Assembly: GCF_019890615.1 (NCBI RefSeq)
Contig: NZ_JAINVZ010000005.1
Location: 124,001-188,000 of the forward strand
Length of the DNA: 64,000 nucleotides
DNA from: Streptantibioticus parmotrematis
GTDB taxonomy: Bacteria > Actinomycetota > Actinomycetes > Streptomycetales > Streptomycetaceae
Reading direction: 5' to 3'
The notes beneath the pieces are model-generated. The model ran no database searches, was not told the origin of the DNA, and saw nothing but the letters and a program-made list of their open reading frames with translations. Below are positions 1-64,000 of this stretch, piece by piece; the first letter of the stretch is position 1; each line of letters begins with the position of its first letter. The translations under genes were made by a program, and so were the position numbers.

Positions 1-961
1 TACCGGCGCAGGTCTTGCCGTGCATCCGCTCGCCGAGCGTCGCCGGGTCGGGCAGGCAGGCGGCCACCAGGTCGCGCGGAGAGACCCGCACCGGACCCGC
101 GTCACTGCGCACCGTGACCGGTTCGGTGCGGTCGAGCCCCAACTGCCGCAGCACGCGCAGGGTGTTGATGAACTCCTCGCCCAGCCCGTACTTGAACGTC
201 ACCCGCCCCGCCGTCACCCAGCGCGGGATCAGCAGGACCTCCTCGTGCTCGACGTTGACGCACTCGACCGGCCCGATCCCCTCGGGGAAGTCGAAGACCT
301 CCGGTTCGCTGAACGGTTCCGTGGTGAACCAGCCGCGGTCGCTCTCGTAGACGACCGGCGGGTTGAGGCACTCCTCGATCGTCGTCCAGATGCTGAACGA
401 CGGCGCGAAGTCGTACCCTTCCACCGTCAGGTCGGCGCCGTCGCGCACGCCGATCTCCTCGATGGTGTCGAAGAGTTCGTCCGCCGCGTAACGTGCGAAG
501 ACGTCCGAGAGACCGGGCTCCACGCCCATCCCCACGAGCGCCAGTCGCCCCGCCTCCTCCCATGCGGTCGCGCGCTCGAACTGCGCGTCGCCCAGCTTCA
601 CCCCGCACTCCGCGTACGGCGTGCCCGGATGCGGCGCGGACAGCGACATCGCCATGTCCAGGTAGTGCGCGCCGGCCGCCAGCGCGGCGCCGAACAGCGG
701 CATGACGAAGCGCGGGTCCGTCGCGTTGAGCAGCACGTCACACCGCTGCTCGCGCAGCAGCGTCGCGATCGCCGCCTCGTCGGACGCGTCCGCGAAGGCC
801 GCGGAGAAGCGCTCCGGCGTCCTGCCGGCCGCGGCCACCGCCGCCTGGGCGCGCGAGAGGTCGTAGTCCGCGACGACCATGTGCTCGAAGAACGGACGGC
901 GGGCCGCGATCCGGGTGACGGCGGTGCCGACCCCACCTGCCCCGACAAGCAGAACACGCAT
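1..961 (-). CDS. Saccharopine dehydrogenase-like NAD(P)-binding oxidoreductase (C-terminus cut by window edge)
   Basis: The frame is open from the ATG at 961 to the left edge, so about 320 residues are visible and the C-terminus is missing. The start MRVLLVGAGGVGTAVTRIAA is a Rossmann GxGGxG nucleotide-binding loop, followed by an acidic strand end (VVADYD) and an LLNATDPRFVMPLFGAAL segment typical of the saccharopine dehydrogenase family. The middle (VGMGVEPGLSDVFARYAAD) matches the catalytic-domain entry of these proteins. GGGAG lies upstream of the start. Family members include lysine-pathway saccharopine reductases and many uncharacterised oxidoreductases, and the substrate here is unknown. 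It is divergent from a TetR regulator with paired operator-like palindromes between them, so it is probably that regulator's target. Confidence 0.8.
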   Translation of the reverse strand, partial: MRVLLVGAGGVGTAVTRIAARRPFFEHMVVADYDLSRAQAAVAAAGRTPERFSAAFADASDEAAIATLLREQRCDVLLNATDPRFVMPLFGAALAAGAHYLDMAMSLSAPHPGTPYAECGVKLGDAQFERATAWEEAGRLALVGMGVEPGLSDVFARYAADELFDTIEEIGVRDGADLTVEGYDFAPSFSIWTTIEECLNPPVVYESDRGWFTTEPFSEPEVFDFPEGIGPVECVNVEHEEVLLIPRWVTAGRVTFKYGLGEEFINTLRVLRQLGLDRTEPVTVRSDAGPVRVSPRDLVAACLPDPATLGERMHGKTCAG

Positions 962-1031
962 GGCAATGGTCTCCCGTACTGGTCAGAAGGGCTTTCCCAC
1001 CACGATCACAACGCCAGGTCCGCACCGCCGT

Positions 1032-1120
1032 CAACGCTGTTGGCATAAGCCTCCACGACCGCCCGCGCACAAGCCTGAACAGGCATTCCCGAGCGTGCGG
1101 ACGCGATGGCAACGGTGTTG
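1032..1120. promoter_or_regulatory. Paired palindromes (CAACNNNGTTG), candidate TetR operators
   Basis: CAACGCTGTTG at 1032-1042 and CAACGGTGTTG at 1110-1120 are palindromes with perfect 4-bp arms and a 3-bp centre. Each sits in a longer 21-bp direct repeat (1032-1052 and 1110-1130) with 18 of 21 positions identical. They occupy the gap between a leftward oxidoreductase gene and the rightward tetR gene, one nearer each promoter. This is the usual place for the operator of an autoregulated TetR repressor. The binding itself is inferred. Confidence 0.6.
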
Positions 1121-1166
1121 GCGTAAGGCTTAGGGTGAGGGCCGGGGCGCGATCGAGGGGACGGCG

Positions 1167-1889
1167 ATGGGCAAGCGTGTGGTGACGGAGGCGAAGCGGC
1201 AGCGGAGGCGGCCGACCAGGCAAGGGCAGGTGCTGTCGGAGCAGCTGTTCGTGGACACCGCGCTGCGTCTGCTGGCCCAGGAGGACGGCCAGGGGCTGAG
1301 CGTGCGCCGCCTCGCCGCGGCGCTGGGGACCGACCCCAGCACGTTGTACCGGTACTTCCGCGGCATGGACGACCTGACGCTCGCCATCGGCGACGAGCTG
1401 ATGCGCAGGGCCGTCGCGGGCTGGCGGGCCACCGGTCGATGGCGGTCCGACCTGCGTGAGCTCGGCCTGCGCGTGCATGCCTCCTACCTGGCCCATCCGC
1501 AGGCCGCCGTCCTCACCGCGAGTCGTGTCTCCGGCCGCATCCACGAGGTGGCCGCCGACGAGGTGATCCTCGGCATCCTGCGCACCGCGGGGTTCGGCGA
1601 CCGCGACGCGGTGCGCATCTACCACGCGTTCGTCGACCAGAGCCTCGCCTTCGCCGTCCTCGACGCGGCCTCCCTCGCCCTGCCGCGGACGGCACGCGAG
1701 GCGGACGAGGCCATGTGGCAGACCACGTACGCCCGACTGCCCGCCGCCACCCATCCCCACATCGCGGCGACCTCACGCCATCTGATCGCCCACATGAACA
1801 CCAGCGCCTACCCGTCGGCGCTCGACATGCTCCTGGACAGCGCCCAGGCCCAACTGGCCGACGTCCAGGGCGCCGTGGGCGATCAGTGA
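1167..1889 (+). CDS. TetR-family transcriptional regulator
   Basis: This is a 240-residue regulator. A TetR-type helix-turn-helix lies at about residues 22-68, with the recognition-helix signature LSVRRLAAALGTDPSTLYRYF, followed by an all-helical ligand-binding domain. The basic N-terminal extension (EAKRQRRRPTRQG) is longer than in most TetR proteins. Spacing and overall length resemble the TetR_C_1 subgroup. The gene is transcribed away from the saccharopine-dehydrogenase-like gene, and two CAAC-GTTG palindromes lie between them. Local repression of both genes is the simplest inference. The effector is unknown. Confidence 0.9.
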   Translation: MGKRVVTEAKRQRRRPTRQGQVLSEQLFVDTALRLLAQEDGQGLSVRRLAAALGTDPSTLYRYFRGMDDLTLAIGDELMRRAVAGWRATGRWRSDLRELGLRVHASYLAHPQAAVLTASRVSGRIHEVAADEVILGILRTAGFGDRDAVRIYHAFVDQSLAFAVLDAASLALPRTAREADEAMWQTTYARLPAATHPHIAATSRHLIAHMNTSAYPSALDMLLDSAQAQLADVQGAVGDQ

Positions 1890-2018
1890 GACCCCGGCCG
1901 ACGCCTCGTCGCGCGAACCGGCCGGTAGCCTTGTGCCCCCTCGAAGCGGCCCACTAGGGTGATCACGTACCGCGCCCGTCGGCGCGTACCCGACACCGGC
2001 CGAGGAAGGGGAGTGGGC

Positions 2019-2135
2019 ATGCGCACGCAGCACCGTGCCACCTCGCTTCCCGGAAGCCGCCCCCACGTGGGTGTGACCCGACGCCACGTGGATCTGCTGA
2101 GGGTGAGCAGCGCCCTGTGTCGCCGGGCCGTCTGA
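2019..2135 (+). CDS. Putative Cys-containing leader peptide (38 aa)
   Basis: An ATG at 2019 follows a very strong ribosome-binding site (GAGGAAGGGGAG, 2001-2012) and opens a 38-residue ORF ending at TGA 2133-2135. The C-terminal half reads TRRHVDLLRVSSALCRR. This closely resembles the actinobacterial 'putative leader peptide' family (RRHxDLxRxxSAxC), commonly found ahead of sulfur-assimilation and sulfonate or sulfate-ester genes and proposed to work by cysteine-dependent attenuation. Here the next gene, 275 bp on, is an arylsulfotransferase-like protein, so the sulfur link is consistent. Attenuation is inferred and I did not identify a convincing antiterminator hairpin. Confidence 0.7.
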   Translation: MRTQHRATSLPGSRPHVGVTRRHVDLLRVSSALCRRAV

Positions 2136-2338
2136 GCACCGGCGCCCGTATCCCCGTGTGACCCGCGTCCGATGACGCCGTGACACGTCCCGGCCGAGCC
2201 GGTCCGCGCCATCCCGTCGCATCCCATGCCTTTCCACCCTGGCGCCACTTCGCCGTGTCCACGGCCAAGTGCGCTGTCGACGTGCGCGGTTGACGCCGCA
2301 CGTCGGTCCGCGGCGGGCGTCACACCTGACGGCCTGTT

Positions 2339-2398
2339 CCCACGAACGTCCACGAACTCCCCATAACTTCCCACGAATTCCTACGACTTCCCACGAAG
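2339..2398 (+). repeat. Degenerate 10-11-bp tandem repeat (CCCACGAA-type) in 5' leader
   Basis: Five to six imperfect units resembling CCCACGAACTC (also TACGACTTC and CATAACTTC variants) lie head to tail directly before the ribosome-binding site of the arylsulfotransferase-like gene. The period is 10-11 bp, close to one DNA turn. A cooperative protein-binding site or simple slippage are both possible. Confidence 0.6.
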
Positions 2399-2409
2399 GC
2401 GGATCATCC

Positions 2410-3633
2410 ATGCGCTACGCGCTGACCAGAGCGGCCAAGATCCTGGCCCTGTCGGCCACTCTGGCCCTCACCCTCCCCTCGGCCGTGGCGGCGGCCGCCG
2501 AGCCCACCGAACCCCAGGTGCCGCCGCTGTCCGTCGTGAGCGGCACCGCCCCGCGCGGCGCGGGCGACCTGTTCGTGGCGCCGTACGAGAACACCCCGTC
2601 CGGCGGCTACGCCTCCGGTGTCGAGATCCTCAGCCCCGACGGCCGCCACGTGGTGTGGTCCCACGCCGTCCCCGCGGGCCAGGAGGCGTCCGACTTCCGC
2701 AAGCAGACCTACCACGGCAAGCCGGTGCTGACCTGGTGGCAGGGGACCGGCTTCGGCGGCGCCGCACAGGGCGTGGACTACGTCTACGACGACCACTACC
2801 GCAGGATCGCCACCGTCCACGCGGGCAACGGCTACACCGCCGACGGCCACGAGTTCCTGATCACCCCGTGGAACACCGCGCTCCTGCTCGCGTACAAGCA
2901 GCGCACCGCCGACCTCACCTCCATCGGCGGCTCCTCCCACCAGAAGGTGCTGGACGGCGTGGTGCAGGAGGTCGACATCCGCACCGGCAAGGTGCTGTTC
3001 CAGTGGGACGCCGCCGACCACGTGCCGTACGCCCAGAGCGAGCAGCCGCTGCCGTCCTCCCCGGACAGCGCCTGGGACTGGTTCCACATCAACGCCGTCA
3101 AACTCGACACCGGCGGCGACCTGCTCGTCGACGCCCGCAACACCTGGACCACCTACGAGGTCTCGCGGCGCACCGGCCGGGTCACGTGGCAACTCGGCGG
3201 CAAGGCAAGCTCGTTCAGCCTGAAGGCAGCACCGGGCCAGCGGCTCGACGACTCCGGCACGATCTTCGCCTGGCAGCACGACCCCCAGCCGCTCGGGAAC
3301 GGTGTGTACACCCTCTTCGACAACGAGTCCGCCGGGGCGGGCAACACCGGTTCCGGTGCCGTCGCGTCGCTTCCCTACAGCCGGGTGGTGACCGTGCGGC
3401 TCGACACCCGCCACCACGTGGCGACCCTGGTGCGCAGCGTCGACCAGCCCGAAGGCCTCAGCGCGCCCTCGCAGGGCAACGCCCAGACCACGGCCGACGG
3501 CGACCTCGTGGTCGGCTGGGGCTCGCTGCCGTACGTCTCCGAGTTCGACCGCTCCGGAAAGCTGCTGTTCAACGCGGAGTTCCCGGCCGGTGTGAACACC
3601 TATCGCGCGTACCGGTTCGCCTGGGGCGGGTGA
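2410..3633 (+). CDS. Secreted arylsulfotransferase (ASST)-family protein
   Basis: The protein has 407 residues. The start chosen is the ATG at 2410 behind GAAGGCGG, because it gives a clean signal peptide (AAKILALSATLALTLPSAVAAAA, cleavage near residue 32). The mature part has the beta-propeller repeats of the arylsulfotransferase superfamily: VVWSHAVP, QKVLDGVVQEVDIRTGKVLFQWD, DWFHINAVKLDTGGDLLVDARNTWTTYEV, RRTGRVTWQLGGKAS, FAWQHDPQPL. Classical ASST enzymes transfer sulfate between phenolic compounds, but the actinobacterial branch is largely uncharacterised. Histidines in the WFHIN and WQHD segments are candidate active-site residues by family analogy. The Cys leader peptide upstream supports a sulfur-related role. 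Confidence 0.85.
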   Translation: MRYALTRAAKILALSATLALTLPSAVAAAAEPTEPQVPPLSVVSGTAPRGAGDLFVAPYENTPSGGYASGVEILSPDGRHVVWSHAVPAGQEASDFRKQTYHGKPVLTWWQGTGFGGAAQGVDYVYDDHYRRIATVHAGNGYTADGHEFLITPWNTALLLAYKQRTADLTSIGGSSHQKVLDGVVQEVDIRTGKVLFQWDAADHVPYAQSEQPLPSSPDSAWDWFHINAVKLDTGGDLLVDARNTWTTYEVSRRTGRVTWQLGGKASSFSLKAAPGQRLDDSGTIFAWQHDPQPLGNGVYTLFDNESAGAGNTGSGAVASLPYSRVVTVRLDTRHHVATLVRSVDQPEGLSAPSQGNAQTTADGDLVVGWGSLPYVSEFDRSGKLLFNAEFPAGVNTYRAYRFAWGG

Positions 3634-3658
3634 CCCCGCACGCGCGGACGTCGTCGCC

Positions 3659-3700
3659 GACTGCGGGGCCGGCTCACGCCGTTGAGCCGACCCCGCAGTC
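3659..3700. terminator. Bidirectional hairpin terminator overlapping the fur 3' end
   Basis: GACTGCGGGG (3659-3668) pairs with CCCCGCAGTC (3691-3700), and inside it GGCTCA (3671-3676) pairs with TGAGCC (3683-3688). It sits between two convergent genes and covers the last codons and stop of the fur-family gene. Confidence 0.8.
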
Positions 3701-4099
3701 CGGGCACAGGCCGCGGTAGACGATGTCGGCCGTGGCGACCGTGAAGCCGAGGCGCCGGTCGGCCGGGAGGCGGGTGAGGGGGTCGCCGGTGGGATGGACG
3801 TCGCGGATGGTTCCGCAGCGGGTGCAGACCAGGTGGTGGTGCGGGCGGCGGGTGTTGGGGTCGTAGCGCTTCGCGCGGCCGTCGACGGTGACCTCCGCGA
3901 CCTCGCCCAGGACGACCAGTTCGCCCAGGGTGTTGTAGACGGTCGCGCGGGAGATCTCGGGGAGCAGGCGCGCGGCGCGGGTGTGGACCTCGTCGGCGGT
4001 CAGGTGCACGTGATCGCCGTCGAGGATCTGCGCGATGACCCGGCGTTGCGCGGTCATCCGCCATCCCCGGCGGCGCAGTCGCTCCAGCAGGTCGCTCAT
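3674..4099 (-). CDS. Fur-family regulator (PerR/CatR type)
   Basis: This 141-residue metalloregulator has an N-terminal winged helix (MTAQRRVIAQIL, SRATVYNTLGELVVLGEV). The dimerisation domain carries the histidine cluster PHHHLVCTRCG and two CXXC pairs (C92/C95 and C132/C135) for structural zinc. Fur-family proteins paired with catalase-peroxidase genes in Streptomyces are peroxide sensors that repress the catalase gene until oxidised. Here the gene is divergent from katG, with an interrupted palindrome inside the katG promoter. Peroxide control of both genes is therefore likely, although sequence alone cannot separate PerR-like from iron-sensing Fur function. Confidence 0.9.
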   Translation of the reverse strand: MSDLLERLRRRGWRMTAQRRVIAQILDGDHVHLTADEVHTRAARLLPEISRATVYNTLGELVVLGEVAEVTVDGRAKRYDPNTRRPHHHLVCTRCGTIRDVHPTGDPLTRLPADRRLGFTVATADIVYRGLCPDCGVGSTA

Positions 4100-4183
4100 G
4101 CCGGTTCACCTCTTCGGGTAGGGCGAGCGGGCCCCGGTGGCCAAATGGAGCGGCCTCGGCCGGTCGCAGGTCTGATGCGCTTC

Positions 4184-4211
4184 TTGACTTGGACTGTGTC
4201 CATCGTAGGAT
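4184..4211 (+). promoter_or_regulatory. katG promoter with Fur/PerR-type operator
   Basis: TTGACT (4184-4189) and TAGGAT (4206-4211) are 16 bp apart and read towards katG. The perfect palindrome TGGACTGTGTCCA (4190-4202) fills the spacer. A repressor bound there would block RNA polymerase. It resembles the CatR/FurA boxes described for Streptomyces catalase promoters. Confidence 0.7.
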
Positions 4212-4267
4212 CGGTTCCAGCACGGGCCAAGGGACGGGAGATCCTTCTTGTGACAGGAGGTGTTGAC

Positions 4268-6648
<2,381 letters not shown>

Positions 6649-6673
6649 TCCCCGCGCCTCCCCGCGCCGACGA

Positions 6674-6722
6674 CCACCGGCCCGCTCCTCCCGCCCACCG
6701 AGGCGGGGGAGCGGGCCGGTGG
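6674..6722. terminator. Terminator hairpin between katG and methyltransferase gene
   Basis: CCACCGGCCCGCTCC (6674-6688) pairs with GGAGCGGGCCGGTGG (6708-6722), and the inner CCCGCC/GGCGGG pair extends the stem beyond one bulged T. It lies between convergent genes. Confidence 0.85.
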
Positions 6723-6730
6723 CGTCCGCG

Positions 6731-7531
6731 TCAGTCTTCGGTGCGGCGTCCCCAACAGGTGATCAGGGGCGCCGTGGTGACGTCGAGGTCCTCACCGGCC
6801 AGCGCGGCCAGATGCTCGTCGACCTCCGCGTCCGTGGCCGCCCCGGCACCGACCAACTGCCCGCGCACCTGCCGTACGGTGGCCGCCTCCAGCTCCCGGC
6901 AGGCCGCCGAGGTGAGCGGGAAGTAGCCCTCGGCCGCCACGTCCCGCAGCCCTGCCGCGCGCAGCAGGCGCGGCAGGGACCGGCCGAACGCCAGGTCCGC
7001 GCCCCGCTCGGCGAGCAACGCGCGAAAGCCCCGGCGGATGCGTTCGGCCCGCTCCTCGGCGAGGGAGCCGCCCGCCGGGCAGGCCAGCGGCTGAAGCGCC
7101 GGATCGGCGTCCTCCACGACCAGCCAGCCGCCCGGCCGCAGTGCCGAGGCGAGCCGCCGCAGGACCTCGGCCCGGTCCGGCAGGTGCACCAGCACGAGCC
7201 GCGCGTGCACCAGGTCGAGGCCGGTGGCCGGGGGATCGTCCCGGGTCACGTCGTGCCGCAGCACCTCAGTGGTGTCCGACGCGAGACCGGTCAGCCACGA
7301 GGTGTCGAGGTCCGTCGCCCAGACCCGCCCGGCCGGCCCGACACGCTCCGCCAGCCCGGCGGGCACCGACGAGCCACCCGCGCCCACCTCCCAGCAGCGC
7401 CAGCCGGATCCGAGCCCGAGACGGTCGAGGTGGACGAACGTCCACGGGTCGAACAGCTCGGCGAACGCGTCGAAACGCCGCCCCGCCTCCCGCTGCCGGT
7501 TGTCGAGCAGGTAGCCGTCCTGTGATCCCAT
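6731..7531 (-). CDS. Class I SAM-dependent methyltransferase
   Basis: The protein has 266 residues from ATG 7531 (GAGGA upstream). The SAM-binding motif I is EVGAGGSSVPAGLAERVG, motif II ends in the acidic ATDLD, and later motifs are LDLVHARLVLVHLPDR and LRPGGWLVVEDADP. The N-terminus (LDNRQREAGRRFDAFAELFDPWT) resembles small-molecule methyltransferases acting on polyketide or aromatic substrates. No partner gene indicates the substrate. It is convergent to katG and separated from it by a strong hairpin. Confidence 0.85.
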   Translation of the reverse strand: MGSQDGYLLDNRQREAGRRFDAFAELFDPWTFVHLDRLGLGSGWRCWEVGAGGSSVPAGLAERVGPAGRVWATDLDTSWLTGLASDTTEVLRHDVTRDDPPATGLDLVHARLVLVHLPDRAEVLRRLASALRPGGWLVVEDADPALQPLACPAGGSLAEERAERIRRGFRALLAERGADLAFGRSLPRLLRAAGLRDVAAEGYFPLTSAACRELEAATVRQVRGQLVGAGAATDAEVDEHLAALAGEDLDVTTAPLITCWGRRTED

Positions 7532-7640
7532 GGGGCCATCCTCGCACCCGTGCCCCACCGTCCCTGGTCAGGGGCGTTCGGCCGTCCGCGGCCAGAGGCG
7601 GGCCGACCGGACTCGGCCGGGCGGCCCGCGATCCGTGCCG

Positions 7641-8474
7641 TCAGCGGACCTGCTCCGTCGGTCGCAGCAGGATCTCGTTGACGGCCGCGTGCCGGGGCTG
7701 GGTCACCATGAAGACGACGGCGGTGGCCACGTCCTCGGGCCGCAACAGCCCGTATCCGGTGGGGTTCCGGGCGTCCGGCGCGTACTCCTGGCCGCTGGTC
7801 GTCAGCTCGGTCACCACGACGCCGGGCTCCACCAGGCCCGCGCGCACGTGGCGTTCGGCGAGCTCCTGCCGAAGGGCCTCGGTGAACGCGCTCACGGCGT
7901 GCTTCGTGGCCGCGTAGACGTTGCTCTGCGGGGTGGGGATCCTGCGCCCGGCCACCGAACTGATGGTGACGAGGTCGGCCACACCTCGTTCACCGGAGGC
8001 GGCCCGCGTCAGGTGCGGCAGCGCGGCATGCGTGGTGTTGAGGACGCCGTTCACGTTGACCTCGACCGTGCTGTGCCAGTCGGTGAGGTCGGCTTCGAGG
8101 GCCGGTGACCAGGTGCCGCTGCCCGCGTTGTTGACCAGGATGTCGATGCCGCCGTGGTCCCCGGCGGCCGACTCGATCGCGGCGCGCACGGCGTCGGCGT
8201 CGGTGACGTCCACCGCGTACGGGTGCGCACGGCCGCCGTCCCGCGCGTTGATCGCCTCGGCCAGTTCGGTGAGCCGGTCGCGGCGGCGGGCGAAGAGGGC
8301 GACGGTGGCGCCCTGCGCGGCCAGCGCCTCGGCGACCGCGGTGCCGATGCCGCTGGAGGCTCCGGTGACGACGGCTGTGGTGTTCTTCAGCACGGGTGCG
8401 GGTGTCCAATCCTCGGGGTCCTCGGGGTTCACTCGGATGTTCTCGGGAGCGGTTGGTTCCGTTCCCGCGGGCAC
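7641..8474 (-). CDS. Short-chain dehydrogenase/reductase (classical SDR)
   Basis: The protein has 277 residues. The cofactor loop TGASSGIGTAVAEAL, NNAG and the catalytic S-Y-K set (TISSVAG, YAATKH) are all present. A short N-terminal extension (about 30 residues) precedes the Rossmann domain. The start at GTG 8474 is uncertain because its ribosome-binding site is weak, and an internal GTG about 15 codons in is possible. The divergent ArsR-type gene may regulate it. An arginine in the acidic-residue position after strand 2 (LFARRRDR) points to NADP(H) preference. Confidence 0.85.
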   Translation of the reverse strand: MPAGTEPTAPENIRVNPEDPEDWTPAPVLKNTTAVVTGASSGIGTAVAEALAAQGATVALFARRRDRLTELAEAINARDGGRAHPYAVDVTDADAVRAAIESAAGDHGGIDILVNNAGSGTWSPALEADLTDWHSTVEVNVNGVLNTTHAALPHLTRAASGERGVADLVTISSVAGRRIPTPQSNVYAATKHAVSAFTEALRQELAERHVRAGLVEPGVVVTELTTSGQEYAPDARNPTGYGLLRPEDVATAVVFMVTQPRHAAVNEILLRPTEQVR

Positions 8475-8627
8475 CCCGGGCCATGCGCTCGCCGCCGCGT
8501 TCGATCCATAGCTCGATCGAGTGAATCCGCGAGCGGTGGTCCGACCGTGGCAGGGCCTCGGGGGTGCGGTCGGATGGGTCCGATCCGGCTGAAGCGCCCT
8601 CCTGGAGCCGAGACGGTCTGCCGGAGT

Positions 8628-8657
8628 TTGACAACGTTTGCCTTACTCTCATAGGAA
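8628..8657 (+). promoter_or_regulatory. Promoter for the ArsR-type regulator
   Basis: TTGACA (8628-8633) and TAGGAA (8652-8657), 18 bp apart, lie about 70 bp upstream of the rightward start. The -35 is a perfect consensus, which is unusual in this GC-rich DNA. Confidence 0.6.
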
Positions 8658-8726
8658 ACGCACAGACCGGGACGGGGCCTGCCGCGGGGGTGACGGCACA
8701 CCGGTCAGCGACCGAGGGGGAACGGG

Positions 8727-9722
8727 ATGGGACTGCGCATCCGCCTGTCCGACGCCGACGTGCGGAGGGTCGGGCTGGCGGGGGAGCCGGACGTGCTCTG
8801 GGAAGCCCTGCTCGCCGCACACATGACGCAGTGCCAGGACGGCGTCCCGGTCTTCGGACGATGGCGCCGGCAGGCCCGCCGGAGGCTGCGGGCCCCCATG
8901 CGCCGATTACTGGACCTCGCGCCCCCGCGCGGCTACTCGCCCGACTTCCTGACCCCCTCCGGCACGGGAGCCGACCTGTCGGCCGGGCTCGAGGCGGTCC
9001 GCCGGGTCCCGCACGACCGGCTGCGCGACGAACTGGCAGTGCTCGCCGCGGCACGGCCCGCCTCGCCGTGGACCGTGGAACTCGCCACCGGGTCGAGCGC
9101 CGCCGTCACACGGCTCGCCGAGGGCATGGAGGCCCTGTACCGCGAACTCGTCGCACCCCACGAAGCGCACGTCCGCGCCCAGTTGGCGGCCGACCGGGCC
9201 GTACGGGTCGAAGCGGTGCTGCGCGGAGGCGTGGACCGCCTGCTGTCCACCCTGCACCCTTCCGTGGAGTGGCGGCCACCGGTCCTCGAGGTCCACGGCC
9301 TGCCGTCAGGGCCGGAACGCCGACTCGACGGGCGGGGGTTGCTCCTCGTCCCGGCCTTCTTCTGCTGGCAACGGGCCACGCTGCTCCAGGACGCGCGGCT
9401 GCCACCGGTGCTCGTCTACCCGATCCGGCACGATCCGCGGTGGCAACTCGCCTGTGGGGAGGAGGACACGGCGACGCACTCCAGGTTGTCGGCGCTCATG
9501 GGCCGCACCCGGGCGGCGGTCCTCGAGGCAACGGCGGACGGGATGGTGACGACCGGTCAGGTGGCGCGGCGGGTCGGATCCTCGGAACCGAACGTCAGCG
9601 AGCACCTGCGCACCCTGCGCGAGGCCGAACTCGTGGTCAGCTTCCGGGACGGCGGCACGGTCCGCCACTCGTTGAGCAGGCTGGGATGCGCATTGCTGGA
9701 CGGCAGGCCCGCCGGGCTGTGA
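8727..9722 (+). CDS. ArsR-type winged-helix regulator with large N-terminal domain (DUF5937 type)
   Basis: The protein has 331 residues. The C-terminal 85 residues form an ArsR-like winged helix (TTGQVARRVGSSEPNVSEHLRTLREAELVVSFRDGG). The preceding 240 residues match the DUF5937-type domain found in Streptomyces ArsR-like proteins, and its ligand is unknown. GGGGGAA precedes the ATG. Codon 61 is TTA (8907-8909), a rare leucine codon read only by the bldA tRNA in Streptomyces, so translation may be tied to development. The gene is divergent from the SDR gene. Confidence 0.8.
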   Translation: MGLRIRLSDADVRRVGLAGEPDVLWEALLAAHMTQCQDGVPVFGRWRRQARRRLRAPMRRLLDLAPPRGYSPDFLTPSGTGADLSAGLEAVRRVPHDRLRDELAVLAAARPASPWTVELATGSSAAVTRLAEGMEALYRELVAPHEAHVRAQLAADRAVRVEAVLRGGVDRLLSTLHPSVEWRPPVLEVHGLPSGPERRLDGRGLLLVPAFFCWQRATLLQDARLPPVLVYPIRHDPRWQLACGEEDTATHSRLSALMGRTRAAVLEATADGMVTTGQVARRVGSSEPNVSEHLRTLREAELVVSFRDGGTVRHSLSRLGCALLDGRPAGL

Positions 9723-9952
9723 TCGGGCGCGCTCGGGTCAGCCGTCAACCACCGTGCTCAGCTGGCGACTTCGGTCACCGCCGAATTCCTTGTGGGGCCG
9801 GTGCGGCGCGCGAGAGCCTGTTTCCGACCACACCGGCCGGGACCGGCCGGGACCGATGCGGACCGGGCTGGACCGGTCGGCGTGGTCCGCGGTCGCGTAC
9901 CGCGTCGTACGGCGGTCGCACGTCGCGGCCGCCACCACCACACGGGGGATTC
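9723..9952 (+). other. 230-bp gap with short GACCGG repeats ahead of NlpC/P60 gene
   Basis: The stretch carries several GACCGG or GGACCG units at about 9826-9882 and no gene. I could not define a promoter. Cell-wall hydrolase genes of actinobacteria often have c-di-AMP (ydaO) riboswitches here, but I could not match the motif. Confidence 0.4.
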
Positions 9953-11164
9953 ATGCGACACCACACCTTGCGACGACACGTGAGCCCGGATCGGCTCGTG
10001 AGGCCGGATCGGGTCGTGAGCGCGCGTCGGCTCGCGACCGGAACGGCGGCCGCGCTGTCCGCGTTCACCTTGGCCCTGGCGGTGCCGTCCGCCGCGCACG
10101 CCGTATCGCGCGGTACGGTGCCCGAACGCGCCGCGGACAGCGGCTGCGGAGTGCTGGCGCCCGGCGCGTCGGCCGCCGCGCAGGCCGCCGTGCGGGCCGT
10201 CTGCTCGCAGATCGGCGTCTGGTACACCTGGGGTGGCGGCCACGGCGCGACGCCCGGACCGACCTACGGCTACTACGACGGCAGCGACCCGGCGAGCAAG
10301 GACGACGGCAGCCGCTACGGGTTCGACTGCTCCGGGCTCACCCGGTACGCGTACTACCAGGCGACCGGCCGCGACATCCTGGACGGCACCGCGAGCGACC
10401 AGTACCACAGTTCGCTGGCGGCGCAGCGGTTCAGCGCCGCGCAGGGCGACGGGCCGCTGCTCCCCGGCGACCTGATGTTCTGGGGCAGCGGCTACATCCA
10501 CCACGTCGCGATGTACATCGGCGCCGGGCAGATGGTCGAGGCCTACGAGTCCGGTACGCACATCCGCCGAACGGCGGTCCGCACCGGCGGCGACTACGCG
10601 GGAGCGATCCGGCTGGCCGCCACCCCGGGCAACCCCACCCCGCCCCCGGCGGGCGGCGGCAGCGTCTTCCAGACCTGGGGCACGGACGTGCGCACCCACA
10701 GCTCCCCGTCGACGACCTCCGGCGTGGTGAACACCTTCAGCGGTCCCACCCAGGTCGGTGTGGTCTGCCAGGAACACGCCCAGTCGGTCACGGCCGAGGG
10801 CTACACGAACGACGCGTGGTCCAAGCTCACCAACGGCTCGTGGATGACGAACATCTACATCAAGGGCCCGGCCTGGCTGCCCGGTGTGGCCGACTGCGGC
10901 GGCTCCCCGGCACCTGGAGGCGGCATCTCCGAGTCCACCTGGGGCACCGACGTGCGCACCCACACCGCGCCGAGCCTCGACGCCTCGGTCGCCGACCTGT
11001 TCCCGCAGCCCACCCGGATCGGCGTGGTGTGCCAGAAGCACGCGCAGTCCGTGTCGGCGGAGGGCTACACGAACGACGCGTGGTCCAAGCTCACGGACGG
11101 TTCCTGGATGACCAACATCTACATCAAGGGCGCTGCGTGGCTGGCGGGCGTTCCCACCTGCTGA
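9953..11164 (+). CDS. Secreted NlpC/P60 peptidase with two C-terminal SH3-like repeats
   Basis: The protein has 403 residues. An Arg-rich N-terminus and hydrophobic stretch (TAAALSAFTLALAVPSAAHA) form the signal peptide. The NlpC/P60 domain follows: the catalytic Cys is C126 (FDCSGLTRYAYYQ) and the catalytic His is H184 (HHVAMYIG), so it should cut peptide stems of peptidoglycan. After a Pro/Gly linker come two nearly identical repeats (about 240-315 and 330-403), each beginning TWGTDVRTH and containing EGYTNDAWSKLT and SWMTNIYIKG. These look like bacterial SH3 wall-binding modules with paired cysteines. GGGGGAT precedes the start. Two small genes for secreted proteins with related modules follow. 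Confidence 0.9.
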   Translation: MRHHTLRRHVSPDRLVRPDRVVSARRLATGTAAALSAFTLALAVPSAAHAVSRGTVPERAADSGCGVLAPGASAAAQAAVRAVCSQIGVWYTWGGGHGATPGPTYGYYDGSDPASKDDGSRYGFDCSGLTRYAYYQATGRDILDGTASDQYHSSLAAQRFSAAQGDGPLLPGDLMFWGSGYIHHVAMYIGAGQMVEAYESGTHIRRTAVRTGGDYAGAIRLAATPGNPTPPPAGGGSVFQTWGTDVRTHSSPSTTSGVVNTFSGPTQVGVVCQEHAQSVTAEGYTNDAWSKLTNGSWMTNIYIKGPAWLPGVADCGGSPAPGGGISESTWGTDVRTHTAPSLDASVADLFPQPTRIGVVCQKHAQSVSAEGYTNDAWSKLTDGSWMTNIYIKGAAWLAGVPTC

Positions 11165-11254
11165 GCGGCTCGGGACGGCCGGGTTCCTCCGGGGTGACCG
11201 AGGCTGTCCTCTCCGCTCTTGGCACCAACTCGCTTACGGAGAAGGAGAAGTGTC

Positions 11255-11773
11255 ATGTCCCTCCCCTTTCGGGGGCGCCGGGCGGGCCGCCGGGCGTCCG
11301 CCGCTCTGGCCGCCTGTATGACAGCCGGTCTCGTCGTGGCGGCGGCCCCGGCGCCGTCGAGCGCCGCGGCTGCTTTGGCCCCGTCCAACGCGGTGGCCGC
11401 TTCGGGCGCGGCGGGCGCGGCCCGGCCGGTCGCCGCGGCGTACCGGTCGCCGTCCGCCGCACGCCCGGCGGACGGCCACGGCCCCGGAACGTACGAGGTG
11501 TGGGCGACCGACGTCAACGTCCGCGACCCCGTAGACGAAGCACATGAACTGGCCTGCGACTCCTCGCCTTCGACCACCAACTGCGGTGCCGTGGTCGCCA
11601 CGCTGAGCAGCCCCGAGACCGTCTACGTCGCCTGCCAGCAGCCCGGCGAGACGATCGGCGGCAACCCGTACTGGCTCAGCGTCAGGGTCGGCGCCGAACT
11701 GTGGGGCTGGATGGCCGGTTACTACGTCAAGAACCACACCGACTCGATCGACGGCCTGCCGCGGTGCTCCTGA
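11255..11773 (+). CDS. Secreted SH3-like protein (172 aa)
   Basis: A strong GGAGAAGGAG selects the ATG at 11255. A signal peptide (RASAALAACMTAGLVVAAAPAPSSA) is followed by an Ala-rich, low-complexity linker. The C-terminal domain of about 90 residues has the SH3-like pattern EVWATDVNVRDPV ... ETVYVACQQPGETI ... YWLSVRVGAELWGWMAGYYVKN, with four cysteines that could form two disulfides. No enzyme motif is present. It probably binds the cell wall or modulates the neighbouring NlpC/P60 enzyme. The function is unknown. Confidence 0.75.
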   Translation: MSLPFRGRRAGRRASAALAACMTAGLVVAAAPAPSSAAAALAPSNAVAASGAAGAARPVAAAYRSPSAARPADGHGPGTYEVWATDVNVRDPVDEAHELACDSSPSTTNCGAVVATLSSPETVYVACQQPGETIGGNPYWLSVRVGAELWGWMAGYYVKNHTDSIDGLPRCS

Positions 11774-11855
11774 TCCGGGCCGACCGGACCGCTTCCGCCC
11801 GCCGTGCGTTCGACCATGACTCATCTCTGCCGACACTCGAAGAAAGGCCAGCTCC

Positions 11856-12203
11856 ATGACGATCCGCAAGAGCAGGAAGTCCCTCGGCGCCGCTTTCGCC
11901 GCGACCGTCCTCGCGGCCTCCCTCGGTGTGGCCGCGGCCCCCTCCGCGCAGGCCGCCGTCGCGGCCCGGCCGCAGGCGCTGAGCGGTGACTTCACGGCCA
12001 CCGGAGTGCGCATTCACACCGACTCGTACAGCGGAGCCCCGGCCCTCGGCGAGGGCAACCCGGGCGACGGACTCACCTTCTGGCAGGCGACCGAGGGCGA
12101 GTACAACCCGGCGTGCGGCAACGACCAGTGGGCCCAGATCACCGACCACCGCACGCACGTGAAGGGGTGGGTCTCCGTCTGCTACATCCACGTCAACGGC
12201 TGA
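11856..12203 (+). CDS. Small secreted SH3-like protein (115 aa)
   Basis: GAAAGG precedes the ATG. The signal peptide (SLGAAFAATVLAASLGVAAAPSAQA) ends near residue 33, leaving a mature domain of about 80 residues: DFTATGVRIHTDSYSG ... GDGLTFWQATEGEYNPACGNDQWAQITDHR ... GWVSVCYIHVNG. The order of motifs (V-R-I-H, a W/Q core, W-V-S-V-C-Y-I) matches the SH3-like modules of the two upstream genes, so the three look like a diverged family made by duplication. Two cysteines probably form one disulfide. Confidence 0.75.
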   Translation: MTIRKSRKSLGAAFAATVLAASLGVAAAPSAQAAVAARPQALSGDFTATGVRIHTDSYSGAPALGEGNPGDGLTFWQATEGEYNPACGNDQWAQITDHRTHVKGWVSVCYIHVNG

Positions 12204-12243
12204 CCCGCCTTCTCCGCGCCACCCTCGACCCGCTGGCGTGGCC

Positions 12244-12281
12244 GTCGCCGGATGCCGCACCCCCACGCGGCATCCGGCGAC
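12244..12281. terminator. Perfect 15-bp-stem terminator
   Basis: GTCGCCGGATGCCGC (12244-12258) and its exact reverse complement (12267-12281) enclose an 8-nt loop between convergent genes. No T-tract follows, as is common in Streptomyces. Confidence 0.9.
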
Positions 12282-12290
12282 ACGACTCGT

Positions 12291-12351
12291 CAGCGGTGAG
12301 CGGTCAGCGGTCAGCTTGCGCCGTCGGCCGTCGGCCGTCGGCCGTCAGCGG
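12291..12351. repeat. Short tandem repeats (GGTCAGC and CGTCGGC units)
   Basis: Three CGTCGGC units in a row are flanked by GCGGTCA/GGTCAGC units. They end at the stop codon of the leftward membrane-protein gene. They are non-coding and look like slippage-prone simple sequence. Confidence 0.7.
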
Positions 12352-13044
12352 TCAGTGCCGTGCGGGTCGCGCCTTCTTGGCCGACTGGACGGTCCACACC
12401 ATCAGCAGTCCGTAGACGACGAGCATGAGCGTCTGGGAGGCGTTGGCCGCAGCCCCGATCGGCAGCAGATAGATGGCCGCGATGCGCGCAGCCGCGTCGA
12501 CCAGCAGGCCGACACCCCACACCAGCGAGGTGCGGTACCAGCGAGCACGCATCGTGCCGGTGTTCGCGGCGGCCTGGAACTGCTCGTAGCGAGCCCCACC
12601 CGCGGAACGGGCCACGCGTTGCGCGGCGTAGTAGGCGAGCGGGCGGCCGATGACGCAACTGCCCACCAGCACGAGGCCCGCCGCGCACGACATCGCGGAG
12701 TCCTTGGCGAGGACGAACCGGGGGTCCCCGGTAATGAAGCTCAGCGCCAGCCCGGCCCCGAAGACGGCGAGCAGGAAGACCGCGAACGGATCGAGCCTCC
12801 GCTGCCGCACCGCCACCCACACCACACGCAGGCCGGAGACGACGGTGCCCGTGAGCAGGGCGGCGTAGCTGCTCGCCCCGAGCAGTTCGGCGACGAAGTA
12901 GGCGATCACCGGGAGACCGATGTCGTAGAGGAACATGGTGATCAGGGCGCGCGGGACCGGGCCGCCGCGTTCTTCGTCCAACGGCTTTCCGGGCACGGGC
13001 CCCGAACCGGCCGAATTCCTGGGACCGAAAGAGTGCGATGGCAT
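12352..13044 (-). CDS. VC0807-like integral membrane protein
   Basis: The protein has 230 residues and about six hydrophobic segments (ALITMFLYDIGLPVIAYFVAEL, YAALLTGTVVSGLRVVWVAV, FAVFLLAVFGAGLALSFITG, MSCAAGLVLVGSCVIG, LVWGVGLLVDAAARIAAIYLL, TLMLVVYGLLMVWTV). The LFYD/LYDIGLP start and the RxVLAKDS segment match the VC0807 family, whose role is unknown. GGGGAG precedes the ATG. It is divergent from another membrane protein and a two-component system, and two identical palindromes lie between them. Confidence 0.7.
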   Translation of the reverse strand: MPSHSFGPRNSAGSGPVPGKPLDEERGGPVPRALITMFLYDIGLPVIAYFVAELLGASSYAALLTGTVVSGLRVVWVAVRQRRLDPFAVFLLAVFGAGLALSFITGDPRFVLAKDSAMSCAAGLVLVGSCVIGRPLAYYAAQRVARSAGGARYEQFQAAANTGTMRARWYRTSLVWGVGLLVDAAARIAAIYLLPIGAAANASQTLMLVVYGLLMVWTVQSAKKARPARH

Positions 13045-13226
13045 GGCGGGAACTCCCCATCAGTGAATGGCAGGTACGCGGCAGGTGATCCAAGTGCGGG
13101 CCCGGAAAGGTGAATTTGGCCTCCCCCAGGCGGCGGTCCGGAATGCCGGAGTGGATTCCCCGTCGCGATTCGCCTTTCACGCTAGGGCGGTAGTCGAACG
13201 CGGTCATGCGGCGGCTGCCGTAGATC

Positions 13227-13249
13227 CGGGTGGAGAAGCGTCTCCACCC
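13227..13249. promoter_or_regulatory. Palindromic operator copy 1 (GGGTGGAGA-n4-TCTCCACCC)
   Basis: GGGTGGAGA (13228-13236) and TCTCCACCC (13241-13249) form a perfect 9-bp palindrome around AGCG. The same sequence recurs 186 bp downstream. It lies 183 bp from the leftward membrane-protein start. The pair is a candidate binding site for the NarL-type response regulator encoded nearby. Confidence 0.7.
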
Positions 13250-13412
13250 TGACGCGGCGACGGTCGATGAGCTGAGCACCGGTCCGGACTTCCCGCGGAG
13301 CCTCCGCCTGGGCCAACTCGGCTCTCCACCCCGTCCGTAGACGCTCAACTCGGGCCGCCGACCGAGTGTCTCCGCAGGTCACAGCTGTCCTCACACGGTC
13401 GGGCTACACCCA

Positions 13413-13436
13413 CGGGTGGAGAGCGATCTCCACCCG
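13413..13436. promoter_or_regulatory. Palindromic operator copy 2 (CGGGTGGAGA-n4-TCTCCACCCG)
   Basis: This is a perfect 10-bp palindrome around GCGA, sharing both arms with copy 1. It lies 88 bp upstream of the rightward start, at promoter distance. Confidence 0.7.
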
Positions 13437-13523
13437 GAATACGTTCCTGGGTGCACGACTCCGGCGCCAATTCCCCGTAATTTCCATGGTGTCGAGACGA
13501 CGCATCGAGTGGAGGCGACGGAG

Positions 13524-14147
13524 ATGAGCGGGCCGGTGGAAATCGTACTGGTCGTGGCGGGGATCGGCTATGTGCTGGCGCGGCGACTGATGGGGGAGCC
13601 CGCGCAGGCCAAGCGCATGCTGATCCTGCCCGCGGTGCTGACCGTGATAGGGCTGTCCGACCTGAGCGGGCAGGTGAAGACGCCGCTTTCCCTGCTCTTC
13701 CTCGTGGCCACCGCGGGAGTGAGCCTCGCGCTCGGAGCGCTGCGGGGATGGAGCGTGCGCATATCCCAGCAGGACGGGCTCGCCTTCATCCGTTACACGG
13801 GGACGACGGTGGCGCTGTGGGTCCTCAATCTGGTGGTCAAGTTCGGCGCGAACCTCGTCCTCGGCGCGGTCGACTCCAAGGACGCCGGCGCGGTCGGCAA
13901 CAGCCTGCTCTTCACTCTCGGGCTGGGCATACTCGCCGAGGGCGCGGTCGCGCTCTACCGGGCCCTGAGCGCCGATCACCGGGTCATGTGGACCCAGGGC
14001 CAGGACGGGGCGCCGCACCGGATGTCCCCGTTCCTCGACACCCTCCAGCACAGTCTGAACGGCCGCGCCGACGTCCCGGAAGGAGAGAGCTGGTCCGGCG
14101 AGTGGAACACTCGGTCCCGCACGCTCCGCCGCCAGCGTCGTCGATGA
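13524..14147 (+). CDS. Integral membrane protein (CcdC/DUF1453-like)
   Basis: The protein has 207 residues from ATG 13524 (GGAGGCGACGGAG upstream). At least four membrane segments are visible: VEIVLVVAGIGYVLARRL, LILPAVLTVIGLSDL, LSLLFLVATAGVSLALGAL, GTTVALWVLNLVVKFGANLVL, SLLFTLGLGILAEGAVALY. The alternation of segments and the ARRLMGEP loop recall DUF1453/CcdC-like proteins, but the match is not certain. The C-terminal 50 residues are hydrophilic and basic. It stands 19 bp before the sensor-kinase gene, so it is probably co-transcribed and may be part of the signalling unit. Confidence 0.75.
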   Translation: MSGPVEIVLVVAGIGYVLARRLMGEPAQAKRMLILPAVLTVIGLSDLSGQVKTPLSLLFLVATAGVSLALGALRGWSVRISQQDGLAFIRYTGTTVALWVLNLVVKFGANLVLGAVDSKDAGAVGNSLLFTLGLGILAEGAVALYRALSADHRVMWTQGQDGAPHRMSPFLDTLQHSLNGRADVPEGESWSGEWNTRSRTLRRQRRR

Positions 14148-14166
14148 GGATCGGAAACCTAGCGCC

Positions 14167-15327
14167 ATGGCCACGACGGAACAGCGGCCGGATGCCGGCC
14201 CGCGCCACTTCCACGACGAGTTGATCCGGCCGTTCCTGGTGGCCGTCGCGGTCGCCGTCACCGCCGTGCAGTGGCCGCACGGGCACATCCTGTACCCGGC
14301 GGTGGCGCTGCCGCTCTTCGTCCTCACCACGGTCGCGGCGATCGGAGCGCTGCTGCCGACGGGTTGGATGACGGAGCGTCAGCGAGTGGCCGTGATGGCC
14401 GCGTACATGCTGTTCGGTTCGTTGCTGCTGCCGCTCGCCCACCAGACCGCGATGGCCGCGATGTTCCCGTACGTCGCCGCGGCGTCGGCGGGCGGGGTGC
14501 TCGCCTCGCGAAAGGCGGCGATCGGCGTGGCGGTCGCGGGCGCCCTCGCCGCCACCGGTGCCACCCAGCTCGTTCTGAGGCTGGCACCCGACGCCCCGCA
14601 GTGGTCGTGGTGGGTGACGCTGACCGTGGCACTGCCCGTCTACATCGGGATGTCCAACAGGGACCGCCGGGACGCCCTGCGCAACGCCCAACTCGCCGCG
14701 GAGGAGGCGAGGCGCGCCACCGCCTCCGAGGCGCGGGAGGCGGCACTGATCGAACGGGGTCGTATCGCCCGGGAGATCCACGACGTGCTCGGCCACTCGC
14801 TGTCCGGTATCGCGCTGCAACTGGACATGGCCGACGCACTGCGCGACAGCGGGCGCGGACAGGACGCCGTCGCGGCCGTCCGCAGGGCCAGGGCGCTGGC
14901 CGTCGACAGCATCAACGAGACCCGTCGCGCGGTGCACGCCCTGCGGGAGGACACCCTGCCGCTGCCCGACACCCTGCGTCTGCTCGCCGAGCACGGCGCC
15001 GTCGAGTTCACCGTGACCGGTGACCCCGTCGCCGTCGCCGCCGACCAGGCGCACACGATGGTCCGCACGGCGCAGGAGGCGCTCACCAACGCGGCCAAGT
15101 ACGCCCCGGGCGCACGGCGGGAGATGCGTCTGGCCTTCACCGCCGATCACGTTACGCTGACCGTGCGCAACGGCCCGCCGCCCGAGGAACCGCGCGCCGA
15201 CCTGGCAGGCGGCACCGGGGTGGGGCTTGTCGGCCTGCGTGAGCGCGCCGCCCTGCTGGGCGGCACCCTCCGGGCGGAGCCGACCCGGGAGGGTGGCTGG
15301 ACCGTGGAACTGGAGCTGCCCCGATGA
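14167..15327 (+). CDS. Sensor histidine kinase (NarL/HisKA_3 class)
   Basis: The protein has 386 residues. The N-terminal half has four or five membrane helices. The dimerisation helix carries phospho-acceptor H205 in EIHDVLGHSLSGIALQLDMAD, and the C-terminus has a compact HATPase (AQEALTNAAKYAPGA, GTGVGLVGLRERAALLGG). The stop codon overlaps the response-regulator ATG (ATGA), so the pair is translated together. The signal is unknown. Many such Streptomyces pairs respond to envelope stress. Confidence 0.93.
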   Translation: MATTEQRPDAGPRHFHDELIRPFLVAVAVAVTAVQWPHGHILYPAVALPLFVLTTVAAIGALLPTGWMTERQRVAVMAAYMLFGSLLLPLAHQTAMAAMFPYVAAASAGGVLASRKAAIGVAVAGALAATGATQLVLRLAPDAPQWSWWVTLTVALPVYIGMSNRDRRDALRNAQLAAEEARRATASEAREAALIERGRIAREIHDVLGHSLSGIALQLDMADALRDSGRGQDAVAAVRRARALAVDSINETRRAVHALREDTLPLPDTLRLLAEHGAVEFTVTGDPVAVAADQAHTMVRTAQEALTNAAKYAPGARREMRLAFTADHVTLTVRNGPPPEEPRADLAGGTGVGLVGLRERAALLGGTLRAEPTREGGWTVELELPR

Positions 15328-15980
15328 CCGAGGACCGCACGATCACGCTCGCCGTCGCCGACGACCAAGCCACTGTCCGCGAGGCGCTCGCGGTCATGCT
15401 CGGACTGGCCGACGACGTCACCGTGGTGGCCACCGCGAGCGATGGCGCCGAAGCGGTGGAGGCCGTGGAACGTCACCGTCCCGACGTGATCCTGATGGAC
15501 CTCAACATGCCGGTCATGGGCGGGGTGGAGGCGACCGAACGCATTCACCGCGCGGCCCCCGGCACCACCGTCCTCGTGCTGACCACCTTCGACGACGACG
15601 AGTCGATCCTGGCCGCGCTGCGCGCGGGCGCCAGCGGCTACCTGACCAAGGACGCCGACCGGGGCACGATCCTCCAGGCGGTGCGCACCGCCGCCGAAGG
15701 GCAGACCGTGCTGGCCCCCGAGGTCCAGCGGCGGCTCCTCGCCCTGGCGACCCGGCCCGCCCCGGCGGCGCCCCGCGAGGAGGAGCGCGTCGCCCTGACC
15801 GCGAGGGAACGCGAGATCCTCGGCCTGATCGGTGAGGGGCTGCGCAATCCGGAGATCGCGCGGAGGCTGGTGATCAGCGAGGCGACGGTGAAGACCCACA
15901 TCAACAACCTGTTCGCCAAGGCCGACCTGCACTCCCGCGCCGACGCGGTCCGGTACGCCCTGCGCCGCCAGGGTTCCTGA
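15324..15980 (+). CDS. LuxR/NarL-family response regulator
   Basis: The protein has 218 residues. The receiver domain has acidic D15/D16 (VADDQ), phospho-acceptor D59 (VILMDLNMP) and the conserved lysine (YLTKDADRG). The C-terminal LuxR helix-turn-helix reads LTAREREILGLIGEGLRNPEIARRL ... TVKTHINNLFAKADLHSRADAV. Translational overlap with the upstream kinase makes this its cognate regulator. The twin palindromes at 13.2-13.4 kb are the best local candidates for its target. Confidence 0.95.
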   Translation: MTEDRTITLAVADDQATVREALAVMLGLADDVTVVATASDGAEAVEAVERHRPDVILMDLNMPVMGGVEATERIHRAAPGTTVLVLTTFDDDESILAALRAGASGYLTKDADRGTILQAVRTAAEGQTVLAPEVQRRLLALATRPAPAAPREEERVALTAREREILGLIGEGLRNPEIARRLVISEATVKTHINNLFAKADLHSRADAVRYALRRQGS

Positions 15981-16075
15981 GCGCCGTCCTCACCGGGCCA
16001 CGTCGGCCGGGCACGCCACCGCGACCCGCCGCGGCTGATTGCCGCCACCCGGCCGGCGTCTGAGACGGTGGAGCG

Positions 16076-16819
16076 ATGCACGAGATCGATCAGGCCGCTG
16101 CCCGCGAAGCCGAGCACGGCGCCGACCCCGAGCCCGCGCGTGTCCTCGTGGTGGACGACGACCCGGACGTGCGCGCGGCGGTGGAGGACGGGCTGACCAT
16201 CGAGGGGTACGAGGTCCGGGGCGCCGCCGACGGGCACGCCGCGCTCGCCGAACTGGCCGCGTGGCCGCCGGACGCCATCGTTTTGGACGTGCTCATGCCG
16301 GTCCTGGACGGGCTGGCGGTCTGCCGGCGTCTGCGCGCGCTGGGCGACCGGACGCCGGTGCTGGTGCTCACCGCGCTCGACTCGGTGCGGGAGCGGGTGG
16401 ACGGCCTGGACGCCGGAGCGGACGACTACCTGGTCAAGCCCTTCGCGCTGGACGAACTGCTGGCCCGGGTGCGGGCGCTGCTGCGCAGGTCGTCGGACCG
16501 GCCGGACGGGGCCCGGGAGGAACTGGTCTTCGCGGACCTGCGGATGGACCCCCTGACCCGCACCGGCGACCGGGGCGGGCGTGCGCTGGAGTTCACCCGT
16601 ACCGAGGCCGCCCTGCTGGAGTTGCTGATGCGGCACCCGGGGCGGGTGCTGACCCGTGAGGTGATGGTGGACCGGGTGTGGGGCGGTGACGTCGGGGCGT
16701 CGTCCAACTCCCTCGCGGTGTACGTCGGTTACCTGCGCAGGAAGCTGGAGGCCGAGGGCGAACCGCGATTGCTGCACACCGTGCACGGCGTCGGCTACCG
16801 TCTGGACCTGCCCCGATGA
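16076..16819 (+). CDS. OmpR/PhoB-family response regulator
   Basis: The protein has 247 residues. The receiver has VVDDDPDV, phospho-acceptor D71 (AIVLDVLMP) and lysine in DDYLVKPFALDELLARV. The C-terminal winged helix contains LEFTRTEAALLELLMRHPGRVLTRE and VYVGYLRRKLE ... HTVHGVGYRL. The domain order and sequence resemble actinobacterial MprA-type regulators. Its TGA overlaps the ATG of the kinase gene. Confidence 0.95.
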   Translation: MHEIDQAAAREAEHGADPEPARVLVVDDDPDVRAAVEDGLTIEGYEVRGAADGHAALAELAAWPPDAIVLDVLMPVLDGLAVCRRLRALGDRTPVLVLTALDSVRERVDGLDAGADDYLVKPFALDELLARVRALLRRSSDRPDGAREELVFADLRMDPLTRTGDRGGRALEFTRTEAALLELLMRHPGRVLTREVMVDRVWGGDVGASSNSLAVYVGYLRRKLEAEGEPRLLHTVHGVGYRLDLPR

Positions 16820-18336
16820 TTCGTACGCGCGGAGCGGGAGCGGACCGGGCCGGGCGCGCCCGGTTCCGCATGCCCCTGCGCACCCGGCTGGCGTGGATCA
16901 CGTCGGCGACCGTGGCCCTCGTGCTGGTCGGCGCGTGCGCGGCCGCGTTCCTCGTCGTGCGCTACGAACTCACCCGGCAGCTCGACCTGCAACTCACCCG
17001 TCAGGCGCACCAGATCATCCGGCAGGGCGGTGACCTGGCTCCGCAGGTGGTGGAGGGCGAGTGCGACTGGCTCGCGGCTCCGGCCTGCGCCCAGGTGGTG
17101 CCGGCCGATCCGTCGCGCGACCCGTCGAAGCCGTATCTGCTGCCGGTGACCGGCGAGACCCGCGCCGTGGCGGCGGGCCGTTCACCGGCGGGCTGGACGA
17201 ACATCACGTTGAGCGGCAGACCCGCCCGCATGCTCACCACCCCCGCCGGACACCGCACCGCCCTCCAGGTCGCCGTGCGGTCCGACGGCGTGCGGGACGC
17301 GACACGGCAGGCCGGGGAGCTGATGGTGGCGATCGGCGGCGTGGGCGTGGTGCTCGCGGGCGTGCTCGGATACGGCGCCGCGCGCGCCGGACTGTCGCCG
17401 GTGGCGGCCCTGACCGCCGTCGTGGAGCGCATCGCCGCCACCCGGGACGCCCGCCATCGCGTCGAACTGCCGCCGGGGAACGCGGGACGGCGGGACGAGG
17501 TGACCCGGCTGGGTGCCGCCTTCACCACCATGCTGGCCGAGTTGGACGCGTCGGTCACGGCCCAGCGCCGCCTGGTCGCCGACGCCTCGCACGAACTGCG
17601 CACCCCTCTGACCGCGTTGCGCACCAACGCCGAACTGCTCGCCAGGGCCGACCGCCTCACCTCGGCCCAACGGGACCGCGCGTCGGCCGCGTTGGACCGG
17701 CAGGTGCGTGAGGTGGGTCAACTGGTCTCCGACCTGGTCGAGTTGGCCCGGGACGAGGAGCCTCGGCCGTTGGTGGAACGAGTCGTCCCGGCCGCGTTGG
17801 CAGGCGAGTGCGTGGCCGTCGCACGCGATCACTGGCCCGGTGTCGAATTCCGGCTCGCCGTCGCCGCCGACGCGGCGGACACGACCGTGCTCGGTGTACC
17901 GGCGCGCCTGGTCAGGCTGCTGGGCAATCTGCTCGACAACGCGGCCAAGTTCAGCCCGCCCGGTGGTCGTGTGGAGGTGGCGGTGCGGGTGCCGTCGGAG
18001 GCGCCCGACAGCCTCGACGTGGTGGTGCGCGACCACGGGCCGGGGATCGCGCCCGCCGACCTGCCGTACGTCTTCGACCGCTTCTACCGGGCGAGCGCCG
18101 CGCGCGCCCTGCCGGGTTCGGGCCTGGGCCTGGCGATGGCCCGCCAGATCGCCCGTGCGCACGGCGCGGACCTCACCGCCGAGACGCCCCCGACCGGCGG
18201 CGGGACGCCGGCCGGGGGCCCGGCCGAGGCGGCGGGTGCGGGCGCGTTGTTCCGGCTGCGGTTGCCCACGACCGGCTCCCCGTTCGCGGCCCAGGGGGAC
18301 GCGGACGACTCCGGCTTCCCGGAAGGGACCGCGTAA
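16816..18336 (+). CDS. Sensor histidine kinase (MprB-like)
   Basis: The protein has 506 residues. The first membrane helix is at about 27-50 (SATVALVLVGACAAAFLVV), followed by an extracytoplasmic sensor loop of about 115 residues with a C-x-n-C pair (GECDWLAAPACAQ). The second helix (LMVAIGGVGVVLAGVLGYGAARAG) is followed by a HAMP linker. The H-box has H259 (DASHELRTPLTAL), the N-box is LLGNLLDNAAKFSP, and the G-boxes include DHGPGIAPADL and GSGLGLAMARQI. It forms an operon with the OmpR-type regulator. The next gene encodes a secreted glycoside-hydrolase-like protein that could be a target. Confidence 0.93.
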   Translation: MIRTRGAGADRAGRARFRMPLRTRLAWITSATVALVLVGACAAAFLVVRYELTRQLDLQLTRQAHQIIRQGGDLAPQVVEGECDWLAAPACAQVVPADPSRDPSKPYLLPVTGETRAVAAGRSPAGWTNITLSGRPARMLTTPAGHRTALQVAVRSDGVRDATRQAGELMVAIGGVGVVLAGVLGYGAARAGLSPVAALTAVVERIAATRDARHRVELPPGNAGRRDEVTRLGAAFTTMLAELDASVTAQRRLVADASHELRTPLTALRTNAELLARADRLTSAQRDRASAALDRQVREVGQLVSDLVELARDEEPRPLVERVVPAALAGECVAVARDHWPGVEFRLAVAADAADTTVLGVPARLVRLLGNLLDNAAKFSPPGGRVEVAVRVPSEAPDSLDVVVRDHGPGIAPADLPYVFDRFYRASAARALPGSGLGLAMARQIARAHGADLTAETPPTGGGTPAGGPAEAAGAGALFRLRLPTTGSPFAAQGDADDSGFPEGTA

Positions 18337-18409
18337 GGTGCGGGCGGCGCGAAGCGGTCCGGCGGACCTCTCACATCTCTCTTAGAACGCGTCGGCAGGC
18401 TCGTCCGGC

Positions 18410-20419
18410 ATGACATCCATGAACACGACGCGTTCCCATCGCGCGGTCCGTTCGCGCCGTCGGCGCGCGGCGGCGGCACTGGTCGGTGTGGGCGCGGTGA
18501 CGCTGTCCGGAGTGCTGTGGTCCACCGCTTCCGGCTCACCCGTGTCCTCGGTACGGGTGCACGGCGGCACCGTGGACGTACCGGTGAACGGCGGCACGGC
18601 GCAGGTGCGGGTGGACTCGCTGGCCGTCAGCGCGCGGACCTCCGGCACGGCAGGACTGACGCTCTCCGCCCCCGCGGCGGGATCGCTCGGCACGCCAGGG
18701 CCGGTGTCGGTGCGCGACGGCTCGGCGCACTGGACGTACCCCGCCAGCGGCCTGAGCGTCACCGCCGGCGCCGAGCAGGGCAGGCTGAAGGTCGACGTGC
18801 GCGGCACCAAGGACGGCTCCACGCTGTCCTGGCCGGTCACCGGCACCGACACGGCCGCCTCGCAGGTGCAGATGCCGATCGGTGACGGCCTCGGTGTGCC
18901 GGTCGCCGACCACTGGTGGAACACGGCGTCCGACGGGCTGGCGGGCCACACCTACGACATGACCGCGGACCTGAGCATGCCGCTGTGGGGGTACACCCTC
19001 GGCCATCGCGGCGTCAGCTACCTGGTGCCCCAACCGGCGGGAACGAAGCTGGGGTTCACCTCGGTGGGCAAGCGGCTGCGGGCGACGGGCGTGCACACCT
19101 TCTCCACGCGTGCCGACACCACCGACTACACCGTCACCTTCGCCCTCACCTCCCCGTCACCCGTGGCTCCCGCGCAGGACTACCGCTCCTGGCTGGCCTC
19201 GCACGGCGGCCTGGTCACCCTCAAGCAGAAGATCGCGGCCAATCCGAACGTCGCGCGGCTGCTCGGCGCGTTCCACGCCTACACCTGGGGCACCGCGCGC
19301 ACCGCGCAGGGCGTCCAGCAGATGCGGTCGCTCGGGTTCACCCGCATGTGGCTGGGGTACGACGCGGACGGCGACCCGATGACCGCCGACGCGGTGGCCG
19401 CGGCGAAGAAGGCGGGCTACCTGGTCGGGCCCTACGACTCCTGGGCCAACGGGCAGGACCCGAAGACGGCGGACGCGAGCACGTCCGCGTGGCCCTCGCC
19501 GGTCTACCCCGACTACTGCGTGCACCAGGCCGACGGTTCGGTGCTCGCCGGATTCCACGACCGGGGCTGCTATCTCAGTTCCCAGGCGTTCGCCCAGAGC
19601 GAGTCCAAGGACCACTTCCTCGCGCAGCGCACGCGGCAGATGACGGCCAACGGCGCCGACAGCTACTTCCTCGACGTGGACGCGGCCGGTGAGCTGTACG
19701 ACGACTACAGCCCCGCGCATCCCATGAACCAGCGGCAGGACGAGGCGAACCGGCTGGCCCGGATGGGCACTCTGTCCGGCAAGGACAAGCTCGTCCTGGG
19801 CTCGGAGAGCGCGGGCAGCTGGGCGAGCCCGGTCATCGACTTCAGCCACGGTTCCGAGACGCCGGTCGCGGACGGCCTGTGGCCGCTGGAGAAGGACAAG
19901 GCCACTTTCGGCGGGTACGCGCCGCAGGGGGCGCCGGCGGTCTACTTCAAGCCCGTCACCCTCTCCGCGGACCTGACCAAGGCCATGTTCGACCCGGCCT
20001 ACCGGATTCCGCTCTACGAGACCGCGTTGCACGACTCCCAGGTCAACCTGGACCGCTGGGAGCTGTCGTACACCAAGTTCCCGGCACTGGAGAAGACCCG
20101 CGCGCTGCTCGCGGTGCTCTACGACACGCCGCTCAACCTGGTGCTCGACGGGCCGACGCTCACCTCGCAGGGCAAGCAACTCGCCGCGCTCCAGCGGTAC
20201 TTCGCGCCTCTGCACGAGGCCGCGGCCACGGAGCCGATGACCGCCTTCCGGCGCGTCACCTCCGACGGCTCGGTGCAGCAGTCCGTCTTCGGCAACGGAA
20301 CGCTCCGCGTCACCGCCAACTTCGGCAGCAAGCCCTACGGTTCCCTCCCCGCAGGCTGCGTCGACGCCACCCTGCGCACCGACCACCACACCCGCAGGCT
20401 CTGCCCCGGAACGCTCTGA
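18410..20419 (+). CDS. Secreted glycoside-hydrolase-like protein
   Basis: The protein has 669 residues. An Arg-rich N-terminus and hydrophobic segment (AAAALVGVGAVTLSGVLWSTASG) form the signal peptide. Residues about 45-250 look like a beta-rich N-terminal domain. The remainder resembles a (beta/alpha)8 hydrolase: LLGAFHAYTWGTARTAQGVQQM, FTRMWLGYDADGDP, LVGPYDSWAN, NGADSYFLDVDAAGELYDDYSP, LVLGSESAGSW. The aspartate in YFLDVD and the glutamate in GSESAG are plausible catalytic pair members, as in the GH101/GH66-type clan. I cannot name the family with confidence. No strong ribosome-binding site precedes the ATG. The two-component pair just upstream may control it. Confidence 0.65.
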   Translation: MTSMNTTRSHRAVRSRRRRAAAALVGVGAVTLSGVLWSTASGSPVSSVRVHGGTVDVPVNGGTAQVRVDSLAVSARTSGTAGLTLSAPAAGSLGTPGPVSVRDGSAHWTYPASGLSVTAGAEQGRLKVDVRGTKDGSTLSWPVTGTDTAASQVQMPIGDGLGVPVADHWWNTASDGLAGHTYDMTADLSMPLWGYTLGHRGVSYLVPQPAGTKLGFTSVGKRLRATGVHTFSTRADTTDYTVTFALTSPSPVAPAQDYRSWLASHGGLVTLKQKIAANPNVARLLGAFHAYTWGTARTAQGVQQMRSLGFTRMWLGYDADGDPMTADAVAAAKKAGYLVGPYDSWANGQDPKTADASTSAWPSPVYPDYCVHQADGSVLAGFHDRGCYLSSQAFAQSESKDHFLAQRTRQMTANGADSYFLDVDAAGELYDDYSPAHPMNQRQDEANRLARMGTLSGKDKLVLGSESAGSWASPVIDFSHGSETPVADGLWPLEKDKATFGGYAPQGAPAVYFKPVTLSADLTKAMFDPAYRIPLYETALHDSQVNLDRWELSYTKFPALEKTRALLAVLYDTPLNLVLDGPTLTSQGKQLAALQRYFAPLHEAAATEPMTAFRRVTSDGSVQQSVFGNGTLRVTANFGSKPYGSLPAGCVDATLRTDHHTRRLCPGTL

Positions 20420-20515
20420 CGCCCCCACCGGCCAACTCGATCGGCGACCCGCCTCTTCTACGGGGCGGGCCGCCGAAGCGCGCCGAGGACGCCGCCGTCG
20501 CTTCGCAACGGCATC

Positions 20516-20562
20516 TGTAAAGCAGGCTTGACATGTCGAGGGGGTGACAAGCATGCTTTACA
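20516..20562. promoter_or_regulatory. Large dyad over XRE promoter and start
   Basis: TGTAAAGCA (20516-20524) and TGCTTTACA (20554-20562) are exact inverted repeats. Inside them GCTTGACA (20526-20533) mirrors TGACAAGC (20545-20552) with one mismatch. The dyad covers a consensus -35 (TTGACA, 20528-20533) and stops just before the GTG start at 20564, the layout of an autorepression operator. Confidence 0.8.
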
Positions 20563-20563
20563 T

Positions 20564-20773
20564 GTGAGAAACAGGGTCAGAGAACTGCGTTCGGCGCGCG
20601 GACTGTCGCAGGGGCAGCTGGGAGTCGCCCTCGGAGTCTCCCGGCAGACGGTCAACGCCATAGAGACCGAGCGGTACACGCCCTCACTGCCGCTCGCTTT
20701 CGCCCTGGGCAGGTTCTTCGAGGTCAGGATTGAGGAGATGTTCCATGTCGATGACGACTCGCGGGATGGCTGA
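20564..20773 (+). CDS. Small XRE-family regulator
   Basis: The protein has 69 residues from GTG 20564, probably leaderless since the promoter -35 is only about 30 bp upstream. The Cro/C1 helix-turn-helix is clear: RVRELRSARGLSQGQLGVALGVSRQTVNAIETERYTPS, then LPLAFALGRFFEVRIEEMF. This matches the short 'helix-turn-helix regulator plus membrane protein' modules common in bacteria (YozG/YvaO type). It overlaps the downstream membrane-protein gene, and a dyad lies over its own promoter. Confidence 0.9.
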   Translation: MRNRVRELRSARGLSQGQLGVALGVSRQTVNAIETERYTPSLPLAFALGRFFEVRIEEMFHVDDDSRDG

Positions 20774-21152
20774 CAAGGCGGTGGCCCCGCGCGCGATACC
20801 ACTGTTCTTCCTGGGCGTCGGTGTCGTCTGCCTGGTGGCCGCCACGGTCGGCGGCCGTCCCGTGCTGGGGCTGGTGATGCTCGGAGCCATGGCGGTCTGC
20901 GGTCTGGCCCTGGCCCTGCTGGGTCGCCGTAGCGAAACCTACCGAGGAGTGACCGGGGAGACCGACGAACGCTTCGCCCTGATGGGCCGCTCCGCGTGGG
21001 CGACGACAGGGGTCGTGCTGACCGTGGCGAACCTCGGCGGCCTCACCGGTGAGCTCGTCGCCGGGCGGAGCGGCTCGCCCTTCTCCTGGCTGATGGGACT
21101 CGCGGCCGTCAGCTACGTCTCCTGCGTGGGGGTGCTGCGTCAGCGGATGTGA
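20745..21152 (+). CDS. Membrane protein partner of the XRE regulator (DUF2178-like)
   Basis: About 135 residues with four membrane helices (IPLFFLGVGVVCLVAATVGG, VLGLVMLGAMAVCGLALALL, ATTGVVLTVANLGGLTG, FSWLMGLAAVSYVSCVGVL). The conserved cytoplasmic loop is ETDERFALMGRSAWATTG, as in DUF2178-type proteins that follow small XRE regulators. The start at ATG 20745 is chosen for GAGGAG 7 bp upstream, and 20751 and 20766 are alternatives. It overlaps the regulator gene by 29 bp. The function is unknown. Confidence 0.75.
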   Translation: MSMTTRGMADKAVAPRAIPLFFLGVGVVCLVAATVGGRPVLGLVMLGAMAVCGLALALLGRRSETYRGVTGETDERFALMGRSAWATTGVVLTVANLGGLTGELVAGRSGSPFSWLMGLAAVSYVSCVGVLRQRM

Positions 21153-21411
21153 GACAGGGATCGGCTTCCGGGGGGGGCGAGCTTGGGTCGTGGTCGAGGG
21201 TGCTGCTGCGCCCTCCCCCCTGGCACGACCTTTTCGTGGGGAATGTTGTCGTGGCTATGGCGTTGCGTCATGGGGCTGTAACAGGCGCTGACGTGGGGGA
21301 GCGGGGTGTGTCACTGTCTGGGTGCGGCTCCGGTGATCTTGAGCGTGCCGGGGTGACGCCGTTCCACCGCCTCTCCGGAAGCGGAAGTCTCGACAGTGGG
21401 AGAAGTGCATC
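21153..21411 (+). other. 259-bp gap without a gene
   Basis: This is the leader of the DUF4232 lipoprotein gene, with a GC-rich start (run of eight G at about 21171-21178). I found no convincing promoter hexamers or hairpin. Confidence 0.4.
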
Positions 21412-22074
21412 ATGCGTTCCAGGACCGCCCGTTGGAGCCTGTCGGCCGCCGTGCTCGTCGTCGCGGGGATGACGCTGAGCGCGTGCGGGCCCGACTCCTC
21501 GGACGCCGGCTCCTCCGCTTCGTCCTCCAGCGCGTCCACCGGCAGCCAGTCCACCGGCGGTGGCCAGGCCGCCACCACCGGTGGGAGCGGTTCGGGCGGG
21601 TCGTCGTCGGGTACGGGGGGTTCGACGGGAAGCGGGGCGAGTGCGGGGGGCGGCTCGGGGACGGGCGGGGGCTCGGCGGCGGGGGCCGCCTGTCGGACCT
21701 CGAACCTCTCCTTCAGCAGCTCCGGCGGCATGGCCGAGGGCGAGGTGCTGGTCAACCTCAAGAACGTCGGCTCCACCACCTGCTCCCTGCACGGCTTCCC
21801 CGGCGTCGACCTCAAGGGCCACGACGGCACGGACAGCGTGACCCGCAGCACCATGAAGGCGCCCACGATCACGCTGGCGCCCGGCCGGACGACCGACTTC
21901 ACCCTGCACTACCCGCCGAACAACACCGGCGGCTCCGGGGTGACCTTCACCACCGCCGTCGTGACCCCGCCCAACGAGACGCACTCGCACACCATGCCTC
22001 TCGGCATCAACGTCCCCGTGACCGACGGTTCCGGCCCCGGCATCACCGTGGACCCGGTGGGCGCGGGCAAGTAG
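21412..22074 (+). CDS. DUF4232 lipoprotein
   Basis: The protein has 220 residues. A lipoprotein signal (AAVLVVAGMTLSACG) puts the lipidated cysteine at about residue 25. A Ser/Gly/Thr-rich low-complexity linker of about 70 residues leads to a DUF4232 domain: CRTSNLSFSSSGGMAEGEVLVNLKN, TCSLHGFPGVDLKG, LAPGRTTDFTLHYPPNN. DUF4232 proteins are common surface lipoproteins of actinomycetes with no known biochemical role. GGGAG precedes the ATG. Confidence 0.85.
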   Translation: MRSRTARWSLSAAVLVVAGMTLSACGPDSSDAGSSASSSSASTGSQSTGGGQAATTGGSGSGGSSSGTGGSTGSGASAGGGSGTGGGSAAGAACRTSNLSFSSSGGMAEGEVLVNLKNVGSTTCSLHGFPGVDLKGHDGTDSVTRSTMKAPTITLAPGRTTDFTLHYPPNNTGGSGVTFTTAVVTPPNETHSHTMPLGINVPVTDGSGPGITVDPVGAGK

Positions 22075-22103
22075 CCCGCCCCCGCGGCGGCCCGCAGGAT
22101 TAC

Positions 22104-22116
22104 GCAAGCAGCTTGC
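22104..22116. promoter_or_regulatory. LacI-type operator before lacI (GCAAGCAGCTTGC)
   Basis: The 13-bp palindrome GCAAGCAGCTTGC sits in TTACGCAAGCAGCTTGC, 25 bp before the lacI start. TTACGCAAG-AG-TTGC recurs (reverse strand) at 25682-25699 in front of the transporter operon, suggesting the same repressor binds both. TATTCT at 22128-22133 could be the -10 of a nearly leaderless transcript. Confidence 0.65.
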
Positions 22117-22140
22117 AGCGCATGCGTTATTCTTGCGGGC

Positions 22141-23145
22141 ATGACGCGACGACTTGCCGAGGTGGCGCGGAAGGTCGGGGTCAGCGAGGCGACCGTCAGC
22201 CGGGTCCTCAACGGCAAGCCCGGTGTCTCCGACTCCACCCGCGCCGCCGTGCTCACCGCCCTGGACGTGCTGGGGTACGAGCGCCCCAGCCAACTGCGCG
22301 GTGAGCGCGCCCGGTTGGTCGGCCTGGTGCTGCCCGAGCTACAGAACCCGATCTTCCCCGCTTTCGCCGAAGTGGTCGGCGGCGCCCTCGCGTTGCGCGG
22401 GCTGACACCGGTCCTGTGCACGCAGACCACCGGTGGCGTCTCCGAGGCGGACTACGTCTCGCTCCTGCTCCAGCAGCACGTCTCCGGTGTGGTCTTCGCC
22501 GGCGGCTTCTACGCCCAGGCCGACGCCCCGCACGACCACTACCGGCTGCTGGCCGAACGCAACCTCCCCGTGGTGCTGATCAACGCGGCCATAGAGCACC
22601 TGGGATTCCCGCAGGTCTCCTGCGACGACGCGGTCGCCGTCGAGCAGGCGTGGCGTCACCTCGTCTCGCTCGGCCACGAACGCATCGGCCTGGTGCTCGG
22701 CCCGCTCGACCACGTCCCGTCGAGCCGCAAGCTGGCCGCCGCCCACGAGGTGGCGAAGGCGTCCGGGCTCGAACTGCCGGACGAGCGGGTGGAGCACGCG
22801 ATGTTCTCCCAGGCGGGCGGGCAGGCCGCCGCGGGACGGCTGCTGGAGCGCGGGGTGACCGGCGTCATCTGCGCGAGCGACGTGCTGGCCCTCGGTGTGG
22901 TGCGCGGTGTACGCAGGCGCGGCCTGCGGGTGCCGCAGGACGTCTCGGTGGTCGGTTACGACGACTCCGCCTTCATGAACTGCGCCGATCCGCCGCTCAC
23001 CACGGTGCGCCAGCCGATCGAGGCGATGGGCCGGGCGGCCGTGCAACTGCTGACCGCCCGGATCGACGGCAAGCACGTCCCCGCCGACGAACTGCTCTTC
23101 GAACCGGAGCTGGTGGTCCGGGGCTCCACCGCTCCGGTGCGCTGA
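22141..23145 (+). CDS. LacI-family transcriptional repressor
   Basis: The protein has 334 residues of normal family length. The DNA-binding headpiece is RLAEVARKVGVSEATVSRVLNGKPGVSDSTRAAV, with the hinge helix after LDVLGYERPSQLRG. The periplasmic-binding-protein-like core (RARLVGLVLPELQNPIFPAF ... GVVFAGG ... GVICASDVLALGVVRGVRRRGLRVP ... SVVGYDDSAF) binds the sugar inducer. It lies at the end of the alpha-glucan locus, and CGCAA-type palindromes shared between its promoter and the 25.6-kb divergent promoter point to control of the glucanase, transporter and alpha-glucosidase. The inducer is probably an alpha-1,3-linked oligosaccharide. Confidence 0.92.
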   Translation: MTRRLAEVARKVGVSEATVSRVLNGKPGVSDSTRAAVLTALDVLGYERPSQLRGERARLVGLVLPELQNPIFPAFAEVVGGALALRGLTPVLCTQTTGGVSEADYVSLLLQQHVSGVVFAGGFYAQADAPHDHYRLLAERNLPVVLINAAIEHLGFPQVSCDDAVAVEQAWRHLVSLGHERIGLVLGPLDHVPSSRKLAAAHEVAKASGLELPDERVEHAMFSQAGGQAAAGRLLERGVTGVICASDVLALGVVRGVRRRGLRVPQDVSVVGYDDSAFMNCADPPLTTVRQPIEAMGRAAVQLLTARIDGKHVPADELLFEPELVVRGSTAPVR

Positions 23146-23157
23146 ACGCATGCGCCT

Positions 23158-23196
23158 GTGGCGTCGAGGGCTGCGCGAACAAGTCCTCGACGCCAC
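23158..23196. terminator. Terminator between lacI and glucanase gene
   Basis: GTGGCGTCGAGG (23158-23169) pairs perfectly with CCTCGACGCCAC (23185-23196) across a 15-nt loop, between convergent genes. Confidence 0.75.
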
Positions 23197-23255
23197 GACG
23201 TTGACGTCGCGTCAGCCCCGTCAGGTGGATGACGTGCCGTCAATTCCCCTACGGC

Positions 23256-25526
23256 TCACTGCGCGTACGCCTCGAACTCCGACAGCTGGCCCGCGGGCCA
23301 CCCGGTGTTCCCGGTGAACGTCAGCCGCAGGTAGCGGGTGCTGGTGCCCGCCGGCAGGGTCACCGTCGCGGTGTTCCCGCTCGCCGGGTCGAACGTGTAC
23401 CCCTTCGAGCCCACCAGCGTGGAGTAGGCGGAGCCGTCGGTGCTGCCGAGCACGGAGAGGGTCTGTGTCCGCGTGCCCCACGCGTTGCTGGGCGGAAGCT
23501 TGAGCACCAGCCGCCCCACCGCCTGCGTCGAGCCCAGGTCCACGGTGAAGGACTGCGGGAAGGCGTTGTCGGTGCTCTCCCAGTAGGTGTTGGCGTCGCC
23601 GTCCACCGCGTTCGACGCCACGTAGACGTCCTGGTGGCCGGTGTCGGAGACGGGACGGTGCAGGGCGAGGTTGCCGGTGCCGGGCGTGCCACCGCCGCCG
23701 GGGTTGCCGCCGTTCGGGGTGGGCCAGGTCGAGCAGTCGTTCCAGACGCTGCTCCAGCCGGAGTTGCCGCCGCCGTCGGTCACGGCGAACGTGCCGCTGC
23801 CCGACGGGTACGGGCAGTTGTAGACGCCTGCCGCGCCGACGCCGGTCGCGGTGACGTTCGAGAAGGTCGCCGAACCTTGCGTCTCGTTCTGCACGACCAC
23901 CGTGCCGGTGTTCGTCACCGACGCGCCGTTCACCGTGACGTTGGTGATCGGGTAGCCGTGGCCGCCGCCGGAGACGAACTCGAAGGCGCTGTACGGGCTG
24001 TCCTTGATCACGGTGTCGGTGATGTTGACGGGGTTGGAGATCGCGTAGTCGTAGGAGTCGACGCGCAGCGCGCCCATCGGGTGGTTCCAGTTGGGATTCA
24101 TCGCGCCGCCGCGTTCGATGGTGTTGTCGGCGACGGTGATGGTGCCCGACAGCGGGTTGAACGGTTGCAGGAACGCCTGGTTGGAGATGGCGATGCCGCT
24201 GCCGAGCGCGTTGGTGTCGGCCACGTAGTTGCCCTGGACGGTGAGGTCCTTGCCGCCGTACAGGGCGATGCCGTTGGCCAGGTTGGGCTGGACGACGGTG
24301 TTGTCGACGAACGAGTCGTCGGTGTCAGGCGCGTACAGCGACCACATCGCCAGGCCGTCGTCGCCCGTGTTGCGGATGTAGTTGTCCTTGATCACCGCAC
24401 CGGTCGCGGTGCCGTTGATGTTGATGCCGTCGGCCGTGGTGTCCAGGATGCGGTTGCCGGTGACCTGGAGGTCGGTGTTGGTGCCCTCCAGCCACAGGCC
24501 GACCTTCTCGTGCTGGATCCACAGGCCGGAGACGACCGAGCCCGAACCGAGGCTGCCGTTGACGAAGTTGTCCGGCGAGCTGTCGTTCCGGGTGGTCACC
24601 TCGCCGATGGCGGCGAAGTTCTCCAGCTTCACGTCGCCCTGCGCGCCGGACATGTCGATCAGGTGGGTGCCGTGCAGTTCGGAGTACCAGTCGCCCGCGC
24701 CGATCAGGGTGATGCCGTCGACCGGCAAGGGGGAGGTGATGGTGAAGACGCCCTGGGGGATCCACACCTCCTTGCCCTGCGAACGCGCCGCCGAGATGGC
24801 CTGGTCGAAGGCGTTGGTGGAGTCGCCCTGGCCGCTGGGGTCGGCGCCGTAGTCGGTCACCGACAGGGCGTTCGACGGCTGCGCGGCGGGCGCGGCCACC
24901 TGCTCGAAGTCGGCGAGGTCGATGGTGAACGGGCCGCCGGTGCTGTCGGAGTCGACCTGCAACCTCACCTTCGCACCGGCTTGGAGGTTCTGCCCGAGCA
25001 GCATCCGCGCGTCGTCGAAGAAATGGTGGGTCTTGGAGCCGCCGATGTTGGGCGTGCTGATGTAGGAGTACTTCGAGGTGACCGGCAACGTCTTGGAGAT
25101 GCGCGTGCCGTTGACGTACACGGCGAGCGAACCGCTGCTGCCCTGCGGCAGGTTGTACGAGACGTCGACCGCGTTCGCCGGTGCGGTGAGGGTGAACTCC
25201 ACGTACTGGCCCTGGCCGCTGAGCTGCACCGCCTTGCGGCCGGACGCCTCCGAGGCGACGGTGCCCTGCGTGTAGTCCGGGCCGATGACCGTGCCGTTGG
25301 TGGCCGCGTTCTCCGCCTCGTACTCGGTGAACGGGACGCTCGCGCCCTGGCCGCCGGTGACCGCCGCGGGGCGGGCTGCGGCAGGCTTCGCGTGGTGTCC
25401 GGATCCGGCGGCGTGGGCGGGGGAGGCGAGCGCGACCGCCGTCGCGCAGACGGCCGCCGCCGCGACCAGCCGGGCGATGACCGGTCGGCGTGGGGGGTGA
25501 TGGGTCTTCCTGCGGTGTGTGTCCAT
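23256..25526 (-). CDS. Secreted alpha-1,3-glucanase / mycodextranase-like (GH87-type) with two carbohydrate-binding domains
   Basis: The protein has 756 residues from ATG 25526. A signal peptide (RLVAAAAVCATAVALASPAHA) is followed by a CBM6/35-like domain (about 60-200: FTEYEAENAATNGTVIG ... YVEFTLTAPANAVDVSYNLP ... DLADFEQV). The catalytic right-handed beta-helix starts with the pectate-lyase-3-type LSVTDYGADPSGQGDSTNAFDQAI. It carries the GH87 hallmark DTTADGININGTATG and NYIRNTGDDGLAMWS, whose aspartates are the likely catalytic residues. A Gly/Pro linker leads to a C-terminal F5/8-type C domain (LALHRPVSDTGHQ ... YWESTDNAFPQSFTVDLG). It should degrade alpha-1,3-glucan outside the cell. 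It is divergent from the transporter operon. Confidence 0.85.
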   Translation of the reverse strand: MDTHRRKTHHPPRRPVIARLVAAAAVCATAVALASPAHAAGSGHHAKPAAARPAAVTGGQGASVPFTEYEAENAATNGTVIGPDYTQGTVASEASGRKAVQLSGQGQYVEFTLTAPANAVDVSYNLPQGSSGSLAVYVNGTRISKTLPVTSKYSYISTPNIGGSKTHHFFDDARMLLGQNLQAGAKVRLQVDSDSTGGPFTIDLADFEQVAAPAAQPSNALSVTDYGADPSGQGDSTNAFDQAISAARSQGKEVWIPQGVFTITSPLPVDGITLIGAGDWYSELHGTHLIDMSGAQGDVKLENFAAIGEVTTRNDSSPDNFVNGSLGSGSVVSGLWIQHEKVGLWLEGTNTDLQVTGNRILDTTADGININGTATGAVIKDNYIRNTGDDGLAMWSLYAPDTDDSFVDNTVVQPNLANGIALYGGKDLTVQGNYVADTNALGSGIAISNQAFLQPFNPLSGTITVADNTIERGGAMNPNWNHPMGALRVDSYDYAISNPVNITDTVIKDSPYSAFEFVSGGGHGYPITNVTVNGASVTNTGTVVVQNETQGSATFSNVTATGVGAAGVYNCPYPSGSGTFAVTDGGGNSGWSSVWNDCSTWPTPNGGNPGGGGTPGTGNLALHRPVSDTGHQDVYVASNAVDGDANTYWESTDNAFPQSFTVDLGSTQAVGRLVLKLPPSNAWGTRTQTLSVLGSTDGSAYSTLVGSKGYTFDPASGNTATVTLPAGTSTRYLRLTFTGNTGWPAGQLSEFEAYAQ

Positions 25527-25660
25527 GCCCTGTGCTGCACCTTCTTCACGTCTCGGCGGGGGCGTCGTGCGGGGCGCCCGCGCGTCGGCCGCACGGCGTG
25601 CGGTGGGGGAGGAGCGTGCACACCATAGGAGCGCCCTTCGCAAGCAAGCAAGATGCTGTA

Positions 25661-25697
25661 CGCAAATTGCGCGGTGGATCAACGCAACTTCTTGCGT
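25661..25697. promoter_or_regulatory. Two CGCAA palindromes in the glucanase/transporter promoter gap
   Basis: CGCAAATTGCG (25661-25671) is an 11-bp palindrome with one central base. ACGCAA-CTTC-TTGCGT (25682-25697) is a second. A run CGCAAGCAAGCAAG (25640-25653) adds half-sites. They lie between the divergent glucanase and binding-protein genes and resemble the site before lacI, which makes them probable LacI operators. Confidence 0.7.
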
Positions 25698-25748
25698 AAG
25701 CCTTTTGGTTTCTGTACGTTCAACGCCACTCAGTGGAAGGGGCGACCC

Positions 25749-27161
25749 ATGACAAGACCTCGTACGACGAGACGGCGCAGCCGTGCGCTGGTGGCCGCGG
25801 TGGTGGTCGCCGGTCTCGGACTGACCGGCGTCGCGTGCTCCGGCGGATCCGGTGGTTCGAGCGGGGCGGGCGCCGCACCGGCCGACGCGTCGTCGCCGCT
25901 CGACCCGAAGGCCAAGGTCACGATCACCATCGACTGCATGCCACCGGCCACCAAGAAGCCGGAGCTGAAGGAGTGGAACGAGGACGTCGCCGCGTTCCAC
26001 AAGCTCTACCCGAACGTCACCGTGGAAGGTAAGTCCACGACCGGGCAGTGCGAGGACCCCGCCACGTTCGCCGCCCAGCTCAAGGGCGGCACCGAACCGG
26101 ACGTCTTCTACAGCTACTTCACCGACCTCCCGCAGGTGCTCGACGCCGGACAGGCCGCCGACATCACCCCGTACGTCACCCAGCGCACGGTGCCCACCCT
26201 CGGCGACATCGCCCCCGACGTGCTCGACGTGGAGAAGGACAGCGGCAGGCTCTACGGGCTGCCCGCCAGCGACTACACCATGGGCATCCTGATCAACCGC
26301 AAGCTGTTCAAGGAAGCCGGCCTCGACCCGGACCGGCCCCCCGCCACCTGGGGCCAGGTGCGCGCCGACGCCAAGGCCATCGCCGCCCTCGGCCACGGCA
26401 TCGCCGGATACGGCGACTACAGCGCGGGCAACAACGGCGGATGGCACTTCACGGCCGAGATGGACGGCCTCGGCGCAAGCGTCGTCAACGCGGCAGGCAC
26501 CAAGGCGACCTTCGACGACGCCCAGGGCCAGCAGATCCTCGACACACTGCACGCCATGCGCTGGGACGACGACAGCATGGGCCAGACGCAACTGCTCAAG
26601 TGGGGCGACCTGCAAAAGCAGATGGTGGCGGGCAAACTCGGCATGTTCGTCGCGGCACCCGACGACATCACGTACATGGTGGAGACCCTCGGCGGCCACT
26701 ACGAGGACTACGGCATGGGCCCGATGCCCGGTGGCAAGGGCACACTGCTCGGCGGCGACGCCTACCTGTTCAAGAAGTCCGACACCCCGGACCAGATCAA
26801 GGCGGGCATCGCCTGGCTGGACTTCAAGTTCCTCAAGGAGGGACAGGGCCAGTTCGACTACGCCCGCACCAAGGCCGACGGACTGCCCGTCGGACTGCCC
26901 CAGCCGGAGTTCTACACCGGTGCCACCAAGGCCACCGACGACCGGCTCAAGGCCGCCAGCGCCACCATGCCCGTCGCCAACTTCGCCGCCTTCACCGCAC
27001 ACCCGCTGCCCGGCCACGCGGAACCGCCCAACGCCCAGGAGATCTACAAGGTGCTGGACAACGCCATGTCGGGCGTGCTGACCGACCGTTCGGCGAACGT
27101 GGACAAGCTGCTGTCCACCGCCGCGTCCCAGGTCGACGAGGTCCTGGCCAACAGCCAGTAG
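25749..27161 (+). CDS. Sugar ABC transporter substrate-binding lipoprotein
   Basis: The protein has 470 residues from ATG 25749 behind GGAAGGGG. The lipobox is GLTGVACSGG with the lipidated cysteine near residue 29. The mature sequence is a type-I (CUT1) solute-binding protein: KAKVTITIDCMPPATKKPEL, PDVFYSYFTDLPQVLDAGQAADITPYV, LYGLPASDYTMGILINRKLFKEAG, TWGQVRADAKAIA. The aromatic-rich pocket residues suit an oligosaccharide. It is the first gene of a four-gene operon with two permeases and a GH13 enzyme, and no ATPase gene is present. In Streptomyces a shared MsiK ATPase usually serves such importers. Confidence 0.93.
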   Translation: MTRPRTTRRRSRALVAAVVVAGLGLTGVACSGGSGGSSGAGAAPADASSPLDPKAKVTITIDCMPPATKKPELKEWNEDVAAFHKLYPNVTVEGKSTTGQCEDPATFAAQLKGGTEPDVFYSYFTDLPQVLDAGQAADITPYVTQRTVPTLGDIAPDVLDVEKDSGRLYGLPASDYTMGILINRKLFKEAGLDPDRPPATWGQVRADAKAIAALGHGIAGYGDYSAGNNGGWHFTAEMDGLGASVVNAAGTKATFDDAQGQQILDTLHAMRWDDDSMGQTQLLKWGDLQKQMVAGKLGMFVAAPDDITYMVETLGGHYEDYGMGPMPGGKGTLLGGDAYLFKKSDTPDQIKAGIAWLDFKFLKEGQGQFDYARTKADGLPVGLPQPEFYTGATKATDDRLKAASATMPVANFAAFTAHPLPGHAEPPNAQEIYKVLDNAMSGVLTDRSANVDKLLSTAASQVDEVLANSQ

Positions 27162-27178
27162 GGGAACGGAGGATCACC

Positions 27179-28153
27179 ATGCCGGCACTCGTCGTCCCCG
27201 GCGGCCAGGACAGCCGCACCGGGACCCGGACCACCGGGCCACCACCGCGCCCTGACGGCCCGTCACGCAAGGCGGCTCTCGAGCGGTCGGTGCGCCGTAA
27301 CCTGACCGCGCACGGCTTCCTCGTCGGCGCCGTGCTGTGCTTCGGGTTCTTCTCCTGGTACCCGATGGTCCGCGAGGTGATCCTCGCCTTCCAGCGCACC
27401 CACCGCGGGCGCACCACCTGGGCCGGTTGGCACAACCTCCAGCAGATCGTGCACGATCCCGCGTTCTGGCAGGCGTGGCGCAACACGGTCGAGTACACGG
27501 GCCTCGCGCTGCTGCTCGGCTTCGTCGTGCCGTTCCTCGTCGCCGTGCTGCTCAACGAGTTCCGGCACGGCCGGAGTTACCTGCGAGTGCTGGTCTACCT
27601 GCCGGTGATGCTGCCGCCGGTCGCCTCCGTGCTGCTGTTCAAGTACTTCTACGACCCGGGCTACGGCCTGTTCGACCACATCCTGCGCACCCTGCACCTG
27701 CCCACCTCGCAGTGGCTCCAGTCGACCGGCACCGCGCTGCTGTCCGTGGTCATCGCCTCCACGTGGATGAACATGGGCAGCGCCACCCTGATCTACCTGG
27801 CCGCGCTCCAGGGCATCCCCGGCGAGCTGTACGAGGCGGCCGAGCTGGACGGCGCCGGACTGCTGCGCCGGATCTGGCACGTCACCGTCCCGCAGACCCG
27901 GCTGATCCTGTCGCTGATGCTGCTCATGCAGATCATCGCCACGATGCAGGTGTTCACCGAACCCTTCCTGCTCACCGGCGGCGCCGGACCGCAGGGCTCC
28001 ACCACCACCGTCGTCTACCTCATGTACCAGTACGCCTTCAACTTCGACAACTACGGGGCCGCCGCGGCCCTCGGCCTCGTGCTGCTCGTCGTGCTCGCCC
28101 TCTTCTCCGCGGTGTACGTACGACTCAGCCGCGACGGCCGGGACCAGGACTAG
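27179..28153 (+). CDS. Sugar ABC transporter permease (MalF type)
   Basis: The protein has 324 residues. A hydrophilic N-terminus of about 40 residues precedes six membrane helices, beginning HGFLVGAVLCFGFFSWYPMV. The EAA loop that contacts the ATPase reads ELYEAAELDGAGLLRRIWHVTVPQTR. GGAACGGAGG lies before the ATG. It follows the binding-protein gene by 17 bp and is paired with the next permease. Confidence 0.94.
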   Translation: MPALVVPGGQDSRTGTRTTGPPPRPDGPSRKAALERSVRRNLTAHGFLVGAVLCFGFFSWYPMVREVILAFQRTHRGRTTWAGWHNLQQIVHDPAFWQAWRNTVEYTGLALLLGFVVPFLVAVLLNEFRHGRSYLRVLVYLPVMLPPVASVLLFKYFYDPGYGLFDHILRTLHLPTSQWLQSTGTALLSVVIASTWMNMGSATLIYLAALQGIPGELYEAAELDGAGLLRRIWHVTVPQTRLILSLMLLMQIIATMQVFTEPFLLTGGAGPQGSTTTVVYLMYQYAFNFDNYGAAAALGLVLLVVLALFSAVYVRLSRDGRDQD

Positions 28154-28159
28154 GACACC

Positions 28160-29053
28160 ATGGCCACGACCTCCGACAGCCGGACCCGCACCCTGATCTC
28201 CCCGGTCCAGCTCGCCCGCCCGCGCGGCAAGGCGCTGTACTGGACCCTCTTCGTCCTGGTGACCGCCGTCTTCACGCTGGTCTTCCTCGGCCCCCTCTAC
28301 TGGATGGTCACCGGCGGCCTGAAGACCACCCACGAGATCATCCAGGACCCGCCCACCCTCTACCCGCACCAGCCGCACCCCGCCACCTACGCCAAGGCGT
28401 GGAGCGACCTCGACCTGGCCCGACTGCTGGTCAACACCCTCTGGTACGCGTTCGGCGCGCTCGCCTTCCAGCTCGTGCTGGACGTCGCCGCCGCCTACTC
28501 GCTCTCGAAACTGCGCCCGGTGCTGGGCAACGTGGTGCTCGGGCTGATGCTGGCGACGCTGATGATCCCGGCCACCGTGCTCGTCGTACCGCAGTACCTG
28601 ACCGTGCTCGACCTGCCGCTGCTCCACCTCAACCTGCTCGACACACCCTGGGCGATCTGGCTGCCCTCGGTCACCAACGCCTTCACCATCTTCCTGCTCA
28701 AGCGGTTCTTCGACTCCATCCCCACCGAACTGCTGGACGCCGCCGCGATCGACGGCGCCTCGCCGCTGCGTACCCTGCGCTCGGTCGTGCTGCCGATCTC
28801 CCGCCCGGTACTCGGCGTCGTGTCCATCTTCGCCGTGGTCAACGTGTGGAAGGACTTCTTGTGGCCGATGCTCACCGAGCCCGACCCGGCCCGCCGCACT
28901 CTCAACGTCGGCATCTACGCGCTGTCGACCGGCGTCACCGAGAACGAGCTGATCGCGGCCCTCGCCATCGCCTCGCTGCCGACTCTGGTGGTCTTCCTGC
29001 TCTTCCAGCGCAACATCATGTCCGGCCTCACCGCCGGCGGCCTGAAGGGCTGA
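28160..29053 (+). CDS. Sugar ABC transporter permease (MalG type)
   Basis: The protein has 297 residues and six membrane helices (ALYWTLFVLVTAVFTLVFLGPLYWMVTGGLK ... LLFQRNIMSGLTAGGLKG). The EAA motif is ELLDAAAIDGASPLRTLRSVVLPISRP. It starts 6 bp after the first permease. With that gene it forms the membrane channel of a CUT1 importer. The gene order (binding protein, two permeases, alpha-glucosidase) is typical of Streptomyces alpha-glucoside systems. Confidence 0.94.
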   Translation: MATTSDSRTRTLISPVQLARPRGKALYWTLFVLVTAVFTLVFLGPLYWMVTGGLKTTHEIIQDPPTLYPHQPHPATYAKAWSDLDLARLLVNTLWYAFGALAFQLVLDVAAAYSLSKLRPVLGNVVLGLMLATLMIPATVLVVPQYLTVLDLPLLHLNLLDTPWAIWLPSVTNAFTIFLLKRFFDSIPTELLDAAAIDGASPLRTLRSVVLPISRPVLGVVSIFAVVNVWKDFLWPMLTEPDPARRTLNVGIYALSTGVTENELIAALAIASLPTLVVFLLFQRNIMSGLTAGGLKG

Positions 29054-29093
29054 CGCCCCACGGCCCGGCCTGCCGCACACGAAAGGACTCCCC

Positions 29094-30728
29094 GTGGCAG
29101 ACATCCCCGCGACCGCCGACGCCTGGTGGCGCGGCGCGGTCATCTACCAGGTGTACCCGCGCAGTTTCGCCGACGCGGACGGCGACGGCACCGGGGACCT
29201 CGCCGGCGTCCGCTCCCGCCTGGGATACCTGCGCGAACTGGGCGTCGACGCGCTGTGGTTCAACCCCTGGTACCCCTCGCCGATGGCCGACGGCGGCTAT
29301 GACGTGGCCGACTACCGCGATGTCGACCCGATGTTCGGCACTCTTGCCGACGCCGAGAAGCTGATCGCGGAGGCGCTGGACCTCGGCATGCGCACCATCG
29401 TCGACATCGTCCCCAACCACGTCTCCGCCGACCACCCCTGGTTCTGCGAGGCGCTCGCCGCCGGGCCCGGCAGCCGCGCCCGCGAGCTGTTCTGGTTCCG
29501 TCCGGGACGCGGCGACCAGGGTGAACTGCCGCCCACCAACTGGCCCTCGCAGTTCGGCGGCCCCGCCTGGACCCGGACCACGGAACCGGACGGCAGCCCC
29601 GGCGAGTGGTACCTCAACCTCTTCGACTCCCGCCAGCCCGACCTCAACTGGGGCCATCCGGCGGTGCGACGCGAGCACGAGGAGGTGCTGCGCTTCTGGT
29701 TCGACCGGGGCGCGGCGGGCGTACGGGTCGACTCGGCCGCCCTGCTGACCAAGGACCCGGCGCTGCCCGACCTGCCGGAACGGGGTGAGCCCGACGCGCA
29801 CCCTTACGTCGACCGGGACGACCTGCACGAGATCTACCGCTCCTGGCGGGCCGTCGCCGACGGCTACCCCGGGGAACGGATCCTGGTCGGCGAGGTGTGG
29901 ACGCCCGACCCCGAGCGGTTCGCCCGCTACCTGCGGCCCGACGAGATGCACACCGCGTTCAACTTCGGCTTCCTGTGCTGCCCCTGGGAACCGGAACGGC
30001 TCAGGGCCTGCGTGGACACCACCCTCGCGGCGCACCGCCCGGTCGGCGCCCCGGCCACCTGGGTGCTGTGCAACCACGACGTCACACGGACGGCCACCCG
30101 CTACGGCCGCACGGAGACCGGTTTCGACTTCGCCACCAAGGCCCACGGCATCCCCACCGACCTGGAACTCGGCACCCGCAGGGCCCGCGCCGCCGCACTG
30201 CTGACGCTCGCCCTGCCCGGATCGGTCTACCTCTACCAGGGCGAGGAACTCGGACTGCCCGAGGCGGAGGACATCCCGGCCGACCGCCGCCAGGACCCGA
30301 TGTACCTGCGCACCAACGGCGCCAACCCCGGCCGGGACGGCTGCCGCGTACCGATGCCCTGGTCCGGCACGCGTCCCCCTTACGGCTTCGGGCCCGAAGG
30401 CGGCGCGGAACCGTGGCTGCCGCAGCCCGGCGACTGGGCCGGGCGGACCGCCGAGGCGCAGAGCGGCGACCCGGACTCCATGCTGGAGCTGTACCGCGCC
30501 GCCCTGCGACTGCGTCGCCGCGAACCCGCCCTGGGTGACGGCCCGTTGACCTGGCTGGACGCGGAGCCCGGGGTGCTGGCGTTCCACCGGGACGCGTCGT
30601 TCGCCTGCGTGGTCAACCTCGCCCCGCTCCCCGTGCGGCTCCCGGCGTACCGCGAACGGCTGCTGGCGAGTGGCCCGTTGGACGGTGAGCGGCTGCCGCC
30701 GGACACCGCGGTGTGGCTGCGTACGTGA
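29094..30728 (+). CDS. Intracellular alpha-glucosidase (GH13)
   Basis: The protein has 544 residues, a GTG start behind GAAAGGA, and no signal peptide. GH13 regions are complete: DIVPNH, the nucleophile D213 (GVRVDSAALL), acid/base E267 (LVGEVW) and D329 (CNHDVTR). The N-terminus WWRGAVIYQVYPRSFADADGDGTGDLAGV is typical of oligo-glucosidases. It should hydrolyse imported alpha-linked oligosaccharides to glucose. Its C-terminal codons and stop run into a 25-bp tandem repeat. A paralogue lies at 45.2-46.9 kb. Confidence 0.93.
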   Translation: MADIPATADAWWRGAVIYQVYPRSFADADGDGTGDLAGVRSRLGYLRELGVDALWFNPWYPSPMADGGYDVADYRDVDPMFGTLADAEKLIAEALDLGMRTIVDIVPNHVSADHPWFCEALAAGPGSRARELFWFRPGRGDQGELPPTNWPSQFGGPAWTRTTEPDGSPGEWYLNLFDSRQPDLNWGHPAVRREHEEVLRFWFDRGAAGVRVDSAALLTKDPALPDLPERGEPDAHPYVDRDDLHEIYRSWRAVADGYPGERILVGEVWTPDPERFARYLRPDEMHTAFNFGFLCCPWEPERLRACVDTTLAAHRPVGAPATWVLCNHDVTRTATRYGRTETGFDFATKAHGIPTDLELGTRRARAAALLTLALPGSVYLYQGEELGLPEAEDIPADRRQDPMYLRTNGANPGRDGCRVPMPWSGTRPPYGFGPEGGAEPWLPQPGDWAGRTAEAQSGDPDSMLELYRAALRLRRREPALGDGPLTWLDAEPGVLAFHRDASFACVVNLAPLPVRLPAYRERLLASGPLDGERLPPDTAVWLRT

Positions 30729-30790
30729 CGCCGCGCTAGGGGTGCGTACATGACGCCGCGCTACGGGTGCGTACGTGATGCCGCGGTGCG
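30726..30790 (+). repeat. 25-bp tandem repeat starting at a stop codon
   Basis: Unit TGACGCCGCGCTA plus GGGGTGCGTAC(A/G) occurs at 30726-30750 and 30751-30775, with a partial third copy to about 30790. The first three bases are the stop codon of the alpha-glucosidase gene, and the bases before it (GCTGCGTACG) match the unit's end. The repeat therefore captured the 3' end of the gene. Confidence 0.85.
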
Positions 30791-30806
30791 GCGGGGACGT
30801 GCGTGG

Positions 30807-30860
30807 CCCCCGGCCGGGGTTCCCCCGTCGCCCCGGCCGGGGAGACTCGACCCCGGCCGT
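30807..30860. terminator. GC-rich self-complementary elements between convergent genes
   Basis: CCCCCGGCCGGGG (30807-30819) and CCCCGGCCGGGG (30831-30842) are palindromes that can also pair with each other, and a third partial copy (CCCCGGCCG) follows at 30851. They lie between the alpha-glucosidase and AraC genes and probably act as terminators. Confidence 0.5.
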
Positions 30861-30968
30861 GCGCGGCCCGGGCGGGCGCCCGAGCGGACCGGGCGGTGCG
30901 AGCGCGCGGGAGGCCGTCGGGCCGACGGTCCGCGGCGGTGTGTGCCGCCCGGCCGTACCACCGTGACG

Positions 30969-31967
30969 CTACCGGCGCTCGTCCGGCCCGCCCTTGGCAA
31001 AATGCGAACGCCCTCGATCCGGCCGGTGAGGGTGCAGGCCGAGCAGCTGGGTGGGGGTGCAGCCGGCGAGGATGCGGAAGTCCTTCGCCAGATGGGCCTG
31101 GTCGGTGTACCCGCAGGTGTGGGCCACCTCCCGCCACGTCGGCGCGCCGGGGCCCATGAGCAGGTGCGTCGCCCGCTGGAAGCGCCACACCCGCGCGACG
31201 GTCTTGGGCGTGAGGCCGACCTGCTCGCCGAACCGCTTCTCCAGGTACCTGCGGCTGCACCCCAGCTCCTCAGCGAGACGCCCGATCCGCACCTGGCCCT
31301 GGCAACGCCCCAGCTCTTCCCAGGCCCGTAACAACAGGCCGTCGGGCTCCCGGCCCCGGGACACGCGTGCGGTCAGGACGCGGTCGAGCACCGCGAAGCG
31401 GTGGTGCCAGGTGGGCGCGCTCACCAGCTCGTCGACGAGCCGGTCCGCGGGGCGCCGGCCCAGCAGGTCGACCAACGCCACGTGATCGTTGGCCACTTCG
31501 CGCATCGCGACGCCGAACAGGGCGTAGGCGCCGGGCGGGGTGAACGCCACCAGCAGCACGCCGCCGCGCCGCGCGGTGTACTCGATGAGGTAGAAGCGCT
31601 CGTGCAGCCCGGTGAGTCCCGCCCCCGGCAGCTCGCGGGTGCCGTCCGCCCCCGTGACGCTCCCGCGCCGGGAATCCGAGAGGGAGATGGTCAGCATCAC
31701 CGCGCACTCCGGCGGGACGCGCTGCACCGAGGGCAGGCCCGCCGCGTCGCCCACGGTGGCGATGCCGGTGTACTGGAAGACGTAGGGGAGCAGCGCGGGA
31801 TGCGGTCTGCCGAAGGCCAGTGACGGGTTCGCGGTGACGCTCGTGAACGTCGCACGCTTGCGCGGATCGGCCAGACTCGGCCACCAGTGTTCCCGCTCGG
31901 CGCTCGGGTCGGCGGCGCCGGGGATCGCGAGATGCCGTCGGGGTGGGTCTTCGAGGTACACGGGCAC
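30969..31967 (-). CDS. AraC-family transcriptional regulator
   Basis: About 332 residues. The start at GTG 31967 is chosen because GGAGG stands 4 bp before it, and GTG 31961 (10 bp) is nearly as good. The C-terminal AraC/XylS double helix-turn-helix is clear: QVRIGRLAEELGCSRRYLEKRFGEQVGLTPKTVARVWRFQRA ... WREVAHTCGYTDQAHLAKDFRILAGCTP. The N-terminal 220 residues (HPALLPYVFQYTGI ... VMLTISLSD ... RFYLIEYTARRGGVLLVAF) resemble the DUF6597-type sensing domain. A TTA codon is present at 31329-31331 (reverse strand; codon 213), implying bldA dependence. It lies at the left border of the specialised cluster. Confidence 0.85.
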   Translation of the reverse strand: MPVYLEDPPRRHLAIPGAADPSAEREHWWPSLADPRKRATFTSVTANPSLAFGRPHPALLPYVFQYTGIATVGDAAGLPSVQRVPPECAVMLTISLSDSRRGSVTGADGTRELPGAGLTGLHERFYLIEYTARRGGVLLVAFTPPGAYALFGVAMREVANDHVALVDLLGRRPADRLVDELVSAPTWHHRFAVLDRVLTARVSRGREPDGLLLRAWEELGRCQGQVRIGRLAEELGCSRRYLEKRFGEQVGLTPKTVARVWRFQRATHLLMGPGAPTWREVAHTCGYTDQAHLAKDFRILAGCTPTQLLGLHPHRPDRGRSHFAKGGPDERR

Positions 31968-32619
31968 TCGACCTCCGCTGTGCATGGGCGACGCTGTCGA
32001 TGGTGGCGGAGCGCGATGAATACCGGATATACGGCTTCCGCTTCCCGGCGACGCCCTTGAGCTGAGGCCGGAGGACAGGGCCCGCGGTCCTATCGGGCAG
32101 GGGGCTTTGCCCGTTCGGACGTGCGACCCGGTTCCGCGCGGCATCGACGTCCGGTCAACGATCGATGAACCCCTCCGGATGCGTGACGGGCCTTCTGGCG
32201 CGGGCGCCTTCGGTCATGCGTCGAATCGAGGGAATGAACTGATGTGGCGTCAAATCGAGGAATGCATAGGCGAATCAGGTGAGTTGAGGGCGACAGGGGC
32301 GGTTTCCCGGTTCTCCTGTGCATCAACTATGACGAATGCGCCTGCAGTTGGCGTAAGGACCCTCTCGCCATCGGTCATACTACCGATTCCGCTTCTCCTG
32401 GCCGTGCCGTCGCGGTCACCTGTGCGAGTGGGGCAACATGCCTGCCCTGCCCGGCAGTTGCCGCTGGTCGGTGCCTCGCGGCCGTCCGGCACGGAGGTGT
32501 CGCAGGCCGTGACGCGCCGGAAGGGGACCTCGTTCCGCGGGCAGCCGCCGGATAGGGTCAGTGGTGGATACATTTGCCAGGGTCGACCGTGTGTACGACA
32601 CCCCTCACAGGAGAGTCAG
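31968..32619. other. 650-bp region without a supported gene
   Basis: GC content drops noticeably around 32230-32400 compared with the flanks. Frames on both strands (for example 32250-32573, minus) stay open, but they lack third-position GC bias, recognisable domains and good ribosome-binding sites. It probably holds the divergent promoters of the AraC and LuxR genes. Confidence 0.5.
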
Positions 32620-32763
32620 ATGACCTGGTGCCGGAGACCGGTGCAATGCCGGTCCGGTTCGCGTTCCCTGCCGTTTCCCGCGATTCCCGTCCCGCCCGTC
32701 CGCCGCGTCGTCGACGGCGCAGTGCCGTGGCGCGAAGCGCCGGAAGGGGTGGCCGCGGGATGA
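32620..32763 (+). CDS. Possible small ORF (47 aa) coupled to the LuxR start
   Basis: An ATG at 32620 follows AGGAGA (32609-32614). The 47-codon frame (MTWCRRPVQCRSGSRS...) ends in a TGA at 32761-32763 that overlaps the ATG of the LuxR gene (ATGA). Third-position GC bias is moderate. It may be a leader ORF that couples translation to the regulator, and no family is recognised. The alternative is that it is merely the untranslated leader. Confidence 0.4.
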   Translation: MTWCRRPVQCRSGSRSLPFPAIPVPPVRRVVDGAVPWREAPEGVAAG

Positions 32764-33860
32764 CGGACGGGAGCACTTCGACGGAGTTCGAGGCCACTGG
32801 CCTCGCGGCCGCCGCGGCGAGCCGTCTCGACGCGACCAGGATCGCCGTGTACCGGTGGGTCGCCCTGCACGGCAGCCTGGCCCCCGCCCAGGTGGCCCGG
32901 GACGAGGGGATGTCGGAGCAGGAGGTGCGCGACGCGGCCGAGGCCCTCGTGGAACTCGGACTGGTGCAGCGGGACCCGGAGGAGGACGGCCGGATGTGGG
33001 CCGTGGACCCGCATCTCGTCGCGGCCGTGATCACGGGCCCCCTGGAGAACTCCATCCGCGACCAGCAGACCCGGCTGCGCACCGTGCGGGACCAGTTCGC
33101 CCGGCTCGCGGAGTTCTACGACGAGGGCGTGCGCGCGGCCCCGGCCGACCTGTACCTGATCCCCGGCCTGATGGAGGTCCGCGCCGCCCTGAACCGGGCC
33201 GCCGACGAGTGCCGCGAGGAGATGCTCACGGTCCAGCCCGGCGGCACCCGCAGCGCGGAAGTGCTGCACGAGGCGCTCGCCCGCGACAGCAGGCTGCTGG
33301 GACGGGGCATCGCGATCCGCACGCTCTACCACCACACCGCCCGCTTCAACAGCCCCAGTCAGGCGTACGTGGCCTCGGCGAGCGCCATGGGAGCGCAGTA
33401 CCGCACGGCACACCAGCTGTTCGGCCGTGTCATCATCTTCGACCGGGAGCTGGCGTTCCTCCCCGACCACCGAGGCACCTGGGGTGCCGTGGTGATACGG
33501 CAGCCCTCCATCGTCCATTTCCTCTGCGATCTCTTCGAACAGACGTGGGCGCAGGCCCGGCCCTTCTCGGACGCGGCGACGGACGGCCTGGAGACCGTGG
33601 CGAAGGAACTCGACCGCACCATCGTCGGCTTACTGGCGGCCGGTCTCAAGGACGAGACCATAGCGCGCCGCATCGGGGTGTCACCGCGTACGGTACGCAA
33701 ACACATCGCCGACATCATGCAGGTGCTCAACGCGGAGAGCCGCTTCCAGGCGGGCGTGCTGGCGGCGGCCCGGGGACTGCTGCCGGGCGATCCTTCGGCC
33801 GGGGCGGACGGATCGGGTGGCGGCGGGGCCGTCGGGGAAGTCGCGGACTCCACCGTGTGA
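32760..33860 (+). CDS. LuxR-type regulator with TrmB-like N-terminal domain (TTA codon)
   Basis: The protein has 366 residues. An N-terminal winged helix of the TrmB type (IAVYRWVALHGSLAPAQVARDEGMSEQEVRDAAEALVELGLVQRD) is followed by a helical sensor region. The C-terminal LuxR helix-turn-helix is GLKDETIARRIGVSPRTVRKHIADIMQVLNAESRFQAG. This architecture is common among cluster-linked regulators in Streptomyces. Codon 291 is TTA (33630-33632), so full translation needs the bldA tRNA. GGAAGGGG precedes the ATG. It stands at the left edge of the gene cluster and is a strong candidate for its activator. Confidence 0.88.
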   Translation: MTDGSTSTEFEATGLAAAAASRLDATRIAVYRWVALHGSLAPAQVARDEGMSEQEVRDAAEALVELGLVQRDPEEDGRMWAVDPHLVAAVITGPLENSIRDQQTRLRTVRDQFARLAEFYDEGVRAAPADLYLIPGLMEVRAALNRAADECREEMLTVQPGGTRSAEVLHEALARDSRLLGRGIAIRTLYHHTARFNSPSQAYVASASAMGAQYRTAHQLFGRVIIFDRELAFLPDHRGTWGAVVIRQPSIVHFLCDLFEQTWAQARPFSDAATDGLETVAKELDRTIVGLLAAGLKDETIARRIGVSPRTVRKHIADIMQVLNAESRFQAGVLAAARGLLPGDPSAGADGSGGGGAVGEVADSTV

Positions 33861-33877
33861 TCCGGCGCGGGAGCGCC

Positions 33878-34399
33878 TCACCAGGTCTGCTCGCCGAGTG
33901 CCAGGATCAACAGCACCGTGGGGATGCGGGCGCCGGACGTCGCGTACACATGCCGCGCGGGTACCAGGAGCGACTGCCCGGCGCGCAGCCTCAGGCTCAG
34001 CGCGGCGGCCGTGGTGTCCGCGGTGGGCCACACGCGTACGTCGCAGGCGCCGTCCACGACGATCACGCAGGCCTCCGCGTCGCCCGGGGCGTCCGGCCCG
34101 GTCGGCGCGTCCGGCGTGCACATCCGGTACGAGGCCCGCACCTCACGGCCGAGCGCGTCGCCGAGCGCGGCGGCGAGGGGCGCGGCCTCCGCTCCCGCCG
34201 GGACCGGCTCGGGTCCCGGCACCGCCGGGGCGCCGCTCCCGCCCGCCGCCGTGCGGGTCCGCGACCACGAGCGGTAGAGCGCGAGGAAGTGGTGGTCGGC
34301 CTCGGTCCACAGCAGGGCCGGGCTCCGGTCGCCGTACGTGGCCACGCATCGCGCCATGTCCTCGACGAACGACCGCAGTTGCGGGTGTAACCGCCCCAT
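33878..34399 (-). CDS. Cupin-like conserved protein (unknown function)
   Basis: About 173 residues from ATG 34399 (GGAGG close upstream; GTG 34411 is also possible). The N-terminal half is helical (RSFVEDMARCVATYGDRSPALLWTEADHHFLALYRSWSR). The C-terminal half (CVIVVDGACDVRVWP ... LRAGQSLLVPARHVYATSGARIPTVLLILALGEQ) has the strand-turn-strand look of a cupin barrel, with H and D residues that could bind metal. Codon 4 is TTA (34388-34390, reverse strand). It is convergent with the LuxR gene (17 bp apart). An element shared with other cluster promoters lies 245 bp upstream. Confidence 0.6.
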   Translation of the reverse strand: MGRLHPQLRSFVEDMARCVATYGDRSPALLWTEADHHFLALYRSWSRTRTAAGGSGAPAVPGPEPVPAGAEAAPLAAALGDALGREVRASYRMCTPDAPTGPDAPGDAEACVIVVDGACDVRVWPTADTTAAALSLRLRAGQSLLVPARHVYATSGARIPTVLLILALGEQTW

Positions 34400-34643
34400 C
34401 GCCTCCGGCACCGTCCCCTCCGTTCTCACCGGGCGGCCCTGGACCGGGAGGCCGGGACCACCGTCAACCCCCGGCCGTCGGGGAGGTGCGCGGACCGGCG
34501 GAGCGGCAGTATCGCTGTGTACTGACGCCCCGTCACCGCCGTGCGATTGTCCACGCCCCACGGCTCCCATCGCAGTCACGAGAACCCGGGACACGGCGAG
34601 CCCTTCGCGGTGGCGTGGGCGGGCGCAGCCTCCCGGAGCCGTT

Positions 34644-34658
34644 CGGCCGGGTGATGTG
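34644..34658 (-). promoter_or_regulatory. Cluster element site A (CACATCACCCGGCCG)
   Basis: Reverse-strand match to the 15-bp consensus CACATCACYYGKYCG shared by five promoter gaps of this cluster. It lies between the leftward cupin-like gene and a decayed rightward Rossmann fragment starting about 50 bp away. Confidence 0.7.
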
Positions 34659-34709
34659 GGGGCCTTACGCGGACGGCAGGGCCATGGCGGACACGCGCGG
34701 CGCCCAGGA

Positions 34710-34860
34710 GGCACGGTCGCCGTCGTCGGCACCGGCCCGGTCGCGCCGGCGCTCACGGCCGCGGGGGTGCGCGTCCACCTGCGCGACGACGACCGCGCGC
34801 GGGCCGAGGCCGCCCGCGCGCTCGGGGCCGGCACACTCGACGCGCCGGACGCCCCCGCGA
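34710..34860 (+). pseudogene. Rossmann-fold fragment, probable gene remnant
   Basis: The frame encodes GTVAVVGTGPVAPALTAAG followed by VRVHLRDDDRARAEAARALGAGTL. This is a nucleotide-binding beta-alpha-beta unit (GTGPVA loop, acidic end of strand 2) as in hydroxyacid or hydroxyacyl-CoA dehydrogenases. No start codon with a ribosome-binding site is in frame, and homology-like character fades after about 50 codons, shortly before the leftward LuxR gene. I read it as the 5' remnant of a deleted dehydrogenase gene formerly driven from site A. Chance resemblance cannot be excluded. Confidence 0.35.
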
Positions 34861-34929
34861 CCTCCTGGACGGCGGCGGCGCCCCGCTCGCCGCGCGTCGG
34901 CCGGACGCCCGCGCCGCGCCTGGCGCCGG

Positions 34930-35232
34930 TCAGGCGGGGATGTCGTCGGCCGGATGAGCCCCGGCCGCGGGGAACCAGCGCACGGCCCCGGCCGGCCCCC
35001 GGGCCGCCGGGAGTTCGAAGCCCGCCGCGGACAGCGCCAGTACGAGCAGGTCCGTCCGGTTGTGCGCGCCGGTCTTGGCGCGGATGCGGCGGACGTAGGT
35101 GTCGACCGTGTGCGGGCTCAGCCTCATGCGCCGCGCGATCGCCGCGTAGGTGTGCCCGTCGGCGAGATGTCCGAGCACTTCGCGCTCCCGGACGCTGAGC
35201 CGGCGCACCAGCTCCTGGAAATCACTGCTCAC
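34930..35232 (-). CDS. Short LuxR-type regulator (100 aa)
   Basis: GTG 35232 with GGGAG upstream starts a 100-residue protein that is little more than a LuxR helix-turn-helix: RRLSVREREVLGHLADGHTYAAIARRMRLSPHTVDTYVRRIRAKTGAHNRTDLLVLALSAAGFELP. There is no receiver or sensor domain. Such solo proteins can act as constitutive activators or dampen larger LuxR or LAL proteins. It is flanked by a small secreted peptide gene and by the LAL gene on the same strand. Confidence 0.85.
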   Translation of the reverse strand: MSSDFQELVRRLSVREREVLGHLADGHTYAAIARRMRLSPHTVDTYVRRIRAKTGAHNRTDLLVLALSAAGFELPAARGPAGAVRWFPAAGAHPADDIPA

Positions 35233-35329
35233 GACGTCGCACTCCCACTTTCCCGCGTTCTTCGTGAATACTCCGCGCGTGCGGTGACCCCGTATGGCGG
35301 GTCGGCGGCCCGCCACCACCCCCGTCGCG

Positions 35330-35518
35330 TCAGCGCACCGCGCCCCAGCCGCTGTCCGCCGGGGTCGCGGTGCCGGAGTCCCCGGCGCTCGTCATCGCGG
35401 TGCCCGTCACGGCGCCGGGGCCCCGGCCCTCCGCGAAAGCCGTTCCCGTTCCGGACCCGCACAGCACGAGCAGCATTGTTCCGGCAAGCGCGTAGGCGGA
35501 CACCTGAACGAAATTCAT
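35330..35518 (-). CDS. Small secreted peptide (62 aa)
   Basis: AGGAG stands 5 bp before the second of two adjacent ATGs (35518), so that start is preferred over 35521. A signal peptide (VSAYALAGTMLLVLCGSGTGTAFA) leaves a mature peptide of about 33 residues, rich in Gly, Thr, Ser and Ala and ending SGWGAVR. No cysteine remains after cleavage. No family is recognised. It lies between two LuxR-type regulators, so a role as an extracellular signal is conceivable but unproven. Confidence 0.65.
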   Translation of the reverse strand: MNFVQVSAYALAGTMLLVLCGSGTGTAFAEGRGPGAVTGTAMTSAGDSGTATPADSGWGAVR

Positions 35519-35643
35519 CATGACTCCTGGAATGGGCGGTGTGATGGTTCCGGTGAAGAAGTCCGAGGAATTCCCCCGGCGTTTTCCCCTGCCATTCCAG
35601 GATGATCGGCGGGCTGCGGCGGCACCATGCCGTGCCCTGCTCA

Positions 35644-38600
35644 TCAAGTGGCCCGTCCCCAAAGCGAAGGGGGAACCAATGCCGCCGAACGGGACGAACG
35701 GCGCGCCGGACGCCGTTCGTCCCGTTCGGCGGCCGGGTGGGCGTCGGCCCGTACGGGAAGAGGCGCCGTCCGCTCCAAGTCCCGGTGCATACGGGCCAGT
35801 TCGACGCGTGAGGTGATGGACAGCTTGCGGAAGATCTGGCGCAGGTGGAAGTTGACCGTGTACGGCGACAGGAACATGCGTTCCGCCGTCTCCCGGTTGG
35901 TCAGCCCCTGGGCCACCAGATCGGCGACCGCGCGCTCGGTGTCCGTCAGGCTCGCCCAGCCCGCGGCGGGACGGTTCGCGTAGCGCCAGTGGCGGCGGCG
36001 GACCCCCAGGGTCCTGAGCAGTCCGCGCACCCGCGCCGCGTCCGGCGCCGCGCCGACCACGTCGTACCCCTTCAACGCGGCCTGAAGGCACTGCACGGCG
36101 CGCTCGCGTCCCGCCGAGTCGGTGCCGCGCGGGCGGCTCGCCGCCTCGGCCGCCGCGTGTCCGCCCTTGCGGGCCGCGACGAGCTGAGCGGGCCGCCCGC
36201 CCGGGCCGTCCGCGGGAGTGAGCGCCGCCAGGAGCACGGTGCCCAGGTCCTCCTGGGCCCGCGCCCGCGCCCACGGGCCCTGCTGCGCGTCGGCCACCCG
36301 GCTCAACAGGGCGGCGGACTGGCGCAGTACGCCCTCGGCGTGTTCCGCGGCGGTCGTCAACGAGCCGGGCTCCCCGGCATCGGCGCCGTCGCGGGCGCAG
36401 TCGCGGGCCCGTGCGGCGATGTCCGAGGCGAGGTCCCGGCGCCCGGCGGTCCGCGCGATGCCGACCAGCCAGGCCGGTGTCGCGGCCCCCGCCAGCAGCA
36501 GCGCCGCCGGCAGCCGTCCCTCGCCGCCGGGGGCACTCGCGCACAGGTCGGCGAGGAGGGCGGCGGCCGCCTCCGCACCGCGCTCCGCCTCGGCGCAGCG
36601 GACCAGCGCCCGCGACGCGCGTCCGGCCGCGGCGTCGAACGCGTCGTCGCGGAGCATGGCCGACAGGGCCGCCGCGTCGGTCCTGGCCTCGTGGTACCTG
36701 CCCCGGTGCACCGCGCACTCGGCCCGTACGCCCAGCGCCAGGAGCACGGCGGGGCGGGCGCGGCCCCGCGCGCCGTCCGCCAGCACGCCGTTCGCGAGGA
36801 GCTCGGCCCAGTCGGTGTCGCCGCGTTCGAGTGCGAGCGCGGCGCGCGGGGCGTCCACCGAGGGCAGCCAGTCCGGCAGCCCGGCCTCCCGCAGCCCGGT
36901 CTCGACCGCGCCCAGGACCTCGTCGGCCCGGTCGAGGTCGCCGAGGTCGACCAGGAGGGCGCCGAGCAGCACCCGTTCGTCCCAGTAGGCACCGGTGGGG
37001 TGGGACGGCGCGCCGGGGCGTTCGGCGCCACCGCTCAGCTGCGCCAGGGCGTCGAGCGGTCGTGCCTGGTGCCAGAGGGCGGTGGCCCGCAGCACCCGGT
37101 CGGCCGCGACCACGTGCCGTACAGCGCCACCCCCCGGCACGGCGACCGGCCGCGGCGCGGCCAGGACCGAGCGCACCGCCTCGGCGTCGGCCGGCCGGCA
37201 CCGGGCGCGCCGGAGCACGACCTCGGCGCGGGCCGCGACGTCGTCCGGAACCTGAGCGGCCGCCGACAGCGACGCGGCGCGGGAGGCGGCGGACTCGTAC
37301 GCCCCCGCCATCAGTTCCGACTCGGCCAGGCACAGGGCGAGTTCGACGGCACCCGAGGGATCGCACGCCTCGGCGAGCGCGGCGTCGGCCAGTTCGGCGG
37401 CGTCGGTGAGCCTGCCCGACGCCTGGAGCGCCATGGCCACCGGCAGGCGCAGCGCCGAACGCCGGGTCCCGGGCGGCTGTTCCTCGGCCAGCGGCCCGAG
37501 CAGGGAGACGGCGGAGGCCGGAGCGCGCAGGGCGAGGCTGCGCCCGGCGCGTTCCAGACCGGGCAGCGCCCTGGCCTCCCCGTCGCGCAGGGCCGCGGCG
37601 AAGTGGCGGGCGGAGGAGGCCGGAGTGTCCTGCGCGAGCTGGCGTTCGCCGAGTTCGTAGCGCAACGCGGCACGCACCGGGTGCGGCACCCCGTACTGCA
37701 CCGCGCGCCGGACCAGCGGATACCGGAACACCAGATGCCCTCCGGTGTCGGTCAGCACGCCGGACGCGGCGCACTCCTGGATCGCGGGCATGAGATCCAT
37801 CGCGCTGCGGCGGAGGGTCGCGCCGAGATCGTGGAGCGAGGCCGAACCGCCGAGCACCGCCACCACGTCGAGCAGCGCGGCGGCCGACGACGACAGGGAC
37901 CGCACGGGCCGCAACACCTCCTCGCGCAGTCGCTCGGGCAGCGGACCGCAGGACAGCGCCGCCAGCCGTGCCCCCGCGTCGCCCGGATCGCCGTCCCGCA
38001 GGGCCTCCGCCAGATCCAGCAACCGCGCGGGAACACCCTGCGCGACCTCGCACAGCGGTACGAGGGCCCTGCTCGGATGAACGCCCAGCGCTTCGGCCGC
38101 CAGCGCGATCGCGTCGTCCGACGGCAACGGGCCGAGCCTCAGCCGGGACGCGCCGTCCGCGCTCAGCGCCGCGAGGAAGCGTTCCGTCGCGGCGCTGTCG
38201 TGGTCGGGGGTGCGGGACAGGACGAGGCACACGCGCAGGTCGCGGACGGTCAGGACACCCGACAGGGTGCGCAGGGCGTCCAGCGCCGACGGCTGCGCCC
38301 ACCGCAGGTCGTCGATGGCCAGTAGCACCGGCGGCTCCTGCGGCGACCGGCGCAGCAGCCGCTCGGTCAGTCCGCGCAGCGCGCCGCCGCCCTCCGTCGG
38401 CCCGTCGTCGCCGGAGACTCCCAACGGGGCCAGCAGTCCCGGGTGTTCGAGGTGGTCGGCCATCGCCCGGCAGACCACGAAGCCGCGCGCGCGTCCGACG
38501 GTCTCGGCCTCGGCGAGCATGCGGCTGCGGCCGCTGCCGGCCGGGCCTTCGACCACGACGACGTGCCCGCGTCCGCAGGCCGCGCCGGTGAGGGCGTCGA

Positions 38601-38646
38601 CGAGCCGATCACGAACCGATGCGCGGCCCCGCAGTGTGTAGGTCAC
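35644..38646 (-). CDS. LAL-family (large ATP-binding LuxR) regulator
   Basis: The protein has 1000 residues from GTG 38646 (GGGAG, 8 bp). The N-terminal AAA domain has Walker A GPAGSGRSR (34-42) and Walker B VLLAIDDLRWAQ. The long middle is Ala-rich TPR-like helices. The C-terminal LuxR helix-turn-helix is LTDTERAVADLVAQGLTNRETAERMFLSPYTVNFHLRQIFRKLSITSRVELARM. LAL proteins are typical pathway-specific activators of Streptomyces biosynthetic clusters. The last 50 residues are an Arg-rich tail encoded over a perfect hairpin (35681-35733), absent from typical LALs. Confidence 0.93.
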   Translation of the reverse strand: MTYTLRGRASVRDRLVDALTGAACGRGHVVVVEGPAGSGRSRMLAEAETVGRARGFVVCRAMADHLEHPGLLAPLGVSGDDGPTEGGGALRGLTERLLRRSPQEPPVLLAIDDLRWAQPSALDALRTLSGVLTVRDLRVCLVLSRTPDHDSAATERFLAALSADGASRLRLGPLPSDDAIALAAEALGVHPSRALVPLCEVAQGVPARLLDLAEALRDGDPGDAGARLAALSCGPLPERLREEVLRPVRSLSSSAAALLDVVAVLGGSASLHDLGATLRRSAMDLMPAIQECAASGVLTDTGGHLVFRYPLVRRAVQYGVPHPVRAALRYELGERQLAQDTPASSARHFAAALRDGEARALPGLERAGRSLALRAPASAVSLLGPLAEEQPPGTRRSALRLPVAMALQASGRLTDAAELADAALAEACDPSGAVELALCLAESELMAGAYESAASRAASLSAAAQVPDDVAARAEVVLRRARCRPADAEAVRSVLAAPRPVAVPGGGAVRHVVAADRVLRATALWHQARPLDALAQLSGGAERPGAPSHPTGAYWDERVLLGALLVDLGDLDRADEVLGAVETGLREAGLPDWLPSVDAPRAALALERGDTDWAELLANGVLADGARGRARPAVLLALGVRAECAVHRGRYHEARTDAAALSAMLRDDAFDAAAGRASRALVRCAEAERGAEAAAALLADLCASAPGGEGRLPAALLLAGAATPAWLVGIARTAGRRDLASDIAARARDCARDGADAGEPGSLTTAAEHAEGVLRQSAALLSRVADAQQGPWARARAQEDLGTVLLAALTPADGPGGRPAQLVAARKGGHAAAEAASRPRGTDSAGRERAVQCLQAALKGYDVVGAAPDAARVRGLLRTLGVRRRHWRYANRPAAGWASLTDTERAVADLVAQGLTNRETAERMFLSPYTVNFHLRQIFRKLSITSRVELARMHRDLERTAPLPVRADAHPAAERDERRPARRSSRSAALVPPSLWGRAT
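35681..35733. terminator. Perfect 23-bp inverted repeat inside the LAL 3' end
   Basis: Arms at 35681-35703 and 35711-35733 (GCCGCCGAACGGGACGAACG... and its exact complement) enclose 7 nt. It lies in the last codons of the LAL gene and encodes part of its Arg-rich tail. It may be a terminator that became coding after stop-codon loss, or an inserted palindromic element. Confidence 0.75.
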
Positions 38647-38799
38647 GACGTTCACTCCCTGAGCCCTGGTGCTCCGCGTTCCGTCCGGCGGGGCCGGCGC
38701 CGTGGTGCGGTGTCGGCCCCGCCGCACCTCACTGTCCACCGGCACTCCGGCACACGGCAGCCACGGAATCCAGGCCCCCGGCGCCCGGGACACGCGGTC

Positions 38800-38869
38800 G
38801 CGGGAACGGGACGCCGGGAACGGGACGGCGGGAGCGCGACGTCGGGAACGGGGCCACGGGGACGGCGGC
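38800..38869. repeat. 14-bp imperfect tandem repeat (five copies) upstream of LAL gene
   Basis: Units such as GCGGGAACGGGACG and CCGGGAACGGGACG follow one another from 38800 to 38869, the last two degenerate. It is in the 280-bp gap before the LAL gene and could be regulatory or simply slippage-prone. Confidence 0.75.
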
Positions 38870-38925
38870 CCGGTACCGCGACCTCGGGACGTCCAGCGGT
38901 CAACCCCCCTGCCGCGCAGAGGCGT

Positions 38926-39882
38926 TCAGGACCTCAGGTCGATCTCCACGGGGTGGTGGTCGGAGGCGACCGGGCCGCCGGACGGGTCCAGCCTGCGGTC
39001 CTCGACGACGCGGTAGGCGACCGTCGAGGGCAGGAGGCCGCCGGACAGCAGAAAGAGGTCGATGCGGCGCGGCGGCTCCTTCGAACCGTGCTCGGCGAAC
39101 GTGGGCCGCCGGTCGCCGAAGTGCGCGGCCACGTCGTTCAGCAGCACCGTGTCGCCCGCGCTCAGCAGTCGTTCCACCGGGGTGCGGTCGGCGGTGGTAC
39201 GGCCGGGCGGCATGTGGTTGCCCAGCCGGTGCGCGGGCACCTTCGACCAGTCGGGTTCCGGATCACCCGGCGGCACCGTGTTGGCGTCCATGGCCAGCAC
39301 CGTCGGGGTGACCGTGTCCCGGCCCAGGACGCCGCGCAGCCGGTCCGACTCGATCAGGCGGCTCGTCGGGCTGTACGGATCGAGGTGCGCGACGGTGAAC
39401 CGCACCGGCCCCCGACGGCCCGGCAGCCGCAGCACCACACTCCCGAAGCCGTGCCACTGCACGAGCTCGTGCGGCTGCGCCTCGGAGTCCAGCAGGACGG
39501 CGTCCCGCCGCCAGAAGATCGCCTGATGGCATCCCGTCTTCGCCTCGAACAGCACACCGTCCATGCCCAGTTCGCGCCGCGCGTCCTCGAACAGCGCGCG
39601 GTCGTCCAGGTCCCAGCACCAGCACTCGGCCGCCATCAGCACACTGGGCGCCCGCTCACGCACCAGGTCGCGCTGCAACCGCCACCGGGTGTCGTCGCCG
39701 TCGGCCCGCTCGAACCCCACGACGTGCAGATTCCAGAACATCACCGTGTGAATCGCTTGCGCCCCGTCGCCGTCGCGCCGCCCCCGTGGCCTGCCGTCGC
39801 CCTCGCGCCGCTCCCGCGCCCCGCCGTCCTCGCCGTCGCGCGGCTCGCGCGCCGTGTCGTGCGGTGACGCCCCACCGGCCAT
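38926..39882 (-). CDS. Endonuclease/exonuclease/phosphatase-fold protein
   Basis: The protein has 318 residues from ATG 39882 (GGAGGGG). The first 45 residues are a charged low-complexity stretch of Arg, Asp, Gly and Glu. The fold motifs then follow: MFWNLHVVGFE, AECWCWD (in place of the usual N-E), VAHLDPYSP, LAMDANTVPP, PPRRIDLFLLSGG and the terminal SDHHPVEIDL. Catalytic His/Asp positions are kept. Members cleave phosphodiesters of nucleic acids or inositol phosphates or lipids. Given the inositol-phosphate-synthase-like gene in this cluster, a small-molecule phosphatase is possible. It is divergent from the aldo/keto reductase gene with site B between them. Confidence 0.8.
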   Translation of the reverse strand: MAGGASPHDTAREPRDGEDGGARERREGDGRPRGRRDGDGAQAIHTVMFWNLHVVGFERADGDDTRWRLQRDLVRERAPSVLMAAECWCWDLDDRALFEDARRELGMDGVLFEAKTGCHQAIFWRRDAVLLDSEAQPHELVQWHGFGSVVLRLPGRRGPVRFTVAHLDPYSPTSRLIESDRLRGVLGRDTVTPTVLAMDANTVPPGDPEPDWSKVPAHRLGNHMPPGRTTADRTPVERLLSAGDTVLLNDVAAHFGDRRPTFAEHGSKEPPRRIDLFLLSGGLLPSTVAYRVVEDRRLDPSGGPVASDHHPVEIDLRS

Positions 39883-40023
39883 GCCGTCCCCCTCCCTCGC
39901 GCCCATTACGCGCCCCACCGTTACGCGCCCCACACCGTAGTGGCGGCTCGGCGCCGATCTCCCCCGCGCGACGGGCGGATTTCCCACGTCCCGCCGAGCT
40001 CCGACGAGTGCTCGCGAACCGCC

Positions 40024-40038
40024 CGGACGGGTGATGTG
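40024..40038 (-). promoter_or_regulatory. Cluster element site B (CACATCACCCGTCCG)
   Basis: Reverse-strand match to the shared 15-bp element, in the divergent gap 141 bp from the leftward phosphatase-fold gene and 86 bp from the rightward aldo/keto reductase gene. Confidence 0.75.
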
Positions 40039-40124
40039 ACGCGACGGCCGGAGGCCGAGGATCTGCGCGTCGGACCCCGCACCGACGCGGGTGAACCGCA
40101 CCCGACCGCGAAAGGGGGTTGTCC

Positions 40125-41078
40125 GTGGAGCACCGGAGACTCGGCGAGTCCGGACCCGAGGTCTCGCGCCTGGGTCTGGGCACGACGTCCTTCATGGGAA
40201 TTTTCGGCCGACGCGATCCCGAGGACTGCCTGAACACGCTGCTGTACGGCCTCGACCAGGGAGTGAACTTCGTCGACACCGCGCCCAGTTACGGCGACGG
40301 CCTGGCCGAGGAGATGGTCGGTCGCGCCCTGCGCGGCCGGCGCGACGCGTTCGTGGTGAGCACCAAGGCCGGCTGCTACACACCGGAACGCTTCGACTTC
40401 TCGCCCGCGCGCATCCGGGACGGCCTGGAGACCAGCTTGCGCAGACTGGGCACCGACCACGTCGACGTACTGCTGGCGCACGACATCGAGTTCGGCGACC
40501 CGGACCGCGTCATCGGTGAAGTGCTGCCTCTGCTGGAGCAGTTGAGGGCCGAGGGCAAGGCCCGCGCGGTCGGCGTCTCCGGCCTGAAGCTGTCCGCGCT
40601 GACCACGGCCGTGCGGGCGGCCCGCCTCGACGTGGTCCTGTCGTACTGCCGCTACGGTCCGCACGACCGCTCCCTGGCGCCGGCGGCGCGCGACTGGGCG
40701 GCCCGCGGCACCGGGACCGTCCTGGGCAGCCCCGCGGCGATGGGACTGCTCACGCCCAAGGGGCCGCCGTCATGGCATCCCGCCTCCGCCGCCCTGAAGG
40801 ACGCCGCGCGCAGAGCCGCGCGGCTGTGCGCCGAAGCCGGTACCGATCTGGCGTTCCTCGCCATGCAGTTCGCGTTCGCCCAGGACGACCTGGCCTGCGT
40901 CCTGACCGGCACCGGCACCGAGGCCCATCTGGACGAGAACCTGCGGGCGATGACCACGCCACCCGATCCGGAGCTGCTGGCCCGCATCACCGCGCTCTTC
41001 GACGAGGTCGCGGAGAACACCTGGACGAACGAAGGAGAGAACGCGTCATGGGATCAACGGACGGCGGCGGCACGGTGA
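40125..41078 (+). CDS. Aldo/keto reductase
   Basis: The protein has 317 residues from GTG 40125 behind GGGGG. The AKR barrel is evident: LGLGTTSFMGIFG, the catalytic D and Y in NFVDTAPSYGDGLAEEMVGRAL, the lysine of VSTKAG, and LRRLGTDHVDVLLAHD. It is an NADPH-dependent carbonyl/alcohol oxidoreductase close to the D-threo-aldose/L-fucose dehydrogenase branch. It overlaps the downstream Gfo/Idh gene by 31 bp, so both probably act on the same sugar or cyclitol intermediate. Confidence 0.92.
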   Translation: MEHRRLGESGPEVSRLGLGTTSFMGIFGRRDPEDCLNTLLYGLDQGVNFVDTAPSYGDGLAEEMVGRALRGRRDAFVVSTKAGCYTPERFDFSPARIRDGLETSLRRLGTDHVDVLLAHDIEFGDPDRVIGEVLPLLEQLRAEGKARAVGVSGLKLSALTTAVRAARLDVVLSYCRYGPHDRSLAPAARDWAARGTGTVLGSPAAMGLLTPKGPPSWHPASAALKDAARRAARLCAEAGTDLAFLAMQFAFAQDDLACVLTGTGTEAHLDENLRAMTTPPDPELLARITALFDEVAENTWTNEGENASWDQRTAAAR

Positions 41079-42094
41079 CGGACGGGGCCGCCCCGGTGCG
41101 GTTCGGGGTCGTGGGACTGGGCTTCGGCCGGTGCCACGCGAAGGTGCTGGCGTCCCTTGAGGGCGCCGAACTGGTCGCGGTGGCCGACATCGACCCGGAG
41201 GCTCAGGGCATCGACCTGCCGGCCTACGCGGCCAAGATGGGCGTCCGCGGCTACCGCGACGGCGTCCGGATGCTCCAGGAGGAGTCCCTCGACGCGGTGG
41301 TGGTCGCCGTGCCGCCCAGGGCCCGCGAGAAGCTGGTGACGGTGGCGGCGGAACACGGCGTCGCGGTCTTCCTGGAGAAGCCGTTCGCGTCGGACGAGGA
41401 CCACGCCCGCGAGACGAGCGCGCTGTGGCGGGACCTGCCGGACGTGCCGGTCATGGTGGACTTCTGCCTGCGCCACCTGCCCGCCGTGGTGCGGTTGCGC
41501 GAGCTGCTCGACGGGCCGCTCGGGCGGGCCCTGGTCGTCAACGCCGATCTCGTGCTGCCCCGCGACGACTCGCCCGCGTGGATCTGGGACACCGCCGTCG
41601 GCAACGGCGTGGTCAACGAGAACACCTGCCACATGCTCGACACCCTGTGCTACCTGATGGGCGATCCCGTCGAGGTGGCCGCCGCGGGCGGCTCGTACCT
41701 GGGCAACCCGCTGGAGGACGGCGTCGGGGCCGTCATCAGGTTCGCCTCCGGGGCGACCGCCGTGCTCACCGGCGGGGCACTGGGCGCCCAGGCCCTGTCC
41801 ACCCCGGCGACGCTGTCGGTCTACTCGGAGAACGGGCAGGCCCGGCTGACCGGTGAGGACCACATGTTCGGCGAGCTGACCTGGGCCACCGCGGACAGTG
41901 AGGAGGCGGCCCGCGAGAGCTGGACGCTCCCCGGCCGCGCCGGCATCAGCACGTACGCGCTGCGCCACTTCGTCGACGCGCTGCGCTCCCGCACCGCGCC
42001 CTCGCCCGGCCGGGACGCGGGTGTGCTCGCGGTGCGGCTGGCGATGGCGGTGCGTCGTTCCCTGGAGACCGGTGCGAGCGTCCCGCTGGCCTGA
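41048..42094 (+). CDS. Gfo/Idh/MocA-family dehydrogenase
   Basis: The protein has 348 residues from ATG 41048 (GAAGGAGAG). The NAD-binding loop is FGVVGLGFGRCHAKVL, and the family signature EKPFASDEDHA contains the catalytic lysine. The C-terminal alpha/beta domain has GNGVVNENTCHMLDTLCYLMG with the D-x3-H-like metal-free active site. Family members oxidise sugars or inositols (for example inositol 2-dehydrogenase). An inositol-phosphate-synthase-like protein in the same cluster makes a cyclitol substrate attractive. A very strong terminator follows. Confidence 0.92.
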   Translation: MGSTDGGGTVTDGAAPVRFGVVGLGFGRCHAKVLASLEGAELVAVADIDPEAQGIDLPAYAAKMGVRGYRDGVRMLQEESLDAVVVAVPPRAREKLVTVAAEHGVAVFLEKPFASDEDHARETSALWRDLPDVPVMVDFCLRHLPAVVRLRELLDGPLGRALVVNADLVLPRDDSPAWIWDTAVGNGVVNENTCHMLDTLCYLMGDPVEVAAAGGSYLGNPLEDGVGAVIRFASGATAVLTGGALGAQALSTPATLSVYSENGQARLTGEDHMFGELTWATADSEEAARESWTLPGRAGISTYALRHFVDALRSRTAPSPGRDAGVLAVRLAMAVRRSLETGASVPLA

Positions 42095-42097
42095 GGC

Positions 42098-42147
42098 CCG
42101 ATGGGTGAGGGCCCCCGGAGCACGCTCCGGGGGCCCTCACCCATCGG
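42098..42147. terminator. Near-contiguous 24-bp-arm terminator
   Basis: Arms 42098-42121 and 42124-42147 are exact complements (CCGATGGGTGAGGGCCCCCG... and complement) with only two central bases, so the real loop is a few melted pairs. It lies 3 bp past the Gfo/Idh stop and 7 bp before the end of the opposite gene, and serves both. Confidence 0.95.
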
Positions 42148-42154
42148 ACGACGA

Positions 42155-43444
42155 TCACCCGGGCGGTGGCCCGCCGTGTGCCCTGACCTCCAACGCGGCG
42201 CGGTGGAAGGCCAGATGCTTCAGACGCGCCAGCAGCCGCTGGTCCGGGGGCACCCGCACCAACGTGTGTCCCGCCCCCCGGGCCGCGCCGTGGTAATCGG
42301 TCGCGAAGGTCTTCACCGTCTCCACGCCGAGCGCGAACAGCGCACTGGCCTTGGCGGGCCGGAAGCGGCTTCCGGGCCTGCCCCAGCGGTCGGGATGCGA
42401 GGTGAACAGGCGGATCGACACGTCCGCCGCCGGCCGCAGGACGTGCGCCGCGCCCATCAGCAGGGCGGGCTGGGTGCCGTTCGCGCCGATGTCGACGAGC
42501 GTCAGCGGGCGCCCGTCCGCCGCCCCGTCCAGCAGCCGACGGCCCGCATCGAGACAGCGGGCGGCGAACAGGCCCTCCTCGATGCCCCGGCGCACCACGG
42601 CGTCCGTCTCCGCCCGCGCGGTGCCGAACAGCGTCAACGGCCCCTCGGCCAGCCGCCTGCGCTGATCCGTACCGCGCCTCACCTCCTCGGCGAAACGCGC
42701 CAGGAACAGCGCGTCGAACGGATCGCTGTCCTCTTCCCGATCCGCGGCCGATTGCCGATCCGCGGCCGAGCGCACGGCGTCCTCGCGGGCGGCGGTCAGC
42801 ATCCTGGCCATCGTGGAGGCGACGAGGCCGTTGTCCATCCAGGCCCGGTGACGGCCCGCGTGGCCGCGTGCGGTGACCTCCTCGGCGCCGAAGACGGCCC
42901 GGCTGGTCCGCGACAGCACGGCCCGTTCCGCACCGCTGAGCAGCTGGAGCCTGCTGAGGTAGAACACCGAGGAGGTGTCGGTCCGGTCCGCCAGCAGGTC
43001 GTGGACGGTCTTGAGGAACTCCGCGTCGGTGCCGAGGAACACCGTGGTCCGCCCCGGGTCCCGAGGCAGCGCCGCGGCCAGCGTGGACGCCACCTCGCGC
43101 CCCAACCGGTGGAAGACGGCGAAGAGTTCGACGGGGGTGGGGCGGCGGGGGTCGGCGACGCCGGTCGCGTCGAGCAGTGTGCGCAGGTTGCGCCGGTACT
43201 CGGCGGTCTCGTCCGGCCCCAGGGTGCCGTTCTGCTCCAGCCCCCGCCACAGGTGACCGCTCAAGTCGGCTGGTTCCAGGCCCAGTTGGACGGCGTGGTC
43301 GCGGACCTCGGCCACCGCGGTGTCCGCGTCCAAAGGCTCGGCCCTGCGCATCAGCTCCGCCGAGGTGCGCGTGACGTGGCCGACGAGATCGTGCGCCGTG
43401 GCGGGCACGGAACCGGTCGGCGCGGCGGGGTCAACGACGGTCAC
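42155..43444 (-). CDS. Conserved hypothetical protein (429 aa)
   Basis: GTG 43444 starts a soluble protein with no domain I can name. Segments such as GRTTVFLGTDAEFLKTVHDLL, SVFYLSRLQLLS and TLVDIGANGTQPALLMGA suggest two alpha/beta units. The DIGANGT loop resembles a nucleotide or SAM binding turn, and FLGTDAEFL/FYLSR is reminiscent of HAD- or PRTase-like proteins found with polysaccharide genes. An internal duplication, CGATCCGCGGCCGA twice (about 42738-42770), encodes SAADR repeats. It is the last gene of an overlapping operon with a DUF1349 gene and an SDR gene. Confidence 0.65.
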   Translation of the reverse strand: MTVVDPAAPTGSVPATAHDLVGHVTRTSAELMRRAEPLDADTAVAEVRDHAVQLGLEPADLSGHLWRGLEQNGTLGPDETAEYRRNLRTLLDATGVADPRRPTPVELFAVFHRLGREVASTLAAALPRDPGRTTVFLGTDAEFLKTVHDLLADRTDTSSVFYLSRLQLLSGAERAVLSRTSRAVFGAEEVTARGHAGRHRAWMDNGLVASTMARMLTAAREDAVRSAADRQSAADREEDSDPFDALFLARFAEEVRRGTDQRRRLAEGPLTLFGTARAETDAVVRRGIEEGLFAARCLDAGRRLLDGAADGRPLTLVDIGANGTQPALLMGAAHVLRPAADVSIRLFTSHPDRWGRPGSRFRPAKASALFALGVETVKTFATDYHGAARGAGHTLVRVPPDQRLLARLKHLAFHRAALEVRAHGGPPPG

Positions 43445-44006
43445 GGAGCGGCTCCGGCAGCAGGCGCACGGTGTGGAAGACGGCGGTGCACGCCTCGGAG
43501 AACGGTGCCTGGGCGAACAACGACACCCGGACCGGGCCCTCGGCGACCCGCAGCGTACGGACGAACCGGAGGTCGCCGTCCGCGTCCTCGCGGTGCAGGA
43601 ACGCCAGACGGCGGCCCTCGCGCACCACGACGAGTTCGGTGGCGGGGCCGCGCAGCGCCGGGCCCGCCGCCTCGTCGGAGACCGGATGGGACACCACCGT
43701 CACCACCGACCACCCGCCGTCCGGCGCCCGTTCGACGCACGCCTTCGCCCAGCCGTCCGCGGTGTGCACCAGCACCCCGCCCGCGTCGGCGAACCGGGTG
43801 CCGTCCACCGCGACCCGCACGGAGAGGGTGAAGTCGCCCTCCAGGGTGCGGGACACCTCGGGCACCGCGTCGATCTCCCGGACGCCGGGCACCCGGTAGA
43901 GGTCGGACCCGGCCGGGGCGGTCAGCGCCAGCCGCGCGTCCGCCCCACCGGTGCCCGCTTCGGGCCACTCCAACGCCTCACCGTACGTGGGGAGTCGGCC
44001 GGTCAC
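43431..44006 (-). CDS. DUF1349-family protein (concanavalin-like fold)
   Basis: The protein has 191 residues. GTG 44006 overlaps the SDR stop (GTGA). The sequence (VPEVSRTLEGDFTLSVRVAVDGTRFADAGGVLVHTADGWAKACVERAPDG ... FVRTLRVAEGPVRVSLFAQAPF) is a typical DUF1349 jelly-roll, related to laminarinase/concanavalin-like lectin folds, with no known catalysis. No signal peptide is present. It is translationally coupled to the SDR upstream and overlaps the hypothetical gene downstream by 14 bp. Confidence 0.8.
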   Translation of the reverse strand: MTGRLPTYGEALEWPEAGTGGADARLALTAPAGSDLYRVPGVREIDAVPEVSRTLEGDFTLSVRVAVDGTRFADAGGVLVHTADGWAKACVERAPDGGWSVVTVVSHPVSDEAAGPALRGPATELVVVREGRRLAFLHREDADGDLRFVRTLRVAEGPVRVSLFAQAPFSEACTAVFHTVRLLPEPLRDRR

Positions 44007-44854
44007 GGCGCGGACATCCCGCCGTCGACGCTCACCGCCTGGCCGGTCACCCGGCGGGCGGACGCGAGGTAGAGGACGAGTTCGGCGATGTCCTCGGGCC
44101 GCTGGAACTCGCGCTGCGGGATCATCATCCGCATGCGCTCCCAACACTCGTCCTCGGTCTCGCCGGGGCGGGTGAACTCCTCCAGCAGGTAGTTCCACAT
44201 GTTGGTGCGCACGATGCCGGGGCAGACCGCGTTGACCCGCACCCCGTTGCGCGCCTCCTCCAGGGCCAGCGCCGCGGTGAAGCCGATCACCCCGAACTTC
44301 GCGGCGCAGTAGTGCGCGACCTTCGCGAACCCGCTGCGCCCCGACACGGAGGAGAAGTTGACGATGGAGCCGCCGCCGTCCGCCCGCAGCAGTCCGAGCG
44401 CGTGCTTGGACATCAGGAAGACGCCGTTGAGGTTGCCCTCGACGACCCGGGTGAACTCGTCCAGCTCCATCCGCTCCACCGGGCAGACGTGCGTGACGCC
44501 GAAGGCGTTGACCACCGTGTCCAGGCGTCCGTAACGCTCGCCCACCGTGGCGAACAGCGCCCGCACCGACTCCTCCCGCGCGGCGTCCGCCTCGGCCGCC
44601 GTGACGTCGAACCCCTTGTCGCGCAGCCGCGCGGCGAGTTCCTCGGCGGCGTCGAACCCACCGACGTCCGTGGAGCGGTAGTGGTTGTACGAGGACGAGA
44701 GCCGGTTGGCGTCCGCGACGACGACGCGCGCGCCGCGCAGCGCGAATGCCTCCACCACGGCGCTTCCCATGCCACGGCCCCCGCCGGCCACGAGGACGAC
44801 CTTGCCGTCGTGGTCGCCGGTGCCGCCCGGCGGGTTCTCGAGTGGGGTGTTCAT
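44003..44854 (-). CDS. Short-chain dehydrogenase/reductase
   Basis: The protein has 283 residues from ATG 44854 (GGAGG, 10 bp). The cofactor loop GGGRGMGSAVVEAF is followed by VVVADANR (acidic, NAD preference). NAFG replaces NNAG. The catalytic serine is in NFSSVSG, and Y-x3-K reads HYCAAKFG. The C-terminus ends VTGQAVSVDGGMSAP. It is the first gene of a three-gene operon. With the AKR and Gfo/Idh enzymes it makes three oxidoreductases for the pathway. Confidence 0.92.
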   Translation of the reverse strand: MNTPLENPPGGTGDHDGKVVLVAGGGRGMGSAVVEAFALRGARVVVADANRLSSSYNHYRSTDVGGFDAAEELAARLRDKGFDVTAAEADAAREESVRALFATVGERYGRLDTVVNAFGVTHVCPVERMELDEFTRVVEGNLNGVFLMSKHALGLLRADGGGSIVNFSSVSGRSGFAKVAHYCAAKFGVIGFTAALALEEARNGVRVNAVCPGIVRTNMWNYLLEEFTRPGETEDECWERMRMMIPQREFQRPEDIAELVLYLASARRVTGQAVSVDGGMSAP

Positions 44855-44998
44855 ACGGGTACGACCTCCGATTCGGGGCGGACGGCGCCGCAGCCGGGCC
44901 GGACGCCAACCGCCCCTCCCCGTACAGCGGGAGGAGCGGGCCGGATCGCCACGGGCGCGTCGGTACGCCCGCAAGCCTCACGGTGCCGCGGGGGCGAC

Positions 44999-45013
44999 CA
45001 CATCACCCGGTCG
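44999..45013 (+). promoter_or_regulatory. Cluster element site C (CACATCACCCGGTCG)
   Basis: Plus-strand match to the shared element, followed by GGTA as at site D. It is centred in the divergent gap, 144 bp from the SDR start and 148 bp from the GH13 start. A weaker look-alike (CGGGTGATACG) lies at about 45078. Confidence 0.8.
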
Positions 45014-45161
45014 GGTAAGGACGATGCCGCTCGCGCCGACCCGGGATCCCACCGGGGGCCGCGAGCCCCGCTCAGGCGGGTGATACGCGCGGCGGCCTTC
45101 GCACGTCACCATCGGCGCGACATCCCGGGTGACGACAATGACGACAGCAAGGAGGCCCGCC

Positions 45162-46868
45162 GTGGGTCCCGACAGCACACCTACCGTCCGCGCCGACCCG
45201 CCCGCCGGCACGCACACCGGCGGCGGCCGGACCGGCGCCCCGCGGCAGGCGGAGCCGTGGTGGCGCGACGCGGTCTGCTACGAGCTGTACCCGAGGGCGT
45301 TCGCCGACGGCGACGGCGACGGGACCGGGGACCTGCCCGGCGCCACCGGCCGCCTCGGCCACGTCGCCCGCCTCGGCGCGGACGCCGTGTGGATCACACC
45401 GTTCCATCCCTCACCCCTCGCGGACGCCGGATACGACATCGCCGACCACACCGCGGTCGCCGACGCCATGGGCACCCTCGACGACTGGCACGCCTTCGTG
45501 GACCGGGCACACGACCTGGGGCTGCGGGTACTGGTCGACCTGGTGCCCAATCACACCTCGTCCGCGCACCCGTGGTTCCGCGCCGCACTGGCGGCGGACG
45601 AGGAAGGACCGGAACGCGAGCGCTACGTCTTCCGCACCGGCCGGGGACCCGGCGGCCTGCTCCCGCCGAACGACTGGCGCTCCGCCTTCGGCGGCCCCGC
45701 CTGGACCCGCGTGCCGCGACGGGACGGCCGGGACGCGGGTCCCGCGCGCTGGTACCTGCACCTGCACACCCCCGACCAGCCCGACCTGGACTGGAATCGG
45801 CCCGAGGTCGTCGCCGAGTACGAGCGGATCATCCGGTTCTGGCTCGATCACGGCGCCGACGGCTTCCGGATCGACGTGGCCCACACGCTGTTCAAGGAAC
45901 CCGGCCTGCCCGACGCCGGGCCCCGGCAGCACGAGGACCCGCACCGCTGGCACCTGCTGCCGTACTACGACCGCGAGCCGCTGCACCCGCTCTACCGGCG
46001 GTGGCGCGCCCTGGTGGAGGAACATCCCGGCCCCCGCGGCCTCGCCACTGCGGCGGAACGGCTGCTCGTGGGCGAGGTGATCCTCACCGACCAGCGGCGC
46101 CTGGCCCGCTACGCACGCCCCGGCGAACTGCATCACGTCTTCAACTCGCCCTACGCGGAATGCCCTTGGGAGGGCCGGGCGCTGCGCCGGGTGATCGGTG
46201 AGGCGCTCGCCGCGACGGCGGCGGTGGGCGCGCCGGTGGCCTGGGTGCTGGGCAGCCACGACGCGGTCCGCGCGGTCACCCGGTTCGGCGGCGGCGAGAT
46301 GGGGGTGCGCAGGGCGAGGGCGGCGGCGCTGCTGACGCTGGCGCTGCCCGGCGCTGTCTACCTCTACCAGGGCGAGGAGCTGGGTCTCCCTCAGGCGGAC
46401 GTGCCCGAGGAGCGGCGGCGCGATCCGCTGTGGCGGATGTCGGGCCACACCGATCCGGGGCGCGACGGCTGCCGTGTGCCGCTGCCCTGGTCGGGGACGG
46501 AGCCGCCGTACGGTTTCGGTGACTGCGCGCCGCACCGGTGCTGGCTGCCGCAGCCTGACGACTGGGCGGCGCTGACCGTGCGGGCGCAGGAGGAGGATCC
46601 CGGCTCCACGCTGGAGCTGTACCGGGCCGCCACGCGTGTCCGGCGAGCCCATCCCACCGGTCCCGCCGCCCGGTTGCGGATGGCGGGACCGGCCTCGGGG
46701 GAGTGGCTGACGTTCCGGCGCGGAGCCGGGCTGCGCTGCCTGGTCAACTTCGGCCCCGGTGACCTGCGGATCGCGCCCGCCCACGAGGTGCTGCTCGCCA
46801 GTGCCCCGGTCGCCGACGGCGTCGTGCCTGCCGACACGACGGTGTGGCTGCGGGTGCGCGAGCGGTGA
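45162..46868 (+). CDS. Alpha-glucosidase-like GH13 enzyme of the cluster
   Basis: The protein has 568 residues. GTG 45162 is preferred to earlier in-frame starts because AAGGAGG stands 6 bp before it. The catalytic set is D238 (FRIDVAHTL), E305 (LVGEVIL) and D367, which sits in GSHD where the usual motif is NHD. WWRDAVCYELYPRAFADGDGDGTGDLPGA and VYLYQGEELGLP match the 29-kb alpha-glucosidase, so the two are paralogues. There is no signal peptide. In this setting it may transfer or remove a glucosyl group on a pathway intermediate, as in amylostatin- or trehalose-type chemistry, rather than feed catabolism. Confidence 0.88.
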   Translation: MGPDSTPTVRADPPAGTHTGGGRTGAPRQAEPWWRDAVCYELYPRAFADGDGDGTGDLPGATGRLGHVARLGADAVWITPFHPSPLADAGYDIADHTAVADAMGTLDDWHAFVDRAHDLGLRVLVDLVPNHTSSAHPWFRAALAADEEGPERERYVFRTGRGPGGLLPPNDWRSAFGGPAWTRVPRRDGRDAGPARWYLHLHTPDQPDLDWNRPEVVAEYERIIRFWLDHGADGFRIDVAHTLFKEPGLPDAGPRQHEDPHRWHLLPYYDREPLHPLYRRWRALVEEHPGPRGLATAAERLLVGEVILTDQRRLARYARPGELHHVFNSPYAECPWEGRALRRVIGEALAATAAVGAPVAWVLGSHDAVRAVTRFGGGEMGVRRARAAALLTLALPGAVYLYQGEELGLPQADVPEERRRDPLWRMSGHTDPGRDGCRVPLPWSGTEPPYGFGDCAPHRCWLPQPDDWAALTVRAQEEDPGSTLELYRAATRVRRAHPTGPAARLRMAGPASGEWLTFRRGAGLRCLVNFGPGDLRIAPAHEVLLASAPVADGVVPADTTVWLRVRER

Positions 46869-46890
46869 ACCCGGTGGGCGGGCGCGATCG

Positions 46891-48252
46891 TCACTCGGCG
46901 GGGGCGGCCGCCAGGCGGTACGTCAGCGGCGGGACGGCCAGCGCGTCCACCAGCGCGGGAAGGGCGCGGTAGTCGGCGAGGTTGCGTTCCGGCCGGGTGA
47001 CCAGCGCGCGTAGCGCGGGCCGCTCCCGGCCGGTGGCGTTCTCGTACGCGGTGAGCCGCTCCAGCAGCGCCGCGTCCCGGCCGTGGAAGTACTCCAGGAA
47101 GACGTCCTCGGCCGACTCCAGCAGCCGCCGCGGGTCCGCGTCCGCGTCCTCGCGTTCCCCGATCCGGACCCGTTCGACGGTGGCGGCGTCGTGGCGGATC
47201 TCGTGGGCCGGCACGTCCCCGGCCATCACCCGCCACAGCGCCTCGTCCTCGAACGGCGCGGTCACGGGCGGGAGGTGAGCGGCCTCGAAGTCGCGTTCCA
47301 CGAGCCGGGCGACGAGCGCGTCCTCGTCCACCCGCCCCAAGGGACCGACCCGGCCCATCGAGAACTCCGTACCGCTGTCCAGTGCCGTGGGCACCAGGTT
47401 GCGCGGCGGCAGCAGTTCGACGGCCGGTCCCATGTCGGCGGCCAGCACCGGGATCCCGTACGCCAGGGCCTCGATCACCACCCGGCCCAGGCTCTCGCGC
47501 GACGCGGTGCTCGGGAAGAGCAGGACGTCGATCCGGGAGAAGAACTCCGGCAGCCGCTGCGGGCTCAGCAGGCCGAGCGCGGTGACGGCGTCGGCCGGGA
47601 CGCCCTGTTCGGCGAGGCGCGCGAGCACCGCCTCGGTCGACCAGCGCGGGTCGTTGGGCTTGCCCGCGAAGACCAGTTCGGCACGGCCCCCGGTCTCCCG
47701 GTGGCAGCGCTCGAAGACCCGCAGCACCTGGTCGAAGTTCTTCGCCTCCGACAGCGCTCCCAGATAGCCGATCCGCAGCACGCCGTCACGCGGCGGCACC
47801 GGTGCCTGCGGGGCGCGTGGCGTGCGCTCCAGCATCGGGTACACCACCGCGGAGGCACCCGGCGCGGCGTCGGGGAACGAGCGCAGGAACACCTGCCGGG
47901 TGAACTCGCTGGGAAACAGCACGACATCGCCCGGCCGCACCAGGGGCGCGCACAGCTCCTCCTGGGTCCAGTACCCCGACCAGAACGTGGTGTGCACCTC
48001 CCGCACGATCCTGAAGTCCGCCCCCTGCCGCTCACGCCACAGGTGGTACAGGTGTGCGTACGGCCCGTTGCCCGCGTAGAGCACGTCGCCGTCGTCCACC
48101 TTCGCCAGGCAGTCGGGGCCCACCCGCTGGTCGTGCGGGACGACGTCGCCGCGGGCCGACAGCAGTTCCGCCATCTGCTGGTGCATCAGGACGGCACCGT
48201 CCAGGATGCCGGCGAGGCTCACGTCCGTGTAGTCATGTACGTGCAATCGCAT
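46891..48252 (-). CDS. Glycosyltransferase (GT4-like)
   Basis: The protein has 453 residues from ATG 48252. The C-terminal Rossmann half has the retaining GT4 signatures: LRIGYLGALSEAKNFDQVLRVFERC, ELVFAGKP, and the E-x7-E element in PSTASRESLGRVVIEALAYGIPVLA. The N-terminal half (GDVLYAGNGPYAHLYHLW) is the acceptor domain. A helical C-terminal extension of about 100 residues is extra. It should transfer a sugar from a nucleotide donor. It is the last gene of an operon with transketolase-, aminotransferase- and kinase-like genes. Confidence 0.88.
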   Translation of the reverse strand: MRLHVHDYTDVSLAGILDGAVLMHQQMAELLSARGDVVPHDQRVGPDCLAKVDDGDVLYAGNGPYAHLYHLWRERQGADFRIVREVHTTFWSGYWTQEELCAPLVRPGDVVLFPSEFTRQVFLRSFPDAAPGASAVVYPMLERTPRAPQAPVPPRDGVLRIGYLGALSEAKNFDQVLRVFERCHRETGGRAELVFAGKPNDPRWSTEAVLARLAEQGVPADAVTALGLLSPQRLPEFFSRIDVLLFPSTASRESLGRVVIEALAYGIPVLAADMGPAVELLPPRNLVPTALDSGTEFSMGRVGPLGRVDEDALVARLVERDFEAAHLPPVTAPFEDEALWRVMAGDVPAHEIRHDAATVERVRIGEREDADADPRRLLESAEDVFLEYFHGRDAALLERLTAYENATGRERPALRALVTRPERNLADYRALPALVDALAVPPLTYRLAAAPAE

Positions 48253-50002
48253 AGCGCGCCTCCGGGCTGGTGTGGAACGACGTCAGCAACTCGCGCAGTT
48301 GCTCGGGACCCATGCCGTGGCGGCGCAGCTGGATGTCGTGGACGCAGTTGTCGATGTCGCCCTCGACGCCGTGGACGGTGACCGGCAGCAGGTAGCGGTT
48401 GCGCAGCCACTCGCCGAATCCGCCGTGCGCGCCGTTGTACTCGACCGACAGCACGTTGCGGAACCGCGCCAGCCGCCGCGCGGTCCCGCCGGGCAGCATC
48501 GGGTTGAGCGCCGCGCAGTGCAGGTGCGGCAGGCCCAGGTCCGCGTTGGCCTGCGCCACGAGGGTCGTCGCGTAGCCGAACGTGACCACGGCCGCGCCCT
48601 CGTCCGCCTCGTCGGGCGGGGTGATCCACACACCGCCGTCGATGTCGTCCCGGCAGTCGACGGGCGGCTCGTCGAACCGGGCGTCGACCATGCTGAGCAC
48701 GTGCACCGTCTCCGGCTCGCGCTCCAGCCGGTCGGCGCATGCCTCGAACTCGCCCGGCGTGACAGGCTCGTAGACCCGGGTGTTGGCGACCAGGCCGAGC
48801 AGGTTGAAGGCGTTGGCGGCGCCTCCCCACGCGCCCCAGTTGCGTCCCGCCAGCACCATCAGGTTGCGCACGCTGGTCGACGCCTCGGTGAGCATGCTGA
48901 GCGAGTCCATGTAGTACATCGCGTCGGTGGCGACTACCTTCAGGTGCTCCGGATCCAGTGCCAGGGTCAGGCCGACCCCGAGGGTCTCGGCCAGGCCGAC
49001 GTTCTGGTACTCCACCTGCCCGGGCAGCCCGAACCTGGCCGCCAGGTCCGCGGTGAACACGGCCGTCGGCCGCCCCGACCGCTCGGCCAGCCGCGCCAGT
49101 TGACGACCTCCTGTGGAGGCGAACGTCGGCTTGGCCGCGGTGGCACCGCCCGGACGGCGGAAGCTGTGGCCCTCCTTGCGGGTCCCGCACACCAGGGCCG
49201 CGGGCCCGGGCAGCTCCAGCAACTCGTCCAGGGCGGCTCGCACCACCTCCGTGTCGCCGCCGTCCACCTCCACCACGGTGCGGAAGTAGCTGCGCAGGTA
49301 GTCGCGATTGAGGGGCTTCAGCAGCGGTTCGATGCCCTTGTCGTTGGCGTCGATCACCACGACCAGGTTGTCTAGCCCGGCCTCGTCGCTGAAGCGCACG
49401 CACTCGAACGTGACACCTTCGTGCATCTCGCCGTCACCGGCCAGGCACACCACCTTGCGCCGCTCGCCCCGCCGCTTGAGCTCCCACGCCCTGCTCACCG
49501 CCTGCGCCATTCCCACGCCCAGGCTGTAGCGCATGGTGTTGGCGAATCCCCACTCCTTGTTCACCACCCCGGTCATCGCGCCCTGGTGCAGTGTCGCCAG
49601 CGGTAGGAAGGGCAGGTGACCGCGCACGTACCACTCGGCGTAGAAGCTGGGCGCGATGTGGCCGCGCCCGACGACCAGGTCGGCGCGCGCGGGCCCGTCG
49701 GCACGCGGCACCAGGTCCAGATCGAAGCAGGCCCGCACGATCGGCAGTGACGACAGGCAGCTCTGGTGGTTGCCGGACCCGGCGATCTCGTGCATGCGCA
49801 GCAGCACTTCGGCACTGCCCCGGTAGAGCCGCCCGGGCACCTCGTCGGCGATCCGGCGCATCGCGGGCAGCAGACCGTCGCGCAGCCCGTGTTCTCTCAG
49901 CAGCGCCAACTCGGCTTGGACGGCTTGGTGTTCGGCGGGCGTCAGATGCGGAGCGGCGGTATCCAGCGCGCGTTCGAAGTCGGCCGGTTGCGGGGGCGCC
50001 AT
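48233..50002 (-). CDS. Transketolase-like protein (single chain)
   Basis: The protein has 589 residues, shorter than a full transketolase (about 660) but with both TPP domains. The TPP/Mg motif is CLAGDGEMHEG ... VVVIDANDKG. The pyrimidine-domain glutamate lies in QNVGLAETLGVG, and the C-terminal domain starts GAAVVTFGYATTLVAQA. Donor-sugar residues such as GSGNHQSC replace the usual GHPG... segment, so substrate use may differ. Transketolase-like enzymes in natural-product clusters make or transfer C2 units. It overlaps the aminotransferase gene by 1 bp and the glycosyltransferase gene by 20 bp. Confidence 0.88.
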   Translation of the reverse strand: MAPPQPADFERALDTAAPHLTPAEHQAVQAELALLREHGLRDGLLPAMRRIADEVPGRLYRGSAEVLLRMHEIAGSGNHQSCLSSLPIVRACFDLDLVPRADGPARADLVVGRGHIAPSFYAEWYVRGHLPFLPLATLHQGAMTGVVNKEWGFANTMRYSLGVGMAQAVSRAWELKRRGERRKVVCLAGDGEMHEGVTFECVRFSDEAGLDNLVVVIDANDKGIEPLLKPLNRDYLRSYFRTVVEVDGGDTEVVRAALDELLELPGPAALVCGTRKEGHSFRRPGGATAAKPTFASTGGRQLARLAERSGRPTAVFTADLAARFGLPGQVEYQNVGLAETLGVGLTLALDPEHLKVVATDAMYYMDSLSMLTEASTSVRNLMVLAGRNWGAWGGAANAFNLLGLVANTRVYEPVTPGEFEACADRLEREPETVHVLSMVDARFDEPPVDCRDDIDGGVWITPPDEADEGAAVVTFGYATTLVAQANADLGLPHLHCAALNPMLPGGTARRLARFRNVLSVEYNGAHGGFGEWLRNRYLLPVTVHGVEGDIDNCVHDIQLRRHGMGPEQLRELLTSFHTSPEARYAIART

Positions 50003-51324
50003 CAGCGGGCCCCGTGGGTCTCGTCCAGCGCCTCGGCGAGGGTGTCGCAGACGATACGGGTGTCCTGCTCGCCGGTGACGAACGCCGGGGCGAGCACCAG
50101 CCAGTCGTCCTGGCCCCGGACGATGACTCCGCGCCGCAGGCAGGCGCGGGCCACCCGCTCACCGACGCTGCCGTGCGCCCCGTCCGCGGGGTCGGCGAGC
50201 TTGACGCCGTACAGCAGCCCGAGGGCGCGCACGGTGCCCCGGGTGCCGACCGCCTCCCGCAGCGCGGGCTCGAAACGCCGCGCCAGCGCAGCGATCCGCT
50301 CCGGGTAGCCGTCCCGGCTGAACAGCCGCACCGCGGCCAGGCCCGCCGCGGAGGCGATCGGGTTGGCGGCGTAGGTGTGCGAGGGCGCGAAGGAGACCGC
50401 GCCGGAGCCGTCACCGAGCACCGACGCCACCCGTTCGCCGACGAGTACGGCGGCCAGCGGCGCGTACCCGCCGGAGACGCCCTTGCCGACGCACATCAGG
50501 TCCGGGGTGACCCCGAAGGTCTGGGCCGCGAACGCCTGACCGGTGCGGCCGAAGCCGGTGACGATCTCGTCGAACACCAGCAGCACGCCGTGCCGGTCGC
50601 AGATCTCCCGCAGCCGGTCGAGGTACCCCTGCGGCGCGATGGCCATGCCACGCAGGTGGATCACCGGCTCGACGATGATCGCGGCGACCGAGTCCGGGCC
50701 CTCCGCCTCGATGGTGCGCTCCACCAGGTCCGCCGCGAGCCGCCCGGCCTCCTCGTCGGGTACACCGAGGAACTCCGTGACGGCGTCGGGGGACCACACG
50801 TGCACCGCGCCGGGCAGGCCCGGGCCGAAGCGGCTGACGTCGGGCCGGCCGGTGACCGACAGAGAGCCGAAGGTCGAGCCGTGATAGCCGTGGTAGTAGC
50901 TGAGCACCTTGTAGCGCCCGGCGTCCCCGGTCTCGCGGTGGTAGAGCCGCGCCAGCCGCAGCGCCGCTTCCACCGCCTCGGAGCCGCCGTTGACGAGCTT
51001 GGCGGTGACGATGCCCTCGGGCGCGAGGCGGGTCAACTCCTCGGCCAGCGCCAGGGCGTTGGGGTTGGTGCCGTGCAGCGGCGGGTTGAAGGCCATCCGG
51101 TCCAGCTGCTGCGCGACGGCCGAGCGGATCGGCTCGCAGCCGTAGCCGAAGCAGGTGACGAACACACCGGACATGGCGTCGAGGTACGCCCGGCCCGCGG
51201 TGTCGAACAGCCGGATGCCCTCGCCGCGTTCGAAGAGGATCGAGTCCTGCGAGTGGGGCACCTCGAAGCAGTACGAGGACAGGTCGGCGGGCCAGGTGGG
51301 CGCGCTGGGCGCTTCAACGGTCAT
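50002..51324 (-). CDS. Class III PLP-dependent aminotransferase
   Basis: The protein has 440 residues. The PLP lysine is K281 (CVGKGVSGGYAPLAAV), and the phosphate and aspartate contacts are in LVFDEIVTGFGRTGQAFA, preceded by SYYHGYHGSTFGSLSVTG. Class III enzymes aminate aldehydes and ketones, including sugar and cyclitol ketones in specialised metabolism. It overlaps the kinase-like gene by 11 bp and the transketolase gene by 1 bp. Confidence 0.94.
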   Translation of the reverse strand: MTVEAPSAPTWPADLSSYCFEVPHSQDSILFERGEGIRLFDTAGRAYLDAMSGVFVTCFGYGCEPIRSAVAQQLDRMAFNPPLHGTNPNALALAEELTRLAPEGIVTAKLVNGGSEAVEAALRLARLYHRETGDAGRYKVLSYYHGYHGSTFGSLSVTGRPDVSRFGPGLPGAVHVWSPDAVTEFLGVPDEEAGRLAADLVERTIEAEGPDSVAAIIVEPVIHLRGMAIAPQGYLDRLREICDRHGVLLVFDEIVTGFGRTGQAFAAQTFGVTPDLMCVGKGVSGGYAPLAAVLVGERVASVLGDGSGAVSFAPSHTYAANPIASAAGLAAVRLFSRDGYPERIAALARRFEPALREAVGTRGTVRALGLLYGVKLADPADGAHGSVGERVARACLRRGVIVRGQDDWLVLAPAFVTGEQDTRIVCDTLAEALDETHGAR

Positions 51325-52450
51325 CTTCAGTCCTAGGTAGGTCGGTTCCCTGGGAGGCGGGAGCGGTGGGATCGAGGAGCCGGTGCAGTGCGAGCCGGCG
51401 ACGGGTGTCGAGCAGGTCGAGGTAGCCGGTCCAGGCGGGGGAGAGCAGGTCGCGTTCGAGGATGTCCTTGGCGATGTCCACGATCACCGGGACCGCGTGG
51501 ACGACGAGCAGGGGCATCAGCAGCCCCAGTTCTTCGGGGGCGAGCAGGCCCTCGCGCAGGGCGGCGCGCTCGAAGCGCCCCGCCGCCCGCGCCCGCGCGG
51601 CGTCGCCACCGCGCACCCGCGCCGCGGTGTCCGCGATCCAGGCGAGGTCCAGCAGCCGGTCGCCCACCGTCATGTTGTCGAAGTCGAGGACCGCGACCAC
51701 GTGGGGTTCCTCCGCGCCGTCGAGGAGGAAGTGGTGGTGGTGCAGGTCGGCGTGGACCACCCGGCGGCGACCCGGCGGGGGCGTGGCCACGTCGGGGGAG
51801 GAGCCGGTCAGCAGCGGCCGGGCCCGCTCCAGACCCTCCAGCGCGGTCCGCGCGATGCCACCCCACGCGTCGTCCCGCGCCCCCGCCAGCGGCAGCAGCC
51901 GGTCCACGCCGTCGTCCAGCGCGGCCCGCCAGTCCTCCTCCGCGACGAGCGGGGGCACCGGCAGCGGGACCAGATCGTCGACCACCCGCCGCGGCAGGCC
52001 GTCGAGGACCCGGCGCAGCCGCAGTCCGGTGGCGATCACCGCGTCCGCCTGGTCCGGCGCGGGCCGGCCCGACGCGCCGCCGGGCGCGAGCGGGACGAGT
52101 TCGCACACGTGGCCGTCGTGCTCGGCGACGGCCGCGCCGGTCGTGGTCGGCACCGGCACCGGCACCGGGACGCCGGCGTCCCGGCAGGCCCGCAGTACCC
52201 GCCCCTTGACGTGGTGGAAGGCGGGCGGGCGAGCCGCTTCGCGGTCGAGCTGGACCTTGAAGACGTGATCGCGTCCGCGGTGGGCGACCCGCCACAGCGC
52301 CGCCGTGTGACTGAGCGGCGCCGTGCCGTCCGAACGCAGTGGCCGCGGGCGGGAGTTCGGGGGAACGTCCCAGTGCTCGGCCAGGGCGTCGGCGACCCAC
52401 GGGCGCGAACCCACCGGGGCACCGGACCGCGGACGCTGATGTGACGTCAT
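51314..52450 (-). CDS. Aminoglycoside-phosphotransferase-fold kinase
   Basis: The protein has 378 residues. APH/choline-kinase features are WRVAHRGRDHVFKVQLDRE (ATP lysine), a modified Brenner catalytic loop RRVVHADLHHHHFLLDG (HxD retained, four consecutive His where H-x-N is usual) and LDFDNMTVGDRLLDLAW (DFD in place of DFG/D). It probably phosphorylates a sugar, cyclitol or amino alcohol, either as a biosynthetic step or as self-protection. The ATG at 52450 has only a weak ribosome-binding site. First gene of the four-gene leftward operon, divergent from the ebo operon. Confidence 0.85.
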   Translation of the reverse strand: MTSHQRPRSGAPVGSRPWVADALAEHWDVPPNSRPRPLRSDGTAPLSHTAALWRVAHRGRDHVFKVQLDREAARPPAFHHVKGRVLRACRDAGVPVPVPVPTTTGAAVAEHDGHVCELVPLAPGGASGRPAPDQADAVIATGLRLRRVLDGLPRRVVDDLVPLPVPPLVAEEDWRAALDDGVDRLLPLAGARDDAWGGIARTALEGLERARPLLTGSSPDVATPPPGRRRVVHADLHHHHFLLDGAEEPHVVAVLDFDNMTVGDRLLDLAWIADTAARVRGGDAARARAAGRFERAALREGLLAPEELGLLMPLLVVHAVPVIVDIAKDILERDLLSPAWTGYLDLLDTRRRLALHRLLDPTAPASQGTDLPRTEDDR

Positions 52451-52546
52451 TCCTTCAGCCCTCACCCGTTCCTCGCGTGACGTCGCAGCCGGGGACGTAC
52501 GCCGCCGGTTGCCTGAAGGCGATGGTGAACGCGGGGCCCGGCCGCT

Positions 52547-52561
52547 CACATCACCTGGTCG
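52547..52561 (+). promoter_or_regulatory. Cluster element site D (CACATCACCTGGTCG)
   Basis: Plus-strand match to the shared element (followed by GGTA, as at site C). It lies in the divergent gap, 96 bp from the kinase start and 157 bp from the HAD start, so it could control both large operons. Confidence 0.8.
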
Positions 52562-52718
52562 GGTAGCCGGGTGCCGGGCCGCGCGCACCCCGGCGCACCC
52601 CCGCTCACCTGGGGGATGTGGGCCGTTCACCCGCGACCCAGCATGGGGTTCGCCAGAAGGAGGACCACCGCCACGAAGCGGCCGGGTCCCCGGGACCCCG
52701 AGCCGAAAGGACGCCGAC

Positions 52719-53432
52719 GTGCCGGCCGACAACACTCCACCGGAGCGCGTGGAGGCGGTGGTGTTCGACCACGACGGAACGCTGGTGGACTCCATCACCC
52801 CGGACTACGAAGCCTGTTCACAGGTGTTCCGCGAGTACGGCGCCGAACTGCCGGCCGCCGTGTGGGCGGCGGACGTCTGCGGCAACACCGACGGCTATCC
52901 GGCGCTCTTCGCGCGACTGGCCGAGAGCATCGGCCGGCACGACGCCGCGGCACGGATGCGCGAGCGGCTGTCCGAACTGTGGGCCGCCTCCCTGCTGCCC
53001 GGCTCCGTTCCCCTGATGCCCGCCGTCCGCGATGTCCTCGACGGACTGCGGGAATCGGGGGTGCGGCTGGCCGTCGCCTCGGCGGCGCCGCGCACCTGGG
53101 TGACGGGCTGTCTGGAGCACCACAGACTGCTCGACCGCTTCCAGGCCGTCGTCGCCGCCGAGGACGTCGAACGGCGCAAGCCCGCGCCCGACGCCTACCT
53201 GGCGGCAGCCGCCCGGCTGGGCGTGCCGCCCGAGCGGTGCGTCGCGGTGGAGGACTCCCTCACCGGGGTCGACGCCGCCCTGGCCGCCGGGATGCGGGTG
53301 ATCGCGGTGCCCACGCCCGTCACCCGGTCCCTCGACTACTCCCGCGCGGACCACGTGCTGCCCGGCCTCGGCGGACTGACCGCCGCGCTACGGGCCCCGT
53401 CCGACAGAAAGGCAGCCCATGTCCGACACTGA
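52719..53432 (+). CDS. HAD-superfamily phosphatase / phosphoglucomutase-like
   Basis: The protein has 237 residues from GTG 52719 (GAAAGGA). HAD motif I is VVFDHDGTLVDS (nucleophile and acid/base Asp), motif II serine is in LAVASAAPRTW, motif III lysine is in RRKPAPDAY, and motif IV is CVAVEDSLTGVDAALAAGM. The alpha-helical cap fits beta-phosphoglucomutase-like sugar phosphatases. It is the first gene of the ten-gene operon and overlaps the next by 14 bp. It probably dephosphorylates a sugar or cyclitol phosphate of the pathway. Confidence 0.92.
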   Translation: MPADNTPPERVEAVVFDHDGTLVDSITPDYEACSQVFREYGAELPAAVWAADVCGNTDGYPALFARLAESIGRHDAAARMRERLSELWAASLLPGSVPLMPAVRDVLDGLRESGVRLAVASAAPRTWVTGCLEHHRLLDRFQAVVAAEDVERRKPAPDAYLAAAARLGVPPERCVAVEDSLTGVDAALAAGMRVIAVPTPVTRSLDYSRADHVLPGLGGLTAALRAPSDRKAAHVRH

Positions 53433-54777
53433 CGAAGCACGCACGGCCGTCTCCCTCGGGGCGGCGGGCACGTCCCCGGCGGCCGGGGCGCGGGCCCGGC
53501 TGATCGACCACCTCTGCGAGGCCGCGGAACTCGAACACTCGCTGTGCCTCCAGTACCTGTACGCCGCGTTCTCCCTCAAGACCCGCGCCGACGAGGGCGG
53601 GGTCGACGAGGTGCAGGTCGAGCGCGTCCGCGAGTGGAAGGGCCAACTGCTGCTGCTGAGCCGCGAGGAGATGCTCCACCTCGGCCTGGTGCTCAACCTG
53701 CTCGCGGCGGTCGGCGGCGCCCCGTACCTGCAACGCCCCAGCTTCCCGCAGCCGGAGCGCTACTACCCCATCGGCGTCGTCTCCGCCCTGGAACCGTTCG
53801 GCGCGAAGGCGATCGAGCGCTTCCTGCGGTACGAGATGCCGACCGCGCTGCTCGGCGAGGTCACCCCCGGGCACGTGGGCGCCGACGGCGAACGCATGAC
53901 CGTCGGCATGCTCTACGAGCGCGTCCGCGAAGCCGTGACGACCATCGACGAGAAGGAGCTGTTCATCGGCTCCGAGTACCGCCAGATCGACACCGCCGCG
54001 GTGATCGACCCGGAGGGCGTCTTCGAGGACGCGGTCGCCACGGGGTACGGCGTCGAGCCGTTCCCGGTGACCGACCGGGCCTCCGCGCTGCGCGCCATCG
54101 ACCTGATCATCGAACAGGGCGAGGGGGCCGAGGCCGACTCGCCGCAGTCGCACTACGGGCGACTCCTGCGGGTGCGCGCCGAGTTCGAGGCGGAGAGGCG
54201 GGCCGCGGCGGACGCCGGCACCGTCTTCGAACCCGCCAGGCCCACCCTGTCCAACCCGGTGCTGCGCGGCCCCGTCGACGGGGACGGCGCCGTGGTCATC
54301 ACCGAGCCGCTGACCCGCGCCGTCGCCGAGGTCTTCAACGACGGCTACGCCCTGATGGTCTTGATGCTGCTGCGCTTCTACGGGCGCACGGACGACACAC
54401 CGGCGCAGATGCGCATGCTCCAGGAAGTCGTCTTCTTCCCGCTGATGACGATGTTCGTACGCCCGCTGGGCGAGGTGCTCACCGAACTGCCCGCGATCAG
54501 CGGCCAGGACGCGGCCACGGCGACCGCCGGTGCGCCCTTCGAGTTCAGCCGCGGCCTCCAGCTCATTCCCGAACGCGCCGTCGCCTACCAGGTGTTCGCC
54601 GAACGCCTCGCCGGCCTCGCGTCCGCCGCCGCCCGGCTCACCGGCCGCTGCGACCAGACGGACGCCGTCAGTCCCGCGCTGCGCAAGCGCGTCGCGTTCA
54701 TCGCGGAGAACGTCGGCCTGGTGGCACGGCGCTTCGCCGACCGACTCAACGAAGGAGCAGACCGTGCCGACGCGTGA
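53419..54777 (+). CDS. VioB-like ferritin-fold protein
   Basis: The protein has 452 residues. Residues about 25-250 match the ferritin-like domain of the VioB (iminophenylpyruvate dimer synthase) family: ELEHSLCLQYLYAAFSLK supplies E and H ligands, SREEMLHLGLVLNLLAAVGG supplies E-x2-H, and PYLQRPSFPQPERYYPIG is the family signature. A second helical half follows. Such proteins bind a metal centre and in violacein-type pathways catalyse oxidative coupling. It is not full VioB (about 1000 aa). It is coupled to the next gene by a 14-bp overlap. Confidence 0.85.
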   Translation: MSDTDEARTAVSLGAAGTSPAAGARARLIDHLCEAAELEHSLCLQYLYAAFSLKTRADEGGVDEVQVERVREWKGQLLLLSREEMLHLGLVLNLLAAVGGAPYLQRPSFPQPERYYPIGVVSALEPFGAKAIERFLRYEMPTALLGEVTPGHVGADGERMTVGMLYERVREAVTTIDEKELFIGSEYRQIDTAAVIDPEGVFEDAVATGYGVEPFPVTDRASALRAIDLIIEQGEGAEADSPQSHYGRLLRVRAEFEAERRAAADAGTVFEPARPTLSNPVLRGPVDGDGAVVITEPLTRAVAEVFNDGYALMVLMLLRFYGRTDDTPAQMRMLQEVVFFPLMTMFVRPLGEVLTELPAISGQDAATATAGAPFEFSRGLQLIPERAVAYQVFAERLAGLASAAARLTGRCDQTDAVSPALRKRVAFIAENVGLVARRFADRLNEGADRADA

Positions 54778-55633
54778 ACTGACGTGTGAGTTCGGGGGAT
54801 GGTTCATGTGCCGCCTGGCGACCGACCCCGACCCGACCGACGAACCGAGGGGGGTGAGCGGCTCCACCTTCGCACTCGCCGGTGAGCCCGACCTCGACCG
54901 GATCATCGTGCTGGGCGACCCCCGCCCCGAGGTGCGCCGCAGCCACATGCCGCCGGTGGGCGTCACCGTCACCCGGGCCGCCGTCGGCGCGGTGGACGTG
55001 CCGGAGCTGACCGGGGCACGCGTGGACCTGCTCGGCGACCCGGTGTTCGAGAACCGCAACACCGTGCTGACCTTCGCGGGCCGCGAGCCGATCGTCCCGT
55101 TCCACCTGCGCATCAGCGCCCCCGGCGCCCGGATCGAACGGCGCATGCTGATGTGGTCCGACGGCCCCGAGGACCCGCCGGTCCACCTCATCCCCCGCGC
55201 CCAGCTGGAGAAGTTCGGCGGCCGGGTCTTCCGCACCGACCCCGACCTGATCCGCTCCGCCACCGGCATCGCCGACCCCCTGCTCGACCGCGAGGAACGC
55301 CACCGCAGGCTCGTGGAGGACCTGGAGCGCGAGACCGACCCGGTGCGCCGCGCCGGAACCGAGAAGCGCGTGCGGGAGCTGGAGATCGGACTGGCCCAGC
55401 CGGCCGACGAGCGGGTGGTCAACATGACGGCCATCGAGGAGTTCCGCTTCCCGCTGACCGGCGAAGCCGATGTCGAGGGCGAGGCGCTCACGGACCTCGC
55501 GCCGGACACCCGGGCGCCGTGGACCGTGGACTTCTGGATGGGCGGCTGGGACCCCGACGTGATGTGCGGATACTTCAAGGGCAGCCTGACCGTGCCGCTG
55601 CGCGAGGACGCCGACGGGCGGGAGGAACGGTGA
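54764..55633 (+). CDS. Conserved hypothetical protein, partner of the ferritin-fold gene
   Basis: The protein has 289 residues. GTG 54764 follows GAAGGAG, overlapping the previous gene by 14 bp. It is soluble and beta-rich in the N-terminal two thirds (TFALAGEPDLDRIIVLGDPRPEVRRSHMPPVGVTV ... VPFHLRISAPGARIERRMLMWSDG), with a charged helical insert and a C-terminus FRFPLTGEADVEGEAL ... DFWMGGWDPDVMCGYFKGSLTVPL. No known domain is recognised. The tight coupling suggests a complex or shared reaction with the VioB-like protein. VioB itself has extra domains that might be supplied here in trans. Confidence 0.7.
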   Translation: MPTRELTCEFGGWFMCRLATDPDPTDEPRGVSGSTFALAGEPDLDRIIVLGDPRPEVRRSHMPPVGVTVTRAAVGAVDVPELTGARVDLLGDPVFENRNTVLTFAGREPIVPFHLRISAPGARIERRMLMWSDGPEDPPVHLIPRAQLEKFGGRVFRTDPDLIRSATGIADPLLDREERHRRLVEDLERETDPVRRAGTEKRVRELEIGLAQPADERVVNMTAIEEFRFPLTGEADVEGEALTDLAPDTRAPWTVDFWMGGWDPDVMCGYFKGSLTVPLREDADGREER

Positions 55634-56784
55634 GCGCCCCGACGCGCACCGGCGTGTGGCTGGTCGGGGCGTGCGGCTCCGTCGCCACGACGACCGTGGT
55701 GGGAGCCGCCGCGATCCGCGCCGGGCTGGCCGCGCCCACCGGATGCGTCAGCGAACTGCCCGCGTTCCGCACCGCCGGACTCCCGCCGCTGGAGGACCTG
55801 GTCCTCGGCGGCCACGACCTCACCGTCACCCCCCTCGCCAAGCGCGCCGAACTGCTCGCCCAGGCAGGGGTGTTGCCGGCCGCACTGCTGCCCGCGCTCG
55901 CCCCCGACCTCGCCGCCGCCGACGCGTGGACGCGCCCGGTCCCGCAAGGGATGAGCCAGCGGCGGCTGATCGAGGCGCTGGCGGACGACATCACCGCCTT
56001 CCGTACCGAGTGCGGACTCGACCGCGTGGTCGTGGTCAACGTCGCCACGACCGAGCCGCACACCCCACCGCACCCCGCCTGGGCGTCCGCCGAAGCGCTG
56101 CGGGACGCCCTCGCCGCAGACGAGGAACCGCTGCCCTACAGCTCGGTGCACGCCTGCGCAGCGCTGCGGGCCGGATGCGGATACGTCGACTTCACCCCGT
56201 CCACCGGCTGCCGCGTGCCCGCGCTGCACGAGCTCGCCACGGCCTCGGCACTGCCGTACGCGGGCAGCGACGGCAAGACCGGTGAGACGCTGGTGAAGTC
56301 CGTCCTGGCCCCGATGTTCGACCGGCGGGCGCTGCGGGTGCGCGCGTGGTCCGGCACCAACCTGCTGGGCGGGGGCGACGGCGCCGCGCTCGCCGAGCCC
56401 GAACGGGCGCGCAGCAAGACCGAGTCCAAGAGCCGGGTGCTGCGCGAGGGCCTCGGCTACGGCGTCGACGGCGACGTGCACATCCACCACGTGCCGGCCC
56501 TCGGCGACTGGAAGACCGCGTGGGACCACATCGCGTTCGACGGATTCCTGGGCGTGCGGATGTCCATGCAGTTCGTGTGGCAGGGCTGCGACTCGGCGCT
56601 GGCCGCCCCGCTCGTGCTCGACCTGGCCCGGTTCACCGCGCTCGCCCACCGCGCGGGGGTGGCGGGACCGGTCGCGGAACTGGGCTTCTTCTTCAAGGAC
56701 CCGGTCGGCAGCGACGTGCACGGCCTGGAGGAGCAGTTCGAGCGACTGCGGACCTGGGCGACGAGCGTGGGCGGTGCGGCATGA
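55630..56784 (+). CDS. Inositol-3-phosphate-synthase-like protein (possible EboD replacement)
   Basis: The protein has 384 residues. The N-terminal Rossmann loop is GVWLVGACGSVATTTVVGAA. Family elements follow: GYVDFTPSTGC, AGSDGKTGETLVKSVLAPMF, WSGTNLLGGGDGAAL, RSKTESKSRVL and a tetramer-interface segment DHIAFDGFLGVRMSMQFVW. Inositol-phosphate synthase cyclises glucose 6-phosphate through NAD-dependent aldol chemistry. The lysines in GKTGETLVKS and SKTESKS are candidate catalytic residues. It occupies the position where other ebo clusters carry the dehydroquinate-synthase-like EboD, another sugar-phosphate cyclase. GTGA overlap with the previous gene. Confidence 0.85.
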   Translation: MSAPTRTGVWLVGACGSVATTTVVGAAAIRAGLAAPTGCVSELPAFRTAGLPPLEDLVLGGHDLTVTPLAKRAELLAQAGVLPAALLPALAPDLAAADAWTRPVPQGMSQRRLIEALADDITAFRTECGLDRVVVVNVATTEPHTPPHPAWASAEALRDALAADEEPLPYSSVHACAALRAGCGYVDFTPSTGCRVPALHELATASALPYAGSDGKTGETLVKSVLAPMFDRRALRVRAWSGTNLLGGGDGAALAEPERARSKTESKSRVLREGLGYGVDGDVHIHHVPALGDWKTAWDHIAFDGFLGVRMSMQFVWQGCDSALAAPLVLDLARFTALAHRAGVAGPVAELGFFFKDPVGSDVHGLEEQFERLRTWATSVGGAA

Positions 56785-57653
56785 GGACGCGACGGGCCCG
56801 CGCCCTGGTACGGCTGGTCCGGGCCCCCGCCGCGCTGACCGTGCCCGGCGACGTGCTCACCGGCGCCGCCGCCTCCGGTGCCCCCCTGACCCCGCGCACC
56901 GCGGGGCTCGCCGGGGCGTCGGTGTGCCTGTACTGGGCGGGCATGGCACTCAACGACTACGCCGACCGCCACGTCGACGCGGTCGAACGACCGGAACGCC
57001 CCATCCCGTCCGGCCAGATCGCCCCCGCCACCGCGCTGGGCGTCGCCGCCGGACTGACCGGCCTCGGCCTCGGCCTGGCGGCGGTGGGCGGCGGCCGCGC
57101 CGGACTCGCGGTCGGCACGGCCCTGGCGAGCGACGTGTGGGCGTACGACCTGGGCCTGAAGCACACGGCGGCCGGACCGGCGGCCATGGCCGGGGCCCGC
57201 GCCCTCGACGTGCTGCTGGGCGCGTGCGCGGGCGGCCGCACCCGTGCCGCGCTGCCCGCCGCCGCGGCGGTGGCCGCGCACACCGCGGGCGTGACGGTGC
57301 TCAGCCGGGGCGAGGTCGACGGCACCGGCCGCGCCACCCCCGCCGCGACGCTCGCCGCGTCCTGCGCGGTCGCCACGGCCGCGGCGCTCCTCGCGGGACG
57401 GACACCGCGACGGCGTGCCCTCACCGGCGTACTGGCCGGCGCGTACCTCGCGGGGTGCGGCGCGGCCCAACTGGCGGCCGTGCGCACGCCGTCGGCGGGC
57501 CGGGTGCGCGGCGCGGTGACCGCGGGCATCAACGCCTTCCTGCCGTTGCAGGCCGCGTTGTGCGCGGGCGCGGGAGCGTCGGCCCCCGCGCTCCCACTCG
57601 CCCTCGGCTGGCCGCTGGCACGCGGGCTCTCCCGGAAGGTGTCGCCGACGTGA
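56781..57653 (+). CDS. eboC: UbiA-family prenyltransferase, EboC
   Basis: The protein has 290 residues and about eight membrane helices. The first aspartate motif is N58-D59 in ALNDYADRHVDAVERPERPIPSG. The second is the SDVWAYDLGLKHTAAGP region. UbiA enzymes transfer a prenyl group, or a polyol on a prenyl phosphate, at the membrane. In the ebo cluster EboC is one of the conserved members. ATGA overlap with the cyclase gene and GTGA overlap with the isomerase gene. Confidence 0.9.
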   Translation: MRTRRARALVRLVRAPAALTVPGDVLTGAAASGAPLTPRTAGLAGASVCLYWAGMALNDYADRHVDAVERPERPIPSGQIAPATALGVAAGLTGLGLGLAAVGGGRAGLAVGTALASDVWAYDLGLKHTAAGPAAMAGARALDVLLGACAGGRTRAALPAAAAVAAHTAGVTVLSRGEVDGTGRATPAATLAASCAVATAAALLAGRTPRRRALTGVLAGAYLAGCGAAQLAAVRTPSAGRVRGAVTAGINAFLPLQAALCAGAGASAPALPLALGWPLARGLSRKVSPT

Positions 57654-58585
57654 CCGGCCGCCACCGGTTCGGCTTCGGCACCAACGGCCTGCGCGACCAC
57701 CGGCTCCCCGACGCGCTGCGCCTGCTGGCCGACCTGGGATACGACGGTGTGGCCCTCACCCTGGACCACGGCCACCTCGACCCCTACGCGCCCGGCCTCG
57801 TCCAGGAGGTGGACCGCACGGCGTCGCTGCTGGCGGAACTGGGTCTGGCGGTGGTCGTGGAGACCGGAGCCCGCTATCTGCTCGACCCCGCGCGCAAGCA
57901 CCAGCCGACCCTGCTGAGCGACGAAGGCCGCGAGCGCCGGGTCGACCTGCTGACCCGGGCCGTGCGGATCGCCGCCGGGCTCGGTGCCGAGGCGCTGTCG
58001 TTCTGGAGCGGCACCGCCCCCTCCGGCGTGCCGGAAGCCGTCCTGTGGGACCGGCTGGCGCAAGGCTGTGACACCGTGACCCGGGAGGCGGACCGCCACG
58101 GTGTCCCGCTCGGGTTCGAACCGGAGCCGGGCATGTTCGTCGACACCCTCGACCGCTACGACGCGCTGCTGGGCCGCCTCGGCCGGCCCGACGCGCTCGG
58201 CCTCACGCTGGACATCGGCCACTGCCGCTGCCTGGAACCCCTGGACGTCCCCGCCTGCGTGGCGCGGGCGGCCGGACGGCTGGTCAACGTCCAGATCGAG
58301 GACATGGCGCGCGGACGGCACGAACACCTGGAGTTCGGCGACGGCGAGATCGACTTCCCGCCGGTCATGACGGCGCTGGCCGACAGCGGCTACACGGGCC
58401 TGGTCAGTGTGGAACTGCCCCGGCACAGCCACGACGGCCCGGGCGTCGCCGACCGCTCGCTGCGCTTCCTCGAATCCGCAGCGCACGCAGCACGCGCAGC
58501 ACGCGCCGGGCGGCAGGTAGCGCACGCTGCGCAGGCCGCCCGAGCACCGCGAACAGAGCCCGCCGCACGAGAGGGCACACCGTGA
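57650..58585 (+). CDS. Sugar phosphate isomerase/epimerase (AP_endonuc_2 barrel)
   Basis: The protein has 311 residues. The TIM barrel has metal ligands in GFEPEPGMF (E), LTLDIGHCRCLE (D, H), VQIEDMARGRHEHLEFGDGEIDF (D, H) and VSVELPRHSH (E). This fits xylose-isomerase-like epimerases or isomerases. The last 40 residues are an Ala/Arg/His low-complexity tail (AAHAARAARAGRQVAHAAQA), likely dispensable. It is embedded in the ebo operon between UbiA and EboA with 4-bp overlaps on both sides. Confidence 0.9.
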   Translation: MTGRHRFGFGTNGLRDHRLPDALRLLADLGYDGVALTLDHGHLDPYAPGLVQEVDRTASLLAELGLAVVVETGARYLLDPARKHQPTLLSDEGRERRVDLLTRAVRIAAGLGAEALSFWSGTAPSGVPEAVLWDRLAQGCDTVTREADRHGVPLGFEPEPGMFVDTLDRYDALLGRLGRPDALGLTLDIGHCRCLEPLDVPACVARAAGRLVNVQIEDMARGRHEHLEFGDGEIDFPPVMTALADSGYTGLVSVELPRHSHDGPGVADRSLRFLESAAHAARAARAGRQVAHAAQAARAPRTEPAAREGTP

Positions 58586-59232
58586 TCGACGCACTTCACG
58601 ACACCCTCGCCGCCCGCCTCCCCGCCCCGCAGTGGGAGCGGCTCGGCCAGTGGCGGCGCCGGGTCTCCGAAAGCCCGCACGACGTAAGGGAGTTCTTCCC
58701 CCGGGCCGGACGCGAGATCGGCCGCGGCGACCTCGTCGGCCCCGCCGAGACCGGCCATCCGTGCCGGGGCTGGCGGACGGACGACGCGGCACGCACCCTG
58801 CTGCTCGCCGCCCTGCCGCAGCGCGGCGACGACCTGGTGGCCGAGCTGCGGTGGCTGTACGAGACGGGGGACGCCGCCGAACGGCACGCCGTGCTGCGCT
58901 CGCTGGACCCGCTGGACCTGCGGGCGGACACGGACACGCTCGACGGCGCGCTGCCGCTGGTCCACGACGCCCTGCGCGCCAACGACCTGCGGATGGTGAC
59001 CGCCGCGGTCGGCGACTACACCGCCCGCCACCTGCCCGCCCCCGCGTGGCGGCACGCCGTGCTCAAGTGCGTCTTCACCGGCATCCCCCTGTCGGCCGTC
59101 AGCGGACTCGACGAGCGGGCCGACCCCGAACTGCTGCGCATGCTCAACGACTTCGCCGCCGAACGCACGGCCGCGGGCCGCGCCGTGCCACCGGACGTCG
59201 CCACGTTCCTGCGCGCGCACCCGGCCCCGTGA
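58582..59232 (+). CDS. eboA: EboA-family protein
   Basis: The protein has 216 residues, all-helical. The N-terminus LHDTLAARLPAPQWERLGQWRRRV and the middle WRTDDAARTLLLAALPQ ... ELRWLYETGDAAERHAVLRSLDPLDLR, then KCVFTGIPLSAVSGLDERADPELLRML, match the EboA domain that defines ebo clusters. Its biochemical function is unknown. In cyanobacteria the ebo cluster is needed to deliver a scytonemin precursor to the periplasm. GTGA overlap with the upstream gene. Confidence 0.88.
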   Translation: MIDALHDTLAARLPAPQWERLGQWRRRVSESPHDVREFFPRAGREIGRGDLVGPAETGHPCRGWRTDDAARTLLLAALPQRGDDLVAELRWLYETGDAAERHAVLRSLDPLDLRADTDTLDGALPLVHDALRANDLRMVTAAVGDYTARHLPAPAWRHAVLKCVFTGIPLSAVSGLDERADPELLRMLNDFAAERTAAGRAVPPDVATFLRAHPAP

Positions 59233-59255
59233 CCACCGACACCGAGGAGCACCCG

Positions 59256-60134
59256 ATGCGGCTTTTCGATCCGCACATCCACATGACATCGAGGACCACC
59301 GACGACTACGCGGCGATGCGCGCGGCAGGGGTGCGGGCGCTGGTCGAGCCGTCCTTCTGGCTCGGCCAGCCGAGGACGTCGGTCGGCAGCTTCGTCGACT
59401 ACTTCGACGCCCTGATCGGCTGGGAACCCTTCCGCGCGGCCCAGTTCGGCATCAGCCACCACTGCGCGGTCGCCCTCAACCCCAAGGAGGCCAACGACCC
59501 GCGCTGCCGTGAGGTGCTGGACCTGCTGCCCCGCTACCTCGTCAAGGACCGGGTGGTGGCGGTGGGCGAGATCGGCTACGACTCGATGACGCCCGAGGAG
59601 GACACCGCGTTCGCCGCGCAACTCGCCCTCGCCGTCCGCCACGACCTGCCCGTCCTCGTGCACACCCCGCACCGCGACAAGGCGTCCGGCACCCGGCGCA
59701 CCCTCGACGTGGTGCGCGAGTCGGGCATCGCCCCGGAACGGGTGGTCGTCGACCACCTCAACGAACTCACCGTCGCGGCGGTCCTGGACGCGGGCTGCTG
59801 GGCGGGGTTCTCCGTCTACCCGCAGACCAAGATGGACGAGCACCGCATGGTCACGCTGCTGCGCGAATACGGGCTGGAGCGGATACTCGTCAACTCCGCC
59901 GCGGACTGGGGCCGCAGCGATCCCCTCAAGACCCGCGCCACCGCGGACACCATGCTCGCCTCGGGCTTCACCACGGCGGACGTCGAGCGGGTGATGTGGC
60001 ACAACCCGGTCGCGTTCTACGGGCAGAGCGGCCGGCTCGACCTGACCGGACCCGCCCCGGACATCGGCGAGTCGCACGAGGGCAACTCCATCGAGCGCGG
60101 GCCCCGGCCGGCCGCGCGGACGGCGGCGGGCTGA
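59256..60134 (+). CDS. eboB: TatD-like metal-dependent hydrolase, EboB
   Basis: About 292 residues. ATG 59256 is preferred because GAGGAG stands 7 bp upstream, and an in-frame GTG at 59229 overlapping the EboA stop is possible. The amidohydrolase-fold metal ligands are H7 and H9 (FDPHIHMTS), E in VAVGEIGYD, H in VLVHTPHRD, H in VVVDHLNE and D in VNSAADWGRSD. This EboB branch of the TatD family lacks DNase context. The substrate is unknown. Confidence 0.88.
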   Translation: MRLFDPHIHMTSRTTDDYAAMRAAGVRALVEPSFWLGQPRTSVGSFVDYFDALIGWEPFRAAQFGISHHCAVALNPKEANDPRCREVLDLLPRYLVKDRVVAVGEIGYDSMTPEEDTAFAAQLALAVRHDLPVLVHTPHRDKASGTRRTLDVVRESGIAPERVVVDHLNELTVAAVLDAGCWAGFSVYPQTKMDEHRMVTLLREYGLERILVNSAADWGRSDPLKTRATADTMLASGFTTADVERVMWHNPVAFYGQSGRLDLTGPAPDIGESHEGNSIERGPRPAARTAAG

Positions 60135-60137
60135 CCG

Positions 60138-61316
60138 ATGCGTTTCCTGCACCCCGACGGCACCACCGTCCACCTCGCGTACTGCGCCAACGTGCACCCC
60201 GCGCCCGACCTGCGCGCGGTCCTCGCCCAACTCGCCACCCACGCCGAGCCGGTGCGCGAGCGGCTGGGCACCGACCGGCTCGGCGTCGGCCTCTGGCTGG
60301 CCCGCGAGGTGGCCGCCGAACTGGTCGCCGAGCCCGCGTCGGTGCGTGCCCTGCGGGCCGAACTCGACCGCAGGGGACTGGAAGTGGTGACCCTCAACGG
60401 GTTCCCCTATCGCGGGTTCGGTGACGCGGTGGTCAAGCACCGGGTCTACACACCCGACTGGTCCGACCCGGCGCGGCTGCGCCACACCCTCGATCTGGCC
60501 CGGCTGCTGGCCGAGTTGATGCCCGACGACGCCGACCACGCGAGCGTCTCGACCCTGCCGCTCGGCTGGGCCGGCTCGTGGCCCGCGGAACGGGCCGCAC
60601 TCGCCCGCCGCCACCTCGACACGCTCAGCGCCGAACTGGCGGACCTGGCCGAACGCACCGGACGCGACGTGCGGATCGCCTTCGAGCCCGAACCGGGCTG
60701 CGTGCTGGAGACCACGGGTGATGCCGTGCACCACCTGGCCCCGGCGGCCGGGCCCCGCCTCGGCGTCTGCCTGGACACCTGCCACCTCGCCGTCGCCCAC
60801 GAACAGCCCGCCGACGCGCTGGCCGCGCTGGCGGACGCGGGCCTGGAGGTGGTGAAGCTCCAGGCGTCGGCCGCGCTGGTCGCCCCGCGGCCGCACACGT
60901 CCGGCGTACGCGAGGCACTGTCCCCGTACGCGGAACCACGCTTCCTGCACCAGACCCGCGAGCCCTCGCCGGACGGCCTGCTGGGCGTCGACGACCTCGG
61001 TACGGCGCTGGCGTGCGGACCCGGTGGGGCCGGTGGCCTGCCCGGCCGGGAACCGTGGCGCATCCACTTCCACATGCCCCTCAGCGCCGCACCCCCGCCA
61101 CCGCTCACCACCACCCGGCCGGTGCTGGAGGAGACCGTCGCCCTGCTGCTGGGCGGGCCGGTGGCCAGGACCGCGCACGTCGAGGTGGAGACCTACACCT
61201 GGCCCGTGCTCCCGGACGCCCCGGGACGCGACGCCCTCGTCGACGGCATCGCTGCCGAGCTCGCCTGGGCCCGCGAACTGCTGCTCCACAACGGCCTGAA
61301 GGAGCTGAACCGGTGA
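60138..61316 (+). CDS. eboE: EboE, xylose-isomerase-like TIM-barrel protein
   Basis: The protein has 392 residues. It starts with the EboE hallmark LAYCANVHP, continues LGVGLWLAREVAAEL and VTLNGFPYRGFG, and then shows metal-binding elements IAFEPEPGC, LGVCLDTCHLAVAHE and WRIHFHMPL. These are TIM-barrel isomerase-like sites, but the substrate of EboE is unknown. It starts 3 bp after eboB and overlaps eboF by 4 bp. Confidence 0.9.
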   Translation: MRFLHPDGTTVHLAYCANVHPAPDLRAVLAQLATHAEPVRERLGTDRLGVGLWLAREVAAELVAEPASVRALRAELDRRGLEVVTLNGFPYRGFGDAVVKHRVYTPDWSDPARLRHTLDLARLLAELMPDDADHASVSTLPLGWAGSWPAERAALARRHLDTLSAELADLAERTGRDVRIAFEPEPGCVLETTGDAVHHLAPAAGPRLGVCLDTCHLAVAHEQPADALAALADAGLEVVKLQASAALVAPRPHTSGVREALSPYAEPRFLHQTREPSPDGLLGVDDLGTALACGPGGAGGLPGREPWRIHFHMPLSAAPPPPLTTTRPVLEETVALLLGGPVARTAHVEVETYTWPVLPDAPGRDALVDGIAAELAWARELLLHNGLKELNR

Positions 61317-62692
61317 GCCGCGTCCTCGTGCTCGACGTCGTGGGACTCACCCCGCGGCTGCTGGCCCACATGCCGAACCTCAGGGCGGTCGCCGAGCGGG
61401 GCTTCAGCGCGCCGCTGACGACCGTGCTGCCCGCCGTGACCTGCTCGGCGCAGTCCACCTTCCTCACCGGCGAACCGCCGTCCGCGCACGGCGTCGTGGG
61501 CAACGGCTGGTACTTCCGCGAGCTGGGCGACGTGCTCTTCTGGCGCCAGCACAACGCGCTGGTCGGCGGTGAGAAGGTGTGGGACGCGGCCCGCCGCCAC
61601 CGGCCCGGCTTCACCGTGGCCAACGTGTGCTGGTGGTACGCGATGGGCGCCGACGTGGACTGGACGGTCACGCCCCGCCCGGTCTACTACGCCGACGGCC
61701 GCAAGGAGGCGGACTGCTACACCTTCCCGGCCGGGCTCCACGACGAACTGACCTCCCGCTTCGGGCGCTTCCCGCTGTTCACCTACTGGGGGCCGACCGC
61801 GGGGCTGCCCTCCTCGCGGTGGATCGTCTCCGCCGCGCGGCACCTGCTGCGCGAGCACCGCCCCGACCTGTCGCTCGTCTACGTCCCCCACCTCGACTAC
61901 GACCTCCAGCGCTTCGGTCCCGCGTCGCGCCGAGCCGCCGCGGCGGCCCGGGACGTCGACGCGGTCCTCGCGCCGCTGCTGCGGGACGCCGCCGCCGAGG
62001 GCGTGACGGTGGTGGCCCTGAGCGAGTACGGCATCACCCCGGTCGACCGGCCGGTGGACGTCAACCGCGTGCTGCGCCGGGAAGGGCTGCTGCGGGTCCA
62101 CACCCAGGACGGCATGGAGTACCTGGACCCGTGGACCTCGCGCGCGTTCGCGGTCGCCGACCACCAGGTCGCGCACGTCTACGTCCGCTCCCCGGACGAC
62201 GTGCCCCGCGTGCGGTCGCTGCTGGCCGGACTCCCGGGCGTGGAACGGGTCCTGGACGGCGAGGGCAAGCGCGCGCACGGACTGGACCACGAGCGGTCCG
62301 GCGAGCTCGTCGCGGTCGCCGACGCGCGCTCGTGGTTCACGTACTACTACTGGCTCGACGACGACCGGGCGCCGGACTTCGCCAGGACGGTGGAGATCCA
62401 CCGCAAGCCCGGCTACGACCCCGCGGAGCTGTTCTTCGACCCGGCCGATCCGCTCGCCCGGGCGCGGGCCGCGGGCGCGCTGCTGCGCAAGCGGCTGGGC
62501 CTGCGCTACCGCATGGACGTCGTGCCGCTCGACCCGTCCGTGGTACGCGGCAGCCACGGCCGGCTGACGGAGGATCCGCAGGACGGCCCGGTGCTGCTGT
62601 GCTCCGACCCGGGCGCGGCCACCGACCGGATGGCGGCCACACAGGTCAAGGCGCTGCTGCTGCGGCTGGCGGGTGCCGACGGCCTCGGCTGA
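61313..62692 (+). CDS. eboF: EboF, alkaline-phosphatase-superfamily phosphodiesterase/pyrophosphatase
   Basis: The protein has 459 residues. The nucleotide-pyrophosphatase fold shows metal-binding D8 (LVLDVVGL), nucleophile T43 (LPAVTCSAQSTFLTG), YVPHLDYDLQRFGP, ALSEYGI and HGLDHERSGELV. These give two metal sites for hydrolysing phosphodiesters or phosphomonoesters. Last gene of the ebo operon, ending at a perfect hairpin terminator. No signal peptide is seen. Confidence 0.9.
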   Translation: MSRVLVLDVVGLTPRLLAHMPNLRAVAERGFSAPLTTVLPAVTCSAQSTFLTGEPPSAHGVVGNGWYFRELGDVLFWRQHNALVGGEKVWDAARRHRPGFTVANVCWWYAMGADVDWTVTPRPVYYADGRKEADCYTFPAGLHDELTSRFGRFPLFTYWGPTAGLPSSRWIVSAARHLLREHRPDLSLVYVPHLDYDLQRFGPASRRAAAAARDVDAVLAPLLRDAAAEGVTVVALSEYGITPVDRPVDVNRVLRREGLLRVHTQDGMEYLDPWTSRAFAVADHQVAHVYVRSPDDVPRVRSLLAGLPGVERVLDGEGKRAHGLDHERSGELVAVADARSWFTYYYWLDDDRAPDFARTVEIHRKPGYDPAELFFDPADPLARARAAGALLRKRLGLRYRMDVVPLDPSVVRGSHGRLTEDPQDGPVLLCSDPGAATDRMAATQVKALLLRLAGADGLG

Positions 62693-62720
62693 GTCCGGTC
62701 CGCACCCGCTTGAACGAGAA

Positions 62721-62759
62721 GGGCCTGTGCGGGAACCGGTGAGGTTCCCGCACAGGCCC
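62721..62759. terminator. Perfect 17-bp-stem terminator after the ebo operon
   Basis: GGGCCTGTGCGGGAACC (62721-62737) and its exact complement (62743-62759) enclose GGTGA, between eboF and the convergent methyltransferase gene. Confidence 0.95.
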
Positions 62760-62803
62760 ACGGGCGTTCCCGCAGGGAAGCGTCAACAGCGGCCATCAAG
62801 CGG

Positions 62804-63799
62804 CTACTTGAAGCCGACCACCATCGACTCGGCGCCGCTGAGATGCTGCACGTAGGTGTCGCGGAACCCGTGCTGCTCCAGCCATCCGCGGCAGTCGCCG
62901 GACGTGTAGTCGAAGCCGCCGGGCAGCGCCAGGTGCATCATCAGGCTGAGGACCAGGCCGACCGCGTTGTCCTGCCGCTCGTCGTCGATCATCGTCTCGT
63001 AGACGACGACCGCCCCGCCCGGTGCGAGCGCTTCGTGGGCCTTCTTCAGCAGCGTGTGCTTGTCCTCCAGGTCCCAGTTGTGCAGGACGTGGCCGAGCAC
63101 GATCACGTCGGCGGACGGCATCGGGTCCTGGAAGAAGTCACCGGGCTGGAAACGCAGGCGGTCCGCCAGGCCGTGAGCCGCCACGTACTCCTCGAAGCCC
63201 TCGCGCGCCGGCGGCAGGTCCATGCCCACGGCGCTCAGATGCGGATGGCGTTCGAGCACCCGCACCGGCAGGGCGCCCTCCGCGCACCCGATGTCGGCGA
63301 GCGTGCGATAGCGGTCCCACGGGAAGCCGGTCGCGATGGCGTCCGCGGAAGCCAGGCTCATCGCGGTCATGGCCCGGTGGAAGCGGCGCGTGGAGTCGTC
63401 GGTCGCGTACGTCTTCTCGTAGAACTCGCCGGGGCCGCGCCGCCCGGACGGCGACTGCCCGGTGCGCAGCATCTCCACCATCTCGTCGGCGAACCCGCCC
63501 ATGGCGACGCGGAAGTGGTCGCCCAGGTAGGAGTGGCGCTTGTCCTCGTCCAGGAACTCCCCGGTCTCCTCCGTCGTGGCATAGCGGTCGCCGTCCCGGC
63601 GCAGCAGGTCCAGGGCGACCAGCGCGTCGTAGAAGTCGGCCGCGGGACGGCTGTGCACCCCGGTGCGGTCGCACAACTCCTCCGCGGTGAGCGGGCGTTC
63701 GGCCAAAGCGGTGAAGACGCGCAGCTCGACGGCGCTGAGGAACGTCTTCATCTTCCACCAGGACCACATGAAGTCGGTGGTCGTGCGCGGTACGGTCAT
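62804..63799 (-). CDS. SAM-dependent O-methyltransferase (plant-caffeate/RemF-like type)
   Basis: The protein has 331 residues from ATG 63799 (GAGGGAG). The N-terminal winged-helix dimerisation domain (KTFLSAVELRVFTALAERPLTAEELCDRTGVHSRPAADFYDALVALDLLRR) precedes the catalytic Rossmann domain: LADIGCAEGALPVRVLERHPHL, GMDLPPAR, FFQDPMPSADVIVLGHVLHNWD with the catalytic histidine region, and LLKKAHEALAPGGAVVVYE. Such enzymes methylate hydroxyls on polyketide, aromatic or carotenoid products. The cluster element (site E) 90 bp upstream places it in the same regulon. Confidence 0.9.
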   Translation of the reverse strand: MTVPRTTTDFMWSWWKMKTFLSAVELRVFTALAERPLTAEELCDRTGVHSRPAADFYDALVALDLLRRDGDRYATTEETGEFLDEDKRHSYLGDHFRVAMGGFADEMVEMLRTGQSPSGRRGPGEFYEKTYATDDSTRRFHRAMTAMSLASADAIATGFPWDRYRTLADIGCAEGALPVRVLERHPHLSAVGMDLPPAREGFEEYVAAHGLADRLRFQPGDFFQDPMPSADVIVLGHVLHNWDLEDKHTLLKKAHEALAPGGAVVVYETMIDDERQDNAVGLVLSLMMHLALPGGFDYTSGDCRGWLEQHGFRDTYVQHLSGAESMVVGFK

Positions 63800-63889
63800 G
63801 GCTCCCTCATCGGTGTGTGCCGGGCCCCCGGGTCCTGCCGGCCGGACGGCCGACGGGTGCTTCGCACGATGCCGAGCCGGACCGCGCCC

Positions 63890-63904
63890 CACATCACTCG
63901 TTCG
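63890..63904 (+). promoter_or_regulatory. Cluster element site E (CACATCACTCGTTCG)
   Basis: Plus-strand match to the shared 15-bp element, 90 bp upstream of the methyltransferase start. Whether a divergent gene lies beyond the right edge cannot be seen. The remaining sequence to 64000 shows no gene. Confidence 0.65.
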
Positions 63905-64000
63905 TGCGGCTCCCTCACGCCTCATGACCACGGGCGCCTGCCGTCCGAGGCGCAGGACACCTCACGGACCAGGCGTCCCCGCCCGTCGCGCGGCCCTCCC

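What the first reader, a model, noticed from the sequence alone, without database searches (positions are those of the whole stretch)
55630..57653. Inositol-phosphate-synthase-like cyclase in the place of EboD, next to UbiA
Known ebo clusters carry a dehydroquinate-synthase-like EboD. Here the gene overlapping eboC encodes a protein with inositol-3-phosphate-synthase motifs. Both are NAD-dependent sugar-phosphate cyclases, so this is a functional substitution and suggests that the ebo module needs a cyclic polyol, possibly as headgroup for the UbiA product.
Basis: partly seen in the sequence, partly recalled or inferred. Interest (0 to 1): 0.8.

Follow-up and report, generated by a model that had tools for sequence, protein, structure and literature searches.

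The report
Inositol synthase replaces EboD in ebo
In actinobacteria, and in sampled haloarchaea and a Gemmatimonadota bacterium, the widespread but unexplained ebo gene cluster carries an archaeal-type inositol-phosphate synthase plus a sugar-isomerase-like partner where other bacteria carry the unrelated cyclase EboD, which supports the idea that the ebo pathway is built around a ring-shaped sugar alcohol joined to a prenyl lipid.

Summary
Window 55630-56784 encodes a myo-inositol-1-phosphate synthase (Ino1) with all catalytic residues, overlapping a UbiA prenyltransferase by 4 bp in a tight operon with TIM-barrel, EboA, EboB, EboE and EboF genes. The genome (99.99% complete) has no EboD: its one dehydroquinate-synthase-family gene is AroB. 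The protein is not the genome's mycothiol Ino1; its closest solved relative is Archaeoglobus mIPS.

It is the rule, not a local oddity. Among 134 ebo loci, 100 carry Ino1, 7 EboD, none both. EboD was not found in 395 Actinomycetes genomes, 98 of which match EboE. The Ino1 form also occurs in Gemmatirosa and haloarchaea. The replacing unit is Ino1 plus the TIM-barrel gene (99 of 100 Ino1 loci, 0 of 7 EboD loci); the pair recurs in an unrelated YcaO/PIG-L cluster. In Gemmatirosa, EboB and EboF group with EboD-type clusters but UbiA with Ino1-type ones, as if cyclase and prenyltransferase were exchanged together.

This supports role-level, non-homologous substitution and the published isoprenoid-cyclitol hypothesis. 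That the cyclitol is the UbiA acceptor is inferred. I found no description of the variant in the papers searched. Verdict: new variant of a known kind.

The parts
52719..53432 (+). HAD-family hydrolase (possible phosphatase), just upstream; link to the operon unproven
   Evidence: PF13419 106.6 bits; start as; no hit at 1e-5 in other ebo loci
53419..54777 (+). ferritin-like protein resembling the C-terminal part of VioB; overlaps neighbours; accessory to the core
   Evidence: PF12902 126 bits; TIGR04492 partial, below cut-off; weak relatives next to EboD-type ebo in L033 and L187
54764..55633 (+). protein of no known family, overlapping both neighbours
   Evidence: no Pfam match; GTG start at 54764 inside the preceding gene; no relatives in other ebo loci
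55630..56784 (+). archaeal-type myo-inositol-1-phosphate synthase (Ino1) in the role of EboD
56781..57653 (+). UbiA-superfamily prenyltransferase, SCO3242 family (eboC position)
   Evidence: NF045897 357.6 bits, cut-off 260; Asp-rich motif NDYADRHVD read in the translation
57650..58585 (+). xylose-isomerase-like TIM barrel, regular partner of this Ino1
   Evidence: PF01261 137 bits; ketose-3-epimerase/isomerase fold, pLDDT 93.8; linked to an Ino1 in all 20 genomes that have it
58582..59232 (+). EboA-domain protein
   Evidence: NF035938 165 bits, cut-off 50
59256..60134 (+). EboB, TatD-like metal hydrolase
   Evidence: PF01026 57.8 bits; start read at ATG 59256
60138..61316 (+). EboE, TIM barrel
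   Evidence: NF035939 411.5 bits, cut-off 250
61313..62692 (+). EboF, type I phosphodiesterase/nucleotide pyrophosphatase
   Evidence: PF01663 221 bits

Best explanation
This is an ebo cluster of a second biochemical type. Ino1 cyclises a hexose phosphate (most likely glucose 6-phosphate) to an inositol phosphate; the TIM-barrel partner epimerises or isomerises it or a keto form; the resulting cyclitol (phosphate) is the polar acceptor that the membrane prenyltransferase joins to a prenyl chain; EboB, EboE and EboF, shared with the EboD type, carry out later hydrolytic or isomerising steps. Ino1 plus the TIM barrel thus take the role that EboD, an unrelated cyclase of the dehydroquinate-synthase superfamily, has in other bacteria. 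Shown here: the genes, the intact catalytic residues, absence of EboD from the genome, mutual exclusion of the two cyclases, the Ino1-TIM linkage, and co-segregation of prenyltransferase type with cyclase type. Inferred: the substrate, the step order, and that the cyclitol is the prenyl acceptor.
For: Mutual exclusion in 134 loci: 100 Ino1, 7 EboD, 0 both; TIM in 99 of 100 Ino1 loci and 0 of 7 EboD loci. No EboD in 395 Actinomycetes genomes, 98 of which match EboE (the same query finds EboD of three phyla with E below 1e-108 in fetched loci). Catalytic residues conserved. Distinct from the mycothiol Ino1 of the same genome with 100/100 support. All 20 actinobacterial genomes with the TIM carry an Ino1 of this type within about 7 kb, in 7 of them away from ebo. 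Gemmatirosa (L030) has EboF and EboB that group with EboD-type clusters but a UbiA that groups with Ino1-type ones (SH-aLRT 92). Twelve of 13 genomes holding an Ino1-less ebo copy have this kind of Ino1 elsewhere. UbiA relatives include geranylgeranylglycerol-phosphate geranylgeranyltransferases, which prenylate a polyol phosphate.
Against: No substrate or product is known. The only assayed EboC relative farnesylated quinoline acids, not cyclitols (PMC9235831), though polyols do not appear in the passages read. In cyanobacteria ebo is tied to moving the scytonemin monomer to the periplasm (PMC6282210), which does not obviously need a cyclitol. Fifteen loci with enough flank carry neither cyclase. 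The Gemmatirosa recombinant is a single case on quick trees. The EboD sample outside Actinomycetota is small (7 plasmid loci), backed by PMC5133447.
Confidence: 0.62

Rival explanations
1. Two different pathways share EboB, EboE and EboF: Ino1-type and EboD-type clusters make different cyclitol lipids, so the cyclases are alternatives, not functional equivalents. (Overlaps with the best explanation; differs in denying equivalence.)
For: The prenyltransferases fall in separate groups and separate NCBIfam equivalogs; the Ino1 type has an extra TIM barrel; EboD-superfamily products lack phosphate (PMC5133447).
Against: The shared genes and complete exclusion suggest a common logic; nothing tested here separates same role from different product.
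Confidence: 0.45
2. The enzyme is an Ino1 homologue with other chemistry, such as the five-membered-cyclitol-phosphate synthase Ari2, so the product is a cyclitol but not inositol.
For: Ari2 (6k96) is in the same superfamily; conserved lysines do not prove the substrate.
Against: The protein is far closer to A. fulgidus mIPS (7.7e-71) than to Ari2 (2.2e-11) or Mycobacterium Ino1 (3.6e-11).
Confidence: 0.2
3. Ino1 is a passenger that supplies inositol for mycothiol, phosphatidylinositol or the neighbouring natural-product cluster.
For: The window has a nearby sugar-like gene group (aminotransferase, glycosyltransferase, APH); some Streptomyces ebo clusters lie inside natural-product clusters.
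Against: Order and tight spacing are conserved over 100 loci in many gene contexts; the genome has its own mycothiol-type Ino1; the lineage is separate.
Confidence: 0.06
4. Artefact: misassembly, or a pseudogene next to ebo.
For: None found.
Against: Open frame, intact catalytic residues, same arrangement in dozens of independent genomes.
Confidence: 0.01

Closest known systems
ebo operon (eboABCDEF) of cyanobacteria, Bacteroidetes and eustigmatophyte plastids (PMC5133447, PMC6282210)
   Same: EboA, EboB, EboE, EboF and a UbiA prenyltransferase in one operon with one NAD-dependent sugar-phosphate cyclase
   Different: The cyclase is Ino1, not EboD; an extra TIM-barrel gene; prenyltransferase of the SCO3242 family; gene order Ino1-UbiA-TIM-A-B-E-F
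Archaeal myo-inositol-1-phosphate synthase (A. fulgidus, PDB 1u1i)
   Same: Fold, 42% identity over 270 aligned positions, all catalytic residues
   Different: Sits in ebo; paired with a TIM barrel; substrate untested
Mycothiol INO1 (TIGR03450) of Actinomycetota
   Same: Same superfamily and Pfam domains
   Different: 40 bits against a cut-off of 638; separate clade; the genome has its own copy
Ino1-HD-methyltransferase-Gfo/Idh-MBL-YcaO-TIM-GT4-PIG-L cluster (L036, L035, L185, L171-L174)
   Same: Same Ino1 type and same TIM barrel together
   Different: No ebo genes; apparently another, possibly glycoside, product
SCO3242/SCO3243 of the S. coelicolor CDA region
   Same: NCBIfam names this prenyltransferase family after SCO3242; PMC3610822 lists SCO3242 'putative transferase' and SCO3243 'myo-inositol phosphate synthase' among CDA-cluster genes
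   Different: Not named ebo or discussed as a cyclase replacement there; the locus itself was not examined here

Membership tests
myo-inositol-1-phosphate synthase (Ino1) | NAD_binding_5 plus Inos-1-P_synth domains | tested here: met
   1.3e-50 and 2.1e-32, over cut-offs
myo-inositol-1-phosphate synthase (Ino1) | catalytic-site asparagine, aspartate and four lysines | tested here: met
myo-inositol-1-phosphate synthase (Ino1) | converts glucose 6-phosphate to inositol 3-phosphate | not testable with these tools
   needs an enzyme assay
mycothiol INO1 (TIGR03450) | score over equivalog cut-off | tested here: not met
   40 vs 638 bits
ebo operon | EboA, EboB, EboE, EboF present and adjacent | tested here: met
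ebo operon | EboC (NF035940) over cut-off | tested here: not met
   123 vs 250 bits; instead SCO3242 family 357 vs 260
ebo operon | EboD, DHQ-synthase superfamily cyclase | tested here: not met
   absent from cluster and genome; hence filed as a variant, not as a canonical ebo operon
sugar phosphate cyclase (DHQS) superfamily | PF01761 domain in the cyclase | tested here: not met
   no PF01761 match in the window protein, present in Azospirillum EboD

The most novel reading that the evidence does not exclude
The ebo pathway exists in two non-homologous versions that start from different sugar phosphates, and cyclase, TIM barrel and prenyltransferase move as one interchangeable headgroup cassette on a constant EboB/EboE/EboF core. 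Its Ino1 version would make a so far undescribed prenylated inositol (phosphate) lipid in actinobacteria and haloarchaea.
Probability: 0.35. Interest if true: 0.8.

Novelty: new variant of a known kind. Interest (0 to 1): 0.62.

Why it matters
The ebo operon is spread over many phyla, was captured by algal plastids (PMC5133447), and is tied to scytonemin precursor export in Nostoc and nematode resistance in Pseudomonas (PMC6282210), yet its product is unknown. Replacement of its cyclase by an unrelated enzyme of known chemistry is independent support for a cyclitol-derived product, and the Ino1 version offers a much easier test because the expected substrate, glucose 6-phosphate, and product, inositol phosphate, are standard reagents that can be isotope-labelled, and laboratory Streptomyces strains can be used.

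Tried and rejected
Searching for eboD elsewhere in the genome: only AroB. Treating Ino1 as the mycothiol enzyme: rejected by score and tree. Treating the association as local: rejected by the survey. A literature description of ino1 in ebo: none found in the searched library; 'inositol' does not occur in the main text of PMC5133447 or PMC6282210. Surveying other phyla by whole genomes failed because a plasmid locus cannot serve as centre, so non-actinobacterial sampling rests on plasmid records. The named-genome scan kept only the 80 best hits, all actinobacterial. EboE-only loci (L028, L200, L216, L221-L227) were set aside as not full ebo clusters. A link of the Ino1-less subtype to an inositol monophosphatase was considered, but the best family hit is histidinol-phosphatase-like and the gene is not constant, so it was not used. 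Whether the Saccharomonospora clusters of PMC9235831 carry EboD could not be read, as figures are not held.

Full report
What is there. They are followed by a xylose-isomerase-like TIM barrel (57650-58585), an EboA-domain protein, TatD-like EboB, EboE and EboF, most junctions being 4-bp overlaps. Upstream, a ferritin-like gene and a gene of no known family overlap into the operon. EboE and EboA are over their NCBIfam cut-offs. The prenyltransferase belongs to the SCO3242 family (357 bits, cut-off 260) rather than EboC proper (123 bits, cut-off 250).

Is it a real inositol-phosphate synthase? Both Pfam domains are present. The best solved relative is Archaeoglobus fulgidus mIPS (7.7e-71), ahead of Bacteroides, eukaryotic, Thermotoga, Ari2 and Mycobacterium enzymes; a predicted model (pLDDT 82.5) has the same best match. 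Residues N255, K274, K278, K306, D332 and K367 of the archaeal enzyme are all present and invariant in 17 ebo Ino1 proteins; N255, K278 and K367 are named as mutated active-site positions in PDB titles, and PMC11348189 discusses K278, K367 and N255. The role of K274, K306 and D332 is from my own knowledge of the family. Residues alone do not prove the substrate.

Is EboD missing? The genome (99.99% complete) has one DHQ-synthase-family gene, which lies beside genes that read as chorismate synthase and shikimate dehydrogenase, i.e. it is AroB. It has three Ino1-family genes; the tree separates the window protein from the mycothiol-type copies with full support.

How general is it? In a sample of 296 Actinomycetota genomes EboE occurs in 14, and 13 of these have a closely related Ino1 a few kb from it; in the fourteenth (G279) a more distant Ino1 and its TIM are on another contig. 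In 395 Actinomycetes genomes EboE matched 98 and EboD none. The zero is meaningful because the same EboD query detects proteobacterial, deinococcal and Bacteroidota EboD with E below 1e-108 in the fetched loci. Over 134 loci with an ebo core, 100 carry Ino1, 7 EboD, none both; 15 with adequate flank carry neither and the rest are cut by contig ends. The EboD loci are from Azospirillum, Roseivivax, Ketogulonicigenium, Mycetohabitans, Deinococcus, Aureibacter and Salipiger. Outside Actinomycetota the Ino1 form occurs in Gemmatirosa and, with TatD, UbiA, two TIM barrels and EboF, in the haloarchaea Halocatena and Natronococcus.

The unit that replaces EboD. The TIM barrel is in 99 of 100 Ino1 loci and in none of the EboD loci. 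Among 296 Actinomycetota genomes, all 20 with this TIM also have this type of Ino1 within about 7 kb, including seven where the pair is not next to ebo. The four of those seven whose contigs were read in full are a conserved cluster Ino1-HD-methyltransferase-Gfo/Idh-MBL-YcaO-TIM-GT4-PIG-L, also seen in Roseomonas, Methylobacterium and Hymenobacter. The same two genes therefore recur together in two unrelated pathways, which argues that the TIM acts on the Ino1 product or a derivative. Its predicted fold is that of metal-dependent ketose 3-epimerases and isomerases (pLDDT 93.8). The TIM and Ino1 trees give compatible groups.

A recombinant cluster. In Gemmatirosa, EboF falls among EboD-type clusters (a starred branch) and EboB pairs with Deinococcus (100), yet its UbiA joins the Ino1-type UbiAs (SH-aLRT 92) and its cyclase is Ino1 with the TIM. 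The simplest reading is that cyclase, TIM and prenyltransferase were exchanged together on an EboD-type background. This is what one expects if the prenyltransferase recognises something made by the cyclase. It is one case on quick trees, so it is suggestive only.

The loci without a cyclase. A Streptomyces subtype (L014, L046, L055, L063 and others) has UbiA-TIM-EboA-B-E-F and no Ino1; where read (L046, L055, L063) it is preceded by a CrtI/CrtO-like oxidoreductase. Of 13 genomes holding an Ino1-less copy, 12 have an ebo-type Ino1 elsewhere, so the cyclase could act in trans. The base rate in Streptomyces is itself high, so this is only moderate support.

Known work. PMC5133447 defined ebo, placed EboD in the sugar phosphate cyclase superfamily and proposed an isoprenoid-cyclitol product; it noted actinobacterial EboA fused to a xylose-isomerase-like domain but does not mention inositol. 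PMC6282210 ties ebo to scytonemin precursor export. PMC9235831 showed a flavobacterial EboC-type enzyme farnesylating 8-hydroxyquinoline-2-carboxylic acid. PMC3610822 lists SCO3242 and SCO3243 (myo-inositol phosphate synthase) in the CDA cluster. I found no paper describing Ino1 as the cyclase of ebo; the library is incomplete, so priority cannot be claimed with certainty.

Verdict. Which cyclase is ancestral is open.

Noticed in passing
L036 7641-16801; L035; L185; L171-L174: Conserved nine-gene cluster Ino1-HD-methyltransferase-Gfo/Idh-MBL-YcaO-TIM-GT4-PIG-L in Actinomycetota, Alphaproteobacteria and Bacteroidota; Ino1, GT4 and PIG-L recall mycothiol synthesis, but YcaO and the TIM do not. 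Possibly an undescribed inositol glycoside pathway.
   Followed up: partly
window 53419-54777; L033 4005-5087; L187 2856-4124: Ferritin-like gene (resembling the VioB C-terminal part) directly upstream of ebo in the window and beside EboD-type ebo in Mycetohabitans and Aureibacter.
   Followed up: partly
L014, L046, L055, L063, L110: Second Streptomyces ebo subtype without any cyclase, preceded (where read) by a CrtI/CrtO-like FAD oxidoreductase; its TIM genes form one clade.
   Followed up: partly
L193, L206: ebo clusters of one actinobacterial family carry a levoglucosan/inositol-dehydrogenase-like Gfo/Idh gene near UbiA and lack the TIM (L206 also lacks Ino1, with a sugar-binding protein gene alongside).
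   Followed up: partly
L223-L227: Short EboE-like proteins matching only the first ~240 profile positions, with no other ebo genes, recurring in one actinobacterial family.
   Followed up: no
L200, L216: Full-score EboE homologues beside pyruvate-dehydrogenase-like E1 genes and without other ebo genes.
   Followed up: no
L189 6026-7225: ScyD/ScyE-family gene just upstream of a Streptomyces Ino1-type ebo cluster, recalling the scytonemin link of ebo in cyanobacteria.
   Followed up: no
window 46891-52798 (minus strand): Divergent gene group next to ebo: glycosyltransferase-like, transketolase-like, class III aminotransferase and APH-family phosphotransferase; possible natural-product genes.
   Followed up: partly
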